Below are positions 1 through 43,727 of a stretch of 43,727 nucleotides of DNA, one piece after another. The stretch spans positions 1 through 43,727 of IMG/VR virus record IMGVR_UViG_3300021957_000079. One strand, written 5' to 3'. Source of the stretch: a virus. The notes under the pieces were generated by a model, which did no database searches, had not been told where the DNA came from, and worked only from the letters and a program-made list of their open reading frames with translations. A program made the position numbers and the translations under genes. How positions within the stretch are numbered: position 1 is the first letter of the stretch; the number at the start of each line of letters is the position of its first letter.

Positions 1-14
1 TTAAAACTTTTCAT
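1..14 (-). CDS. 5' end of a CDS running off the left edge
   Basis: An ATG at 12-14 overlaps the TAA stop of the preceding gene (TAATG) and reads Met-Lys-Ser-Phe before the window ends. The coupling style matches many junctions here, and an MKSF start resembles the capsid-targeting-like leaders of other genes in this block. There is no strong ribosome binding site and only four codons are visible, so this is tentative. Confidence 0.35.
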
Positions 15-520
15 TACTTTGTCTTTGACAATGCAAAGTCAGCAATCTTCATAAACTCTGCCTTCTTACCATTCAACATCTTAGTCATCTTCTGTTGATT
101 AGATTTGTTGACAGCATCAAACACTTGTGTAACAGCAGATGCAGTGAATAAGTCAACTCTCAACTTACCATCTTTAAATTTGATTTGTTGATTTTGTTTA
201 TCCTTAACAATCTTGCGTAGAGCATCCATATTATCTTCTACGATATGACTTGCTCTCTCTAATGTATTCTCTTCTACTTTCATTGCAAGCTTAGATTTTG
301 CTTCACGTTTTGCTTTGCGTTCTGCCATACGTTTGAAAAACTGTTTACCTTCTTTGGTTCTACCATCGTAAGATTTCTTCTTTTTCATCTTTGCGTCTGG
401 AGGCATTGAGACTGCACCACTACTAGCATTATTTGCTGGTGCGTCTTCTTCTACTTTACCAATCCCTAGTTGTGGATCTGCATAGAATTTTTTCATTAGA
501 TTATCAAATTTTAGACTCAT
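14..520 (-). CDS. Hypothetical Lys-rich protein of the virion module
   Basis: A 168-aa protein I do not recognise. The middle (about residues 44-80) is strongly basic, with lysine and arginine runs. The C-terminal half is predicted helical and includes a KDGKLRVDLFTASAV segment that looks like a small folded domain. There is no signal peptide or membrane segment. A GGGGA ribosome binding site lies just before the ATG, and the start overlaps the end of the upstream 204-aa gene by 4 bases, so the two are translationally coupled. Its position after a series of virion-type genes suggests a structural or head-associated role, but this is inference from context only. Confidence 0.75.
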   Translation of the reverse strand: MSLKFDNLMKKFYADPQLGIGKVEEDAPANNASSGAVSMPPDAKMKKKKSYDGRTKEGKQFFKRMAERKAKREAKSKLAMKVEENTLERASHIVEDNMDALRKIVKDKQNQQIKFKDGKLRVDLFTASAVTQVFDAVNKSNQQKMTKMLNGKKAEFMKIADFALSKTK

Positions 521-1131
521 AATAGATCCCCTATGTCTAGTTCTTTTATATCTTCAGAAGAGACAAATATCTTCTGTTTCGTTTTCTTATGAATTACAGG
601 AAAAACATCTACACCTAGAATAGTATCAGAGGCTGGAGTGTCTTCAAATACTTCTACTTCATCACCCTCTAGTGCATCAATTTCATCTTGCTCTTCACCA
701 GAAGAAACAACATCCTGTGTTAGTTTGTAGATGCCCTTTGAGAGTTTACCATTATCTAATGTAACGTCTTCTACAATACTATTATCAAATTCTACATTGT
801 TGTCTTTGAAATATTCAAGAAGTTGTTTCTCAAACATATCTGGGTCATCAATGTGTTCTTTAAATGTATCTTTAAGTAAAAATAATGCAGCTGCATATGT
901 ACCAACTCTTGTTCTAAGTCCTGGCACTTTTTGAAAAATCTTCTTTATGTTAAACACAAGTTTATGCAGAATAGTATAAGAATTCTGTTCACTTTGTTTA
1001 TAGAGTTTTTTATCTGTACGATTACCATCTTTATCAATGATACCCATTTTAAACGCATCAGTCTTCTCAAACGGTTGAGTTAACAGTTTGATAAAACGAT
1101 AGGTAACAAATAAATCTACAGCTCTTCCCAT
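517..1131 (-). CDS. Conserved hypothetical phage protein
   Basis: A 204-aa protein. The N-terminal two thirds is predicted alpha-helical (VDLFVTYRFIKLLTQPF, then KVPGLRTRVGTYAAALFLLKD), and the C-terminal third is acidic with glutamate and aspartate runs around residues 140-170. It resembles an uncharacterised protein I associate with marine T4-like phages, though no function is known to me. The start codon overlaps the upstream stop (TAATG) and follows an AGAGAG ribosome binding site. It is the middle member of a tightly coupled three-gene string (1493 to 14), which suggests that the three products work together, probably in virion assembly. Confidence 0.8.
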   Translation of the reverse strand: MGRAVDLFVTYRFIKLLTQPFEKTDAFKMGIIDKDGNRTDKKLYKQSEQNSYTILHKLVFNIKKIFQKVPGLRTRVGTYAAALFLLKDTFKEHIDDPDMFEKQLLEYFKDNNVEFDNSIVEDVTLDNGKLSKGIYKLTQDVVSSGEEQDEIDALEGDEVEVFEDTPASDTILGVDVFPVIHKKTKQKIFVSSEDIKELDIGDLL

Positions 1132-1493
1132 TATAGTCTCTCTAATATCTCTTTTATACTTTGCACTTCTTCAACTTCTTCCATCTCATCCTCTAGTATC
1201 ATATTCAAAAACACCATAAATGTTTTAAGAACAGACCAAAGTTCTGGTTCAATTTTAAATAGTAACAAAGTAGATCCAGCTTCTGCACCAAACAAATTAT
1301 AAACGACAATCATATGATTAAGTATCAGACGTTCTTTTAGTTCGCCACTTTCATTATACTTCCTCAATAAACGCTTTATGTATTTGAAGCGTTTCATGTC
1401 ATCATGGAATTCAGATTCACCTTCACATTGTGGGTTATCGTAATGTTTGATTGCAAACATCACAATATTATCATTAGTTAATTTTTCAAACAT
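1131..1493 (-). CDS. Conserved hypothetical small helical protein
   Basis: A 120-aa acidic protein, predicted all-helical. It has a hydrophobic core segment (LILNHMIVVYNLFGAEAG, then LLLFKIEP) and a Glu-rich tail. It resembles a small protein found next to virion genes in many large myophages (possibly the DUF7207 family, from memory). The hydrophobic stretch is not a convincing membrane helix because charged residues interrupt it. An AGGAAAT ribosome binding site precedes the ATG. The stop overlaps the start of the next gene, so it is coupled to the 204-aa protein. The function is unknown. Confidence 0.8.
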   Translation of the reverse strand: MFEKLTNDNIVMFAIKHYDNPQCEGESEFHDDMKRFKYIKRLLRKYNESGELKERLILNHMIVVYNLFGAEAGSTLLLFKIEPELWSVLKTFMVFLNMILEDEMEEVEEVQSIKEILERL

Positions 1494-1508
1494 ATTTCCT
1501 GTACCGTT

Positions 1509-1919
1509 TTAAACGATGCGGGCTTTAATAAAATGAGTTCCGTTTGCAGTTTTTTCGTGCATAATCTCTATAGACAAACCACCCTCAATCTTGTGGGAAA
1601 TTCCGTCATCATTAATATCTTCACCGTTTTCATCTTTACCTGTGCGTCCACCAAATTGTGTTAGTGGCATGGAATACTTTCCACCTTCTTCTGATAAGTC
1701 AGGCATATCAAATGAAAGAGAAAGTCTACCTAACTTTTCTTGCATCTTGTTAAGACAGTGTTCTGGAACAAGATGTTCCATTTGTCCCATTGCGCCTAAA
1801 AATCCATTGATACGTTCTACCATCTTTGGATTTGTTACATCATTAGAAAAGTCAGAACCATCCATTGGATAACCAGCATCAGTTGCCTTTTCGGCAATGT
1901 AGTTACTAAAGTTCTTCAT
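1509..1919 (-). CDS. Hypothetical protein with capsid-targeting-like N terminus
   Basis: A 136-aa protein. I prefer the second ATG (1919) over an in-frame ATG at 1928: AGAGG then sits 9 bases upstream, whereas it would abut the first ATG. With this start the protein begins MKNFSNYIAE followed by K. That closely matches the T4 internal-protein leader MKTYQEFIAE, which targets proteins into the prohead and is removed by protease gp21 after [I/L]xE. The rest is a compact domain with Gly/Asp-rich loops and a C-terminal beta region (GLSIEIMHEKTANGTHFIKARIV). I do not recognise that domain. The likely role, an internal head protein, is inferred from the leader and from neighbouring virion genes. 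Confidence 0.75.
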   Translation of the reverse strand: MKNFSNYIAEKATDAGYPMDGSDFSNDVTNPKMVERINGFLGAMGQMEHLVPEHCLNKMQEKLGRLSLSFDMPDLSEEGGKYSMPLTQFGGRTGKDENGEDINDDGISHKIEGGLSIEIMHEKTANGTHFIKARIV

Positions 1920-2046
1920 CTTTATCATCCTCTACTTTTTTCTTTTTCTTGTTTGGGTTAACCGAAAGAATTTCTTGAAGAACCTCTTCCTGAGGCTCTT
2001 CTTGAATTTTCATTGGTTTACCGTTTGCACCATATCTAATAGTCAT
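1906..2046 (-). CDS. Small hypothetical protein (46 aa)
   Basis: A 46-aa acidic/lysine-rich protein starting MTIRYGANGKPMKIQEE and ending in a KKKKKVEDDKDEEL tail. The frame extends further upstream, but a TAAGGAG ribosome binding site lies 5 bases before the ATG at 2046, so I place the start there. The 3' end overlaps the next gene by 14 bases. The short beta-like N terminus with a charged tail has no family I recognise. It is probably real because of the good ribosome binding site and because it fills the space exactly. Confidence 0.65.
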   Translation of the reverse strand: MTIRYGANGKPMKIQEEPQEEVLQEILSVNPNKKKKKVEDDKDEEL

Positions 2047-2057
2047 AGTATTACTCC

Positions 2058-2522
2058 TTAAGCAATAGTAGCGCCATTGTTTGACAATACAACCCACTTA
2101 GAGTTAGTAAAGATCAAAGTAACAGTATCATTAACATCTGCAAAGGTAATTGTAGAACCGTTTGCAAAGTTTGATGGTGTAATAACAGAGTTACCACCGT
2201 CTGCAATCATAGTCAAGATTTTGATTTGTCCTTGAGCGCCATCTGCAAGTCCAGCTGCGTGAGCACCACCAGCAGTTACAGTATCAATATGTGTTATTGA
2301 TGTACCTGTATTAGCAGTTACATCTGGTGCAGTGTTAGTATTTGTGATCGCCTGTGGAACGCCATCCAAACCCAACCAAGTTGGAATGTTTTGGAATGTG
2401 TCACGAACAGTGATTTTTTTGTTTACAGGGTTTCCTGATGGATCATCAATAACATGCAACAAGTCTTCTGATGCAATTGCGTTACCTAGATCGTTTAGTG
2501 CCGTGATTTTCTTATCAGCCAT
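2058..2522 (-). CDS. Putative virion structural protein, beta-rich
   Basis: A 154-aa protein. The N terminus ([27 protein letters not shown]) is the type of short repeatable motif that opens many marine phage tail and decoration proteins. The remainder is Thr/Ala/Asn/Gly-rich and beta-predicted, ending in a strand-turn-strand module ([32 protein letters not shown]) common at the C terminus of phage fibre or capsid-decoration proteins. An AGGAGAT ribosome binding site precedes the ATG. The neighbours are a coiled-coil protein and an Ig-like protein, so a small exposed virion component is likely. The exact position in the particle is unknown. Confidence 0.75.
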
Positions 2523-2547
2523 TTTTATCTCCTAATGGTTTAAACCT

Positions 2548-2802
2548 TCAACTCAATGCAGTTTGTACTGCACTATCGTCTTGCGAAGGGATGCTACTGG
2601 CGGGATTCGCCTCACCTAATTGTCCTAGAAAAACATCACATTGTTGGATTGCACCATTAAGTGCGTTTCCTTGTGCTGTCAACTGTGACTTCATTTTATC
2701 CATTTGCTGCAACTGACTTGTTACTTTATCCAAGTCAGTTTGCAGTTCATGTTTCTTTTGTTCAATATCATTAACACTTAGTGTTTTATCATTTTTTGAC
2801 AT
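2548..2802 (-). CDS. Small coiled-coil protein
   Basis: An 84-aa protein. The second of two adjacent ATG codons (2802) is preferred because AAAGGA lies 6 bases upstream. Residues about 10-60 form a heptad-like coiled coil (IEQKKHELQTDLDKVTSQLQ onward). This is followed by a Gln/Ala-rich helix with one cysteine (QQCDVFLGQLGEANP) and a short Ser-rich tail. This arrangement is frequent in small phage chaperone or spacer proteins, but I cannot assign a family. It lies between two putative virion proteins with short gaps. Confidence 0.7.
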   Translation of the reverse strand: MSKNDKTLSVNDIEQKKHELQTDLDKVTSQLQQMDKMKSQLTAQGNALNGAIQQCDVFLGQLGEANPASSIPSQDDSAVQTALS

Positions 2803-2826
2803 CATATATCCTTTTGTTTATACTAC

Positions 2827-3369
2827 TTATGCAACCGCTGTGTTAGTTGCTGTACCAGCAGGAACTGCAACACCAGAGTTAACTGTTGTACCAGTATCTT
2901 TGATTGTTCCACCAGCAAGTGCAATGTTTTGTGAAGCAATTGACAATACGTCACCAGCAGATACAGTTGAACCAGCTGCACCGATTGTATGTCTGAATAC
3001 AAGTTTGTTAGTACCTGTACCAGATTGATACGTTGCACTCAACGAAGCAGCAGAACCGCCACCCGCTTGTGAGTTAGTGATTGCGATTGTTGGTGAACCT
3101 GTTACAGTTACCTTCTCATTGAAAGTAAGTCTAACATCAATATTACCACCAGCACTTACATCAAATGCTGCTCCAACGAATGCCGATTTATTAATGTCTG
3201 CACCAGCGATTGCTGTTGCTAATCCACCGATTGAGCAAATAACTTCTTCAAGTCCTTTACCGTTTAGTTGTACCCAACCTTTTGATGTTGCGTATACGTC
3301 TTCTTTTTGAGCTGCAGTAAGCCACTTTGGTTTCGCTTCATCTGCATCTGTGTTTCCCCATAGGGCCAT
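2827..3369 (-). CDS. Putative virion protein with an SwmB/Ig-like domain
   Basis: A 180-aa protein. Residues 1-65 (MALWGNTDADEAKPKWL...GWVQLNGKGLEEVICSIGGL) look like the N-terminal module of a marine phage structural protein. Residues about 65-175 fit the bacterial Ig-like/SwmB repeat pattern, with the order VxLTFNEKVTVTGSPTIAI, then ATYQSGTGTNKLVFRHTI, then SIASQNIALAGGTIKDTGT. Such domains are surface-adhesion beta sandwiches in bacterial proteins and often decorate phage capsids or tails. GGAGAAAGACT precedes the ATG. A late-promoter-like element is nearby at 3403-3410. The Ig-like assignment rests on pattern memory and needs a profile search. Confidence 0.75.
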   Translation of the reverse strand: MALWGNTDADEAKPKWLTAAQKEDVYATSKGWVQLNGKGLEEVICSIGGLATAIAGADINKSAFVGAAFDVSAGGNIDVRLTFNEKVTVTGSPTIAITNSQAGGGSAASLSATYQSGTGTNKLVFRHTIGAAGSTVSAGDVLSIASQNIALAGGTIKDTGTTVNSGVAVPAGTATNTAVA

Positions 3370-3402
3370 AGTCTTTCTCCTTATTTAAAGATTTTACTCT
3401 TC

Positions 3403-3410
3403 TATTTATC
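3403..3410 (-). promoter_or_regulatory. Possible degenerate late promoter
   Basis: The minus strand reads GATAAATA, one mismatch from the T4 late-promoter consensus TATAAATA. It lies about 35 bases upstream of the Ig-like virion gene and overlaps the stop region of the gene before it. It is weaker than the exact matches elsewhere in the window. Confidence 0.35.
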
Positions 3411-3918
3411 TAAATCCATATCTCTTCAATTGAGATATAGTGTTTGAGGGGGATGTGTGATGAATCCCAATACCACCAGCAATCTCCCATTCCTTAATGT
3501 TTTTGATATAATCATCAATTAAGATATTAGGATTATTGCCAGTTGTGGCATAATTTACTTTATCTGCACGTTTAACTAAATGAATCTTACCAGTAGGTTT
3601 TGCGTTTTTAGACAACCATGCCTTTTTGCCAGGCCTACTGTTTGAATCGTTAGACGAATATGCAGATAAAATATTTGCATTATATTTATTTATTAATTTC
3701 CACATTCTTTGTGCGCCAGGCATCCAAGGTAACGTATGCCAGAAATCCTTCTTTGCACGAATTTCTTCCCAACGTGTTTCCTTTTCTACCTTGTCAAACT
3801 GTTTACCAGAGAGTTGTTTATACCCCCCTAGTAAATCAACAATCACCATATCCATATCACAATAGATACTTGGCAATTCTTCTTCATTAACATTAGTAAG
3901 TTCGACAAGATGACGCAT
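3406..3918 (-). CDS. HAD-superfamily 5'-nucleotidase-like protein
   Basis: A 170-aa protein. HAD motif I is present as D21-M-D23 in YCDMDMVIVDLLGG, where the first aspartate would be the nucleophile. Motif II is plausibly LSAYSSND (about 84-91). The conserved lysine may be in KRADK (about 116-120), and motif IV is the D135-D136 pair in NILIDDYIKNI. The length and layout resemble the NT5C-type 5'(3')-deoxyribonucleotidase group found in phages, which removes phosphate from nucleoside monophosphates. The substrate is uncertain. It starts at an ATG that nearly abuts the stop of the upstream gene, within the virion-associated block, so a role on a non-nucleotide substrate is also possible. Confidence 0.8.
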   Translation of the reverse strand: MRHLVELTNVNEEELPSIYCDMDMVIVDLLGGYKQLSGKQFDKVEKETRWEEIRAKKDFWHTLPWMPGAQRMWKLINKYNANILSAYSSNDSNSRPGKKAWLSKNAKPTGKIHLVKRADKVNYATTGNNPNILIDDYIKNIKEWEIAGGIGIHHTSPSNTISQLKRYGFR

Positions 3919-3919
3919 A

Positions 3920-4459
3920 TTAGTCTTCTTTATCTTTTACTTTTGTTTCAATCTTATTCATAGGTTTACCTGTCATTGTGGTTTCACCATCTTTAGATTC
4001 TTTTTTACCTTTACCACTCAAATATGCTGGGGTATCATCTTCTGCACCCTCAACCTTTTTTGCAGCTTCAGCCCACATATCAGAAATATGTTTTGCGGCA
4101 AGTTGAGCAAGAGTAGGTCTTACTGACTCTTCAACTGACTCTTTCTTCTTTGCTTTTCTCATTGCAGCAAAGTCTTTACCATCAATGTCACCATCTTTAT
4201 CTTTGTCGAGTTTCTTTTGTCCACCAACTAACTTCTCAGTCTTTAGTGTTTCCTCAACGTCATATTGTTTACCGCCGATAGTAAAGGTTTTTTCACCTTT
4301 TTCTTTTGCCATTTTTGCAGCGTGAATATAGTTATTTTCACTCTTCTCTTTTTCTTTTTCTTTTTTAGAGATTGCAATTGCAGCTTGCTGAGCAGGAGAC
4401 ATTGCCTCTAACACAGCACTCTCAATACTACCCTCTTTAGTTTTAAGATACTTGGACAT
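3920..4459 (-). CDS. Lys-rich modular protein with an EF-hand-like loop
   Basis: A 179-aa, highly charged protein. Residues 85-96 read DKDKDGDIDGKD, a near-perfect EF-hand/dockerin calcium-binding loop (D1, D3, D5, G6, I8, D9, D12), followed by F-A-A-M-R. A short segment about 55-70 (TFTIGGKQYDVEETL) looks like a small beta module. The rest is helical and Lys/Glu-rich. It belongs to the same compositional class as the next, 441-aa protein and is separated from it by only a few bases; CAGGAGAAAT precedes the ATG. I infer a head-core or virion-internal component. The calcium-binding assignment rests on the motif alone. Confidence 0.7.
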   Translation of the reverse strand: MSKYLKTKEGSIESAVLEAMSPAQQAAIAISKKEKEKEKSENNYIHAAKMAKEKGEKTFTIGGKQYDVEETLKTEKLVGGQKKLDKDKDGDIDGKDFAAMRKAKKKESVEESVRPTLAQLAAKHISDMWAEAAKKVEGAEDDTPAYLSGKGKKESKDGETTMTGKPMNKIETKVKDKED

Positions 4460-5785
4460 TTATTTCTCCTGTGAGTTTATTTTGTTAATTGTTTCAGTTG
4501 CTTTCGCAATCTGTAATTGTAGTTGAGCGATACGAGTTTTCTTCTTATCATCTCTTGCAGCGTCTACATCTTTGGCAGAATCTGGTCTATTGTCAATCTT
4601 TGGTTTGTCTGCTTCCTCTTTCTTGTCCCAAGGAGCTTTCTTCAAAGTTACTTTTGATTTACCTTTTTTAGATGACTGTGATGCCTTTGCAAGTTTCTTT
4701 GCAAGGTCTGCCTTTTTGTTTTCATCAAGTTCAACCTCTTCTTTATACATATTCAACTCAAATGGTTTTGAACCACCTTTGTTGTAAACTTGGATTTGTA
4801 GGTTTCCACCTTTACCTTTTAATCTGTATTTGTTTGTTTTACCCTCAGAAGGTTTCTTTGGGCCGGTTGCAACTTTACTGTCAATCTCTTTTGGGTCTAC
4901 AGTAATTCCTAATTTCTTTTTTGCGTAATCATATGCGTGTTGCATTGCACCACTAAAATCTTTATGATACAAGTCATACTTCTCATCAAGTTCACCTTCT
5001 TTCTTTGTCGCCATCAACTTGTCATGGTTGTCGATTGCATACTTGTCTGCATCTTCTTTATTGTCAAACTCTTTTGCAATACTACCATCTGCATTGTATA
5101 CACAGAACTTGTCATCTTTTTTCTTAACGTGATCAGTTGGATCCATTTCTTCTGGTAATGGTTGTGATGGCCATTGAACTGGTTCAACACCTTCCTTTTT
5201 ACCTTTACCATGATCCATAACTTTTTTACCAAGTGGTGTCAAGTTACCTTTTTTATCATACATCAGATCAATGAGTTTCTTTTCTGCAGCAGTCATCTCA
5301 TCAATTTGAACATCTTCATTCTGTCTCTTCAGAACAGCAGCGACTTGTTTATGATCAGACAAACCTTTTTTGATTTTTTCAATAGCAGCGACAGCACCTG
5401 ACATATTTCCACCAGCATATCTTTTATCTGATGCAATACCAATTGCCATTTTAATTTCTTTTGTAGAGTATCCCTCTTGAACAGATTCTCTTTCGACTTG
5501 TTCTAACTCAACAAACTTTTGACCCTTCTGTTGATACATGTCTTTCCAATCTTTACCGTACATTGTATTCAACATCTTTTCGATATCTTTTACACTACCA
5601 GTAACAGATGTTCCATCATCACCCTTTAAGTCTTTTGCCTTCAGTTTAAACTTTTTAATTAACTTTTGAAAGTCTGGGTCAGTCTTGTCGTGATCTAACA
5701 TATCAATCGTTGCCTCTTGAAGTTTAGAAGAATTATACTGAACCTCTGCCAGAGCCTCCGTCATTGTTTTAGCGTATCTAGTCAT
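4460..5785 (-). CDS. Modular Lys-rich protein with repeated [I/L]DE linkers
   Basis: A 441-aa protein built of short modules joined by acidic linkers. Similar linkers occur as NEDVQIDE (to residue 163), KEGELDE (to 268) and KEEVELDE (to 355), each followed by a new basic module. Module 2 (about 105-155, YSTKEIKMAIGIASDKRYAG onward) and the KFCVYNADGSIAKEF module (about 226-262) are types I recall in marine phage proteins of unknown function. The [I/L]DE ends match the [I/L]xE pattern cut by T4-type protease gp21, so this may be a prohead polyprotein. The last 80 residues are Lys/Asp-rich and helical. It starts just after the 91-aa gene, with a GGGAAAAAAT ribosome binding site. Confidence 0.75.
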   Translation of the reverse strand: MTRYAKTMTEALAEVQYNSSKLQEATIDMLDHDKTDPDFQKLIKKFKLKAKDLKGDDGTSVTGSVKDIEKMLNTMYGKDWKDMYQQKGQKFVELEQVERESVQEGYSTKEIKMAIGIASDKRYAGGNMSGAVAAIEKIKKGLSDHKQVAAVLKRQNEDVQIDEMTAAEKKLIDLMYDKKGNLTPLGKKVMDHGKGKKEGVEPVQWPSQPLPEEMDPTDHVKKKDDKFCVYNADGSIAKEFDNKEDADKYAIDNHDKLMATKKEGELDEKYDLYHKDFSGAMQHAYDYAKKKLGITVDPKEIDSKVATGPKKPSEGKTNKYRLKGKGGNLQIQVYNKGGSKPFELNMYKEEVELDENKKADLAKKLAKASQSSKKGKSKVTLKKAPWDKKEEADKPKIDNRPDSAKDVDAARDDKKKTRIAQLQLQIAKATETINKINSQEK

Positions 5786-6053
5786 TTATTTTTTCCCAAA
5801 TTTTTACGACAAGTTTCCCTGTACCTTTTATTAATCTATGATACTCCATCATGGGTATCGTATATATCTTTTCTCTTTTCAATTCTACTGGAAGCATATT
5901 ATCTAGTTGCAATTTCCAACCACTTCCTTCGAGAACCATTACATCTCTTGTATGTTTGTCACGATGCCATATCAATTCTTCCTCTTGTACATCATCCTTA
6001 AACTCTCTGAGGAAATGTCCCTCTTCTTGAATATCAGAATATGGATTTACCAA
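5778..6053 (-). CDS. Small cupin-like conserved phage protein
   Basis: A 91-aa protein whose start appears to be TTG, overlapping the 3' end of the 652-aa gene. No in-frame ATG lies near the N terminus. The core LIWHRDKHTRDVMVLEG, then GWKLQLDNMLP, then IYTIPMMEYHRLIKG has the His-rich strand and turn pattern of a minimal cupin (small-molecule or metal-binding beta barrel). The two histidine-containing strands would be motifs 1 and 2. I recall similar small proteins in marine myophages without a known function. It is coupled on both sides to large virion-module proteins. Confidence 0.7.
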   Translation of the reverse strand: MVNPYSDIQEEGHFLREFKDDVQEEELIWHRDKHTRDVMVLEGSGWKLQLDNMLPVELKREKIYTIPMMEYHRLIKGTGKLVVKIWEKIND

Positions 6054-8005
6054 AAGAAATTACCGCCGCCACTTAAACCAAGTTGTTTTGCATAACGTGG
6101 AAGATTACAACTCCAGTATCCTGCCTTGGTTCTATCTTTTTGTTGATCACAGTTGTGACGAGCAGCAAAACTTTTTCTTGCATCCTTATCTGACAACTTA
6201 ACCTTTAGTCCACTCGTATCACCGAATGTAACCTTTTTAACATTACCTGTCTTTGGGTCTTTAACATACACATAGTATTTTTTAGGCCCACCGACCTTTG
6301 GTTTATTTAGTTCTACATCTTTTTCTTCAAACATCATAGGACAATCTAGTGGAACATGTTCTCCCTGATACATATCGTATTTACCGATATCACCTTCCAT
6401 CAGTTCCTTATCAAAACCTACTGGACTGTAAACTCCTACTTTATATGCATCTCTTTTCTCTGTAAAGAAATCATAGTACTTTTCTGAACCAACACGATAT
6501 TGATTTGATTCGATTAAACTTGATGTTTCGCATTCGTTACAACAATCTGGTGTTCCACACTTTGTATGTTCCTTAAACGAAAACGGTTTCTTCTCTTGGC
6601 CTGGCGTCATGTCTTGAAACAATTCCCTTCTGGCATTTGTGCCAACTTCACGAGCATCTTCTTTTTCTTCTTTTTGCCCTTTAGCCTGTTTCCACAAGTC
6701 TGCATCAGCAGTTGTTCTTGTCTTACCACCAGTAAGGAATGAGTTCACTCTTGCGAATGCCCACTGTTGTGGAGTAGTTCCTGGCCTATGTCCTGTTTTC
6801 CATGCAGCCATACCTCTATCGTATACTTTCTTTAGAATACCATATGATATACCAGACTTATCTGATTTGTCAACAAGCCCTTTAATCTTTTCGTCTAACT
6901 GAACTTCTTCTTTAGGAACACAGTTTGGCACCATTTTGCCATTCTTCTTTTTCATTCCCTGTTGTCTGTGAGTATCCCAACATGGGTCTTCCTCACCAAA
7001 CATATCTTTAAATTTCTTTGTGTACTTAGATGGTTTAGTATCTGCATTACCATCTCCTGGCGCAGGCCCATCTTTCTTCTTTGCAAAGTGTGCCGCACGT
7101 TTCTGTTTAGTGGACTTTGACATTGCATCACCATCAGCATCTTTTGCATAATACTTGGCTGGTTCAGTACCTTTTCTATCTTTAATATCTTTATCTTGTT
7201 TTACTTCGTACAACCACTTCTTGTGTGTAGTACCATCTTGTTCTGCAAACACAAGATAGTTAGTTCCTCTACGAATAACTTTACCAGAAACACCAGTGTA
7301 ATTATCTTCTACGATATCACCGATAGCATATAGTGTACCTTCGATATACATATCACGAATAACATCTTCTTCAGTCTGTTCTACTTGATGTGTGATAAAA
7401 GATTCACGAATACCCATATACTTACGAACATCTTTGAATAGAGACATTCCCTGTTTAAAGTTTTTAGGAAGTCCATTCTTAAACGAATCAAAATCATCAG
7501 ATGATGCCGCAGCTCTCATCTTAGATGCAGACATTCCAGTAACACCTTCTGCATCTGGGTCTCTTTCACCAGCAGATACAACTTCAATGTTATCAAAACC
7601 ATAGTAACCATGTCCTGATTCAACACCATTGTATTTGTTCAACAACGTATCAAACTCTTGTACTCTGTCAGAACCAACAACCATTATTACTGATTTATGG
7701 CCTTTGTTGTGTAGTGAGACTGCAATCTCAAATACGTTTCTTGCTTTATCTACAACAATTTTTCTGGCATGTTTTGGGAACATCTTCTTCATGTATGCAA
7801 CTTTCTTTACATACGGAAGAGGGTCTTTCTTAGGATTTTCAGAGTGAGATGCAAACACATAATATGGAGCGCCGACATTCTTTTTAGCCTGTCCAGCAAC
7901 TGCATCCATCAATTTTTCATGTCCAGTTGTTGGTGGATTGAATCTACCAAAAGTGAACACAGCAGTGTCACCTCTAGCTTCTCTTATTTCTGAAAACTTC
8001 TTCAT
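6047..8005 (-). CDS. Nucleotidyltransferase fusion, candidate gp21-processed polyprotein
   Basis: A 652-aa multidomain protein. Residues 1-9 (MKKFSEIRE) resemble a capsid-targeting leader with an IRE end. Residues 14-190 are a cytidylyltransferase-like Rossmann domain: FGRFNPPTTGHEKL (19-32) matches the HxGH region and TGMSASKMR (156-164) the ISSTxxR region, as in NMN or phosphopantetheine adenylyltransferases. After an IRE at 199-201 comes a small beta domain (about 205-268). Residues about 370-440 (after LDE at 370-372) match the DUF5824 type, SYGILKKVYDRGMAAWKTGH. A Cys cluster (C483, C488, C489, C492) follows. The C terminus (575-652, KKYYVYVKDPKTGNVKKVTFG onward) is a conserved marine-phage module. 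The substrate is unknown, as is whether the domains separate. Confidence 0.85.
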   Translation of the reverse strand: MKKFSEIREARGDTAVFTFGRFNPPTTGHEKLMDAVAGQAKKNVGAPYYVFASHSENPKKDPLPYVKKVAYMKKMFPKHARKIVVDKARNVFEIAVSLHNKGHKSVIMVVGSDRVQEFDTLLNKYNGVESGHGYYGFDNIEVVSAGERDPDAEGVTGMSASKMRAAASSDDFDSFKNGLPKNFKQGMSLFKDVRKYMGIRESFITHQVEQTEEDVIRDMYIEGTLYAIGDIVEDNYTGVSGKVIRRGTNYLVFAEQDGTTHKKWLYEVKQDKDIKDRKGTEPAKYYAKDADGDAMSKSTKQKRAAHFAKKKDGPAPGDGNADTKPSKYTKKFKDMFGEEDPCWDTHRQQGMKKKNGKMVPNCVPKEEVQLDEKIKGLVDKSDKSGISYGILKKVYDRGMAAWKTGHRPGTTPQQWAFARVNSFLTGGKTRTTADADLWKQAKGQKEEKEDAREVGTNARRELFQDMTPGQEKKPFSFKEHTKCGTPDCCNECETSSLIESNQYRVGSEKYYDFFTEKRDAYKVGVYSPVGFDKELMEGDIGKYDMYQGEHVPLDCPMMFEEKDVELNKPKVGGPKKYYVYVKDPKTGNVKKVTFGDTSGLKVKLSDKDARKSFAARHNCDQQKDRTKAGYWSCNLPRYAKQLGLSGGGNFFW

Positions 8006-9252
8006 TTATCCCATGCCTTTATTGCAGTAAAGTTATTAAAACTAAATTCCATTCTATCTACGAGTTTAACTGCATCGCCGGATACTCTGTCGATTGCAAC
8101 ATAACCTTCTGGATTAACCACTTTAAATCCATTAGCAGTCTTAATAAAGGTATCAGTTAATCCCTTAACACTATTTAGTTTACTTACAATCCCCATCTTA
8201 GCATCTACTAAATGGCCTTGGAACGCAATAACACTTTCTAAATTTTTCGTATGTTTCTTCATTTCACGAACATACTCTGTTTGGAGATTAGTATATTTCT
8301 CTTTACCCTTATCACTTTTTACTTTGTCAATCTGTTTCTGAATTGACATTTCTACCCACTTTTCATATCCCTTAGCATGTGCCTTTGGATTAGTAATTTT
8401 TTGTCCTTCACGAACCTTACTATTATTATAAGTCTTTAGTGACGCACCAGCAAGAGCTCCTGTCATACTATCTTGTAGTTTTAAGAACTTTGCTAACATA
8501 GGTGCATTAATTTTTTGGAATGTAGAACCAGCAGATGATAGTGACTTAGTAACCTTTGCAGTTTCATTAGAAGTCATTGTCGCTTTACCAGATACATCTT
8601 TATATGTTGCATCATCCATCCATACAGATGAAGGTTTAGATAACCCTTTGATGTTTGCACCAAATGATGCTTTCATATCTTGTAATGCATCACCAGTATA
8701 TGTTGTGTGCCATACAATACCAATTTTTGCAGTATTGATTTGTTTACCAATATCTGATGTAGGGTCTACTGCATATACAATTGTATTAGGTTGAAATGTG
8801 ATGAATGACTTTCCATCAATTTTCTCTGAAGACTTATCTTCTGATGTAAACATCAAGTCTCCTTGAAGAACACCTTTAATACCTAACTTAGAAAACTCTT
8901 CTAATGCAACTTTGAACTTCGTATTTAATGCACCAGATAATCCATCATCATCAATCTCTTTTGCGGTCTTGTACAACTTTGGAGTTGCGTTGAATACTGA
9001 CTTCTTTGCAACAAAGAACTTACCATCAGCAGGGTCAATACCAGCAAAGATTGCAGGCGCACCGTCCCACTTAACAGTCATGTTTACGGATGAACGTGCC
9101 TCACCAGCAAGCATATCTCTTAAAGAACGAACAAAGTTAATTGCAGCTCTACCGCCTGGCACACCAAAGTTTAATATCTCATCTTCGATATGTTCTAGGT
9201 GTAGATTTTTACCACCCTTGTCTTCTGTCAAGTATGAACTAAAGTTTATCAT
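8002..9252 (-). CDS. DUF6267-like protein with ligase-like KxDG motif
   Basis: A 416-aa protein that I match from memory to the DUF6267 family of marine T4-like phages. It begins MINFSSYLTE, a capsid-targeting-like leader. K61-W-D63-G64 in NMTVKWDGAPAIFAG looks like motif I of the covalent nucleotidyltransferase superfamily (DNA/RNA ligases), where the lysine is adenylated. LQGDLMF (129-135) fits motif III. PEGYVAI (381-387) and AVKLVDR (394-400) near the C terminus look like motifs IV and V. The III-IV spacing of about 250 residues is far longer than in classical ligases and is filled by a helical insert. An AAAGG ribosome binding site lies 7 bases before the ATG. Ligase activity is a hypothesis; a capsid-packaged role is inferred. 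Confidence 0.8.
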   Translation of the reverse strand: MINFSSYLTEDKGGKNLHLEHIEDEILNFGVPGGRAAINFVRSLRDMLAGEARSSVNMTVKWDGAPAIFAGIDPADGKFFVAKKSVFNATPKLYKTAKEIDDDGLSGALNTKFKVALEEFSKLGIKGVLQGDLMFTSEDKSSEKIDGKSFITFQPNTIVYAVDPTSDIGKQINTAKIGIVWHTTYTGDALQDMKASFGANIKGLSKPSSVWMDDATYKDVSGKATMTSNETAKVTKSLSSAGSTFQKINAPMLAKFLKLQDSMTGALAGASLKTYNNSKVREGQKITNPKAHAKGYEKWVEMSIQKQIDKVKSDKGKEKYTNLQTEYVREMKKHTKNLESVIAFQGHLVDAKMGIVSKLNSVKGLTDTFIKTANGFKVVNPEGYVAIDRVSGDAVKLVDRMEFSFNNFTAIKAWDK

Positions 9253-10628
9253 TAATATGCCTTTAAATGTACACAGGAAGATTCTGATTCAGACTTAGCA
9301 TATCTATATGCAAGTTGTAAGAACTTCTGTTCTTTTCCTTCTAGTCGATTAAACATAAATGTTACTAGATATTTTGACTCTAACCAACCACTATCTTTTT
9401 TACCCAACTTCTTTTTAAATTCATTCAAGTCTATTTTACTATCTTCACCAGCCTGTAAATATTCTGCATAGAACATTTCAAAAAACTTATCATTGTCACT
9501 TTTAATAAGTTTTTCAATTTGTTTTCTTTGAGGAATTGGTTCTGCACCAGCAGCAATAAGAACTTTTCCTATTGGACTTTTTGGGCCACCATCTCCACTC
9601 AACTTACCATGTTTTGCTTTATTACCAATAAGTTCGCCTTGGAAGGCAGGGAATGTTCTAAATTGCATTTCCATACCACCAGCACCAAAAAGATAACCAT
9701 CTTTAGAACTAAAGAAGTCTCTTTTACCTAATGACTTTTTTGTATACTTTGGGGATTTGTGAGGTTTCTTATAGTTAAGTTGTGCAAACTTAACCTTTGT
9801 TGTTTTCTTTAGTGACACACCTATAATGTCACGAGCGGCATATGCCTTCAACAATTCTTGATTAATATATGGTAGTGAAGGATCAGCAGCAAAGTCATAG
9901 TTACTAATAGAACTATCCACAGTCATCCAAATATCTGCTGGTGTCCATTTATTAATATCTGTAAAATAATTTTGTCCAGAGTTTTTGAATAAACCCTCAA
10001 TCATTTTCACAAAGTCTGAACCTCTGTGGAATGTATATTGTTTTCTACCTAATGCCTTGTACATACCCTTTGCAACAGATATAGAAGATGTAACCCAATC
10101 ATCACTTAGGTTTTCAATCTCATCCCAAGATGCATCAACCTTAACTTGACTATATGCAGCTTGCAACTCTAACATGTTAAAGTCTGTTTTTGGATTATTC
10201 CAGATTGCTTGGTTGTATACACACTGTGCAGATTCTGCTGCTCGTGTACCAGAAGAACCACCACCAGAACCTTTACCACCACCGAAAGTGCCAGTCTTTT
10301 CTATTTCCGTAATTCTTAGGAGTTTACCATTAGATGCATTGAAGGAGGCTTTGCCACGAGGAAATGCAGTGTCATAATCACCTTTATCAAATGCAACCTT
10401 TAGTGCATTGTCAATCCAAGTAATAGATACTTCACCTACGTCTGTTGGAATTTTAGTTCCATCATCAATAATAGACTGAAGAATACTGGCATTCTGCCTT
10501 TTAGCAACATCTGCTTTACTTAGATTTGATTCTGATAACTCAGAGTATGAGCTTTGAATTCTAACAACATGATTTACTTTGGACTCGTCCACAGGATTTA
10601 GTTGTCGGAAATACTTTCTGACTGACAT
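9252..10628 (-). CDS. Conserved hypothetical protein heading the late virion module
   Basis: A 458-aa protein of no known fold to me. Features are a helical N terminus, a flexible Gly/Ser stretch around residues 114-126 followed by ESAQCVYNQAIWNN, and a central region with HRGSDFVKMIEGLF. A C-terminal part carries basic strands and MEMQFRTFPAFQGELIGNKA. I recall similar proteins in cyanophages and jumbo phages, where the glycine-rich stretch also precedes an ESxQCxY motif. GGAGAACTTGATAA precedes the ATG. It is the first gene after an exact late-promoter match, so it is probably made late and may be a virion protein. It is directly coupled to the KxDG protein. Confidence 0.75.
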   Translation of the reverse strand: MSVRKYFRQLNPVDESKVNHVVRIQSSYSELSESNLSKADVAKRQNASILQSIIDDGTKIPTDVGEVSITWIDNALKVAFDKGDYDTAFPRGKASFNASNGKLLRITEIEKTGTFGGGKGSGGGSSGTRAAESAQCVYNQAIWNNPKTDFNMLELQAAYSQVKVDASWDEIENLSDDWVTSSISVAKGMYKALGRKQYTFHRGSDFVKMIEGLFKNSGQNYFTDINKWTPADIWMTVDSSISNYDFAADPSLPYINQELLKAYAARDIIGVSLKKTTKVKFAQLNYKKPHKSPKYTKKSLGKRDFFSSKDGYLFGAGGMEMQFRTFPAFQGELIGNKAKHGKLSGDGGPKSPIGKVLIAAGAEPIPQRKQIEKLIKSDNDKFFEMFYAEYLQAGEDSKIDLNEFKKKLGKKDSGWLESKYLVTFMFNRLEGKEQKFLQLAYRYAKSESESSCVHLKAY

Positions 10629-10664
10629 TTATCAAGTTCTCCATTAATACAATTATTACTATTC

Positions 10665-10672
10665 TATTTATA
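10665..10672 (-). promoter_or_regulatory. T4-type late promoter (TATAAATA)
   Basis: An exact TATAAATA on the minus strand, 37 bases upstream of the 458-aa gene. The predicted start (about 6 bases downstream) is a G near 10659. A TTGACA at 10692-10697 lies 19 bases upstream, inside the end of the previous gene, so a weak sigma70 overlay is possible. It would drive the whole module down to position 1. Confidence 0.75.
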
Positions 10673-10680
10673 ATAACAGA

Positions 10681-10911
10681 TTATTCAGTAATGTCAAGCT
10701 CCCTCTGACCTTTCATAAACTTAGGTAGAGGAATATTTTCTCCAAAAGGTTTAACTCGCATCAATTGTTCTGATAACAATTCAGCATCTCTTTTATTTTT
10801 AAAAGTACGCACAACATCGTTAGTGGGAAATTCAACAACTTCCCATCTATTATTATTTTTATTTACAAAGTACGTTACTTTTTTATACTTTGATATCCGT
10901 GAATTTCTCAT
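10681..10911 (-). CDS. Small hypothetical basic protein
   Basis: A 76-aa protein. The open frame extends to 11016, but that part overlaps gp41 deeply, and an AAAAGG precedes the ATG at 10911, so I place the start there (29-base overlap with gp41). The sequence KYKKVTYFVNKNNNRWEVVEFPTNDVVRTFKNKRDAE has a beta-beta-alpha look typical of small DNA- or RNA-binding phage proteins. It ends with KFMKGQRELDITE. The function is unknown. Transcribed last in the MazG-UvsX-gp41 unit, it may act in replication. Confidence 0.65.
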   Translation of the reverse strand: MRNSRISKYKKVTYFVNKNNNRWEVVEFPTNDVVRTFKNKRDAELLSEQLMRVKPFGENIPLPKFMKGQRELDITE

Positions 10912-12292
10912 AAGCCTTTTCCCCAAGACCCACTCCGAAAGTCGTTTTATCAAATGTCGATTCATCTTGTTGTCCACTGTCAATAATGTCATCTTGCGCT
11001 TCCTGTTCACAATCATATAATTTCATTTTCGCTCTGTCGATACCTACAACAAACCTCTTGTTTGCGCCAGGGTCATTATAACGATTCTTCAACTGTTTAA
11101 CCATTATCTGGTTAAGTGACTCTAAATCTTCTGTCGAGATAAGAGCGAACATAAGGTCAGCCGTAGCAGGCAAACCAAAACTTTCTGATGTATCTTCCAA
11201 ACCAACATCTGAGTTGGCGTACCCACCCCTAGTCGTTTGTGTTGCCGACATAATCGGCACATTATTTTCAACTGCAAGACCCCTAAGTTCTTCTGCGATT
11301 GCTTTGATGTAAAAATATGATCCGACATTCGCATTCCCCTTGAACCTTGATGAAGAACATATATTTAGATAGTCAATAAAAATGATATCTGGTTTAAATG
11401 ATTTCTTCAGTGATAATTCTTTTAACAATCCTCTGAAGTGTCCAGTATGGGCAGATGCAGTAGGATATTCTTTGATAATTAACTTTCCGTTAGTCTTTGT
11501 TTGTATTTTGGATAAACGGTCTGAGAACATCTTTTTAGGCAAATCATGTAAATCATCCATAGTGATATTCATTAAATTTGCGTCAATACGTTCAGCAATG
11601 CGTTCTTCTGCCATCTCCAAAGTTATATATAGAACATTCTTACCTTGCATAAGTGTGGACGCAGCCATGTGACACATGAACAACGATTTACCTACACCTG
11701 TACCAGCAAGTGCAATGTTCAAAGTTTTTTGTGGTAATCCACCCTTGGTAATCTTGTTGAAATATTCCAAGTCGAATTCGACCTTTTCTTCTACCTTGTG
11801 ATAGAAGTCAAATCGTTCTTCACCGTTTTCTACATAGTCGTGTCCAACATTCTGATCGAAACCAACAGCAAGTGCCTCTGATAAAATAGATGGTATTGCT
11901 TCTGGCGTATGTTCTTTATCTTTACCTTCAATAATTTGGATACCATTAAGGATTGCATTGTAGACTGCTTTATCCTTACAAAACTTTTCTGTAGTATCAA
12001 CTAACCATTGCATATCAACTTCTGCATCTGATAAGGTTTCTATGATACCAAGAACCTTTTTGAATTGTTCTTCTGCTAGGTCTTTACGGCCGTCAAGCTC
12101 GATTGAAAGACTTTCTTTTGTAGGTTGATTGTTATACTTCTCCCAGAACTTACCAATCTCTTCAAAGATTACTCGTTCACTAGGGTCAGTAAAATACTCA
12201 GATTTAATAAACGGAAGAACCCTTCTAGCATAGGGTTCATTCATAATCAAATTAGAAAGTGCGGTTCGTTCAATCGTTTGAAGTGTTGACAT
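10883..12292 (-). CDS. 41: Replicative DNA helicase (gp41, DnaB family)
   Basis: A 469-aa protein, close to T4 gp41 in length. It unwinds duplex DNA 5'-3' ahead of the fork as a hexamer and partners with primase. The N-terminal helical domain is followed by a RecA-like core: Walker A GTGVGKS in LAGTGVGKSLFMCHMAAS (about residue 195), Walker B DIIFIDYLN (about 302), then a QTTRGG segment and a late KNRYNDPGANKRF arginine region. The ATG at 12292 overlaps the end of the 115-aa gene by 23 bases. A sigma70-like promoter at 12402-12431 may give it its own transcript in addition to the MazG-UvsX unit. Confidence 0.95.
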   Translation of the reverse strand: MSTLQTIERTALSNLIMNEPYARRVLPFIKSEYFTDPSERVIFEEIGKFWEKYNNQPTKESLSIELDGRKDLAEEQFKKVLGIIETLSDAEVDMQWLVDTTEKFCKDKAVYNAILNGIQIIEGKDKEHTPEAIPSILSEALAVGFDQNVGHDYVENGEERFDFYHKVEEKVEFDLEYFNKITKGGLPQKTLNIALAGTGVGKSLFMCHMAASTLMQGKNVLYITLEMAEERIAERIDANLMNITMDDLHDLPKKMFSDRLSKIQTKTNGKLIIKEYPTASAHTGHFRGLLKELSLKKSFKPDIIFIDYLNICSSSRFKGNANVGSYFYIKAIAEELRGLAVENNVPIMSATQTTRGGYANSDVGLEDTSESFGLPATADLMFALISTEDLESLNQIMVKQLKNRYNDPGANKRFVVGIDRAKMKLYDCEQEAQDDIIDSGQQDESTFDKTTFGVGLGEKAYEKFTDIKV

Positions 12293-12617
12293 ATTGTAAA
12301 TCGTTATCCTCTACTTGTTTCTCAATTAAATGCATGAGTATATCTCCAAGTAAATTCTTGAAGTCTAAATCTTCTTGCAAATCTTTTTCACTATAACTTG
12401 GAGTATACACTATATCATAGTGAAATGTCAAGGGCAAACTGCCATCTTCTGTCTCATCACCGAAAGAAACTTTACTATACTCAAGGATAATGTTTTCATA
12501 CTCACCAGTAACACCAGTGAGTTTTAGTGCAGTCCACTTTTCATCTTCCTCTTTGTCATTACTAACAAATATAAAAGACCTTTCGATATCAATATTATTC
12601 AATGACTTCTTCCTCAT
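12270..12617 (-). CDS. Hypothetical protein between UvsX and gp41
   Basis: A 115-aa acidic protein. The frame opens much further upstream, but that part lies inside uvsX, so the true start is near 12617 (ATG, 23-base overlap). A TTG a few codons later with AGGAAG 6 bases upstream is an equally good alternative. The core ([39 protein letters not shown]) is beta-rich and the C terminus helical. In T4 this position is held by gene 40, but I see no clear similarity. Its location suggests a replication or recombination accessory role. Confidence 0.7.
12402..12431 (-). promoter_or_regulatory. Internal sigma70-like promoter before gp41
   Basis: TTGACA (12426-12431), 18 bases, then TATACT (12402-12407) on the minus strand. 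The -35 is followed by TTT, as at other early promoters here. It lies inside the 115-aa gene, about 100 bases upstream of the gp41 start. The 18-bp spacing is acceptable. Coding constraint could produce it by chance. Confidence 0.5.
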
Positions 12618-13644
12618 CATCTTCAATATCCATCTGGCCACCATACTTAAATTCTTTACTTGCTGCATCATCCAACTGTTGCATAACTTCTTCTGTAAAG
12701 AACTTCTCTGGATTATTATTAATTGTTTTACCAAATGTTTTTGTACCATCAGGCAACTCAATACGAGTTGATACTGATTTAAATATACCATACTTCAATG
12801 CAAGTTCAAGTAATCCGTAATATCTATCTAGTCCACGTTGGTACATTAATCGTACATCAACCATCTTGTTCTCAATAGTCAAACGAGACTTTGCATTCTT
12901 ACAATGAATGATATTACCTACCACCTCTGTACCGTCTTTCTCTTTCTTCTTAGAAAGATACACGATAGATGAAGCGGCATACTTCAGTCCAGAACCACCA
13001 CCCATTTCTTTGGTAGGGAACATAGAACCCACAACGTCATATGTGTGATTAGTAACTACCATAGGAACTTTCGCTCTACCTAGTTTCAATGTCAATACAC
13101 GAAATGCAGCCTTGAGAACTTGCGCTCGTGTCATATCTCTTGTCTCTTTACCATCAGAAGTATCTTCTACTTCTTTAGTTGTAGATAACATACCAAGTGA
13201 ATCCAAACATAACAACATTGGTTTTCTATCTGATTCATTTTGTTGCAGATATGCATCCAATACCTTTAATGATTGTGTACGAAATTCTTGTACAGTTGTT
13301 ACAGGTAAGATAACCATACGAGATGGGTCGATACCTCTATCTACAACCATCTGTTGTGTAATAGCAGATTCAGACTCAAAATACAACACACCAGCATCTG
13401 GGTTTGCATCAAGGAATGACTTAACCATGCCCATAATAAAGAAAGTTTTACCAGTTGCACTGGCTCCTGCAATTGCAGTAATCTTGTTTGATGGCAATCC
13501 ACCATAAATTGAACCACTCAGCAGTGCATTGAAGATATAAGAACCAGTATCAATAAACGAATCTACATCTCCAGCCTCAACTCCATCTGCAACTAAACTT
13601 GCATATTCATTACCAGCAGTTTTTGCAATATTATTCCAATCCAT
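12595..13644 (-). CDS. uvsX: UvsX RecA-like recombinase
   Basis: A 349-aa protein. UvsX forms filaments on single-stranded DNA, catalyses strand exchange and starts recombination-dependent replication with UvsY, which is also encoded here. Walker A is GASATGKT in [19 protein letters not shown] (about residue 59), Walker B is LLCLDSLG (about 146), and [14 protein letters not shown] (about 215) corresponds to the DNA-binding loop region. The C terminus is acidic ([10 protein letters not shown]), as in T4 UvsX. It starts where the MazG-like gene stops. Length and motif order match the family. Confidence 0.95.
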
Positions 13645-14063
13645 TAAATATCATCCTCTTTTCTGTTGTTAGAACGAAACGACTCAAATCCATCAGGATA
13701 ACGTGCTTCCAACTTTTCAATATTCATATATATGATATCTTCTATGCTGGTATCCAAGGCAATACAGGCCTGTGAAATATACCACATAATATCTCCAAGT
13801 TCTCGTTTCATATGATAGATGGTATGTTCATCCATTGGTTTCCCTTGGAACAAACATTTCTTTACTACTTCAGTAAATTCACCACCCTCTGCACAGATAC
13901 CTAATGCAGCTGTCAATAATCGTTCTGGGGGAACACCCTGTTCATCAATTATATCTAGTGCGTCTGAAAAGTCTTCTGCATTCTTAGATGCATCAGAAGT
14001 TACCTCATCGACAAATCGAGTATAGTCAAGTAAAAAATCTTCATCTTGTTGTGTCATATCCAT
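13644..14063 (-). CDS. MazG-like nucleotide pyrophosphohydrolase
   Basis: A 139-aa all-helical protein. The MazG-type metal-binding signature is visible: EGGEFTE (about 71-77) then RELGD (about 105-109), giving E-x-x-E and E-x-x-D. MazG-like enzymes hydrolyse NTPs or dNTPs to monophosphate and pyrophosphate. In marine phages they are proposed to tune nucleotide pools or alarmones, which is not shown here. The single-domain length fits the short phage form. It is the first gene after a sigma70-like promoter and is followed directly by uvsX, so early or middle expression is likely. The substrate is unknown. Confidence 0.85.
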
Positions 14064-14082
14064 ATCCTTTATTATTTAATAT

Positions 14083-14111
14083 ATAATACTATAAAAGTTC
14101 TCTAAAGTCAA
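14083..14111 (-). promoter_or_regulatory. Sigma70-like promoter for MazG-UvsX-gp41
   Basis: TTGACT (14106-14111), 17 bases, TATTAT (14083-14088) on the minus strand, just upstream of the MazG-like gene. The -35 lies within 6 bases of the preceding stop codon. The context TTGACTTT resembles the TTGACATT shared by other early promoters in the window. Confidence 0.75.
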
Positions 14112-14116
14112 GAGAT

Positions 14117-14413
14117 TTATAGAATAACACTTTTTTGTGGAACTTGAATTCCACTTGTCTGTGTTTGCCATCCTTCAGCAATTTGTTGCATAGTAGGTAC
14201 GATAAATGATACACATGTTTTATTAAACTGTAAAGTTCCATCTACCTTATCACCTGTCATACAAACACCATCAACTAGAGCTACACCCTTTTCATTTACT
14301 TGTACCAAACGTGGGCGTTCAATAGTATAGGACATCATATCATCTGTGATGTATCTCCCAATAATTTCTGCACCGTTTGTTAGCACAAGTGTTACAATAT
14401 CATTCTTATTCAT
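14117..14413 (-). CDS. Sm-like small phage protein
   Basis: A 98-aa protein. The opening MNKNDIVTLVLTNGAEIIGRYITDDMMSYTIERPRLVQV has the strand pattern of an Sm/LSm fold: an N-terminal strand, a [N/S]GxExxG turn, then a five-strand barrel. Sm-like proteins bind RNA or act as oligomeric scaffolds. A second protein with the same N-terminal pattern is encoded at 30007-30393, so the phage carries two. The C-terminal tail (IAEGWQTQTSGIQVPQKSVIL) is extended. It lies between the ParB-like gene and the MazG promoter. The Sm assignment is a pattern-based inference. Confidence 0.65.
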   Translation of the reverse strand: MNKNDIVTLVLTNGAEIIGRYITDDMMSYTIERPRLVQVNEKGVALVDGVCMTGDKVDGTLQFNKTCVSFIVPTMQQIAEGWQTQTSGIQVPQKSVIL

Positions 14414-14432
14414 TATATTTTCCTATGTTAGT

Positions 14433-14455
14433 GGGGAGAGCGTTAAACTCTCCCC
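14433..14455 (-). promoter_or_regulatory. Strong intercistronic hairpin
   Basis: A perfect 8-bp stem GGGGAGAG/CTCTCCCC (14448-14455 and 14433-14440) with a 7-base loop, between the ParB-like stop and the Sm-like gene. No U-run follows on the minus strand, so it is a poor intrinsic terminator. An mRNA processing or stabilising hairpin, or translation control of the Sm-like gene, is more likely. Confidence 0.6.
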
Positions 14456-14464
14456 TTAGTTTAT

Positions 14465-15403
14465 TTAAACTGATTCCGATCCTTGTGGATTACGCAAGAA
14501 ATCACGATATGTTCCTTTAGGGAGCATACCAGTGTGGTTTGCCTTACTATTATCTAAACCAAACTGAATATCGCCAGATGGGTCAAGAATAAACTTATCT
14601 GTTGCGTGGCACAGCATGATATGAACAGCAGATGCCTTGTTTTCACCAGAAAGTTCATAAGTATACTTCATAAACCATTCATCCATTCCATCAAACAAAG
14701 CAGTCTTTCTTTGTTTTAACTTGTGACTTTTCAACAAACTTAGGAAAGGTTGAACCCTATCTTCCTTGCCATTTTCAACCATCAAAGTTGCCCAAGCGTT
14801 GAACTGTCTTTGCCAAGGATCAAAATTAGTAACCTTGCCATCGAAAAAGTCTTGTGTCAACAACATACCTTGTCGTACATTCTCTTTCCATTCATACCAT
14901 AGGTCTACAGCATTAGTCATTGTTAAACTACTATTTTTAAATTTTGCTTGAGCGCCGTATCCAGCTCTTCTCTTCAACACCTGTCTAAGAGTAGTTACCT
15001 CATCATTAGTAGTAGTCTTATCCTTCTTGTTGATAACATCTGTAACAGTTCTGTTCTTTGCAGGAGCAGCCTGAACAAAAACTTCTGGGTCTACACCTGT
15101 TACTATTGTAACTCTGACTGTCTCGCCACGTTCAACAATAATATGCAGTCTGTGTTGATACTCTAGGATGTTGCCTGATGTTGTGAACACACAAGCGCCT
15201 CCATCCCACATCCAACCATACTTGCCTGCACTCTTGCGAATTGCTGCTAGTTGTGACGGAACAATCTTCCTGTTGTCATTGTTGTGATTGTCAAGAATAT
15301 ATTGTGCCATTTCTGGTGTCATGTATACAATAAATGATTCTTGTTTAGTTGATTTTGGATTGAACGTCAATACGTCCTTTACTTCTGTAAGTGTAAGTGC
15401 CAT
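14465..15403 (-). CDS. ParB-superfamily-like protein (QHRL motif)
   Basis: A 312-aa protein. Residues about 25-125 match a phage and actinobacterial group of ParB/sulfiredoxin-fold proteins: NRKIVPSQLAAIRKSAGKYGW, then an xxQHRLH motif (Q83 H84 R85 L86; usual form DGQHRLH), then VTGVDPEVF and a KNRTVTDVI helix. The usual D/N-G before QHRL is E-Y here. ParB-fold proteins bind or hydrolyse nucleotides and may bind DNA. The C-terminal 180 residues are helical and unrecognised. AAGGAG precedes the ATG. It has its own sigma70-like promoter and a perfect 16-bp palindrome in the leader, compatible with autoregulation. Confidence 0.75.
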   Translation of the reverse strand: MALTLTEVKDVLTFNPKSTKQESFIVYMTPEMAQYILDNHNNDNRKIVPSQLAAIRKSAGKYGWMWDGGACVFTTSGNILEYQHRLHIIVERGETVRVTIVTGVDPEVFVQAAPAKNRTVTDVINKKDKTTTNDEVTTLRQVLKRRAGYGAQAKFKNSSLTMTNAVDLWYEWKENVRQGMLLTQDFFDGKVTNFDPWQRQFNAWATLMVENGKEDRVQPFLSLLKSHKLKQRKTALFDGMDEWFMKYTYELSGENKASAVHIMLCHATDKFILDPSGDIQFGLDNSKANHTGMLPKGTYRDFLRNPQGSESV

Positions 15404-15434
15404 TTGTTAATCTCCTTTGATACTTTTAGCACAA

Positions 15435-15450
15435 CATGAAATATTTCATG
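15435..15450. promoter_or_regulatory. Perfect 16-bp palindrome, candidate operator
   Basis: CATGAAATATTTCATG is fully self-complementary. It sits just downstream of the predicted start of the ParB-like gene transcript (about +5 to +20) and upstream of its ribosome binding site. The position suits an operator bound by a dimeric repressor, possibly the ParB-like product itself. As RNA it could form only a 6-bp stem. Confidence 0.55.
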
Positions 15451-15461
15451 TCTATCTTTAT

Positions 15462-15490
15462 ATAGTACTCTAAAATTAACTAAATGTCAA
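15462..15490 (-). promoter_or_regulatory. Sigma70-like promoter for the ParB-like gene
   Basis: TTGACA (15485-15490), 17 bases, TACTAT (15462-15467) on the minus strand. The -35 is encoded in the last codons of the preceding gene (Leu-Asp-Ile-stop). It is followed by TTT, as at other early promoters in the window. Confidence 0.8.
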
Positions 15491-15866
15491 GTTCTTTTTT
15501 GACTCTTTCTAGTAATTCTAAAGTTCTCTTTCTATAACCAAATCCCAACATAGAGGCCTTTTCGCCTATATCATATGGTGGTTCTTTGCCTATAGAGTAG
15601 TATTGATCTGCTGTCAGATCAATTAACTTCTCATTTATATCTAAACACCACCAATGCCAAACGTCATTAGGGTCTAATGCTCGATATAACTTAATCTTCT
15701 TTGTAGTGAATACTTTCTGTAGACAGGCAGAAGAATGGTGACAATGGCCAAACATGGGATTGATTGAATTCCTCTTTCTCCACTTTAAAGGTATCAAATC
15801 TGGTGTAAGGTTTTTTAAGATTGTGTCTGATACTATTTTTAAGTTCTCTTCGTTATATTCCATCAT
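15480..15866 (-). CDS. YunG-like protein with Cys/His/Asp triad
   Basis: A 128-aa protein. It has the layout of the YunG family and related papain/transglutaminase-like small proteins: GHCHHSSACLQKVF (C42), then VWHWWCLDINEKLIDLTADQY (H71, D83). Order and spacing fit a Cys-His-Asp catalytic triad, with the DLTxDQ signature after the histidine strand. Such folds act as proteases, deamidases or amidases, and the substrate is unknown. It overlaps the start of nothing but abuts the DUF4338-like gene by 4 bases, so the two are co-translated. A host-takeover role is possible but not shown. Confidence 0.7.
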   Translation of the reverse strand: MMEYNEENLKIVSDTILKNLTPDLIPLKWRKRNSINPMFGHCHHSSACLQKVFTTKKIKLYRALDPNDVWHWWCLDINEKLIDLTADQYYSIGKEPPYDIGEKASMLGFGYRKRTLELLERVKKELDI

Positions 15867-16993
15867 CGTATTATCTGTATCTCATCTGGGTTGCGATTAA
15901 AAGTTTCAAGATTATGTCTAACACGGCCATCTGCCTTTAATGATTCATATCTCTTAGATGCCTTGTTCTTCCACCAATCAACACATCCAGAAAATGAATG
16001 TCTTTCAAAAGCGTCACCCTCAATAAGAGTATCGGTTTCAAAGTTCATATATTCTTTTACATTTGAATATCCAAAAGTACCAAGATACTGTCTCTTTTTT
16101 TCTGTTAGATTTTTAGCATCATTAAATGTCTGAACAAACTTTGTGTATTCTGTTGGTTCTATATTCTTTAGTGATGATTTGATAATAGAAATCATTTTGG
16201 TTTGCGTCTTTAGTTTCCTAGAACTAGCAGATTGATCAACCAGAGGTTCACCACCGTTACGTTCTTTAAACCAATCATTCAATCTATGGAAGTTGTCATC
16301 ATTAATAAGAGGAGCAAAGTCTGACATTGTATTACCCTTATATCGTAAGAATGGTTTCATACCATCATACTGCGAACTACTCTTAGTTGTACCGTATAAA
16401 GATGTAGTCTCAAACATACAAAAAGGGCCACCATACTTTTTATCTAGTGTATCTTTTGTAAGATGTGAACAACAGATAGATGCAAGTAGTTTACCACCCA
16501 AGTAATTAAATCCAAATGGTTGAGTTGGAACAATGATAAATCCCATAATAGTAGAATCATTGAACCGTTTCATTGTAGCTGGATCCATCGTATTCAATGG
16601 TTTACCTAAGAAATCATTACGAGGTTTTGAGTTGATTGTTGGTGAACCCAAACGAATAAACCCAGCAATCTGTCCTGTATTCTTTTCATACACTACCCAC
16701 TTGATGGACTTGCCTGGCACAGATACTTCTACTGCATGAGATGTTACAATTTCAAGATAGTTTACGAATATCTCATTACTAACTTCTTTACATTCAAACT
16801 CCATATCATTTGGATGCATATCAAAGTTACTGAACATATCATCTTCAGGCCCCATTCCAGGCAAAGACACTGGATAGTTACTCATACGTTCAAGTTTTAC
16901 TCTTCTAAGATAGTCATCAATTCTACCAAAGTTAGAAAAATAATCTACGAATACATTTGCAGCTTCAATAGCGTCTGTCCTGTTTAATATCAT
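15863..16993 (-). CDS. DUF4338-like protein
   Basis: A 376-aa protein. The centre (about 85-215) has a pattern I associate with DUF4338 (the DruA type seen in Druantia defence loci and some transposon neighbourhoods): IAGFIRLGSPTI, then DSTIMGFIIVPTQPFGFNYLGGKLLA, then a helix and FCMFETTSLYGTTKSSSQYDGMKPF. This is an alpha/beta, acyltransferase-like arrangement. The C-terminal 150 residues are helical and basic, with KNKASKRYESLKADGRVRHN. Similar proteins occur in T4-like marine phages. The 5' end overlaps the DNA polymerase gene by 4 bases. A sigma70-like promoter inside gp43 (17104-17132) could express it separately. The function is unknown. Confidence 0.65.
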   Translation of the reverse strand: MILNRTDAIEAANVFVDYFSNFGRIDDYLRRVKLERMSNYPVSLPGMGPEDDMFSNFDMHPNDMEFECKEVSNEIFVNYLEIVTSHAVEVSVPGKSIKWVVYEKNTGQIAGFIRLGSPTINSKPRNDFLGKPLNTMDPATMKRFNDSTIMGFIIVPTQPFGFNYLGGKLLASICCSHLTKDTLDKKYGGPFCMFETTSLYGTTKSSSQYDGMKPFLRYKGNTMSDFAPLINDDNFHRLNDWFKERNGGEPLVDQSASSRKLKTQTKMISIIKSSLKNIEPTEYTKFVQTFNDAKNLTEKKRQYLGTFGYSNVKEYMNFETDTLIEGDAFERHSFSGCVDWWKNKASKRYESLKADGRVRHNLETFNRNPDEIQIIR

Positions 16994-19524
16994 CCAAAAA
17001 AGTCCTCAAGTGTCATCTGTGTTCCGTAAGAGCGGTCAATGTTCCATTTGATTTGTTGCATAATAAAAACCAACGGTTCAATAAACGCCTTCTCGAATTG
17101 TTTATCATAGTCCAAATATTTGTGAATGTCAAGCTCTTTTGGTAATTTAGTCATAAAAGAAATAACATTCGATTGCATAGGGTTTGGTGTTCTCATATTT
17201 AAGAACTTAATCTTTTCACCCTCTTGAATAAGAGGATACTTATTTGTTAGTTTCTGTTTCTTAACAAAGTGATTATATAGAATAGCACCCTTACAATGCA
17301 TAGGTGTTCCAGATTGGAATATACTAGAACCACTACTCCACTTTGCAATACCATTCACAGAACGTGGAAAAGCAATATCTTCTGGGGATAGTTCCATAAA
17401 CTCATTACGAAACTCTTGAATAAATGTATTCACATCTTTCTCAGTACCAGACATAATAATCTTTAGACATTCCTTAATCTTCTCACGACAAGGAGCAGGC
17501 GTACTAGACTTGACAGCCTCAATACCCATAATCTTTAGTTGTGGTTCTTGATAACGAACACCTTCCATATCCCAAACATTTAGGATGTATCTTTTCTTTG
17601 CAGTCCAAATACCTTTGTCTGCAATCGCTTCACGCCCCATCTCCATCTTCTGGTCATATGCGTTTACATACGAAGCAAGCTCTTGATAACTTTTATTAAT
17701 AAAAGGTTCAATTTTCTCTTGAGCAATTCTATCAAGGAAATCCACGGCCCGGCCACGATACGCACTCTCCGATTCATTCTCTCTCTGTTTAAGCACAGTA
17801 TTAACCAACTTGTCAAAACTAATATATACCGAATCTGTATCCGATGCAATAACATAATCATCTCCATCTGTCTTTAATAATTTATTCAAATAATCATTGA
17901 GTGCCTGTTCAATCCAACGAATGGATAACTGGCCAGAAGTTGTAATACCTTCTGCAATTCTCAAATCATAATATCGAAACCACTCATTACCAATCGCACC
18001 ATAAGCAGAGTTCAAAGAAATCTTTCGTGCCATCTGGATGTTTTGAAAGCGAGACACATCATTCAGATACTTAGGGTCTTTAGTATCCTCATAAAGTTGT
18101 TTTGCAGTCAACATCTTTTTCTTGTAGATAGTACGATCATTGTACATCTCTTGCATCATCTCAGGCAAGAAACCTTGTTCCTTAGTTCTGAACAATGCAC
18201 CGTTTGGTGTACAAGTTACAGATGCAGATGGTAACATGGATAAGTCATGTTTCTTTTCTAACATCTCATCCACAGCCTTCTCTTTATTGAAAGGCATAGT
18301 TTTAGGTAATAGTGTTTCTGGGGAAATATTGTATTGCATAATCAAGTGTGGATACAAAGAGTTCAAGTCAAAAGACATTACCCATTTGTGTTCACCGACT
18401 TGTGGGTCTTTGACGTATGCACCAATATACTTTTCGTTTTTAGTTTTAGATGATCTCTTCTGTGGAATAACAATCTTCTTACTTAGAAGGTGGTTGTATA
18501 TCAACACATCCCAATACTTAACAGACGTAAAGGAATCAGACATGTTCACCTTAGCCTCATACGTCATAGTCAAAATCAAATCAATCAACTTCATCTTTGC
18601 GTCAAGTCTATCAACTAGTTCAACGTCCATGATGTTATAGTCGAGGAATGACTGATAGTCTTTAGTATACCAATCACGAAATGTTTCGTATGGGTTTTCA
18701 TCCTTGCGTTGTCCAAGTTCCACATTAGCAATATGGTCAAGACGATATGATTCTTGTCGAGTATATGTAAACTTACGATACAACAATAAGTAATCTAAGT
18801 CTTCGACACCCATGATATCATAGACTTGTTCCTTCTTACCATATGCACCAGTAATTGTTCGTGCATTCACAACACCCCAAGGAGATAGACGCTTCATTGC
18901 GTCTTCACCCATTACAGATTTAATACGGTTACAAAGATAGGGAATATCGAATCGTTCAGTATTCCAACCAGTAATAATATCAGGGTGATCACTTTCCCAC
19001 CAAGATACAAACTGTGCAAGCAATTCACGTTCACCATTACACTTGATGTATTGTACATCTTCTCTATCGTTCTTATAGTCGTGTAATCCCCAAACCTTGA
19101 TACGGCCTGTGTCGTGATTTTTGATTGTGATAGATAACATAGGTTCAAGTGCAACATCGGCATTAGGGAAACCGTTCTCACACTCAACCTCAATATCAAT
19201 AGTAACAATACGCATTTGCGAACTGTCATACTGAATTTGTTTTGGATATGTTTCTGAAATATATGTGTAAGGAAAGTTAGTCAACCCAAAACAAAGATGG
19301 GGTTGACTTTCATATCTTTCCTTGAACTCTTTAGCTTCCTTGATAGTAAGGAACTTCATTGGATTGACGTTCTTGTCATCCAAGGTTTTCCATCCTGTTT
19401 CTTTTTGAACAGGCACATAAAGAGTCGGTTCGTACTTTACTTTGAAGTTAGAGCGTACACCGTCTTTAACGGCACGAACCAATAGTTGATTACCCCATTG
19501 GGCAACATGAGTGTAGAATTTCAA
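16990..19524 (-). CDS. 43: DNA polymerase gp43 (family B)
   Basis: An 844-aa replicative polymerase with 3'-5' exonuclease. Exo I is TIDIEVE, Exo II TGWNTERFDIPYL, and Exo III is within YNIMDVELVDRL. Motif A is FDLNSLYPHL, motif B KISLNSAYGAIGNEW, and motif C ASDTDSVY. The C terminus ends GTQMTLEDFFG, the clamp-binding tail type. The start is probably TTG at 19524, giving (M)KFYTHV like T4 MKEFYI, with AGGG upstream. A TTG at 19542 would be almost leaderless, because the promoter -10 ends at 19551. T4 gp43 is 898 aa, so this form is slightly shorter. RegA, encoded nearby, represses gp43 translation in T4. Confidence 0.95.
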   Translation of the reverse strand: MKFYTHVAQWGNQLLVRAVKDGVRSNFKVKYEPTLYVPVQKETGWKTLDDKNVNPMKFLTIKEAKEFKERYESQPHLCFGLTNFPYTYISETYPKQIQYDSSQMRIVTIDIEVECENGFPNADVALEPMLSITIKNHDTGRIKVWGLHDYKNDREDVQYIKCNGERELLAQFVSWWESDHPDIITGWNTERFDIPYLCNRIKSVMGEDAMKRLSPWGVVNARTITGAYGKKEQVYDIMGVEDLDYLLLYRKFTYTRQESYRLDHIANVELGQRKDENPYETFRDWYTKDYQSFLDYNIMDVELVDRLDAKMKLIDLILTMTYEAKVNMSDSFTSVKYWDVLIYNHLLSKKIVIPQKRSSKTKNEKYIGAYVKDPQVGEHKWVMSFDLNSLYPHLIMQYNISPETLLPKTMPFNKEKAVDEMLEKKHDLSMLPSASVTCTPNGALFRTKEQGFLPEMMQEMYNDRTIYKKKMLTAKQLYEDTKDPKYLNDVSRFQNIQMARKISLNSAYGAIGNEWFRYYDLRIAEGITTSGQLSIRWIEQALNDYLNKLLKTDGDDYVIASDTDSVYISFDKLVNTVLKQRENESESAYRGRAVDFLDRIAQEKIEPFINKSYQELASYVNAYDQKMEMGREAIADKGIWTAKKRYILNVWDMEGVRYQEPQLKIMGIEAVKSSTPAPCREKIKECLKIIMSGTEKDVNTFIQEFRNEFMELSPEDIAFPRSVNGIAKWSSGSSIFQSGTPMHCKGAILYNHFVKKQKLTNKYPLIQEGEKIKFLNMRTPNPMQSNVISFMTKLPKELDIHKYLDYDKQFEKAFIEPLVFIMQQIKWNIDRSYGTQMTLEDFFG
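17104..17132 (-). promoter_or_regulatory. Internal sigma70-like promoter within gp43
   Basis: TTGACA (17127-17132), 17 bases, TATGAT (17104-17109) on the minus strand, inside the 3' part of gp43. It lies about 110 bases before the DUF4338-like gene. The match is as good as the intergenic promoters, including TTGACATT, but coding sequence could create it by chance. Confidence 0.5.
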
Positions 19525-19550
19525 AACATTTTCCCTTGTCAATTAGTTTC

Positions 19551-19579
19551 ATTATATAGTGGTTAGGGGGAAATGTCAA
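19551..19579 (-). promoter_or_regulatory. Consensus sigma70 promoter for gp43
   Basis: TTGACA (19574-19579), 17 bases, TATAAT (19551-19556): a perfect consensus on the minus strand. The stop codon TGA of the preceding 72-aa gene is part of the -35. The predicted start of transcription is near 19544, about 20 bases before the preferred TTG start codon. Confidence 0.85.
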
Positions 19580-19794
19580 GAGAAAAGTGGCATTTGTTCG
19601 TCAGAAGAAAAGTGTTTTTCAATCATGTCAATAACATCTTGTGCATCTGCAATTTTAACCAATTCTGATTCTACTGCTTCTGCGATATCTGAATGTTCTC
19701 CGATACCAGCTGGATTCTTTAAGTATACTGCAATGTTTGCTTTGTGTAGAGCAATCTTGCCTTCGTTATGTAATTTTATAGCATTAAGCATCAT
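19576..19794 (-). CDS. Small conserved hypothetical protein
   Basis: A 72-aa acidic helical protein (HNEGKIALHKANIAVYLKNPAGIGEHSDIAEAVESELVKIADAQDVID). The tail EQMPLFS resembles a clamp-interacting peptide. It overlaps the end of the ATP-grasp gene by 11 bases and has AAAGG 8 bases before the first of two ATGs. I recall similar small ORFs near gp43 in marine T4-like phages; the function is unknown. Its stop codon lies inside the -35 of the gp43 promoter. Position between RegA/clamp-loader genes and the polymerase suggests a replication-linked role. Confidence 0.7.
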   Translation of the reverse strand: MMLNAIKLHNEGKIALHKANIAVYLKNPAGIGEHSDIAEAVESELVKIADAQDVIDMIEKHFSSDEQMPLFS

Positions 19795-21142
19795 TATCTT
19801 TACCTTTCATTGTTGTAATAATGAACTTCTTCTGAGGGTCAACCATGACATTCATTTTTGTCATTGCGAACCTATTTAGAAGAACATCAGTTCCCATTTC
19901 ACTTCTATCATCAAGGCCAAACATGAACTGATAACTGTGACCCATGAATTCCATGTCCAACTCAACAACAGGCCGTCTATCTACACCACCACCAGTTGTT
20001 GCTTCGTACATCTTAACAAGATTAGTAGTAATTGTTTTACCGTTCAATGTGAAAGTAATCTTCTTACCATTAATCTTTATATCTTCTGCATGTAATACAG
20101 AAAGTATTCCATTTCCAGTATCGAACTTGCCTTCCATCTCACCAAATGGTAATACGGATACTACTTCATGGTATCCACATTTGGTGGGGGCAGAGTATCT
20201 AGATTCTGTATTTTTGTAATGTTGAATAATTTCCTTTGCAATGTTTAGTCCAGAGTTAGCATCTTCAATACCGTCTGTGCCAGGCGAACTGTTTACTTCT
20301 AGAAAGTATGGTTGTCCTTTATATGGAATAAAGTCAACTGCAACACAATCACCATCAACAGCCTTCGCAGCAATTAAACATTGACGCACTTCTTCTTCTG
20401 ATAATTTGTATGGTTTTGGTTTTGCACCTTGAGATACATTTGATCTGAAATCACCTTCAATCACATCTCTACGCATAGTTCCAATAATCTTATTACCAAC
20501 AATTACCGCACGAACATCATAATCTGTTTTCATATACTCTTGTATAAGAATATCTGTATCTTTATCTTGTTTGTATAACAACTGCACAATTGAATCTAAG
20601 GCTCTCTTTGATTCAATAAACAGTACACCAACACCTTTAGAACCCCTAAGAGTTTTAAGGATGATTGGGAATTTTGTATCAAGTTCTTCTAATGCAGAAT
20701 CAATACTATCTTCATTAGGAATTAGAACTGTCTTTGGTTGGAGTAGTTTAAAATCTTTAAGTCGAACATAACTTCTGTACTTATCTGCACAGATACTAAT
20801 TGTAGTTCTGTTATTAATACAACTAATACCAATTCGTTCCAACTCAGAGATTAAATCTAACATACTATCTCTTGTTGGCGTACCACGAACAAATACAACC
20901 GTATCGTCTTTACTTACGTCAATACTATTATTGTTATCGGATAATGTGTGTTTTCCATTGTTGAAAGACAATGAAACTTCTTTGAAGTTGGCAAGGAAGG
21001 TTTCCATTCCCATCTTCTGAGCTTCTTTCTCAAACTTCTTTGCAGTGATTGACTTATCGCCAAACTCTACTGTAAGGATAACTACCTTATAGTTTTCCTC
21101 TGTTTTTTCTTCAACAATGAAATCCGAAAACGACTGTGCCAA
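19784..21142 (-). CDS. RimK-like ATP-grasp ligase fused to retropepsin-like protease
   Basis: A 452-aa fusion. The start is TTG directly after the regA stop, giving MAQSFSDFIVE, a capsid-targeting-like leader. Residues about 105-310 are an ATP-grasp domain of the RimK type (KFPIILKTLRGSKGVGV, ILIQEYMKTDYDVRAVIVG, then the metal site CVAVDFIPYKGQPYFLEVNSSPGTDG); such enzymes add amino acids to carboxyl groups. Residues about 323-445 match the retropepsin-like RimK-associated protease family: GKFDTGNGILSVLHAEDI with catalytic-type D341-T-G, then RRPVVELDMEFMGHSYQF and LDDRSEMGTDVLLNRF. In bacteria these two activities are usually separate genes. One chain would thus carry a peptide-bond-forming and a peptide-bond-cleaving domain. 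Substrates are unknown. Confidence 0.85.
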   Translation of the reverse strand: MAQSFSDFIVEEKTEENYKVVILTVEFGDKSITAKKFEKEAQKMGMETFLANFKEVSLSFNNGKHTLSDNNNSIDVSKDDTVVFVRGTPTRDSMLDLISELERIGISCINNRTTISICADKYRSYVRLKDFKLLQPKTVLIPNEDSIDSALEELDTKFPIILKTLRGSKGVGVLFIESKRALDSIVQLLYKQDKDTDILIQEYMKTDYDVRAVIVGNKIIGTMRRDVIEGDFRSNVSQGAKPKPYKLSEEEVRQCLIAAKAVDGDCVAVDFIPYKGQPYFLEVNSSPGTDGIEDANSGLNIAKEIIQHYKNTESRYSAPTKCGYHEVVSVLPFGEMEGKFDTGNGILSVLHAEDIKINGKKITFTLNGKTITTNLVKMYEATTGGGVDRRPVVELDMEFMGHSYQFMFGLDDRSEMGTDVLLNRFAMTKMNVMVDPQKKFIITTMKGKDNDA

Positions 21143-21547
21143 TTAAGATTCTCTCTTTTTACCTATGTTATACTTAGTCTCCAACTCCCACTCATTTTTC
21201 TCTTTAAAGGCAATTACCTTAATTTGAGATAGAGGAGCCTTAGGTTCAGCACTTCCAACAATTTCAATCAATCCCCAATCACCTAATAGTCCAGCAATAG
21301 AGTTACGTCTTGAAACATCGTTTTCATTTAGATTAGTATCTTTACCATCTAATGCAAATAACTCTTTAAAATGCACAATGTAATACTTACCCTGTTTGTG
21401 TAGGATGTGACACGACTGATATAACTTTCTCTCTTTACGAGAGGCAACACCAATCCTTGATAGTGTCTCACGAACCTTTAGGAAGTCATCTGGTTCTTTT
21501 AGTTTTACTTCCAGCATCGCTTCGGGATGCCAATCAATTTCATTCAT
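21143..21547 (-). CDS. regA: RegA translational repressor
   Basis: A 134-aa protein. RegA binds ribosome binding sites of early phage mRNAs and represses their translation. The match to T4 RegA is strong: DDFLKVRETLSRIGVASRKE, then LYQSCHILHKQGKYYIVHFKELFALDG, then RRNSIAGLLGDWGLIEIVG. It carries about 10 residues before the usual MxEVxLKxPxDFL start. I keep the upstream ATG because GGTGGAAGAA precedes it; an internal ATG at 21517 would match T4 length better. It overlaps gp62 by 4 bases, reproducing the T4 order 45-44-62-regA. Confidence 0.95.
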   Translation of the reverse strand: MNEIDWHPEAMLEVKLKEPDDFLKVRETLSRIGVASRKERKLYQSCHILHKQGKYYIVHFKELFALDGKDTNLNENDVSRRNSIAGLLGDWGLIEIVGSAEPKAPLSQIKVIAFKEKNEWELETKYNIGKKRES

Positions 21548-21936
21548 TTTCTTCCACCTTTGTTCAAACTATCTTTGATAGCCTTTATCTGGTCATGATT
21601 AAGTATAGACAATGCTTGCTTCGCTTTCTCATTACTATAACCATAATATTCTTTTACTATTTGTAGGTTTTTCAACTTATCAGCCTTTACCCAAGGCGCA
21701 TATCGTTTCTTAGACCTAATAGTATTTAGTAAAAAGTCATATTGTAGTTTTGAATCAAGGTGGTGACGCATATTCATCTCATTGACCAATGCAATAGTAT
21801 CATTGAATGGTGCGAGACATTTATTTATAATGAATGGAGAATACTTCTTTTCCCACATAGGATCATCTGATTCCATCAGATTTTCCTTTGTTTCATTCAT
21901 TGATTTTAGGTAGTGTTTTAGTTCATATCCACTCAT
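21544..21936 (-). CDS. 62: Clamp loader small subunit gp62
   Basis: A 130-aa helical protein between gp44 and RegA, as in T4. gp62 forms a 1:4 complex with gp44 and loads the sliding clamp gp45. The sequence (MWEKKYSPFIINKCLAPFND, then NEMNMRHHLDSKLQYDFLLN, then RYAPWVKADKLKNLQIVKEYYGYS) matches the conserved core of marine T4-like gp62. It is shorter than T4 gp62 (187 aa), as usual in marine relatives. The ATG overlaps the gp44 stop (ATGA), so the subunits are translationally coupled. Confidence 0.95.
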   Translation of the reverse strand: MSGYELKHYLKSMNETKENLMESDDPMWEKKYSPFIINKCLAPFNDTIALVNEMNMRHHLDSKLQYDFLLNTIRSKKRYAPWVKADKLKNLQIVKEYYGYSNEKAKQALSILNHDQIKAIKDSLNKGGRK

Positions 21937-22871
21937 TTGAAATTAACCTGTGACATAATTTCAATCATATATGCAAGCATATTGATTTCTTGGTCGGCTA
22001 CAAATGCAGATTTATATGAGTAGTCTGCTGTTGCAAGAACAAGATGAGGGACAGTTGATGGATTGACTGCATCATACAATGTATCATATACTTTACGATA
22101 CATACGAGATGGGTCATTGTCTAGATTGTTTGCAACCCATTTACGAATAGACTTGAAATCCTTTTCTTTAAGGAAAGTTGTCAAATCTTTCATATTGGTT
22201 TCAGACAAATTGACTAGAACACCAGCATCAATCATACCAGATGCAGAGTATCTTTGGAGTTCATTTAGAACTCTTCTCCAATCTGGAAAATGTTTCTCCA
22301 CAACACCAGCAACAGCTTTAGGTTCGAATTGAACCTGTTCTGTTTTAAGAACATCCTGTACACGATGGAAGAATTCACCAGCGAGTTTAGGTTTTTCAGT
22401 TGATGGAATACGAAATTCTATAACAGAACAACGACTGTGGAGAGGTTCGATGATACGGTTTTTAAAGTTACATGTCAGAATAAAACCACAATTCTTGTGG
22501 AACTCTTCGATGAAACCACGCAACGCAGGCTGTGTGGATTGAGGATTTAGGTAATCTGCCTCATCCAAGATTACGAACTTGCGATTACCATCCATAGAGA
22601 CAGTAGAAGCAAAGTTCTTAATCTTATTTCGGAGAACATCAATACCCGATTCCTCAGAACCGTTTATCATCATATAAGTGGCACCAAGTTCGTCAAGCAT
22701 AGCTTTCGCAACTGTGGTCTTACCCACCCCAGGCCCACCTGATAGTAGAAGATTAGGAATATGTCCATCATCTACAAAGGTCTGGAAAGTCTTCTTTAAA
22801 TCATCAGTGAGAACACAATCACTGATTCTACTTGGGCGGTACTTTTCCACCCATAACATCACATCATTCAT
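21933..22871 (-). CDS. 44: Clamp loader large subunit gp44 (AAA+ ATPase)
   Basis: A 312-aa AAA+ protein that opens and loads the gp45 clamp at primer ends. Walker A is GGPGVGKTTVAKAML (about residue 46), Walker B VILDEADYL (about 107), and the arginine-finger SRC motif is in LHSRCSVIEF (about 148). The C-terminal helical collar follows. AAGGATTTTATT precedes the ATG. It is encoded between clamp gp45 and gp62 with short gaps. Length is near T4 gp44 (319 aa). Confidence 0.97.
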   Translation of the reverse strand: MNDVMLWVEKYRPSRISDCVLTDDLKKTFQTFVDDGHIPNLLLSGGPGVGKTTVAKAMLDELGATYMMINGSEESGIDVLRNKIKNFASTVSMDGNRKFVILDEADYLNPQSTQPALRGFIEEFHKNCGFILTCNFKNRIIEPLHSRCSVIEFRIPSTEKPKLAGEFFHRVQDVLKTEQVQFEPKAVAGVVEKHFPDWRRVLNELQRYSASGMIDAGVLVNLSETNMKDLTTFLKEKDFKSIRKWVANNLDNDPSRMYRKVYDTLYDAVNPSTVPHLVLATADYSYKSAFVADQEINMLAYMIEIMSQVNFK

Positions 22872-22888
22872 AATAAAATCCTTCTGGT

Positions 22889-23548
22889 TTAGGCAGCTTC
22901 TAGAGCAATATAGTATTCAACAGGCTTCGTCAGATTAGTAAAATGTGAGATGCCTTGTTTTGATACTTCTACCTTATAATCACCAGAGAGGAGTTTCAAG
23001 TTTTCTACTTTGAAGTAGAATGTGAAGTCGCTAGGTGAATTTTCACCAACAACAATACTGAAATCGTTTGAAGTGTCATTCTTACGATCAGTAACCAATA
23101 GTTCGATATTACCACCAGTAGAACCTTTTAGTACTACATCTGGAACACCAAGTACGGCAGATGCCTTTTGGATTTGGTTGAATGTGTCTTGAGTAAATGT
23201 AAAATCTACATCCACTGAAGGCATTGTGATATCTGTTTTAGCAACAGTAACGATAGAAGGATCACTGAACATGTAAGTCAGTTTACTACCACCACCCTCT
23301 TCACTAAGTTTAACACTTTTCTCATCGAAAGACAGTGTTGGGTCTTTGAATAGTGACAATGCAGACAAGAACTCGTTCAAGTCATATATTGCAAATTCAT
23401 TATCGAAAGTATCTGGAATAGTTGCCTTTGATACAATGTTTTTCATTGCAGACATTGTACCAATCAAATTCCCATTTTTTACCAGAAGGTTCTGGTTAAT
23501 GGTGGAAAAGTTCTTTAGAACTTCTCTTGTATCATTACTAAGTTTCAT
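22889..23548 (-). CDS. 45: Sliding clamp gp45
   Basis: A 219-aa processivity clamp. It encircles DNA as a trimer, holds gp43 on the template and, in T4, acts as a mobile enhancer of gp55-dependent late transcription. The start MKLSNDTREVLKNFSTINQNLLVKNG closely follows T4 gp45. I use the ATG at 23548, about 10 bases after GGAG, rather than a TTG two codons upstream. FAIYDLNEFLSALSLF and the beta repeats fit the clamp fold. It follows the DUF3310 gene by 2 bases and shares its promoter. Confidence 0.95.
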   Translation of the reverse strand: MKLSNDTREVLKNFSTINQNLLVKNGNLIGTMSAMKNIVSKATIPDTFDNEFAIYDLNEFLSALSLFKDPTLSFDEKSVKLSEEGGGSKLTYMFSDPSIVTVAKTDITMPSVDVDFTFTQDTFNQIQKASAVLGVPDVVLKGSTGGNIELLVTDRKNDTSNDFSIVVGENSPSDFTFYFKVENLKLLSGDYKVEVSKQGISHFTNLTKPVEYYIALEAA

Positions 23549-23550
23549 AT

Positions 23551-23838
23551 TCAATTATTCTCCGTTGTGTCGTGATTATGAAGAGCCATTATACCATAAT
23601 GGATCACTTTAAGCAAGTCATTTCTGTTCTTGCCATCTTTTTTTCCGTATCGTTGCGAATATTTTAGAATATTGCCAATACAGAAACCTTCTCCATGGCC
23701 CGAGTCCATGATGAATTCTGTTGCTTGAAATTTGTTATGAGAGTAGTGAGCATTATAGGTTACATCTATATACTCTTGTAATTCTTTCAGAATCAAATCT
23801 TCTGAATATTTGTAATCAATATGTTTCACTTTTTTCAT
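23551..23838 (-). CDS. DUF3310 protein
   Basis: A 95-aa protein. ATEFIMDSGHGEGFCIGNILKYSQRYGKKDGKNRNDLLKVIHYGI is the conserved core of DUF3310, a family common in phages and related in part to the T7 gp1.7 nucleotide-kinase region. A nucleotide-metabolism role is possible but unproven. The ATG at 23838 directly abuts AGG, whereas a GTG three codons later would have AGG 9 bases upstream, so the exact start is uncertain. It is first in the gp45-44-62-regA unit, behind a strong sigma70-like promoter. Confidence 0.85.
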   Translation of the reverse strand: MKKVKHIDYKYSEDLILKELQEYIDVTYNAHYSHNKFQATEFIMDSGHGEGFCIGNILKYSQRYGKKDGKNRNDLLKVIHYGIMALHNHDTTENN

Positions 23839-23858
23839 CCTATTTCATTATTTAACAT

Positions 23859-23887
23859 ACTATAACATAAAGGAGCGCCTATGTCAA
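23859..23887 (-). promoter_or_regulatory. Sigma70-like promoter for DUF3310-gp45 unit
   Basis: TTGACA (23882-23887), 17 bases, TATAGT (23859-23864) on the minus strand. The -35 hexamer is exactly the loop of a 10-bp hairpin (23872-23897), so terminator-like and promoter functions share the same bases. Confidence 0.85.
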
Positions 23888-23897
23888 TAGGCACTCC
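23872..23897 (-). terminator. Hairpin terminator after hsp20, loop is a -35 box
   Basis: Minus-strand arms GGAGTGCCTA and TAGGCGCTCC pair over 10 bp (one G-U) around the loop TTGACA, followed by TTTATGTT. The stem is strong and lies just after the Hsp20 stop at 23907. The U-tract is short and interrupted, so termination may be partial. Confidence 0.7.
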
Positions 23898-23906
23898 ACA
23901 CTTTAT

Positions 23907-24347
23907 TTACTTAATTTTAATTGAACGAGCTTTCTTTTCTTCTGGAATAATTCTTTCCAGTTGAATATAAAGAAGTCCGTCTTTTAAATCAGCACCCTTC
24001 ACAATAACGTCATCTGATACTGTAAACGTCTTATTAAAAGAACGTGCAGAAATACCTTTATGTAGATACTCTGGTTTCTTTTCTACTTCAGAAGTTTCAA
24101 TATCAATAGATTTTACAGTAAGTGTATTTTCTTTTGACTCAATTTCAATTTCGTCTTTCGAAAATCCAGCGACTGCAATCTCAATAGTGTACATATCGTC
24201 ACTATGTTTTACAATATTGTAAGGGGGATAGTTTGACATTGCTGTTGAACTAACTCTGTTAGCTCCCATTAGACTATCAAACATTCTATCAAAACCGACA
24301 GAATAAGTTGCGATCCTAGATGGATCAAGTGTGTAAGCATTTACCAT
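23907..24347 (-). CDS. Small heat shock protein Hsp20
   Basis: A 146-aa alpha-crystallin chaperone that holds unfolding proteins. The alpha-crystallin domain spans about 40-135: YNIVKHSDDMYTIEIAVAGF, KDEIEIESKENTLTVKS, and the A-x-L-x-x-GLL strand (ADLKDGLLYIQLER). It ends SIKIK, an I-x-I-type tail used for oligomer contacts. Hsp20 is typical of marine T4-like phages and may assist capsid or host protein folding under infection stress. GGAGAAAAACA precedes the ATG. It has its own exact late-promoter match and a leader hairpin, so late, structural-phase expression is likely despite its replication-gene neighbours. Confidence 0.95.
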   Translation of the reverse strand: MVNAYTLDPSRIATYSVGFDRMFDSLMGANRVSSTAMSNYPPYNIVKHSDDMYTIEIAVAGFSKDEIEIESKENTLTVKSIDIETSEVEKKPEYLHKGISARSFNKTFTVSDDVIVKGADLKDGLLYIQLERIIPEEKKARSIKIK

Positions 24348-24377
24348 TGTTTTTCTCCTTTGTTAAGCAAGATAAAT

Positions 24378-24403
24378 TTGATACCCGATTATCGGCATAT
24401 CAA
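24378..24403 (-). promoter_or_regulatory. Leader hairpin of hsp20 mRNA
   Basis: On the minus strand TTGATA and CCGAT pair with ATCGG and TATCAA, giving a near-continuous stem of 11 bp with a small internal loop. It begins within 2 bases of the predicted +1 of the late promoter, so the mRNA would start with this hairpin. A role in mRNA stability or thermosensing is conceivable. Confidence 0.6.
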
Positions 24404-24406
24404 TAG

Positions 24407-24414
24407 TATTTATA
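24407..24414 (-). promoter_or_regulatory. T4-type late promoter for hsp20
   Basis: An exact TATAAATA on the minus strand, 60 bases upstream of the Hsp20 ATG. The predicted +1 is a G at about 24401. A TTGAAA further upstream could also form a weak sigma70 promoter with the same TATA-rich bases. Confidence 0.75.
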
Positions 24415-24420
24415 TAGTAT

Positions 24421-24448
24421 CCAAGAGAGATTTTTCAACCCCTCTTGG
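24421..24448 (-). terminator. Hairpin after DUF932 gene
   Basis: Arms 24438-24448 and 24421-24431 pair over 11 bp (two G-U) around a 6-base loop, 6 bases after the DUF932 stop. The stem (CCAAGAGGGGT on the minus strand) is strong, but no U-run follows, so it may act as a 3' stabiliser or weak terminator rather than a classical one. It directly precedes the hsp20 late promoter. Confidence 0.55.
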
Positions 24449-24454
24449 ACATTT

Positions 24455-25414
24455 TTACGCAGCGTCAGCGTATTCAAGTGCCTTATCCAGTGCATTCAAC
24501 TTCACTTTACGATTTCGTCCATACCATGAAGATACTAAACGTCCATCATTTGACCGTCCTTGAAGGTGGTCAGTCATGTTGGTCACTGAGTTAAATGCAG
24601 TCCACCAAGAACCTTGAGCAAACTCTGCGCCAGGTTGTACATCCAAGTTCTCAAAGGCAGTCTTTGAGTTACGAGATGTGAAGGGAACAACACCCTCAAC
24701 CTTTTCTTTCGCCGGCGAACCAAAGACTTCATTGAAGTATTGGATTACGTTTTCACCTGTATATGGTTTAGAACCAAGGTACGCAGCCATTGATTTGTAC
24801 TCTTCCATTTTCTGACGGGCAATACCCATCTGTTCTTTCACTTCAGCAGGGTCAAATGCCTTACGGTGATTTACCGTAACCATCTTATCTGCATTCTGAG
24901 AAAGAGAAAGTGTTAGAGTGTTGTTACACACCACACGAATTGGTGTCATACGAATATTAATCGCTTTACCAAATTGGTGTGGGTTTGTGAACAGAAAGTA
25001 ATTATCTGTCACATCACCATTAAACAACTCAAAAGACTCTTTGGTTTTTGCAAGAGCCCATACCATCTGTCCATCTTTCAATGAACCAGCGGTGTGCATT
25101 TCCATATCACCTGACATACAGTATTCATGGAAGAACTCAAATGCTTCTGAGTTCTGCACTGGATTCCAACCAGTACCAACAACATCTAATACAGAGTTGT
25201 CAGAGGAACGTACAAGTGCCTCTTTGTTTTTGATAGGAACACCTGTTGCAGTAACAAGTGGTTGTTTCTCTACTGTCCAATCAAGTCCAGCAACCTTTTG
25301 GAATTGGTCTGGTGTTAGTTCTTCTTCCACCTTTGTTCCAAGTCCATGCCACGGTAATTCACCGACATACGCCATTTGTGCTTCACCATTTACGATTTCA
25401 AGTTCATGTGCCAT
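24455..25414 (-). CDS. DUF932 phage/plasmid-like protein
   Basis: A 319-aa protein of the DUF932 family (TIGR03299 type), widespread in phages and plasmids. Diagnostic segments are ELPWHGLGTKVEEELTPDQF near the N terminus, NHRKAFDPAEVKEQMGIARQKMEEY in the middle and a W-F-N-S-V-T-N-M-T-D-H region near the C terminus. The family is often found near anti-restriction or recombination genes, but no biochemical activity is established. GGAGACTTTATATT precedes the ATG. It has its own sigma70-like promoter and is followed by a hairpin, so it appears to be a single-gene unit. Confidence 0.9.
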   Translation of the reverse strand: MAHELEIVNGEAQMAYVGELPWHGLGTKVEEELTPDQFQKVAGLDWTVEKQPLVTATGVPIKNKEALVRSSDNSVLDVVGTGWNPVQNSEAFEFFHEYCMSGDMEMHTAGSLKDGQMVWALAKTKESFELFNGDVTDNYFLFTNPHQFGKAINIRMTPIRVVCNNTLTLSLSQNADKMVTVNHRKAFDPAEVKEQMGIARQKMEEYKSMAAYLGSKPYTGENVIQYFNEVFGSPAKEKVEGVVPFTSRNSKTAFENLDVQPGAEFAQGSWWTAFNSVTNMTDHLQGRSNDGRLVSSWYGRNRKVKLNALDKALEYADAA

Positions 25415-25454
25415 AATATAAAGTCTCCAGTTGTTTTCTCATCATTACTTAATC

Positions 25455-25483
25455 AGTATACCTGTTGTAACAACAAATGTCAA
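25455..25483 (-). promoter_or_regulatory. Sigma70-like promoter for DUF932 gene
   Basis: TTGACA (25478-25483), 17 bases, TATACT (25455-25460) on the minus strand. The spacer contains a perfect 13-base inverted repeat, TGTTGT-A-ACAACA (25463-25475), placed where a repressor would block RNA polymerase. Confidence 0.85.
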
Positions 25484-25490
25484 GATGTTT

Positions 25491-26009
25491 TTATAACTTT
25501 TTAGCCTTTTTTCTAGCTTTCTTTAAACCCATTTCAAGTTTAAGTTTTGATGCCCATTGAGTAAAGTTAGTTCCTTGCATATGGTCAAACTCATGTTGAA
25601 ATATCCTTGCAGTAATTCCACCAAAACCAGCAGTCTGTTTTTTACCATCAATATCCATATATTCAAAACGAATCGCAGAAGGCCGTCTAATGTTCAAGTA
25701 GAGATGGGGATAGGTGAGACACCCTTCTACAAACAGTTCTGTGTCCTCTGATACCCATGTAATCTTTGGATTGAAGAAGATAGTTGCCTCTCCTTTGTCG
25801 ATATTAGTAAACATCGTAAATGCACGAACAGGAAGTCCACACTGATTTGCAGACAATCCAATACCATTAGTGCCACGCATTGTTTCTATTAAGTTATCAT
25901 ATAACTCTTTAGGAGTCAAGCTACATTTTTCTTTTAGTTCTTCAAATGTAATATCAGGCAAAACCTCATGTAGAATAGGGTCTTCTGGATTAATTAGTTC
26001 GTATTTCAT
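25491..26009 (-). CDS. Peptide deformylase
   Basis: A 172-aa metalloenzyme that removes the formyl group from nascent N-terminal methionine. All three motifs are visible: GIGLSANQ (49-56), EGCLTYP (95-101) with the metal-ligand cysteine, and QHEFDHMQG (138-146) with the HExxH metal site. It has the long N-terminal extension and Lys-rich C terminus seen in some marine phage forms. In cyanophages deformylase is thought to support photosystem protein turnover, but no such genes are in this window, so another purpose is possible. GGGAGAACATA precedes the ATG, which coincides with the upstream methyltransferase stop. Confidence 0.95.
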   Translation of the reverse strand: MKYELINPEDPILHEVLPDITFEELKEKCSLTPKELYDNLIETMRGTNGIGLSANQCGLPVRAFTMFTNIDKGEATIFFNPKITWVSEDTELFVEGCLTYPHLYLNIRRPSAIRFEYMDIDGKKQTAGFGGITARIFQHEFDHMQGTNFTQWASKLKLEMGLKKARKKAKKL

Positions 26010-26542
26010 TATGTTCTCCCAAAAAATCTAATAGGTTTACCATTAGTTCCATAGTCATTATCGTCAAAAAGATACCAACAACAGTTATCCTTACCGACAC
26101 TTTTACTTCCCTCTATCCACTTAACTCTTCCAATACTTACAACCTTCTTCAGTTTTGGTAAGTATGGAATTGATTGTTTTGTATGTATCCAATCTGCATC
26201 AAACAATAACCAAGTAGGAAGTTGTGCAGATAAATTTTCAATGAGTGGATGTAATATTTTTCTATTCCATGGCGGGTTTGTTATGCAAACATCACACCCC
26301 ACAATAGTATCTGTTAGTGCATCACCTTCACCCACAAAGTCAGCCATTGGTTCTATGTCAGTCATCCAATATCCAAGTAACCCTGTAAGTTCTTCAATAT
26401 GTCGAATCAGTCTACCATCTCCAGCACAAGGTTCTGCAAACAAACCTTTATCTGGTAGATGGGGTATAAGAGGTATAACAGCCTCAATAGGAGTAGGATA
26501 GAAATCTCTTTCTACTCTATCAAAATCACTTCGTTTGCCCAT
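26009..26542 (-). CDS. DNA adenine methyltransferase-like protein
   Basis: A 177-aa SAM-dependent methyltransferase. DFYPTP opens the domain. LFAEPCAGDGRL (about 34-45) is motif I for SAM binding, and NPPW (89-92) is motif IV, catalytic for N6-adenine or N4-cytosine methylation. No target-recognition domain is evident, so specificity cannot be guessed; an RNA or protein substrate is not excluded. In phages such enzymes can protect DNA from restriction. The gene is coupled between gp46 and deformylase, its ATG overlapping the gp46 stop. Confidence 0.85.
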   Translation of the reverse strand: MGKRSDFDRVERDFYPTPIEAVIPLIPHLPDKGLFAEPCAGDGRLIRHIEELTGLLGYWMTDIEPMADFVGEGDALTDTIVGCDVCITNPPWNRKILHPLIENLSAQLPTWLLFDADWIHTKQSIPYLPKLKKVVSIGRVKWIEGSKSVGKDNCCWYLFDDNDYGTNGKPIRFFGRT

Positions 26543-28254
26543 TATGATGTTACCATATGACTGAAGTTCTTTTCTTTCTTAAACTGTACAACACTTCTAA
26601 ACTTGTCAAACAACATATCTTGTTTATGAGAAATAACAAATACGTTTTGGTCTGAGAACGTACCAAGAATTTTAAGGAAGTCATCTGTACCAGTACCATC
26701 CAATGACGAATCAAAGATTTCATCTAAGATAAGTAAATTGGTATTAGTTGAGTTCTTCATCTTTGCAATTGCACGCCATGTAAATAGTAATGCAAGGTCA
26801 ATACGCATCTTCTCACCTTCAGAAAATGATGCATAAGAAAACTCATCACGAAAACGTGACTTAATAGTCTCACTGAAGTTTTCATCAATATTAAAGTTTA
26901 CATAGAAATCCATAGAAGATAGATATGTATTCACCAGTTTATTCATAATTGGTAAATATTGTTTTACAATCTTAGTCTTAATACCACTGTCTTGTAGTAA
27001 GTTTCTTGCAACATCAATATAGAACTTATCTTCTGTTAGTTTAGATTTGTGTTCTTCAATATGAGAAATCTTACCTTTTAATTCAGAAAGTTTTTCTTTA
27101 TCTTCATCTGATATTTGGCCCTTCTCATAAGTTTTAATATCACTATCAAGTTTTATATTAAACTTCTCTAGTTCACTTATAGAAGAACGTATCTTAGCAA
27201 TCTCCACATCATGTTTACGAATAGATTCTAAATTGCTTAAGATTACTGAGAGTCGATTGTGTTCAAGTTCTTCGAGGTTTTCAACACTTTCGATTGCAGT
27301 TGTGAGTTCTTCAACCTTAGAGGTTCTTGTTGCAATCTGCGTCTGCTTTGTTGCATCCGTGATTGACTGTTCGCAAGTCGGACATTCTGCGTTGTCCTCA
27401 AAAAACTTGATTTGACGGTCATGTTCATTCCTCTTGTTCTGTAAGGCAGCTTCTGCTTTACTTAACTTTGTGATTTTCTGTTCAATCTTAACTTTATCTT
27501 CTATATCTATAGATAGAGTATTCTTTTCTTCTTCAATAGACTTTACTTCATTTTTCTTAGAAGTAATGCGTTTTTCATTTTCACTTACTTTTAATCTATT
27601 CTCATTGATTATGTTAGATTTATTATTTACAACTTCTTCAATAAACTTCTGTTGTAGGTTAATCTTCTCTTTAGTCAAATCAAACTCATACTGTACGTTG
27701 CGAATATCTTCATTAAGAGACTTTGTTTTACCTTTCAATAGAAAGTTCATCAAAGAGAAAATCTTGATATCTAGGATATCCTCAACAACCTCACGGCGTG
27801 CCTTGGTAGAAAGTTGCATAAATGGTACAAATGTAGAAGAGCCTAGAATCACAACTTGTGTGAAAGAACGATAGTTCAATCCCATGATTTGTTGTTCTAA
27901 GTGTTTCTGATAATCACGAGCATTCGCATCCTGATTAATCATGTTACCGTTAACCCACACTTCAAACTTATTAGGTTTAATACCACGAATTACTTTTACA
28001 TCTTTACCACCAACATTAAACTCAACTTCAACGACAGCTGCACTACCGTTTACTGAGTTTACCAATTGACCCTTTGAGATGTTTCTAAAAGGTTTATTGA
28101 ATAGACCAAAACAAAGAGCATCAAGAATAGTACTCTTACCAGCACCATTGTCTCCAATGATAAGAGTAGTAGTACTTCTATCTAGTTGCACTTCAGTAAA
28201 GTTATTCCCTGTCGAAAGAAAGTTCTTCCAACGCACATATTTAAAAGTTATCAA
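26542..28254 (-). CDS. 46: Recombination endonuclease subunit gp46 (SbcC/Rad50-like)
   Basis: A 570-aa SMC-like ATPase that works with gp47 in DNA end resection for recombination-dependent replication and host DNA degradation. Walker A is GDNGAGKSTILDAL (about 34), and a long coiled coil (about 170-430) is interrupted by the zinc-hook CPTC (about 290). The signature motif is SFSEGEKMRIDLALL, and Walker B is NLLILDEIFDS. The start is TTG (28254), overlapping the gp47 stop; no upstream ATG is possible without deep overlap. Length is near T4 gp46 (560 aa). Confidence 0.95.
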   Translation of the reverse strand: MITFKYVRWKNFLSTGNNFTEVQLDRSTTTLIIGDNGAGKSTILDALCFGLFNKPFRNISKGQLVNSVNGSAAVVEVEFNVGGKDVKVIRGIKPNKFEVWVNGNMINQDANARDYQKHLEQQIMGLNYRSFTQVVILGSSTFVPFMQLSTKARREVVEDILDIKIFSLMNFLLKGKTKSLNEDIRNVQYEFDLTKEKINLQQKFIEEVVNNKSNIINENRLKVSENEKRITSKKNEVKSIEEEKNTLSIDIEDKVKIEQKITKLSKAEAALQNKRNEHDRQIKFFEDNAECPTCEQSITDATKQTQIATRTSKVEELTTAIESVENLEELEHNRLSVILSNLESIRKHDVEIAKIRSSISELEKFNIKLDSDIKTYEKGQISDEDKEKLSELKGKISHIEEHKSKLTEDKFYIDVARNLLQDSGIKTKIVKQYLPIMNKLVNTYLSSMDFYVNFNIDENFSETIKSRFRDEFSYASFSEGEKMRIDLALLFTWRAIAKMKNSTNTNLLILDEIFDSSLDGTGTDDFLKILGTFSDQNVFVISHKQDMLFDKFRSVVQFKKEKNFSHMVTS

Positions 28255-29315
28255 AGTTCTAAGTCACTCGCTTCTACATATAGAGACTTCATCATATTTG
28301 TCAGTCGGTTTTTGTCAAGTTCAACATCAAGTTCGCCAATATATCTTTCCAATAGAGTCATAGTATCTTCTGCATTCTCTACGATTGCATCATTAACATT
28401 CTCTGCATCTAGTTCACTGAAGTCTTCTACAATCTTAACTTCATGGGCTCCAGATTCAGACAATACCTTATCTATAAATCTATCGAATTGATAGAAATCT
28501 TTTTTGTTTATGACAACGATCTTAACAAACTTATCCTTCAATGTCAAGACATTATAGTCAGAATAATTTGTTGTTGTATCATCATAGTATACTTTTTCGA
28601 ATATTGTATGTGGATTGACAATACGTTCTAGTTCTCTTGTAGATGTATCAAATACATGAAAACCTTTAGGGCAACCATTATCACTCCATGTCATTTGATA
28701 TGTATTACCAAGATAATATACTTGGCCATCATCAGACTTTTTATGGAAGTGTCCACTGAATACTGTATCAAAGTTCTTTAGAAATTGTTTATCATAACCA
28801 CTTTCTGAGAAATGTCCAGCGTGCATTTCAAAACCATTAATCTCTAAGTGGCCCATTGCAACTTGTGCTTTAGTACCTTTGATATGATCCATAGTAATCC
28901 CATAGTTCTCAGGACAAATCCAAGGAATAAAACATATAGGTGTACCATCAAACTCTACTGTGGTAGCTTCTGGATATACAAACATCTTAGGATAACGTCC
29001 CTCTACAAGTTCTGCAAGGGAGTTAACTTCATTTGTATTCTTATAGAACGTATCGTGATTACCCACCATCATATGGAGAGTAATTCCTTTATCTACAAAT
29101 CTCTGAATAAATCTTTTACGAAAGTCTTGTGCTATCTTGTAGGATACAAACTTACGTCTATCCATAACATCACCCAAATGGATAACAGTATCAATGCCAT
29201 TCTCTTCAATATAAGGAAAGAATTCCTCTTCCCAAAACTTATAGAAGTATTCATTGAATGCAAGGTTATCATTACGAGCGCCGAAATGTGTATCAGTTAT
29301 TAACGCTATCTTCAT
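28251..29315 (-). CDS. 47: Recombination endonuclease subunit gp47 (SbcD/Mre11-like)
   Basis: A 354-aa calcineurin-like nuclease, the partner of gp46. The five phosphoesterase motifs are in order: DTHFGARND (about 7), GDVMDR (about 48), GNHD (about 85), GHLE (about 155) and GHFH (about 190). The ATG overlaps the gp55 gene by 23 bases, with GAAGAAGTAA as ribosome binding site, so expression is linked to the sigma factor. Length matches T4 gp47 (339 aa). Confidence 0.97.
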   Translation of the reverse strand: MKIALITDTHFGARNDNLAFNEYFYKFWEEEFFPYIEENGIDTVIHLGDVMDRRKFVSYKIAQDFRKRFIQRFVDKGITLHMMVGNHDTFYKNTNEVNSLAELVEGRYPKMFVYPEATTVEFDGTPICFIPWICPENYGITMDHIKGTKAQVAMGHLEINGFEMHAGHFSESGYDKQFLKNFDTVFSGHFHKKSDDGQVYYLGNTYQMTWSDNGCPKGFHVFDTSTRELERIVNPHTIFEKVYYDDTTTNYSDYNVLTLKDKFVKIVVINKKDFYQFDRFIDKVLSESGAHEVKIVEDFSELDAENVNDAIVENAEDTMTLLERYIGELDVELDKNRLTNMMKSLYVEASDLEL

Positions 29316-29853
29316 TTACTTCTTCACCATCATCATCATAAAATATCTCAAGTCCTTTAGGTTTTGGTTTCTTCTTTTTGGGTTTATAAACAGCCTCATC
29401 TGGAAGAAAGTTCTTTTGCAAATAATCAACAAATACTGTTTGATCTTCACCACCACTGCCTAGAATATCAACATTCATGTTCTCAATAATCTTATGTTTA
29501 ACATGTTGTTGTTTTTTCTCTTTTTGAATTCTACGAATAAATGCATAGTAAATAATCTGAGTAAAGTATGCAAACGGATTGTTTGATTTCTCTGGATTAA
29601 AGTTACTACAATACTGAAGACAGTTTTCTATACCATCAGAAATCATTTCTTCTCTGTATGTGTAGTTTATAAAATTAGGTCTGTAAGATAGGTGATTAGC
29701 AATCTTTAAGAAACATTCACCAATATAATTTGATACAGGTGGTTGGGCCTCCCCAAGTGCCTCTGCATCTTTGCATTTTATTTTCCACTCCTTCATTGCT
29801 TCCAAGAAGGCCTTGTTATCAACATAGTGGACGGATTTCTTTTTCTTTGTCAT
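29293..29853 (-). CDS. 55: Late-transcription sigma factor gp55
   Basis: A 186-aa sigma-like factor, nearly the length of T4 gp55 (185 aa). gp55 directs host RNA polymerase to TATAAATA late promoters together with gp45. The sigma region 2-like core is visible: NYIGECFLKIANHLSYRPNF, then YREEMISDGIENCLQYCSNF, then NPFAYFTQIIYYAFIRRIQKE. GGAG lies 5 bases before the ATG at 29853; an in-frame upstream start is less likely. A strong sigma70-like promoter precedes it, so it would be made before the late genes. The many exact TATAAATA sites in this window are its predicted targets. Confidence 0.95.
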   Translation of the reverse strand: MTKKKKSVHYVDNKAFLEAMKEWKIKCKDAEALGEAQPPVSNYIGECFLKIANHLSYRPNFINYTYREEMISDGIENCLQYCSNFNPEKSNNPFAYFTQIIYYAFIRRIQKEKKQQHVKHKIIENMNVDILGSGGEDQTVFVDYLQKNFLPDEAVYKPKKKKPKPKGLEIFYDDDGEEVNEDSVNN

Positions 29854-29875
29854 AATAACTCCATTGTTAATATAC

Positions 29876-29904
29876 ATCATACTTTAAACTAACCAAAATG
29901 TCAA
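29876..29904 (-). promoter_or_regulatory. Sigma70-like promoter for gp55
   Basis: TTGACA (29899-29904), 17 bases, TATGAT (29876-29881) on the minus strand, about 23 bases before the start codon. The -35 is followed by TTT, as at other early promoters in this window. Confidence 0.85.
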
Positions 29905-29939
29905 TAGAAAAATAAAAGCAATTTATTTAGCAAAATATG

Positions 29940-29968
29940 TTGACAATCTCTTGACAGGTTGGTATATT
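29940..29968 (+). promoter_or_regulatory. Plus-strand (antisense) sigma70-like promoter
   Basis: TTGACA (29940-29945), 17 bases, TATATT (29963-29968) on the plus strand, with a second TTGACA at 29951-29956. It points away from gp55 into the antisense strand of the Sm-like and uvsW genes. There is no credible plus-strand ORF downstream. If active it would make an antisense or small RNA. Confidence 0.45.
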
Positions 29969-29994
29969 ACCTATGCTAGGGTTGAGAATGATAG

Positions 29995-30011
29995 ATTAGC
30001 TATTAGCTAAT
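29995..30011. repeat. Perfect 17-base palindrome at the Sm-like gene 3' end
   Basis: ATTAGCTA-T-TAGCTAAT is perfectly symmetrical around one central base. It overlaps the stop codon of the Sm-like gene and lies downstream of the predicted antisense start. It could be an operator or an AU-rich hairpin at the mRNA 3' end. Confidence 0.5.
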
Positions 30012-30393
30012 GTACTGTATCAGATGTAACTTCAAAGTCAGAGAACTCATCCTCTAGTTCTTCTAACTCTTCTAATGTGGGTTCATCATCATAATCAGCA
30101 TCTTCAAGATCTAATTTGTTTAGACAATAGGAATAGAATTTAGATAATCCTATAGATGCATCTGTAGTGACAAGTACTTTCACTCTTTCAATCTGATAGG
30201 TATTGTTTTCGGAGAAGTGTATCCATCTCTGTAATGATAGACTTTCTTCTAAAGTGCCATCTCTAGCATGTTTAGGAATAGCATTAAGTTTCATTGGACG
30301 ATTAATATTAATAAAGGATTGGCTTTCATTGTCGATAACATTACAGATAATTTCTTCACCACTAGATAGTTTTAGAATCTTAACTTCTGTCAT
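30007..30393 (-). CDS. Second Sm-like protein with acidic tail
   Basis: A 128-aa protein. MTEVKILKLSSGEEIICNVIDNESQSFININRPMKLNAIPK has the same strand-SGEEI-strand opening as the 98-aa protein at 14117, consistent with an Sm/LSm barrel. A middle segment (SLSLQRWIHFSENNTYQIERVKVLVTTDAS) gives further strands, and the last 30 residues are extremely acidic. I recall such proteins near gp55 and UvsW in marine T4-like phages. RNA binding or a scaffold role is possible. AGGATAAAACTCAA precedes the ATG, which overlaps the uvsW stop by 4 bases. Confidence 0.7.
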   Translation of the reverse strand: MTEVKILKLSSGEEIICNVIDNESQSFININRPMKLNAIPKHARDGTLEESLSLQRWIHFSENNTYQIERVKVLVTTDASIGLSKFYSYCLNKLDLEDADYDDEPTLEELEELEDEFSDFEVTSDTVH

Positions 30394-31865
30394 TTGAGTT
30401 TTATCCTCTTTATTTCGTAATCAAATTGTTCTTCATTGTATATATTTATGCGAGTTAAAAAGTGATTCAAAGTGAAGTTCCTTTTAGATTTATATGATAA
30501 GTCATCTGCTATATCGAATAGTATGGCGGAATCTTTACTGTCACTCCTACGCAATCCCCTTCCGATAGATTGCAAGGTTCTGATCCTACTTTTACTTGGA
30601 CTAGAGAACACGATGTTGTGGAGATTACGAATATTAATACCAGTAGAAAAAGTACCATAGGATGCAACAATAATCGCATCATTTTTCTTTTCAGTGATCG
30701 CACGAATATCTTCTCTTGTCTGTGTATCAGTACCACCATATACATAGAACACTTCTCTATCTGTGGCTTCTGATATCATTTTATGTAATATATTTCCATG
30801 TTTCTCTACAAACTGAAACAGTACTAATGTATTACCTTTAATGTTCAAAGTCAAGTCTCTAATAAATTCATTACGTTTAGTATTAGTAACTATATAGTCA
30901 ATCTCATCTTGGTACTTCATACCTTTGACTAGTTTACACTCTTCTTCTGGATATGTCAATACAATAGAATTAATCTTAAATTCTGCAAGTGTCTTCTTAT
31001 CTATAAGTTCTTTAGTAGATATAACCTTATTCAATGCACCAAACAAACCTTCTAGTATTAGTCTATGTGTCTGCATTCCATCTAGTGTACCTGTAAGTCC
31101 AAAACGATACTTACACATATGCATTTTAGTAAGAATAGATGTGAGTGATTTTGCTTTAAATAAATGAGCCTCATCACCAATAACACATCCAAACTGTTCA
31201 AAATAACTAGTCGGCATTTTGTAGAGAGATTGCCATGTAGATACAACTACCTTTTTAGATACGTTTCTATCATGTCCACTATACACCTTTTGTATATTTT
31301 TCTCATGCCATCCATAATCAATAAAGTCTGAAGACATTTGTTCCACTAAAGATGTTGTTGGAACAAGTATCAGTATCTTATCATTAGGTTCTTCTCTAAG
31401 TAATATTTCGTAATATCTTACGAGAATATAGATGATAAGTGATTTCCCAGATGCAGTAGGACTAAGAAGTAAAGCACGATGATTTCTGATTGCGTAATCC
31501 ACGGCATTAATTTGATAGTCTCTAGGTTGAATATCTTTGCCTCTACTTTTAAGTTTAAGGCTTGAAATAAATCCTTCCAATACTTCTCTACTAATTTCTT
31601 TTTCATCTTTCAATTCCTCACTTATTTCATATGGTTCTTCATAATCATCTAACCATTTTTTAAGATAGGATAATAATCCTAAATACAATTCTCCGTTCTG
31701 TGGAGAGAATAATCTAATCTTACCATCCCAAATACGATTACGATATGCAGGCATAAACTTTGCGCCTGGCACTTCAAAGGTAAAAAAGTCTGATAGGGAA
31801 CGAGCAGTACTTGGTTCTGCTTCTACTTGTAAGAATACTTCATTCTTCTTTTTAACCTTTGTCAC
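30390..31865 (-). CDS. uvsW: UvsW helicase
   Basis: A 491-aa SF2 helicase that unwinds branched DNA and R-loops and, in T4, switches replication from origin- to recombination-dependent mode. The N-terminal domain (DFFTFEVPGAKFMPAYRNRIWDGKIRLF) matches the UvsW-specific DNA-binding part. Motif I is SPTASGKSLIIYIL, motif II GDEAHLF, motif III GLTGTL and motif VI QSIGRGLRR. The start is GTG, overlapping the uvsY stop (TAGTG). Length is close to T4 UvsW (503 aa). Confidence 0.96.
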   Translation of the reverse strand: MTKVKKKNEVFLQVEAEPSTARSLSDFFTFEVPGAKFMPAYRNRIWDGKIRLFSPQNGELYLGLLSYLKKWLDDYEEPYEISEELKDEKEISREVLEGFISSLKLKSRGKDIQPRDYQINAVDYAIRNHRALLLSPTASGKSLIIYILVRYYEILLREEPNDKILILVPTTSLVEQMSSDFIDYGWHEKNIQKVYSGHDRNVSKKVVVSTWQSLYKMPTSYFEQFGCVIGDEAHLFKAKSLTSILTKMHMCKYRFGLTGTLDGMQTHRLILEGLFGALNKVISTKELIDKKTLAEFKINSIVLTYPEEECKLVKGMKYQDEIDYIVTNTKRNEFIRDLTLNIKGNTLVLFQFVEKHGNILHKMISEATDREVFYVYGGTDTQTREDIRAITEKKNDAIIVASYGTFSTGINIRNLHNIVFSSPSKSRIRTLQSIGRGLRRSDSKDSAILFDIADDLSYKSKRNFTLNHFLTRINIYNEEQFDYEIKRIKLK

Positions 31866-32293
31866 TAGACAACACCATCAACAAACTTACGCCATTCGAT
31901 GGCGTTTTTAATTTCCCAATTACGATTACCTACTTGTTTAAGAATTCTTTCACAACTATCTTGACACATCTTCCAATACTCAACTTTTGCTTTAGCTTCA
32001 ATGAGTTGTTCATCAGATTCAAGATATATGCTCAAATCACTTTTTAGTATTTTGTGATCAAATGGATTGTCTCTGTACACTTGAGGGTCAGATTTACCAC
32101 CGTAGTATTCCCACTTTTTTCGATAAAGTACTTTGTACTCGCCCTCTTTGAGAATGACAAGTTGTCTGAATTGATTGTAGTGTGTGAGATATTTTTGATG
32201 AAGAGATGCAGACTTTAGAGATTCATCTCCAAGTTCTAAGTTATCTATCTTCAAGTCTTTTGCGGCTGATGCCTGTAGTTCTTCTAATGTCAT
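31865..32293 (-). CDS. uvsY: UvsY recombination mediator
   Basis: A 142-aa protein that loads UvsX onto gp32-covered single-stranded DNA. The start MTLEELQASAAKDLKIDNLELGDESL parallels T4 MRLEDLQEELKKDVFID, and the middle has the RKKWEYYGGKSDPQVY and KVEYWKMCQDSCERILKQV segments typical of UvsY. The second ATG (32293) is used because it matches the T4 N terminus. An exact late promoter and an 89-nt structured leader precede it. uvsW follows, overlapping by one base. Confidence 0.93.
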   Translation of the reverse strand: MTLEELQASAAKDLKIDNLELGDESLKSASLHQKYLTHYNQFRQLVILKEGEYKVLYRKKWEYYGGKSDPQVYRDNPFDHKILKSDLSIYLESDEQLIEAKAKVEYWKMCQDSCERILKQVGNRNWEIKNAIEWRKFVDGVV

Positions 32294-32314
32294 AATATAT
32301 TCCATACTGTAAAG

Positions 32315-32403
32315 TGAGCAGAGATAGGTTGGAACTTTCTGTTCTAAATTATCTCATATAGAGAATCAAGGTCGGGTGTTAAAGTTCACCTTTCCCCTGC
32401 TCA
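32315..32403 (-). ncRNA. Structured leader RNA upstream of uvsY
   Basis: A long imperfect stem: TGAGCAG (32403-32397) pairs with CTGCTCA (32321-32315); after an internal loop AGGT pairs with ACCT; then a 2-base bulge and GAACTTT pairs with AAAGTTC. That is about 18 bp in total, closing a 42-base apical region that holds a further small TCTC/GAGA hairpin. The predicted +1 of the late promoter falls at the first bases of the outer stem. It is not a tRNA: there is no T-loop and the arms do not stack correctly. A leader element or processed small RNA is likely. Confidence 0.6.
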
Positions 32404-32407
32404 TACT

Positions 32408-32415
32408 TATTTATA
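32408..32415 (-). promoter_or_regulatory. T4-type late promoter for uvsY-uvsW
   Basis: An exact TATAAATA on the minus strand, overlapping the stop codon of the second tube-like gene. The predicted +1 is a G at about 32402, the beginning of the structured leader. Confidence 0.75.
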
Positions 32416-33004
32416 ATTCTTTGAAATCGTACAAGTCGTAATTCATTGTAACTGTTGCAGTTAATTGTTCTGAGTTACTTGATTGTGAATTAAATGTTAA
32501 TCCAGATAATGATGTAGGATAACAGTTTCTAAAATTAACATTTAACTTAGGGTTATTCTTATTTGTGAGAATTGTCAATGTTGCATCTGATGTGAGTGAT
32601 GACGGATCAACTGATGTGTTTGATTGAATATTCTTACTAATAGATTTATTATTAGAGCCTGGTTTCAATCCAGCATCTTCTGCAACTGCCTTTGCAAATT
32701 GTTCTGTACTATCTGGAAAACCAATACCTGTCATCCAATTATGAATCTCAATGTAATTAGACAAACCTTCACTTACCAAAAATGTAAGTTCCATTGGAGA
32801 GAACTCTAAAGTATCACCCATGAAAGGCATTGCTTTATAACGACTATTCATAATTGCATCACCAGAGAATGCGATGCCTGGCAAATTTACTTCTGTCACA
32901 AAGTAAATAGTTGTAGGAATATCCAACAATGAAAATTTAAACTGAGTAGGACTCGCAAAATCTACAGTGTCGGGTTGTCTCTGTAATGGGTTTTGTTTTA
33001 ACAT
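32411..33004 (-). CDS. Second tail-tube-like protein
   Basis: A 197-aa protein. FKFSLLDIPTTIYFVTEVNLPGIAFSGDAI, then FMGDTLEFSPMELTFLVSEGLSNYIEIHNWMTGIG, then LTATVTMNYDLYDF give the strand layout of the phage tail-tube fold, shared by gp19 and the tube-like domain of gp54. The authentic gp19 is at 38553-39077, so this is a second tube-type protein, perhaps a tube terminator or baseplate-proximal tube subunit. In T4-like cyanophages the gene between gp23 and uvsY is sometimes annotated gp3, but I see tube-like features here. It has its own late promoter right after the gp23 terminator. Confidence 0.75.
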   Translation of the reverse strand: MLKQNPLQRQPDTVDFASPTQFKFSLLDIPTTIYFVTEVNLPGIAFSGDAIMNSRYKAMPFMGDTLEFSPMELTFLVSEGLSNYIEIHNWMTGIGFPDSTEQFAKAVAEDAGLKPGSNNKSISKNIQSNTSVDPSSLTSDATLTILTNKNNPKLNVNFRNCYPTSLSGLTFNSQSSNSEQLTATVTMNYDLYDFKEL

Positions 33005-33022
33005 CTTTGTTTTCCTTTCAAC

Positions 33023-33030
33023 TATTTATA
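33023..33030 (-). promoter_or_regulatory. T4-type late promoter for second tube-like gene
   Basis: An exact TATAAATA on the minus strand, 4 bases after the T-tract of the gp23 terminator and 18 bases upstream of the ATG. Confidence 0.8.
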
Positions 33031-33034
33031 AGAC

Positions 33035-33063
33035 AAAAAAAGGGAGAACCCGAAAGTTCTCCC
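33035..33063 (-). terminator. Rho-independent terminator after gp23
   Basis: A perfect 8-bp stem GGGAGAAC/GTTCTCCC (33056-33063 and 33042-33049) with a 6-base loop, followed on the minus strand by seven T residues. It is the best intrinsic terminator in the window and lies 33 bases after the gp23 stop. Confidence 0.9.
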
Positions 33064-33095
33064 CAAGATTGGTTTAATCCAATTCTTATTCGTTA

Positions 33096-34379
33096 TTACA
33101 TGATGTTCGTAACTTGAACTCTTCTGTAATATACGTTGTCGTTTGCAGTCAAAGCACCTGAGCGAACAGTCGCACCACCAGCAAATGGGTTTGCAGTCAA
33201 GCCGTAGCGAGTTTTGAAACCGATTTTTGGTTGGAAAGTGTTTTCACCAACCGCACGAACCATTTGTAACGGAACGTATGGGCAGTAGAAAAGACCTGCA
33301 TCGTAAGGTGAAGTACCTTTATAACCCACTGTGAAGTACTGTTTTGCAGCACCGTTTGCAGCATATGGGTCGATGTACACTTTGTAACGTCCGTTAAGAA
33401 CACCAGCAAATGTGTTACCTGAGTCATCAACATTCAAGTTGTTGTTCAGAGCAGGAGTGTAATCCAATTGTCCAGCCATTTGAAGTGCAGATGCAACATC
33501 AGATGAACAGATAATCATGTTACCTTTTCCTCTACGAGTTTGTTGTGCGATTACGTTTGCTTCACGTTCCACTTGGAACATAAGTCCTTTAAACTTCTCA
33601 ACACTCCAACGGCCGTTTGAGTCAACGTCCATATCGAAAACACCACCAGTAGCAGTATCAACCTGAGCACCTGGCTTAGCAGTTACATAGATTGTACGAA
33701 CAACTTCACGGTTGATTTCGTTTAGGATTTCAGCAGATAGAATATTTGCAAGTTCTGTTTCAGCATCCAAACCGTGGATTGCTTTAAGGTCTTGCGCCAA
33801 TTCCATTGTGTATTCTGCTTTAAGAGCACGTGACTTAGCTTCTACTGAGTTCTTCTCAATTGAGAAAGACATTTCAGCGAATGCATTGTTTGATGCATCA
33901 CCTAATGCTTCTGCAGCAGCAGTTGTCATACCAGTACCACCAGTATATGTGCCTGGCGAACCATCGTTAAGAACAGCAGGGTTTGTACCAGCGTGTGTAC
34001 CAGCACCAGAGAAATCTGAGTCTGCTTCTGCATACTGATTTTCTGTACCGTTTTGAGCGCCGTAGCGTGAACGCATTGCAAAGATCAACCCTGTTGGGCC
34101 TGTCATTGGTTGTACACCAGCAACATCGTATGCAATTAGGTTAGGCATAGAACGTCTAACAAGTGAGATCAAAATTGGATCCCAATTATCAACGGCTGAG
34201 CCTGTTGCGTTAGTTGGTGCAGCTTCTGAAAGGAAGTTTGAGTCCTCACGAAGTGCTTTTTCTTGGTTTTCTAGGATAACAGTGGTTACGGCCTTACGAT
34301 AAGAATCCTTGATCTCTGGAAGATCGTTGTGTTCTAGGACTGGCTGCCACTTTTCCTGTAGATGTTCTGCATTGAACAT
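33096..34379 (-). CDS. 23: Major capsid protein gp23
   Basis: A 427-aa HK97-fold capsid protein. RRSMPNLIAYDVAGVQPMTGPTGLIFAMRSRYG is the diagnostic T4-like gp23 segment, and the C terminus GLTANPFAGG is also conserved. A prohead cleavage site is visible as NFLSE52|A53, so about 52 N-terminal residues are probably removed by gp21, as in T4 (after E65). It is shorter than T4 gp23 (521 aa), typical of marine relatives lacking the insertion domain. It is bracketed by a terminator plus late promoter on each side, so it forms a single-gene transcription unit. GGAGAAACTAAC precedes the ATG. Confidence 0.97.
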   Translation of the reverse strand: MFNAEHLQEKWQPVLEHNDLPEIKDSYRKAVTTVILENQEKALREDSNFLSEAAPTNATGSAVDNWDPILISLVRRSMPNLIAYDVAGVQPMTGPTGLIFAMRSRYGAQNGTENQYAEADSDFSGAGTHAGTNPAVLNDGSPGTYTGGTGMTTAAAEALGDASNNAFAEMSFSIEKNSVEAKSRALKAEYTMELAQDLKAIHGLDAETELANILSAEILNEINREVVRTIYVTAKPGAQVDTATGGVFDMDVDSNGRWSVEKFKGLMFQVEREANVIAQQTRRGKGNMIICSSDVASALQMAGQLDYTPALNNNLNVDDSGNTFAGVLNGRYKVYIDPYAANGAAKQYFTVGYKGTSPYDAGLFYCPYVPLQMVRAVGENTFQPKIGFKTRYGLTANPFAGGATVRSGALTANDNVYYRRVQVTNIM

Positions 34380-34410
34380 GTTAGTTTCTCCTTATTGAGT
34401 TTTCTAATAA

Positions 34411-34418
34411 TATTTATA
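34411..34418 (-). promoter_or_regulatory. T4-type late promoter for gp23
   Basis: An exact TATAAATA on the minus strand, 31 bases upstream of the gp23 ATG. Its first base is contiguous with the U-tract of the gp22 terminator (TTTTTTATAAATA), so the two elements share bases. Confidence 0.85.
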
Positions 34419-34439
34419 AAAAACGATATTCCTACCGTT
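34418..34439 (-). terminator. Rho-independent terminator after gp22
   Basis: On the minus strand AACGGTA pairs with TATCGTT (7 bp, one G-U) around a GGAA tetraloop, followed by TTTT. The hairpin starts at the gp22 stop codon, and the T-tract runs into the gp23 late promoter. Confidence 0.75.
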
Positions 34440-35601
34440 ATTTAGCTCGCTTTACATTCTTACTAATAGCACTCATATAAGTTGCCATAGCACCAGTTGT
34501 ATCGAAAGATTCGGCACCATCAGTTTCCGAGTCTAGAGATTCAGCGATAGTTGTTGCCTTTGGAAAATAGTTTTCCTTCAGCGTATCGAGTTTTTCTTTA
34601 AAAGATTCTTCGTTAACGAACTCTACTTCTTCAGATAGAGATTTAAACTTCTCTACTTCTGTGTCTGCGAGATCAGAAGAAACTTCTGCGAAAACACTTT
34701 CACGAACTAGTTCATCAGTTTTCTTCTTCATTGAAGCAGCAACGTCAATTTGTTCGTTCAGTTTGGATTCCAGTTCGTCAATCTTTGCAGATTGTTGACC
34801 AAGAATGTCGTACTTCTCATCTGGTACATCAATGTAATGTTCTTCGAACAATGATTTTAGTCCAGAAATGAAGTCCTCAGCGATTTCACCTTTGAGACCA
34901 CGCTCAACAGCAATTTCGTTTTCTTTCATCCACTCTTCTACAACGTAGTTCATGTATGAATCAACTTTTTCAGTCAACTCTTCACGCACTGCGTTTACTT
35001 CTTCTGCAATCTCTAAAGTCTTTGACTCTTCGATTCTTGCAACTTCAGAACGAAGTTTAGATTTAACAGCAGCTTCAAAGATTGTTGCTGCTTTGTCTTT
35101 AAATTCTTCAGAAATTTCTTCACCTTCAACAAGTGCTGAAACGTCTTCAGATACATCTACGGATGCAAGGCGGTCATCAAGAGTAGATTCGTCAACTGAC
35201 TCTTCTTTTTCTTCTTCTTCCTTATTCATCATTTTGTCGTAAGATGCTTTGAGTTCTGCTGATTTCATGGATTTCATTTCGTCATACATGGCATTCAACA
35301 TAGTCTCTTTAGTCATTTTTGCTTCTTCTAATGCTTCTGCATCATCATCAGCGAGATCTGTTTCTTCTTTGGTTGCACCGACAGCAGGTTCTGCAGCTTT
35401 CTTAACTTTAGCAGCAGTCTTCTTACCAGCACTGTCTTTTGATTCTGGATCATCGACAGCTTTACCCAAATCTTCAACGTCACCCTCTTGTTTATCCATT
35501 GAGTCGCCTTTACCAGCGCCATCAGTTGGTTGCTTCGCTTCTTCAAGCTCTGCACTGACTTCCGCCTCTAGTTCCTCAATTGTCTTGTCTAGTTCCGACA
35601 T
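34438..35601 (-). CDS. 22: Prohead core scaffold gp22
   Basis: A 387-aa acidic, helical scaffold protein that forms the prohead core and is degraded by gp21. Position between gp21 and gp23 and the C-terminal core (SSDLADTEVEKFKSLSEEVEF, then ESFKEKLDTLKENYF) identify it. It is longer than T4 gp22 (269 aa) because of a Lys/Glu/Asp-rich N-terminal third, as in marine relatives. Several LxE and IxE sites occur along it, as expected for a gp21 substrate. GGAGAAATCCCC precedes the ATG. Confidence 0.93.
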   Translation of the reverse strand: MSELDKTIEELEAEVSAELEEAKQPTDGAGKGDSMDKQEGDVEDLGKAVDDPESKDSAGKKTAAKVKKAAEPAVGATKEETDLADDDAEALEEAKMTKETMLNAMYDEMKSMKSAELKASYDKMMNKEEEEKEESVDESTLDDRLASVDVSEDVSALVEGEEISEEFKDKAATIFEAAVKSKLRSEVARIEESKTLEIAEEVNAVREELTEKVDSYMNYVVEEWMKENEIAVERGLKGEIAEDFISGLKSLFEEHYIDVPDEKYDILGQQSAKIDELESKLNEQIDVAASMKKKTDELVRESVFAEVSSDLADTEVEKFKSLSEEVEFVNEESFKEKLDTLKENYFPKATTIAESLDSETDGAESFDTTGAMATYMSAISKNVKRAK

Positions 35602-35634
35602 GGGGATTTCTCCTTGAGTTTGTTTACCTTATCA

Positions 35635-35642
35635 TATTTATA
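35635..35642 (-). promoter_or_regulatory. T4-type late promoter for gp22
   Basis: An exact TATAAATA on the minus strand, 34 bases upstream of the gp22 ATG and just after the gp21 stop. Confidence 0.75.
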
Positions 35643-35646
35643 ATAA

Positions 35647-36294
35647 TTAAAGTTTCGACATAAATTTTGCGAAGGCTAATGCGGAAACATTTGACTGTCT
35701 CTTTCTTACACCTTCATTTATATCATTCTTGATTCCATTGATATCCACTTCTTTGAGAATACCGTTGTTCCAAATCCATTCTTTACCTTCCATAATACCT
35801 TCAACGAAGGCTTGAGGTGCAGAAGGGTCTGCAACAATATCTGCCGCAGTGGCAAGATAAAAATCGTCTTTCACATAATTAGCACCACTTTTATTTTCGA
35901 TAGAACCCATACCTCTTGAAGAGACACCTAGTTTTCCACCGTCTTTAATTAGTGCTTTCGCAATTTCCCCCATTGGAGTAGAGAGCAGTTTCGCCTCACC
36001 AATAAAGTTCTTTCCATCCGCTTCCAGTTTTGTGATCATGTGCGATACTCTGTCAAGATTGACAGTTGGGCCTTCTGGGTGTCCCAGTTCCCCAAACGCA
36101 CGACCTTCAGCAACAAATTCTTTGTTGTAACGAGTAACTTCTTTTTGAAGTACACCCATTGGGTAGACACGACCATTACGGTTCTTCATGTCTGCCTGCA
36201 TGAAAATTCCACGAATCTTCATATCCTTTTTACCATCGTCTTTTTCTTCAACGATGTATTCTACTTCTTGTATTTGTTCAGCGATAAGTTTCAT
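35647..36294 (-). CDS. 21: Prohead protease gp21
   Basis: A 215-aa serine protease that matures the prohead by cutting gp23 and core proteins at [I/L]xE sites. Conserved segments are the NRNGRVYPMGVLQKEV strand, GRAFGELGHPEGPTVNLDRVSH (catalytic histidine region) and GKLGVSSRGMGS (catalytic serine region). The start MKLIAEQIQEVEYIVEE at 36294 is chosen over an upstream start because it matches marine relatives and follows the previous gene's stop. Length is near T4 gp21 (212 aa). It is the predicted processing enzyme for the capsid-targeting-like leaders described elsewhere in this window. Confidence 0.95.
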   Translation of the reverse strand: MKLIAEQIQEVEYIVEEKDDGKKDMKIRGIFMQADMKNRNGRVYPMGVLQKEVTRYNKEFVAEGRAFGELGHPEGPTVNLDRVSHMITKLEADGKNFIGEAKLLSTPMGEIAKALIKDGGKLGVSSRGMGSIENKSGANYVKDDFYLATAADIVADPSAPQAFVEGIMEGKEWIWNNGILKEVDINGIKNDINEGVRKRQSNVSALAFAKFMSKL

Positions 36295-36295
36295 A

Positions 36296-36544
36296 TTAAT
36301 ACCCCGAATTTCCAATTGGAGTTGCTTTAATAGTACTTGCACCACGCAAACCTTGTCCAGCTTCCAAATGTATTACAATTCCACCACCAGCAGGAACACG
36401 AACTGTCCCAATATCTGCATCGTCATCAGCATTACGGACTGTTACCAATCCAGCTGAACCAGTATTAAATACCCATGCCGCACCAGTAGATGTCAAACCT
36501 GTAGAACCTGTTGCGAGGGCGACTTCTGTTCCTAAAACTTTCAT
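36296..36544 (-). CDS. Small beta-rich virion protein
   Basis: An 82-aa protein: VFNTGSAGLVTVRNADDDADIGTVRVPAGGGIVIHLEAGQGLRG then a short C-terminal strand. The pattern of alternating strands with a conserved VPAGGxIxIxLxxGQ loop is common in small capsid-associated proteins of marine T4-like phages. GGAAGAAGTGAT precedes the ATG. It sits between the core proteins and the protease in the head-assembly unit, an insertion relative to T4 order. A capsid decoration or head-tail role is likely; the exact function is unknown. Confidence 0.75.
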   Translation of the reverse strand: MKVLGTEVALATGSTGLTSTGAAWVFNTGSAGLVTVRNADDDADIGTVRVPAGGGIVIHLEAGQGLRGASTIKATPIGNSGY

Positions 36545-36555
36545 ATCACTTCTTC

Positions 36556-36804
36556 CTAAATTGTTAATAGTTCATTTTCAAAATAGTCCATAAGTGCCTT
36601 ATGCGGAACTTTAAACTTTTTGGCAACACTATTTATTGTTTTATCAAAAGTATTTAGGAAATCTGTAGGCTTCGCATCCATTTCCTTGAAAATAGCGTCA
36701 ATAGCATCTTTCATCTTAGGAGACAACTTTTTGTACTCCTTAGATTTCTTATGCTCGTCTTTCTCTGGTAAGTTCTGTTTGAACTGTGAAAGAGTCTTAC
36801 TCAC
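36556..36804 (-). CDS. gp68-like prohead core protein (tentative)
   Basis: An 82-aa helical, basic protein with a GTG start that overlaps the end of the 59-aa gene. It lies exactly where T4 carries genes 67 and 68 (between 20 and 21). The N terminus MSKTLSQFKQNLPE then K fits a short leader ending in LPE, a gp21-type site. The rest (KLSPKMKDAIDAIFKEMDAKPTDFLNTFDKTINSVAKKFKVPHKALMDYFENELL) is a small helical domain. Assignment to the gp68 role is by position and the cleavage-like site; sequence similarity to T4 gp68 is not evident to me. Confidence 0.7.
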   Translation of the reverse strand: MSKTLSQFKQNLPEKDEHKKSKEYKKLSPKMKDAIDAIFKEMDAKPTDFLNTFDKTINSVAKKFKVPHKALMDYFENELLTI

Positions 36805-36976
36805 TATCTGTTTCTACCTCTGGTATATGATGTGTCACGAATGATTGTGCCACTTCTTGTCTTTTTGTTTCTAATGCATTTCCAACCTTAGTTGCAAGTG
36901 CAGCGTTAAAATGTGTTTCGGCGTTAATGTTATCACCATCACCAATTGCATTTACAAAACTTTTTACATTGTCCAT
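36797..36976 (-). CDS. gp67-like prohead core protein, 59 aa
   Basis: A 59-aa protein easily missed because of its size. It reads MDNVKSFVNAIGDGD, then a helix ETHFNAALATKVGNALETKR, then QEVAQSFVTHHIPEVETDSE. The pattern (short helix, small loop, F-x-x-A/M helix, then K/R-x-x-VA-x-S) is that of T4-like gp67, the prohead core protein encoded right after gp20. The ATG overlaps the gp20 stop (TAATG), and the 3' end overlaps the next gene by 8 bases, so all three are coupled. An IPE near the end is a possible gp21 site. Confidence 0.85.
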   Translation of the reverse strand: MDNVKSFVNAIGDGDNINAETHFNAALATKVGNALETKRQEVAQSFVTHHIPEVETDSE

Positions 36977-38499
36977 TATTTATCTCCCTGTGTAGGATCG
37001 TTATGTGCGAACATGCCATCGTCATCTCCACCCATTTCACCACCTTCTTCATCTTTAATTTGGTTTTCAATCTCTTCGATAGTATCATCATTCATACGAA
37101 GGATATGTTTTCTTACATACTCTTTAGAATAATATGTTCCGACATAACTTTCGATCTGTCCTAACATATCAAGTCTCTCTCTAAGAATTTCTGCATTTTT
37201 CAATTCTGTAAAGTAGCCATCTTGTAGGAAGTCGTACTGAATACGTTCTTTAATAGAATCCCATTCTTCAACTGCGATAACACCTTTTAGAACAAGTTGT
37301 GTTTTCAATAAGTCTGAGAACAGTACTGCAAATTTCTTGCGAAGTCTCTGTACAAACTTAGTAAATTTTAACTCATCTCTTGTAATGTTATCAGAGCGTC
37401 CAATTTGGAAACCTGATTCTTCTGCAAGTCTAGATACTGGTACGTTTAATGAACGATACAGTTTCTTTTGGAAGTATGTAATATCATCAATCTCACCAAG
37501 GTTTGAACCGCCTGGCAAAGTTGTAATCTCTGTTCCTCTACCACCTTCTCTACGAGGTAGCCAGAAATCTTCTAACATAGACATGTGGTTTCTATCATCT
37601 CTGATTTCACCAGTTCGTGCATCGTATACCATTTTGTTACGATAACGATTCATCACATCTTTGAGGTATGCTTCTGCCTTCATCTTAGGCAAGTTACCAA
37701 CATCAATGTAGAAGATACGTCTTTCAGGCGCCCGAGAGATGCGATATACTACTAATGCATCTTCAATCATACGCAACTGATTGACAGGTTTAATTGCTTT
37801 GTTTAGATGTGAGAGTACTGTACCCTTGTGCATATCTACAAGTCCTGATGGACAGTATGCAATAGAATCGGAAGTAATCTTTACTCCACTGGAAGTACCA
37901 GCTGCACCGTCTAAACCTTTTTCGTTATAAAGATAGAAATCTTCAATGGCCTTAACCATATCCAATCCTGTCTTTTGATCTTTTTCTTTTCGTTGTTCTC
38001 TGACCTTCTTAATCTTACGAGGGTCAACGTAACGAACTTCTTGCATCCCCTTTCGAGGAGACTTTGTGTCAATTACCTTATGATAATAGAGTCTTCCATC
38101 CACATACCAACGTCTAAAAATATCGTGTCCTTTTGCATTGAAATCCATAAGTCTTAGGACTTCATTGAATTCTTCACGAATTTTAGATTTGATTTTTGGA
38201 GAAAGTTCTAACCTGTCGAGGGAGACTGAGACTGATTGATCACGTTCATCTGATACAATCGCCTCATTCACAATATCTTCAATTGCACTATCACACTCTG
38301 GTTGTTGTGCAATATCACGATACCTACGAATCAAGTCAAGGTCGTTTTTCTCACGCCCATCCATATCTAGGATAGAGGCGTAATGTCCTCCACCAGATAC
38401 TACATCAAACGTGCCGTCATCAGTAGAGGGAGCAGTGAACGCATCACTACTCCCATCCTGATTTGCTCTTGTGATTCTGAAACCAAAAAGTTCAGCCAT
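36976..38499 (-). CDS. 20: Portal protein gp20
   Basis: A 507-aa portal that forms the dodecameric ring through which DNA enters and which nucleates prohead assembly. Characteristic segments are RYRDIAQQPECDSAIEDIVNEAIV, then RRWYVDGRLYYHKVID, PRKIKKVREQRKEKD, YRISRAPERRIFYIDVGNLPK, YDARTGEIRDDRNHMSMLEDFWLPRREGGRGTEITTLPGG and ITRDELKFTKFVQRLRKKF, all in T4-like order. The region around FYIDVGNLPK is used as a marine myovirus marker. Length is near T4 gp20 (524 aa). GGAGAATTATAGT precedes the ATG. It heads the head-assembly genes after the tube. Confidence 0.97.
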   Translation of the reverse strand: MAELFGFRITRANQDGSSDAFTAPSTDDGTFDVVSGGGHYASILDMDGREKNDLDLIRRYRDIAQQPECDSAIEDIVNEAIVSDERDQSVSVSLDRLELSPKIKSKIREEFNEVLRLMDFNAKGHDIFRRWYVDGRLYYHKVIDTKSPRKGMQEVRYVDPRKIKKVREQRKEKDQKTGLDMVKAIEDFYLYNEKGLDGAAGTSSGVKITSDSIAYCPSGLVDMHKGTVLSHLNKAIKPVNQLRMIEDALVVYRISRAPERRIFYIDVGNLPKMKAEAYLKDVMNRYRNKMVYDARTGEIRDDRNHMSMLEDFWLPRREGGRGTEITTLPGGSNLGEIDDITYFQKKLYRSLNVPVSRLAEESGFQIGRSDNITRDELKFTKFVQRLRKKFAVLFSDLLKTQLVLKGVIAVEEWDSIKERIQYDFLQDGYFTELKNAEILRERLDMLGQIESYVGTYYSKEYVRKHILRMNDDTIEEIENQIKDEEGGEMGGDDDGMFAHNDPTQGDK

Positions 38500-38552
38500 A
38501 CTATAATTCTCCTAATTTTACCCAACTATTTAGTAGGTTTTAAAAAGGTTAC

Positions 38553-39077
38553 TTATACCGAACTAGCGGAGAAACTTGTGTATCTCCAAGTTACATCAAA
38601 GGATTCAATATCACTTACAGTGTCATATGACAACTCAATCGGAGCGATTATAGTTGGCCAACAGTTTCTTAGAGTATAACTCTTCAAAATTCTGTCATCT
38701 CTATCCAACTGTTGTACTACTAATTGAGCAGTGTAATCTGAAACATTTGTCAATCCAGTATTTTCTTCAAGATCATTAATTGCATTCATCCAACGCTCCA
38801 TTGCGTTGCGAACCATGAAATCAGTGTCATTGATTACTGTAGTTGTCCATGTCTCAAATGTTCTGTCACCAGCAAGGAATAATTGTCTTCCTCTAAAGTT
38901 AACAGTCACTTCTGGAATTGTTTGGCCAGGCAACGATGTTGCCTTTACCATATATTGTGTTCTAGTTGCATCTAATCCAGTTGCAATTGCTCCTGGCGTA
39001 CTCATAATTACACGGTACTGATTAGCTCTTGCACCACCACCACGGAGATTTGATTTGAAATCGTCAATACTAGCCAT
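38553..39077 (-). CDS. 19: Tail tube protein gp19
   Basis: A 174-aa protein that polymerises into the inner tail tube. ANQYRVIMSTPGAIATG, then MVKATSLPGQTIPEVTVNFRGRQLFLAGDRTFETWTTTVIND, then NAMERWMNAIND and a C-terminal FDVTWRYTSF strand are typical for T4-like gp19. Length is close to T4 gp19 (163 aa). GGAGGTTAATC precedes the ATG. It follows the sheath gene by 2 bases and precedes the portal gene, the usual T4 order 18-19-20. Confidence 0.96.
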   Translation of the reverse strand: MASIDDFKSNLRGGGARANQYRVIMSTPGAIATGLDATRTQYMVKATSLPGQTIPEVTVNFRGRQLFLAGDRTFETWTTTVINDTDFMVRNAMERWMNAINDLEENTGLTNVSDYTAQLVVQQLDRDDRILKSYTLRNCWPTIIAPIELSYDTVSDIESFDVTWRYTSFSASSV

Positions 39078-39079
39078 GA

Positions 39080-41092
39080 TTAACCTCCTATCTCACTAAA
39101 TGCCACACCAGTTCTTACTGCGACAAAGTTAAGTTGAATAAAGTTAATTGAACGAGCTGGTTTGATGAAGATATCTGCAACAAACTCATTTCTATCAATT
39201 ACTTCACCTGTGTTGTTCGTTTCGTCTGCAACAACTGAGAAGTCTGTAATACCTCTACGTCCCTGTACATCTCTGAGGAATGGTTCAACTAGGTTTCTAA
39301 ATTGTGCCTGTGTGAACGCATCGTTAAATTCAAAGAGTTGGAATTTTGCAGCAGTAGAAATTGCTTTCTCAAGAACGATAAACAATCTACGGACGTTAAT
39401 TCTGTCGAATGCACTTGGTCTTGATAGAGCAGTTTTGTCACCGAAGAGAACTGTACCTTGGCCTGGGAATGTAACAACAGGGTTGATACGAGCAGGATAT
39501 AGGATATCTCTTTGTGCTTTTGTTGGGTTATAAGCAAGTTTAACTGCACCACGAACCTGTCCTCTGTTGTAACCAGCTGGTGAGAACCAAGGGTCAGCAA
39601 CATTGTCAGTATTTGCAGCAAGTCCTGCTGTATCACCATTCAATGGAACGTAACGATATACATCATTGTACTTGTCATACATGTACTTCCAACCACTATC
39701 GAAAACAGCGTATGAAGAACTTGCAAGTCCATCAAAGAAACCTTTGACGTTAGTTGTTTGAGCGGCACTTGTTGTGACACCAACTACATCTGCAGCTCTA
39801 GGTGAAATAAATGCAACAACATCTTTTCTTGATTCTGCAAGGTCGATGATATTTGTTGCGTGTGTTACTCCGTTTGTACCAGCAGGACATGCACCTGACA
39901 TAATTAGGTTAATGTCTACTGTATCTGCGTCTGCAAAAAGGTCGTATGCAAGATCAAGTTCACCGACAGTAGCAGCAAGAGGACTTGCAGTACCATCTGT
40001 ACCACCACCTAATGAATCAACCAAGACACCAGCACCGTTTAAATTGGTGTTAGCAAATGCAGTACCAGAAACTGGTGTAGTACCAATATTTGCCATATTA
40101 GCGCCGTGATCCATCCAGTATACATAACTTGAACCAGTGTTAACTACGTTTGCGTAGAAGTTAGTTCCACCTTGTGGTGTTCTTGCGTTATTAGACTGAG
40201 ATACAAATGCATATGTTTCAATAACAGAAAGTGTTCTTTGACCACCGATATCAGCATCAAAACCAGTGATACCACCAGTTGCGTCATAAACTACAACGTG
40301 CATTTCATCTAAAGTTAGATTTCTATCTGCAGCCCAAGGCGAAGTTGCCGGAGCAGCGTCAAACAAATCATAAAATCTCCAACGTCTACGAACAGTTGTT
40401 GCCGCAGTCAAAGCAGATTTAAGTCCACCACCGTTAGGATTATCTAATTGTTTAATAGTTAAGTTGTCAGTAGAAATTGCAGTAACTTCATACTGTGAAC
40501 CGTCTGCTTCACTGAAGTGAACGATATCGCCTACTGAGAATGCAGCACCACCGTCACCAGCAGAACCACCACCGTTATCAACTCCAACAGTAGTTGCACC
40601 AGCAGCAGGAGTACCAGTTGTTACACCAAGTGTACCAGCAGAACCTGTGAATGTTTGTTCAAACGCATTTGATGATGTACAAACTGAAACAGCAAGTGCG
40701 TTACCTAATGCACCAGTGTTTTTAGCTGCCCAAGAACCAACAGATCCTTGACCACCAGAAAAGCTTGCGTCATAAACGTCTTCGTTATTAATCGTTAAAC
40801 CAGCGTCATTAGCAGTTGCGTTTTTAGCTCCTGCCATCGCAACACGAACAACACGAAGGCTATTTGTATATTGTAAAAAATTGGCGGCTGTGAACCATGT
40901 CTCGTAGTTATCAGAGGTTGGTTTACCAAAGATTTCTACTAATTCTTGTTCCGAACCGATGGGAACAACTTCTGCTACTGGGCCAGTCGTGAAGTGACCA
41001 GCAATAGCTCCGATTGAAGTTGCAACAGCGGGAACAACATTAGTTAAATCTACCTCTTTAACGAGAACGCCAGGGGATACTTGAAATGCCAT
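39080..41092 (-). CDS. 18: Tail sheath protein gp18
   Basis: A 670-aa contractile sheath protein, near T4 gp18 (659 aa). The N terminus SPGVLVKEVDLTNVVPAVATSIGAIAGHF and the C-terminal domain (NPVVTFPGQGTVLFGDKTALSRPSAFDRINVRRLFIVLEKAI, then FLRDVQGRRGITDFSVVADETNNT) are the conserved parts. The middle, Gly/Thr/Ala-rich part is a variable surface domain. An exact late promoter lies about 55 bases upstream of the ATG, and the gene begins the gp18-19-20 unit. Confidence 0.97.
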   Translation of the reverse strand: MAFQVSPGVLVKEVDLTNVVPAVATSIGAIAGHFTTGPVAEVVPIGSEQELVEIFGKPTSDNYETWFTAANFLQYTNSLRVVRVAMAGAKNATANDAGLTINNEDVYDASFSGGQGSVGSWAAKNTGALGNALAVSVCTSSNAFEQTFTGSAGTLGVTTGTPAAGATTVGVDNGGGSAGDGGAAFSVGDIVHFSEADGSQYEVTAISTDNLTIKQLDNPNGGGLKSALTAATTVRRRWRFYDLFDAAPATSPWAADRNLTLDEMHVVVYDATGGITGFDADIGGQRTLSVIETYAFVSQSNNARTPQGGTNFYANVVNTGSSYVYWMDHGANMANIGTTPVSGTAFANTNLNGAGVLVDSLGGGTDGTASPLAATVGELDLAYDLFADADTVDINLIMSGACPAGTNGVTHATNIIDLAESRKDVVAFISPRAADVVGVTTSAAQTTNVKGFFDGLASSSYAVFDSGWKYMYDKYNDVYRYVPLNGDTAGLAANTDNVADPWFSPAGYNRGQVRGAVKLAYNPTKAQRDILYPARINPVVTFPGQGTVLFGDKTALSRPSAFDRINVRRLFIVLEKAISTAAKFQLFEFNDAFTQAQFRNLVEPFLRDVQGRRGITDFSVVADETNNTGEVIDRNEFVADIFIKPARSINFIQLNFVAVRTGVAFSEIGG

Positions 41093-41147
41093 CTTTTGTT
41101 TCTCCTTATGGATAAGTCATTATTAAAGTTTTCCAAACTTACACAGA

Positions 41148-41155
41148 TATTTATA
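41148..41155 (-). promoter_or_regulatory. T4-type late promoter for gp18
   Basis: An exact TATAAATA on the minus strand, preceded by five T residues. The predicted +1 is a G at about 41142. A short AAGTTT/AAACTT hairpin lies in the leader. Confidence 0.75.
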
Positions 41156-41210
41156 AAAAACCCATCTTTCATTTAGAATTTTATAGGTCAGGCAACACAT
41201 AAATAATACT

Positions 41211-41510
41211 ATGTCGAAGCATTATCAGAAATACAAAGACACCATTAAAAGGGTATCTCAACGTAATTACAGGGCTCGCAAGATATGGGTTAATGAATAT
41301 CTTGGGGATAAGTACTGTAATTACTGTGGTGAATCTGAAACGGCCTGTCTCCAATTTTATCCCCACGAAAGGGAAGTTCGTAAACTAACTAAAAGAAAAG
41401 GTTTGAACGAACAATCTAGAACTGAAGTTAAAAAACTTATTGATAATTCTAAAATTGTCTGTGCAAACTGTTACTTAAAACTAGAAAACGATATAACTGA
41501 TATTATGTAG
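41211..41510 (+). CDS. Degenerate HNH-like zinc protein, only plus-strand gene
   Basis: A 99-aa basic protein. C36-x-x-C39 (YCNYCGE), then LQFYPHERE and C84-A-N-C87 (VCANCY) follow the layout of small zinc-stabilised HNH endonucleases, whose usual form is CxxC, LxFHH and CANCH. The final histidine is replaced by Tyr (Y88), and the first FHH is FYPH, so nuclease activity is doubtful. It lies between gp17 and gp18 in the opposite orientation, a typical site for homing-endonuclease insertion. There is no good ribosome binding site; CATAAATA at 41198-41205 is close to a late promoter but too near the ATG. It may be a decayed mobile gene or a DNA-binding protein. Confidence 0.7.
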   Translation: MSKHYQKYKDTIKRVSQRNYRARKIWVNEYLGDKYCNYCGESETACLQFYPHEREVRKLTKRKGLNEQSRTEVKKLIDNSKIVCANCYLKLENDITDIM

Positions 41511-41524
41511 GGATTTTAAATTCT

Positions 41525-43171
41525 CTACCAATCTGAGTCGTATTGACGTACTACTGGACTCCATCTTGTTCCATACTCATCAATAGTTACACTCTGTTCG
41601 TAATCATTTACTCCATCTACAATAAACCCAAATGGAGCCATGTCTTGTTCTAGTTGATACTGATTTTCATTAAACATTCTAGCACGAATATCATCGTCTG
41701 TCAACTCTTTAAAATAAGTTTGTTGAACTAACCAACCAAATAATACACAACACATTGCAAGGTCATCACAATGTCCTTCTTCTGCCTCATAAGACTGTCC
41801 TTTGAGAATGAATGTAGAAAATTCATTTATCAGTTCATAATCTTGGATAATTAGTTTATCAGTCTCAATGATTTGTTTAATATTGGAACAACCCATCTTT
41901 TTTACAGCCTTAGTTGTCCGTACCCCAAGTTGCGCTTTTCCACCGCTAAAACCACCTCCAACGACTTGACCTGCACGCCCACGCATACTTGCCATTATTA
42001 GGTTCTCATACTCCAAGTCAAATTGTAAGGCAGATGCAACCTGTTCACCAATATCATTTACTTCAACCATAGTGTATGCCATGTTGTATGCTTTTGCAAC
42101 ATCATGGATAATATTAGGGAATAACATTGGTTTAATCTCATTGTCACGATACTTTGCAACAATTTTATAAGGAACTGTTGTCACATCAAATACTAAGAAT
42201 GCAGAATAATCATTACTAGTACCCCTTGACACATCAGCAATTAGTGTGTATATATGTCCCTGTTCTGGTTTTTCATAAACTTGTAATCCAGCATTAGATG
42301 TAATAGGATTAACAAAGGCCATAGATTTTATCTTTGCAGGCGCAATCAATGTATTTGCAGAACCTAAGAACTCACATTCAAACTCTCTTCTGAATTGTTC
42401 TTCAGAAGTATTTGCAATGGTTTCTGTTCTCCATTTATCATCTCTGCCAGGAATTGCACTCCAATGAACATCAATAATATTATAAGAGTTACGTTTGTTC
42501 TCTGCATCTACCCACAACTTATAGAATAAGTTCATACCGTTAGGTGTAGATACAATAATAACTTTTGTAGATTTACCAGATGAGATTGTAGGATAAACAG
42601 AACTAAAGAAGTCCTCTGCTACGTTAGTTGGAACGAATGCAAATTCGTCCAAGAATATCATGTTGTAAGAACCACCACGAACAGCAGATGAGGATGTAGA
42701 AGAGGCAACTACTCGGCTACCGTTCTCTAAGTCCACTGAGCCCTTATTCCAAGAGACAACTCCTTGTTGCAACCACTTGGGTAGGTTCTCGTATGCAAGT
42801 TGCAAACGTCCAAGAATATCTCTTGCAGTCGCCGCTTTGTTGGCGAGGATGGCAACATTCATATTTGAATTAAATAAAACGTAATGTAGGATATAAGAAA
42901 CAAGTGTGGTAGATTTACCAGACTGTCGAGGCAACTTACAGATAGTAAATCTGTCGTTGTGTATTGTGTTTACAATTTCTTCTTGAAAATCATACATAGA
43001 AAAGGGAACAAGTCCCTCATCAAGTGATACAATTTTGATGTAGTTTTTGATGAAGTATATGGGGTCTTCCATACACTTCTGATACTCTAAAATGTTATCC
43101 TTTGTCCAGTTTACAGGGACATTAGATTTTTTTAGTAGTGGATTTCCAAGGTAGTGTTCATAATTTGACAT
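41525..43171 (-). CDS. 17: Terminase large subunit gp17
   Basis: A 548-aa packaging motor ATPase and nuclease. Walker A is CKLPRQSGKSTTLVSYIL, Walker B MIFLDEFAFVP, and the coupling motif region IIVSTPNG follows. The RNase H-like nuclease domain has IADVSRGTSNDYSAF as its first metal-binding strand, with EGHCDDLAMCCVL near the C terminus. Motif order matches T4 gp17 (610 aa). It ends 14 bases after (downstream of) the convergent HNH-like gene's stop, so transcripts collide here. The start codon follows the 60-aa gene by 8 bases. Confidence 0.96.
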   Translation of the reverse strand: MSNYEHYLGNPLLKKSNVPVNWTKDNILEYQKCMEDPIYFIKNYIKIVSLDEGLVPFSMYDFQEEIVNTIHNDRFTICKLPRQSGKSTTLVSYILHYVLFNSNMNVAILANKAATARDILGRLQLAYENLPKWLQQGVVSWNKGSVDLENGSRVVASSTSSSAVRGGSYNMIFLDEFAFVPTNVAEDFFSSVYPTISSGKSTKVIIVSTPNGMNLFYKLWVDAENKRNSYNIIDVHWSAIPGRDDKWRTETIANTSEEQFRREFECEFLGSANTLIAPAKIKSMAFVNPITSNAGLQVYEKPEQGHIYTLIADVSRGTSNDYSAFLVFDVTTVPYKIVAKYRDNEIKPMLFPNIIHDVAKAYNMAYTMVEVNDIGEQVASALQFDLEYENLIMASMRGRAGQVVGGGFSGGKAQLGVRTTKAVKKMGCSNIKQIIETDKLIIQDYELINEFSTFILKGQSYEAEEGHCDDLAMCCVLFGWLVQQTYFKELTDDDIRARMFNENQYQLEQDMAPFGFIVDGVNDYEQSVTIDEYGTRWSPVVRQYDSDW

Positions 43172-43179
43172 AACATAAC

Positions 43180-43362
43180 TTAATCTGCGGCAGCGATAGT
43201 TAAATCTCCTGCCTCTACTTGTTTTAGAATTTCTGCATAGTGACTATTAGCTGGGTCTAGTGGAACTGACACTATAGTTCCATTTATTGTTGCTTTAACA
43301 CTTGAATTACGTCCATCTGGAGCATAGTATTGTGCATTTGTAATTGTCATATTATTTTCCAT
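43180..43362 (-). CDS. Small hypothetical phage protein (60 aa)
   Basis: A 60-aa protein: ITNAQYYAPDGRNSSVKATINGTIVSVPLDPANSHYAEILKQVEAGDLTIAAAD. Two short strands and a helix with a D-P-A-N-x-x-Y-xx-I pattern match a type of small protein common next to tail-fibre genes in marine phages, where I recall it as a short conserved structural or fibre-associated module. GGAG lies 8 bases before the ATG at 43362. It follows the fibre-like ORF by 2 bases and precedes gp17. Confidence 0.75.
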   Translation of the reverse strand: MENNMTITNAQYYAPDGRNSSVKATINGTIVSVPLDPANSHYAEILKQVEAGDLTIAAAD

Positions 43363-43364
43363 GT

Positions 43365-43727
43365 TTATAACTCCGCATTAAAAGCAATAAATGTGTTTGC
43401 TGAGTTATTTTGTTCAAAAAAACATCCAGTACCAGCACTGAATCCACTGCCATTACAATCAACTCTTCCCCATACTTTGCTGCTTCCTCCTAAAGTAGGG
43501 AGCGAAGTTGCAGTAGGTGATGTAGGATTACCTATGGGCGCCCGCCAATAAAACTCACCAGCAGTCTGAGAAGTAACAAGAGTTGGTGCGGCTCTCATTT
43601 CTTGAGGAAATTGTATTAGATGAATAGCCCGAGTAGTAGTATCTGCAAATCCGTGGGCTAAATAATCAAATCCACCACCTCCTTGACTAGCTCCACCAAT
43701 CTGATAATAATACCTCTGGCAAGCCGC
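43365..43727 (-). CDS. C terminus of a tail-fibre-like protein (partial)
   Basis: Open from the right edge to the stop at 43365 (120 visible residues). An internal ATG at 43598 is not the true start, since the frame is open to the edge and in-frame upstream sequence fits the family. The visible part begins AACQRYYYQIGG, followed by FADTTTRAIHLIQFPQEMRAAPTL, a C-terminal module recurrent in phage fibre and minor virion proteins: a CQRYY motif, then FPxxMRxxP. A Cys-containing, Gly/Ser-rich end follows. It is probably a host-recognition or virion surface protein. Confidence 0.75.
   Translation of the reverse strand, partial: AACQRYYYQIGGASQGGGGFDYLAHGFADTTTRAIHLIQFPQEMRAAPTLVTSQTAGEFYWRAPIGNPTSPTATSLPTLGGSSKVWGRVDCNGSGFSAGTGCFFEQNNSANTFIAFNAEL

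What the first reader, a model, noticed from the sequence alone, without database searches (positions are those of the whole stretch)
1509..9252. Shared capsid-targeting-like leaders on unrelated proteins
The sequence shows proteins with different bodies opening with short leaders ending in [I/L/V]xE: MKNFSNYIAE (1919), MINFSSYLTE (9252), MKKFSEIRE (8005) and MAQSFSDFIVE (21142). A gp68-like core protein (36804) has MSKTLSQFKQNLPE. In T4, MKTYQEFIAE directs internal proteins into the prohead and is removed by gp21. gp23 here has LSE|A at residue 52, so gp21 of this phage probably keeps that rule. If so, a set of enzymes is packaged and injected with the DNA.
Basis: partly seen in the sequence, partly recalled or inferred. 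Interest (0 to 1): 0.8.

Follow-up and report, generated by a model that had tools for sequence, protein, structure and literature searches.

The report
Head-packaging tags on marine phage enzymes
Several unrelated enzymes of a marine T4-like phage start with the short tag that phage T4 uses to load proteins into its head, and relatives of one of them that carry the tag have been found in purified virus particles, which suggests how such enzymes get packaged.

Summary
The leaders are real, and the capsid-targeting reading is probably right for most of them. The window is a T4-like marine virus fragment close to Methylophilales phage Melnitz.

Chance: the motif starts 4 of 54 genes; shuffled N-termini give 0.33.

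Conservation: in homologues, positions 4, 8 and 10 are frozen and position 7 is mostly hydrophobic, while positions 2, 3, 5, 6 and 9 mostly drift. These are the positions mapped in T4 for targeting (4, 7) and processing (8, 10).

Protease: the window encodes a gp21-type protease. Its gp23 site FLSE|A aligns with T4's FLTE|A.

Virions: cytidyltransferase homologues with this leader were found by mass spectrometry in virions of S-SM1, S-SCSM1, S-CREM2 and S-SZBM1. The passages I read give no packaging signal, and one paper raises contamination. In S-SZBM1 the neighbouring DUF6267 protein lacks the leader and is not in the printed list.

Expression: a T4-type late promoter precedes the gene block holding two of the leaders, as in Melnitz.

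Cleavage and injection are untested. RimK is the weakest cargo case. The system is known (T4 CTS/gp21); the phage group and cargo appear new. A further idea is that EEVELDE linkers mark a cleaved polyprotein.

The parts
1890..1919 (-). leader MKNFSNYIAE of the 136-aa protein 1509-1919 (no known domain)
   Evidence: motif in 16 of 19 homologous ORFs
1509..1919 (-). gene for the 136-aa protein of unknown function carrying the leader
   Evidence: no Pfam or PHROG hit; relatives in Melnitz and HTVC008M
9223..9252 (-). leader MINFSSYLTE of the DUF6267 protein
   Evidence: AlphaFold pLDDT below 50 over residues 1-17
8002..9252 (-). DUF6267 protein; invariant KWDG, EGxV and KxVDR motifs suggest a ligase-like covalent nucleotidyltransferase
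   Evidence: PF19782 1.3e-105; alignment A1; best Foldseek hits are DNA ligases but not significant
7979..8005 (-). leader MKKFSEIRE (9-residue form) of the cytidyltransferase-like protein
   Evidence: pLDDT below 50 over residues 1-10
6047..8005 (-). CTP_transf_like (NMNAT/cytidyltransferase-like) protein with a C-terminal DUF5824 module
   Evidence: homologues are virion proteins in S-SM1, S-SCSM1, S-CREM2, S-SZBM1
21110..21142 (-). leader MAQSFSDFIVE (TTG start) of the RimK-like protein
19784..21142 (-). RimK-like ATP-grasp ligase plus PF05618/retropepsin-like domain
   Evidence: YerA41 homologue annotated structural protein
10665..10672 (-). T4-type late promoter box TATAAATA, 37 bp before the first gene of the leader block
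   Evidence: Melnitz has one 40 bp before the equivalent gene
9252..10628 (-). first gene of the late block (phrog_1462), no canonical leader
35647..36294 (-). gp21 prohead protease (Peptidase_S77); likely start MKLIAEQ by comparison with relatives
   Evidence: PF03420 3.4e-32
34438..35601 (-). gp22-type scaffolding core protein, rich in [LIV]xE
   Evidence: PF25623 4.1e-68
34224..34226 (-). codon for E52 of gp23, predicted gp21 cut FLSE|A
   Evidence: aligned with T4 gp23 FLTE|A, the start of the 456-aa mature T4 chain
36556..36804 (-). gp68-position core protein, MSKTLSQFKQNLPE
   Evidence: gene order; Melnitz keeps VSKTLSQFKQELPE
36797..36976 (-). gp67-type prohead core protein
   Evidence: phrog_1064 prohead 7.6e-8
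4460..5785 (-). modular late protein with VQIDE163, GELDE268 and VELDE355 linkers (candidate polyprotein)
6890..6892 (-). E372 of the VQLDE linker before the DUF5824 module in the 6047-8005 protein
   Evidence: residues 365-371 have pLDDT below 50

Best explanation
The short leaders are capsid-targeting sequences of the T4 kind. Late in infection the tagged proteins are made alongside the capsid proteins, the leader docks them to the prohead core (gp22/67/68), gp21 cuts after the Glu at the end of F-x-x-[FY]-[IL]-x-E, and the mature proteins stay in the head and enter the next cell with the DNA. Shown here: the leaders, their site-by-site conservation, gp21 with an aligned gp23 site, the late promoter, and published virion detection of leader-bearing cytidyltransferase homologues. 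Inferred: docking to the core, cutting of these leaders, and injection. The cargo in this phage would be an NMNAT/cytidyltransferase-like enzyme, a probable ligase-like nucleotidyltransferase (DUF6267), a small unknown protein, and possibly a RimK-type peptide ligase.
For: Excess of leaders over shuffled N-termini in the window, Melnitz and S-SCSM1. Leader motif in 84/84 cyanophage cytidyltransferase ORFs, 43/47 window-type ORFs, 64/76 DUF6267, 44/69 RimK (most of the rest are longer at the start), 16/19 of the 1509 family and 36/36 of another late protein family. F4 and E10 invariant among leaders matching the motif, 8 is I/L, 7 mostly aromatic or hydrophobic, matching the T4 IPIII mutant map (targeting at 4 and 7, processing at 8 and 10; PMC9026906). 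In DUF6267 the free positions change faster than the body (0.44-0.85 nonsynonymous per codon pair against 0.19) while position 4 shows only synonymous changes. The leader lies outside the predicted folds. gp21 present; gp23 FLSE|A aligns with T4 FLTE|A. Virion detection of leader-bearing homologues: S-SM1 MKKFSAFLNE, S-SCSM1 MKSFLQFLKE, S-CREM2 MKNFSSFLTE, S-SZBM1 MRFRQFIIE. In S-SZBM1 the next-door DUF6267-like protein starts MAKNTHLEH without a leader and is not in the printed list. Late promoter at the head of the block, as in Melnitz.
Against: No virion proteomics was found for this phage or Melnitz. HTVC008M, a relative, keeps the genes but has short or altered leaders (MELLNE-type in DUF6267; MKTLKELLRK without Glu in the cytidyltransferase; 0/79 and 0/34 with the motif), so the strict form is not essential everywhere. 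The YerA41 RimK homologue is annotated structural without a recognisable leader. RimK is in the replication module with no conserved late promoter beside it. Published virion detections could be carry-over, as the S-CREM2 authors say. The motif is short, and some matches are false positives, for example DNA polymerase and the 1131-1493 family. The motif used to select sequences fixes positions 4, 8 and 10, so their conservation is slightly overstated.
Confidence: 0.82

Rival explanations
1. The leaders target the proteins to the prohead but are not always cut; the terminal Glu is only sometimes a protease site.
For: HTVC008M-type cytidyltransferases keep MKTLKELL but lack Glu. In T4 IPIII, Asp at position 10 blocks processing but not targeting (PMC9026906).
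Against: E10 is invariant in the leader-bearing families of the window, and gp23 keeps FLSE|A.
Confidence: 0.1
2. The leader is an N-terminal amphipathic helix that serves another purpose, such as binding a tail or membrane component or a partner enzyme, and resembles the T4 tag by convergence.
For: AlphaFold gives a short low-confidence helix at residues 4-6 or 4-7; the motif is short.
Against: The conserved positions coincide with the T4 targeting and processing positions; unrelated bodies share it; the C-terminal F-[IL]-x-E equals the gp23 cut site; virion detection of homologues.
Confidence: 0.06
3. Chance similarity among short AT-rich N-termini.
For: The regular expression has a background: internal Met peptides match at 0.45% (79 of 17487), and some N-terminal hits are plainly false.
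Against: 409 of 3782 genes in the fetched loci match (a biased sample); 84/84 conservation; purifying selection by codon position.
Confidence: 0.02

Closest known systems
Capsid targeting sequence (CTS) of T4 internal proteins IPII and IPIII (MKTYQEFIAE), cut by gp21
   Same: N-terminal position, 9-11 residue length, aromatic at 4, aromatic or hydrophobic at 7, I/L at 8, Glu at 10, unrelated bodies, gp21 in the genome with L-x-E in gp23
   Different: Cargo are enzymes (NMNAT/cytidyltransferase-like, ligase-like, RimK-like), not small IPs; phage group is the Kyanoviridae-like marine T4 group; one leader is a residue shorter
T4 Alt, a packaged and injected ADP-ribosyltransferase
   Same: An enzyme packaged in the head and cut by gp21, as reviewed in PMC9026906
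   Different: Alt's N-terminus (MELITELFDE) differs from these leaders; no Alt family hit was seen in the Pfam or PHROG searches
Virion-associated cytidyltransferase/NMNAT of cyanophages (T4-GC190; S-SCSM1, S-CREM2, S-SZBM1)
   Same: Homologous to the 6047-8005 protein, with the same leader
   Different: Those reports describe detection and speculate on injection; the passages read name no packaging signal, and one warns of contamination
Prohead-protease-processed ejection proteins of phiKZ-like phages
   Same: Head proteins cut after a short x-x-E motif and ejected, as reviewed in PMC9026906
   Different: Motif is S/A-x-E; a different phage lineage; no comparison was run here

Membership tests
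T4 capsid targeting sequence (CTS) | N-terminal peptide of about 10 residues on otherwise unrelated proteins | tested here: met
   Four window proteins; different Pfam assignments; leader-stripped bodies show no convincing blastp similarity (best E 0.22)
T4 capsid targeting sequence (CTS) | Targeting residues at positions 4 and 7 (Tyr and Phe in IPIII) | tested here: met
   F4 invariant; 7 is F/Y in nearly all RimK and cyanophage cytidyltransferases, F/Y/H/L/I/M in DUF6267
T4 capsid targeting sequence (CTS) | Processing residues at positions 8 (I/L) and 10 (E) | tested here: met
   not met in HTVC008M-type cytidyltransferases
T4 capsid targeting sequence (CTS) | Same register for MKKFSEIRE | tested here: inconclusive
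   One residue shorter; position 7 and 8 roles merge; conserved as F-x-x-[IL]-x-E in homologues
T4 capsid targeting sequence (CTS) | Genome encodes gp21 with L/I-x-E specificity | tested here: met
   PF03420 hit; FLSE|A aligned with T4 FLTE|A; cutting itself not assayed
T4 capsid targeting sequence (CTS) | Tagged protein is present in the virion | not testable with these tools
   No proteomics for this phage; met for cytidyltransferase homologues in published data
T4 capsid targeting sequence (CTS) | Leader removed by gp21; leader alone sufficient for packaging; cargo injected | not testable with these tools
   Needs bench work
T4 internal proteins IPI-III | Homologous mature body | tested here: not met
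   Bodies belong to other families or have no hit; only the leader is shared
Ligase-like covalent nucleotidyltransferases (DUF6267) | Motifs KxDG, EGxV and a final K-containing motif | tested here: met
   Invariant in 53 sequences sharing as little as 27% identity with the window protein
Ligase-like covalent nucleotidyltransferases (DUF6267) | Nucleotidyltransferase fold | tested here: inconclusive
   The eleven best Foldseek PDB hits are all ATP-dependent DNA ligases, but best E is 0.023 and TM about 0.2; no PDB sequence hit

The most novel reading that the evidence does not exclude
Besides the leaders, the late block encodes gp21-processed polyproteins: proteins such as 4460-5785 and the C-terminal half of 6047-8005 are strings of small modules joined by EEVELDE linkers (L-x-E|A/K). 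Homology between proteins ends at the linker in 35 of 41 homologous pairs, against 0-8% for positions 30-45 residues upstream and 7% at 30 downstream. If gp21 cuts there, one gene delivers several separate injected proteins, and modules are exchanged at cut sites.
Probability: 0.3. Interest if true: 0.8.

Novelty: new member of a known kind. Interest (0 to 1): 0.62.

Why it matters
Proteomics has repeatedly found a cytidyltransferase/NMNAT-like enzyme in cyanophage particles without a packaging mechanism, and contamination was a live worry. A T4-type targeting leader on that enzyme, and on other proteins of these abundant ocean phages, supplies a candidate mechanism, turns the leader into a predictor of packaged proteins from sequence, and makes cutting and injection directly testable. 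It also extends the CTS from small T-even proteins to enzymes in a different phage family.

Tried and rejected
HTVC008M as a second leader genome: motif not in excess (3 found, 1.19 expected); its homologues carry shortened or Glu-less leaders.

CTAAATA as an alternative late box: not enriched; TATAAATA used instead.

1131-1493 family (MKFDELNES in relatives) and DNA polymerase (MMNFYKNVIE): motif matches judged fortuitous because the window's own copies lack the motif and the matched stretch looks like part of the body.

Foldseek of DUF6267: ligases lead the list, but nothing is significant, so the enzyme call rests on motifs. PDB sequence search for the cytidyltransferase: nothing. NCBIfam could not separate NMNAT from cytidyltransferase.

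Position-shift control for EEVELDE: shifts of 8-15 overlap the motif and are uninformative; only the shifts of 30-45 were used, and shifts of 60 again run into other junctions.

The gp68-like leader could not be tied to T4 gp68 by sequence. Single-linkage clustering of all genes merged the modular late proteins into one cluster, so family counts come, not.
Full report
What the window is. A 43.7-kb virus record. By megablast its closest isolate match is Methylophilales phage Melnitz (79% identity over 64% of the first 20 kb), a T4-like phage placed in Kyanoviridae. It holds gp18-gp23 equivalents, gp21 (PF03420), gp22 (PF25623) and gp23 (PF07068), and T4-like replication and late genes.

The observation. 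The likely start of the first is the ATG at 1919. RimK starts with TTG right after an in-frame TAA. MKKFSEIRE is one residue shorter than the T4 form. With the motif M-x(1-3)-[FY]-x-x-([FYLIH][ILVF] or [ILV])-x-E, 4 of 54 genes match against 0.33 for shuffled N-termini; Melnitz has 7 of 211 against 1.23 and S-SCSM1 8 of 271 against 1.99, while HTVC008M shows no excess. Several of the S-SCSM1 hits are probably background. In T4 the motif finds ipII, ipIII and gene 61.1 (MKTFKEFIKE) plus background, 7 hits against 2.21. Over the whole collected set, internal Met peptides match at 0.45%.

Conservation. Viral contig searches brought in several hundred loci. The leader motif is present in 84/84 cyanophage-type cytidyltransferase ORFs, 43/47 window-type ones, 64/76 DUF6267, 44/69 RimK (most others are MxVPKFxxFIxE-like, longer at the start), 16/19 of the 1509 family and 36/36 of a lysine-rich late protein near the cyanophage enzyme. 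Within leaders, F4 and E10 do not change, 8 is I/L, and 7 is mostly aromatic or hydrophobic; 2, 3, 5, 6 and 9 vary in most families. At codon level in DUF6267, position 4 shows synonymous changes only, and the free positions carry 0.44-0.85 nonsynonymous differences per pair against 0.19 in the body. These are the positions that suppressor mutants of T4 IPIII assigned to targeting (4, 7) and processing (8, 10) (PMC9026906). The selecting pattern fixes 4, 8 and 10, a mild circularity that is small where nearly all sequences match. AlphaFold leaves residues 1-17 of DUF6267 and 1-10 of the cytidyltransferase-like protein below pLDDT 50, so the leaders appear to lie outside the folds.

The protease rule. 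T4 gp23 is 521 residues and its mature chain 456, so the cut follows residue 65. phmmer aligns T4 FLTE|A with FLSE|A, E52, of the window. A similar L-x-E site before A or I occurs at the equivalent place in gp23 of Melnitz, HTVC008M, S-SCSM1, S-CREM2 and S-SZBM1. The leaders end in the same way: NYIAE, SYLTE, DFIVE.

Virion evidence. The cytidyltransferase family (T4-GC190) was found in purified S-SM1 virions (PMC3037559). An NMNAT-annotated homologue is a virion protein of S-SCSM1 (PMC9602691), a cytidylyltransferase of S-CREM2 (PMC10665884) and one of S-SZBM1 (PMC9146016). Their N-termini are MKKFSAFLNE|A, MKSFLQFLKE|A, MKNFSSFLTE|A and MRFRQFIIE|A. The S-CREM2 authors suggest entry into the host but also raise contamination. 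A search for 'capsid targeting' together with 'cyanophage' found one review, which in the passages read does not make this link. In S-SCSM1 neighbouring genes of the block are also virion proteins. In S-SZBM1 the DUF6267-like protein next to the packaged enzyme begins MAKNTHLEH, without a leader, and is not in the printed virion list. This is a single, negative comparison.

Timing. All eight TATAAATA boxes in the window lie on the coding strand. They precede gp18, gp22, gp23, a gp3-like gene, uvsY and hsp20, and one lies 37 bp before 9252-10628, the first gene of the block with DUF6267 and the cytidyltransferase; one further box lies inside the replication module. Melnitz has a box 40 bp before its equivalent gene, which itself starts MQGFKTFLSE. 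The count in the window is above the shuffle mean (8 against 4.07; 1 of 100 shuffles reached 8).

Cargo. The 6047-8005 protein is a CTP_transf_like enzyme with invariant GRxNPPTxGH and SASKMR; its substrate is unknown. DUF6267 has invariant KWDG, EGxV and KxVDR, typical of covalent nucleotidyltransferases (family knowledge); structure search points to DNA ligases without significance. The 19784-21142 protein is a RimK-family alpha-L-glutamate ligase (TIGR00768 above cut-off) with a PF05618 domain. Its YerA41 relative with the same architecture is annotated structural but has no such leader, and its gene here lies between regA and the DNA polymerase, so this is the weakest case.

Counter-evidence. 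HTVC008M-type relatives have MELLNE|D or MYNDLLVE|D before DUF6267 and MKTLKELLRK, without Glu, on the cytidyltransferase. Either the leader is reduced there, or targeting without cutting suffices, as Asp10 mutants of IPIII suggest.

Beyond the finding. Modular late proteins are joined by EEVELDE linkers that match L-x-E. Homology between proteins stops at the linker in 35 of 41 pairs, compared with 0-8% at 30-45 residues upstream and 7% at 30 downstream. The VQLDE linker of 6047-8005 lies in a low-confidence stretch. This fits gp21-cut polyproteins, but also a recombination linker; the data do not decide.

Verdict. The leaders are real, under selection, and very probably T4-type capsid targeting sequences. 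Packaging is well supported for the cytidyltransferase family, likely for DUF6267 and the 1509 protein in this lineage, and open for RimK. Cutting and injection remain inference.

Noticed in passing
window 4460-5785 and 6047-8005; relatives in L002, L022, L080, L082, L171, L173, L303: Repeated EEVELDE linkers between shuffled modules; homology between proteins ends at the linker in most pairs.
   Followed up: partly
window 8002-9252: DUF6267 has invariant KWDG, EGxV and KxVDR, suggesting a ligase-like covalent nucleotidyltransferase.
   Followed up: partly
L003 22856-23524 (Melnitz 65855-66523) and HTVC008M 106562-107224: A Zeta_toxin/AAA_33 P-loop kinase family with leader-like starts (MKTFAELQE|G, MERFIIQE|G), another candidate cargo.
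   Followed up: partly
L349 18966-19130 (T4 gene 61.1): T4 gene 61.1, a 54-aa hypothetical protein, starts MKTFKEFIKE, a CTS-like leader.
   Followed up: no
window, minus strand: All eight TATAAATA boxes are on the coding strand, most just before late genes; Melnitz shows a similar pattern.
   Followed up: partly
window 19784-21142; L177: RimK-like ligase fused to a PF05618/retropepsin-like domain; the YerA41 relative with the same fusion is annotated structural.
   Followed up: partly
L181 18257-19420, L180 6710-7939: phrog_3561, a 934-position family of unknown function, matches only the leader and following linker of the cyanophage enzymes, a hint that leader plus linker moves as a unit.
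   Followed up: no
L298:348-1715 and 14 relatives: A 455-aa protein family with the leader in all 15 members (MMLKFKEYLRE|LTISP), no known domain.
   Followed up: no

What the first reader, a model, noticed from the sequence alone, without database searches (positions are those of the whole stretch)
19784..21142. ATP-grasp ligase and retropepsin-like protease in one chain
The protein couples a RimK-like domain, which adds amino acids to proteins or peptides, to a DTG aspartic-protease-like domain of the RimK-associated type. In bacteria these are normally separate genes. Here they are fused, start with TTG right behind regA, carry a capsid-targeting-like leader, and sit amid replication genes. 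A write-and-erase modifier of a host protein, such as a ribosomal protein tail, is an attractive hypothesis.
Basis: partly seen in the sequence, partly recalled or inferred. Interest (0 to 1): 0.7.

Follow-up and report, generated by a model that had tools for sequence, protein, structure and literature searches.

The report
Phage-packaged glutamate ligase–protease fusion
A marine T4-like phage carries one protein that joins an amino-acid-adding (RimK-type) enzyme to a trimming (RimB-type, HIV-protease-like) enzyme behind a T4-style tag for loading into the phage head, so it may be injected with the DNA to modify proteins in the infected cell at once; this has not been tested in the laboratory.

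Summary
One 452-aa ORF (minus strand, TTG start directly after the regA stop codon) encodes a RimK-type ATP-grasp ligase followed by a RimB/Rlo-type retropepsin. Both active sites are intact, and both domains are under purifying selection. In about 50 distinct marine relatives the gene lies between regA and gene 43, and all but one relative (Melnitz) keep both domains. [quoted passage not shown] The phage protein has the opposite order, and its RimK domain branches apart from theirs. The most telling feature is the N-terminus. It matches the mapped capsid-targeting sequence of T4 internal proteins IPII/IPIII at all four mapped positions in 54 of 54 relatives, and a distant full-length homologue (phage YerA41) is annotated as a virion protein. 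Best reading: a head-packaged, injected writer/trimmer of amino-acid (probably glutamate) tails. Ribosomal protein S6 as target is weakly supported. Enzyme activity, target and packaging in this lineage are untested. Novelty: new variant of a known kind.

The parts
19784..21142 (-). rimKB: fused RimK-type ATP-grasp ligase and RimB-type retropepsin, 452 aa, TTG start
   Evidence: dN/dS 0.06-0.16 in both domains against relatives
21110..21142 (-). N-terminal leader MAQSFSDFIVE (residues 1-11), T4 capsid-targeting-sequence-like; predicted prohead-protease cut after E11 (I-V-E|E)
   Evidence: Conserved in 54/54 relatives; same pattern as T4 IPII/IPIII MKTYQEFIAEA; N-terminal enrichment over internal matches
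20195..21091 (-). RimK-type pre-ATP-grasp and ATP-grasp domain, residues 18-316
   Evidence: PF08443 E 1.8e-38; TIGR00768 168.6 bits over cut-off 143.4; model matches RimK 7qyr Z 30.6
20291..20335 (-). ATP-grasp metal/glutamate ligands D270, E282, N284
   Evidence: Invariant in alignments; align with RimK D248/E260/N262
19808..20191 (-). RimB/Rlo-type retropepsin domain, residues 318-445
   Evidence: PF05618; separate model matches 2pma Z 14.1, 9g58 Z 13.7, then viral retropepsins Z 8-10
20114..20122 (-). Catalytic DTG motif (D341-G343)
   Evidence: Invariant in all full-length relatives including YerA41
21152..21160 (-). AAAAAGAGA, Shine-Dalgarno-like stretch upstream of the TTG
   Evidence: Read from the sequence
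21143..21547 (-). regA-like translational repressor, directly upstream (context)
   Evidence: Present upstream in 73/73 loci; annotated in Mosig
16990..19542 (-). DNA polymerase gp43 downstream (context)
   Evidence: Present downstream in 51/51 loci
35647..36345 (-). Head maturation (prohead) protease, the enzyme expected to remove the leader
   Evidence: phrog_207 E 1.4e-80
34438..35601 (-). Head scaffolding protein, the expected docking partner of the leader
   Evidence: phrog_237 E 1e-80

Best explanation
The gene encodes a cargo enzyme of the virion. Its first 11 residues act as a T4-type capsid-targeting sequence: they dock the protein into the prohead core, and the prohead protease removes them after I-V-E (inferred from the match to the mapped T4 sequence). 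The mature protein is packaged and injected with the DNA (inferred; supported by the YerA41 homologue). In the cell the ATP-grasp domain uses ATP to add amino acids, most likely L-glutamate, to the C-terminus of a protein or peptide (inferred from family and conserved glutamate-site residues). The fused retropepsin trims the added tail and/or tunes the ligase, as RimB does for RimK (inferred from family). The target is unknown; ribosomal protein S6 is one candidate but not a favoured one.
For: Fold and family of both domains. Catalytic residues invariant: D270/E282/N284 and D341-T342-G343. RimK glutamate-contact residues R64, R189 and N262 (listed in PMC10092738) are conserved as R86, R211 and N284. 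dN/dS is 0.06-0.16 for both domains. The leader has F at the position of T4 CTS residue 4, F/Y at 7, I/L at 8 and E at 10 in 54/54 relatives. Those four positions were mapped by mutation in T4 as the targeting (4, 7) and processing (8, 10) residues (PMC9026906). The motif at an N-terminus occurs 2 times in 39 T4 ORFs (exactly IPII and IPIII; 0.07 expected), 1 in 219 Mosig ORFs (the rimKB gene; 0.27 expected) and 3 in 84 window ORFs (0.15 expected). The YerA41 full-length homologue is annotated 'structural protein', and the YerA41 paper reports LC-MS/MS of purified particles (63 proteins) with likely injection of enzymes. RimB both trims polyglutamate and stimulates RimK (PMC11957791). The window encodes its own prohead protease and scaffold.
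Against: No activity has been shown for any member. YerA41 is distant, lacks the T4-type leader, and its particle preparation also held polymerases and helicases, so contamination is possible. The gene sits with replication genes, and no late promoter specific to it was established. RimK residue R8, and S68 in part, which hold the distal part of the glutamate chain, are not conserved, so the acceptor or even the amino acid may differ. The purified bacterial RimBK hybrid showed protease but no S6 ligase activity (PMC11957791).
Confidence: 0.6

Rival explanations
1. It is an ordinary intracellular host-takeover enzyme, made early with the replication genes, which glutamylates and trims ribosomal protein S6 (or another ribosomal protein) of the host; the leader is not a packaging signal.
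For: Location between regA and gene 43. RimK/RimB modify S6 in Pseudomonas (PMC11957791). The stand-alone phage RimKs of S-RIM12 and S-RIM32 lack the leader.
Against: The four leader positions are conserved in 54/54 relatives and match a mapped T4 signal found on only two ORFs in the T4 stretch tested. S6-specific RimK equivalog not met. Only 2 of 12 recovered S6 tails in the probable SAR11 family end in Glu, and RimK is nearly absent there.
Confidence: 0.2
2. It works during head assembly on phage proteins: packaged by the leader, it adds or trims acidic tails on internal or scaffold proteins, or makes poly-alpha-glutamate inside the head, and is not an injected effector.
For: Leader as above. 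RimK with RimB makes free poly-alpha-glutamate (PMC11957791). RimB cleaves internal polyglutamate in test proteins.
Against: Packaged T4 proteins with this leader are delivered into the host (PMC9026906). ATP supply inside a closed head is doubtful. Phages with related heads lack the gene: HTVC008M has an MCP 72% identical to the window's but no rimKB match.
Confidence: 0.12
3. The ATP-grasp domain joins a different amino acid or makes a small peptide (as LysX/ArgX, MptN or CofF do) and the protease merely regulates it.
For: MptN and LysX profiles score close to the RimK family (139.8 and 110.3 against 168.6 bits). ArgX/LysX structures are only about 1.5 Z below RimK. R8 and partly S68 are lost.
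Against: Best family, best structures and the FRSN motif are of RimK type. The partner domain is RimB-like, a specific partner of RimK.
Confidence: 0.15

Closest known systems
RimBK hybrid enzyme (Desulfotalea psychrophila DP2392; Flavobacteriales, Rhodobacterales), PMC11957791
   Same: Same two domain families in one chain; protease active on polyglutamylated RpsF
   Different: RimB is N-terminal there and C-terminal here; the RimK domains fall on different branches; no capsid-targeting leader; bacterial, not phage
RimK + RimB of Pseudomonas (separate genes of the RimABK system)
   Same: Domain folds, ATP-grasp ligands and DTG motif
   Different: Separate genes there, fused here; S6-specific RimK profile not met; R8 not conserved
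Secreted retropepsins RloA/RloA2 (9g58, 9g59) and Lpg0085 DUF785 (2pma)
   Same: Closest solved folds of the C-terminal domain (Z 13-14)
   Different: Stand-alone proteins there; the Rlo equivalog cut-off is not reached (34.6 of 210 bits)
T4 internal proteins IPII/IPIII and Alt
   Same: Same N-terminal targeting motif as IPII/IPIII; same predicted route of head packaging and injection; Alt is also an injected protein-modifying enzyme
   Different: The cargo is unrelated; Alt is an ADP-ribosyltransferase
Yersinia phage YerA41 gene 066 (QSM00767.1)
   Same: Full-length RimK-RimB fusion in the same order, 34% identical over residues 38-437, annotated as structural protein
   Different: Different N-terminus, different locus (next to ribonucleotide reductase), unrelated phage group
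Stand-alone phage RimK (Melnitz; cyanophages S-RIM12, S-RIM32; phrog_2599)
   Same: RimK-type ATP-grasp; Melnitz has the same locus and leader
   Different: No protease domain; the cyanophage copies lie elsewhere, lack the leader and branch apart

Membership tests
RimK family alpha-L-glutamate ligase (PF08443, TIGR00768) | Profile score over the curated cut-off | tested here: met
   132.5 bits (cut-off 21) and 168.6 bits (cut-off 143.4)
RimK family alpha-L-glutamate ligase (PF08443, TIGR00768) | Intact ATP-grasp ligands and glutamate-site residues | tested here: met
   D270/E282/N284, R86 and R211 conserved; R8 not conserved and S68 only partly
S6-specific RimK (NF007764) | Equivalog profile cut-off | tested here: not met
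   97.3 bits against a cut-off of 331
S6-specific RimK (NF007764) | Adds glutamate to ribosomal protein S6 | not testable with these tools
   Needs an enzyme assay
RimB/Rlo retropepsins (PF05618, DUF785) | Profile cut-off | tested here: met
   28.1 bits against 27, marginal
RimB/Rlo retropepsins (PF05618, DUF785) | Retropepsin fold with DTG catalytic motif | tested here: met
   2pma Z 14.1, 9g58 Z 13.7; DTG invariant
RimB/Rlo retropepsins (PF05618, DUF785) | Cleaves polyglutamate | not testable with these tools
   Needs an enzyme assay
Bacterial RimBK hybrid | RimB domain N-terminal to RimK | tested here: not met
   Order is RimK then RimB; six bacterial fusions read in a 299-genome sample are all RimB-RimK
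T4-type CTS-bearing internal protein | CTS positions 4, 7, 8 and 10 at the N-terminus with an L/I-X-E cleavage site | tested here: met
   54/54 relatives; enrichment test
T4-type CTS-bearing internal protein | Found in the virion and processed by the prohead protease | tested here: inconclusive
   Only the distant YerA41 homologue carries a virion annotation; no proteomics for this lineage was found

The most novel reading that the evidence does not exclude
Abundant marine T4-like phages inject a ready-made protein-tailing writer and trimmer (RimK-RimB in one chain) with their DNA, a second kind of injected protein-modifying enzyme besides the Alt-type ADP-ribosyltransferases, acting on hosts that largely lack RimK.
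Probability: 0.5. Interest if true: 0.82.

Novelty: new variant of a known kind. Interest (0 to 1): 0.63.

Why it matters
If right, it adds reversible amino-acid tailing to the short list of modifications that a phage delivers from its virion before it makes any protein, in phages of some of the most abundant ocean bacteria. It gives a directly testable leader-plus-cargo hypothesis, and a natural single-chain ligase and retropepsin for studying how RimB steers RimK. It also suggests that the RimK/RimB pairing was fused at least twice, in opposite orders.

Tried and rejected
(1) A T4-type late promoter upstream as evidence for packaging: TATAAATA occurs at 21822 inside gene 62, but it overlaps conserved codons and is absent from most close relatives, so it is inconclusive. 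(2) A bacterial source of the fusion: the genome scan's one strong hit, in an 'alphaproteobacterial MAG', is a Mosig-like phage contig by its gene content. (3) Erwinia phage Asesino virion protein as a RimB relative: E 0.1 and no DTG in the stretch read, rejected. (4) Phage-encoded ribosomal protein S21 as target: present in Mosig, but its C-terminus ends in ...QRGY, with no acidic tail, and no copy was recognised in the window; not pursued. (5) A seventh long bacterial frame (L121) showed no DTG or RimK motif in the stretch read and was left unresolved. (6) A fold search with the whole model lists only the ATP-grasp part, so the C-terminal domain was folded and searched alone.

Full report
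OBSERVATION. The window (43.7 kb, an IMG/VR virus record) is part of a marine T4-like phage. Its major capsid protein is 88.5% identical to that of Methylophilales phage Melnitz and 75% to that of Pelagibacter phage Mosig. The TTG follows the regA stop codon TAA with no gap, preceded by a Shine-Dalgarno-like AAAAAGAGA.

DOMAINS. Pfam gives RimK at residues 119-307 (E 1.8e-38) and Zn_protease, the RimB/DUF785 family, at 369-443 (E 2.2e-6, just over the cut-off). NCBIfam gives the RimK family over its cut-off, but no single-function equivalog; the S6-specific RimK model scores 97 against a cut-off of 331. An AlphaFold2 model built on 29 window and IMG/VR rows (mean pLDDT 79) matches P. aeruginosa RimK (Z 30.6, 287 residues) and the RimK-RpsF complex (Z 30.1), with LysX/ArgX about 1.5 lower. 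The C-terminal domain modelled alone (pLDDT 80) matches 2pma (DUF785, Z 14.1) and RloA/RloA2 (Z 13.7 and 13.2), then Ddi1 and viral retropepsins at Z 8-10. The protease assignment therefore does not rest on the marginal Pfam score.

ACTIVE SITES. Across 11 divergent full-length proteins, down to 33% identity and including YerA41, the invariant residues include D270, E282 and N284 of the ATP-grasp site and D341-T342-G343 of the retropepsin (a larger set). On a RimK alignment, residues reported to bind the glutamate chain in P. aeruginosa RimK (S7, R8, S14, R64, S68, R189, N262; PMC10092738) fare as follows. R64, R189 and N262 are kept; S7 and S14 are mostly Ser or Thr; R8 is lost; S68 varies. 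The catalytic end of the glutamate site is kept and the distal end has changed. My inference is that ligase chemistry is kept while the acceptor may differ. Nei-Gojobori dN/dS against four relatives is 0.08-0.16 for the ligase and 0.06-0.12 for the protease.

DISTRIBUTION AND CONTEXT. A scan of IMG/VR returned the maximum of 80 loci. Where there is enough sequence, regA lies directly upstream in 73/73 and gene 43 downstream in 51/51. Mosig has the fusion at this place, annotated as glutathione synthetase. Melnitz has the same locus and leader but only the ligase. HTVC008M gave no match. Yersinia phages YerA41 and GN1 have the full fusion elsewhere, annotated 'structural protein'.

LEADER. All 54 distinct leader-bearing proteins start with F-x-x-[FY]-[IL]-x-E followed by E, A or D, e.g. 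MAQSFSDFIVEE, MQVPKFREFISEA, MEKFSEFITEA. T4 IPII and IPIII, read here from the T4 record, start MKTYQEFIAEA. In T4, ten residues suffice for head targeting; mutation showed that targeting depends mainly on residues 4 and 7 and processing on 8 and 10, and gp21 cuts after L/I-X-E (PMC9026906). The phage leader keeps all four positions. With the same pattern, N-terminal matches were counted against the rate inside proteins. In an 18-kb stretch of T4 the only N-terminal matches are IPII and IPIII (0.07 expected). In all of Mosig the only one is rimKB (0.27 expected). In the window there are three (0.15 expected): rimKB and two other genes, 1509-1928 and 8002-9252. The window also encodes the prohead protease and scaffold. 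That the protein is packaged and injected remains an inference for this lineage; the YerA41 virion annotation is independent but distant support.

COMPARISON WITH KNOWN SYSTEMS. RimB of Pseudomonas fluorescens is a retropepsin-like enzyme that removes glutamates from polyglutamylated RpsF and stimulates RimK. A hybrid RimBK was found in Desulfotalea, with RimB N-terminal, and 12% of rim-bearing accessions have it. The purified hybrid had protease activity but no RpsF glutamylation (PMC11957791). In an even sample of 299 genomes of the phylum, 97 have PF05618. Of seven long frames fetched, six are RimB-RimK fusions and none RimK-RimB; the seventh is unresolved, and the match list was truncated. 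In a RimK-domain tree the phage fusions, with Melnitz, stand apart from the bacterial RimK and RimBK rows; the placing of YerA41 (long branch) is uncertain (quick method). So the phage protein is not a RimBK by the defining domain order, although it may work like one.

TARGET. Two genomes were recognised as probable SAR11 by a 16S probe sequence that I recalled, so that label is inference. In the GTDB family of one of them, one of 60 genomes has a strong RimK match (E 5e-52); the others have only weaker ATP-grasp matches whose sizes fit glutathione synthetase, D-Ala ligase and carbamoyl-phosphate synthase. Of 12 S6 proteins recovered there, two end in glutamate. The phage is thus not copying a common host gene, and S6 is not an obvious acceptor.

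STEPS SHOWN AND INFERRED. Shown by computation: the fusion, the folds, conserved catalytic residues, selection, synteny, and leader conservation and enrichment. Taken from papers: the role of the T4 leader, and RimB/RimK chemistry. Inferred: packaging, injection, glutamate as the added residue, trimming by the fused protease, and any target.

NOVELTY. A search of the held literature found no paper describing a phage RimK-RimB fusion or a packaged RimK; most subscription-journal papers and all preprints are outside that library. I class it as a new variant of a known kind.

Noticed in passing
window 15863-16993 (-): Protein matching Druantia DruA (PF14236, E 1.4e-7); Mosig carries a DUF4338 gene. 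A defence-system-type gene in a phage.
   Followed up: no
window 8002-9252 (-) and 1509-1928 (-): Two genes outside the replication cluster (DUF6267, and one without family) carry the same capsid-targeting-like leader as rimKB and may be further packaged cargo. The DUF6267 family is widespread in cyanophages (402 phage records match); the other matches only Melnitz and HTVC008M.
   Followed up: partly
window 6047-8005 (-): Large protein beginning MKKFSEIREA with a cytidylyltransferase-like domain (PF01467, phrog_3041); the leader is similar but does not fit the strict pattern.
   Followed up: no
window 10665, 24407, 32408, 33023, 34411, 35635, 41148, 21822: All eight TATAAATA boxes (T4 late-promoter type) are on the minus strand, most just upstream of structural genes; one lies inside gene 62.
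   Followed up: partly
L085: Contig filed in the genome collection under an alphaproteobacterial MAG (TMED93) has the gene order of a Mosig-like phage (clamp, clamp loader, regA, rimKB, gene 43); contamination or an infecting phage.
   Followed up: yes
L084 (Melnitz 82-1131): Melnitz keeps leader and locus but has no protease domain: a natural ligase-only version for comparison.
   Followed up: partly
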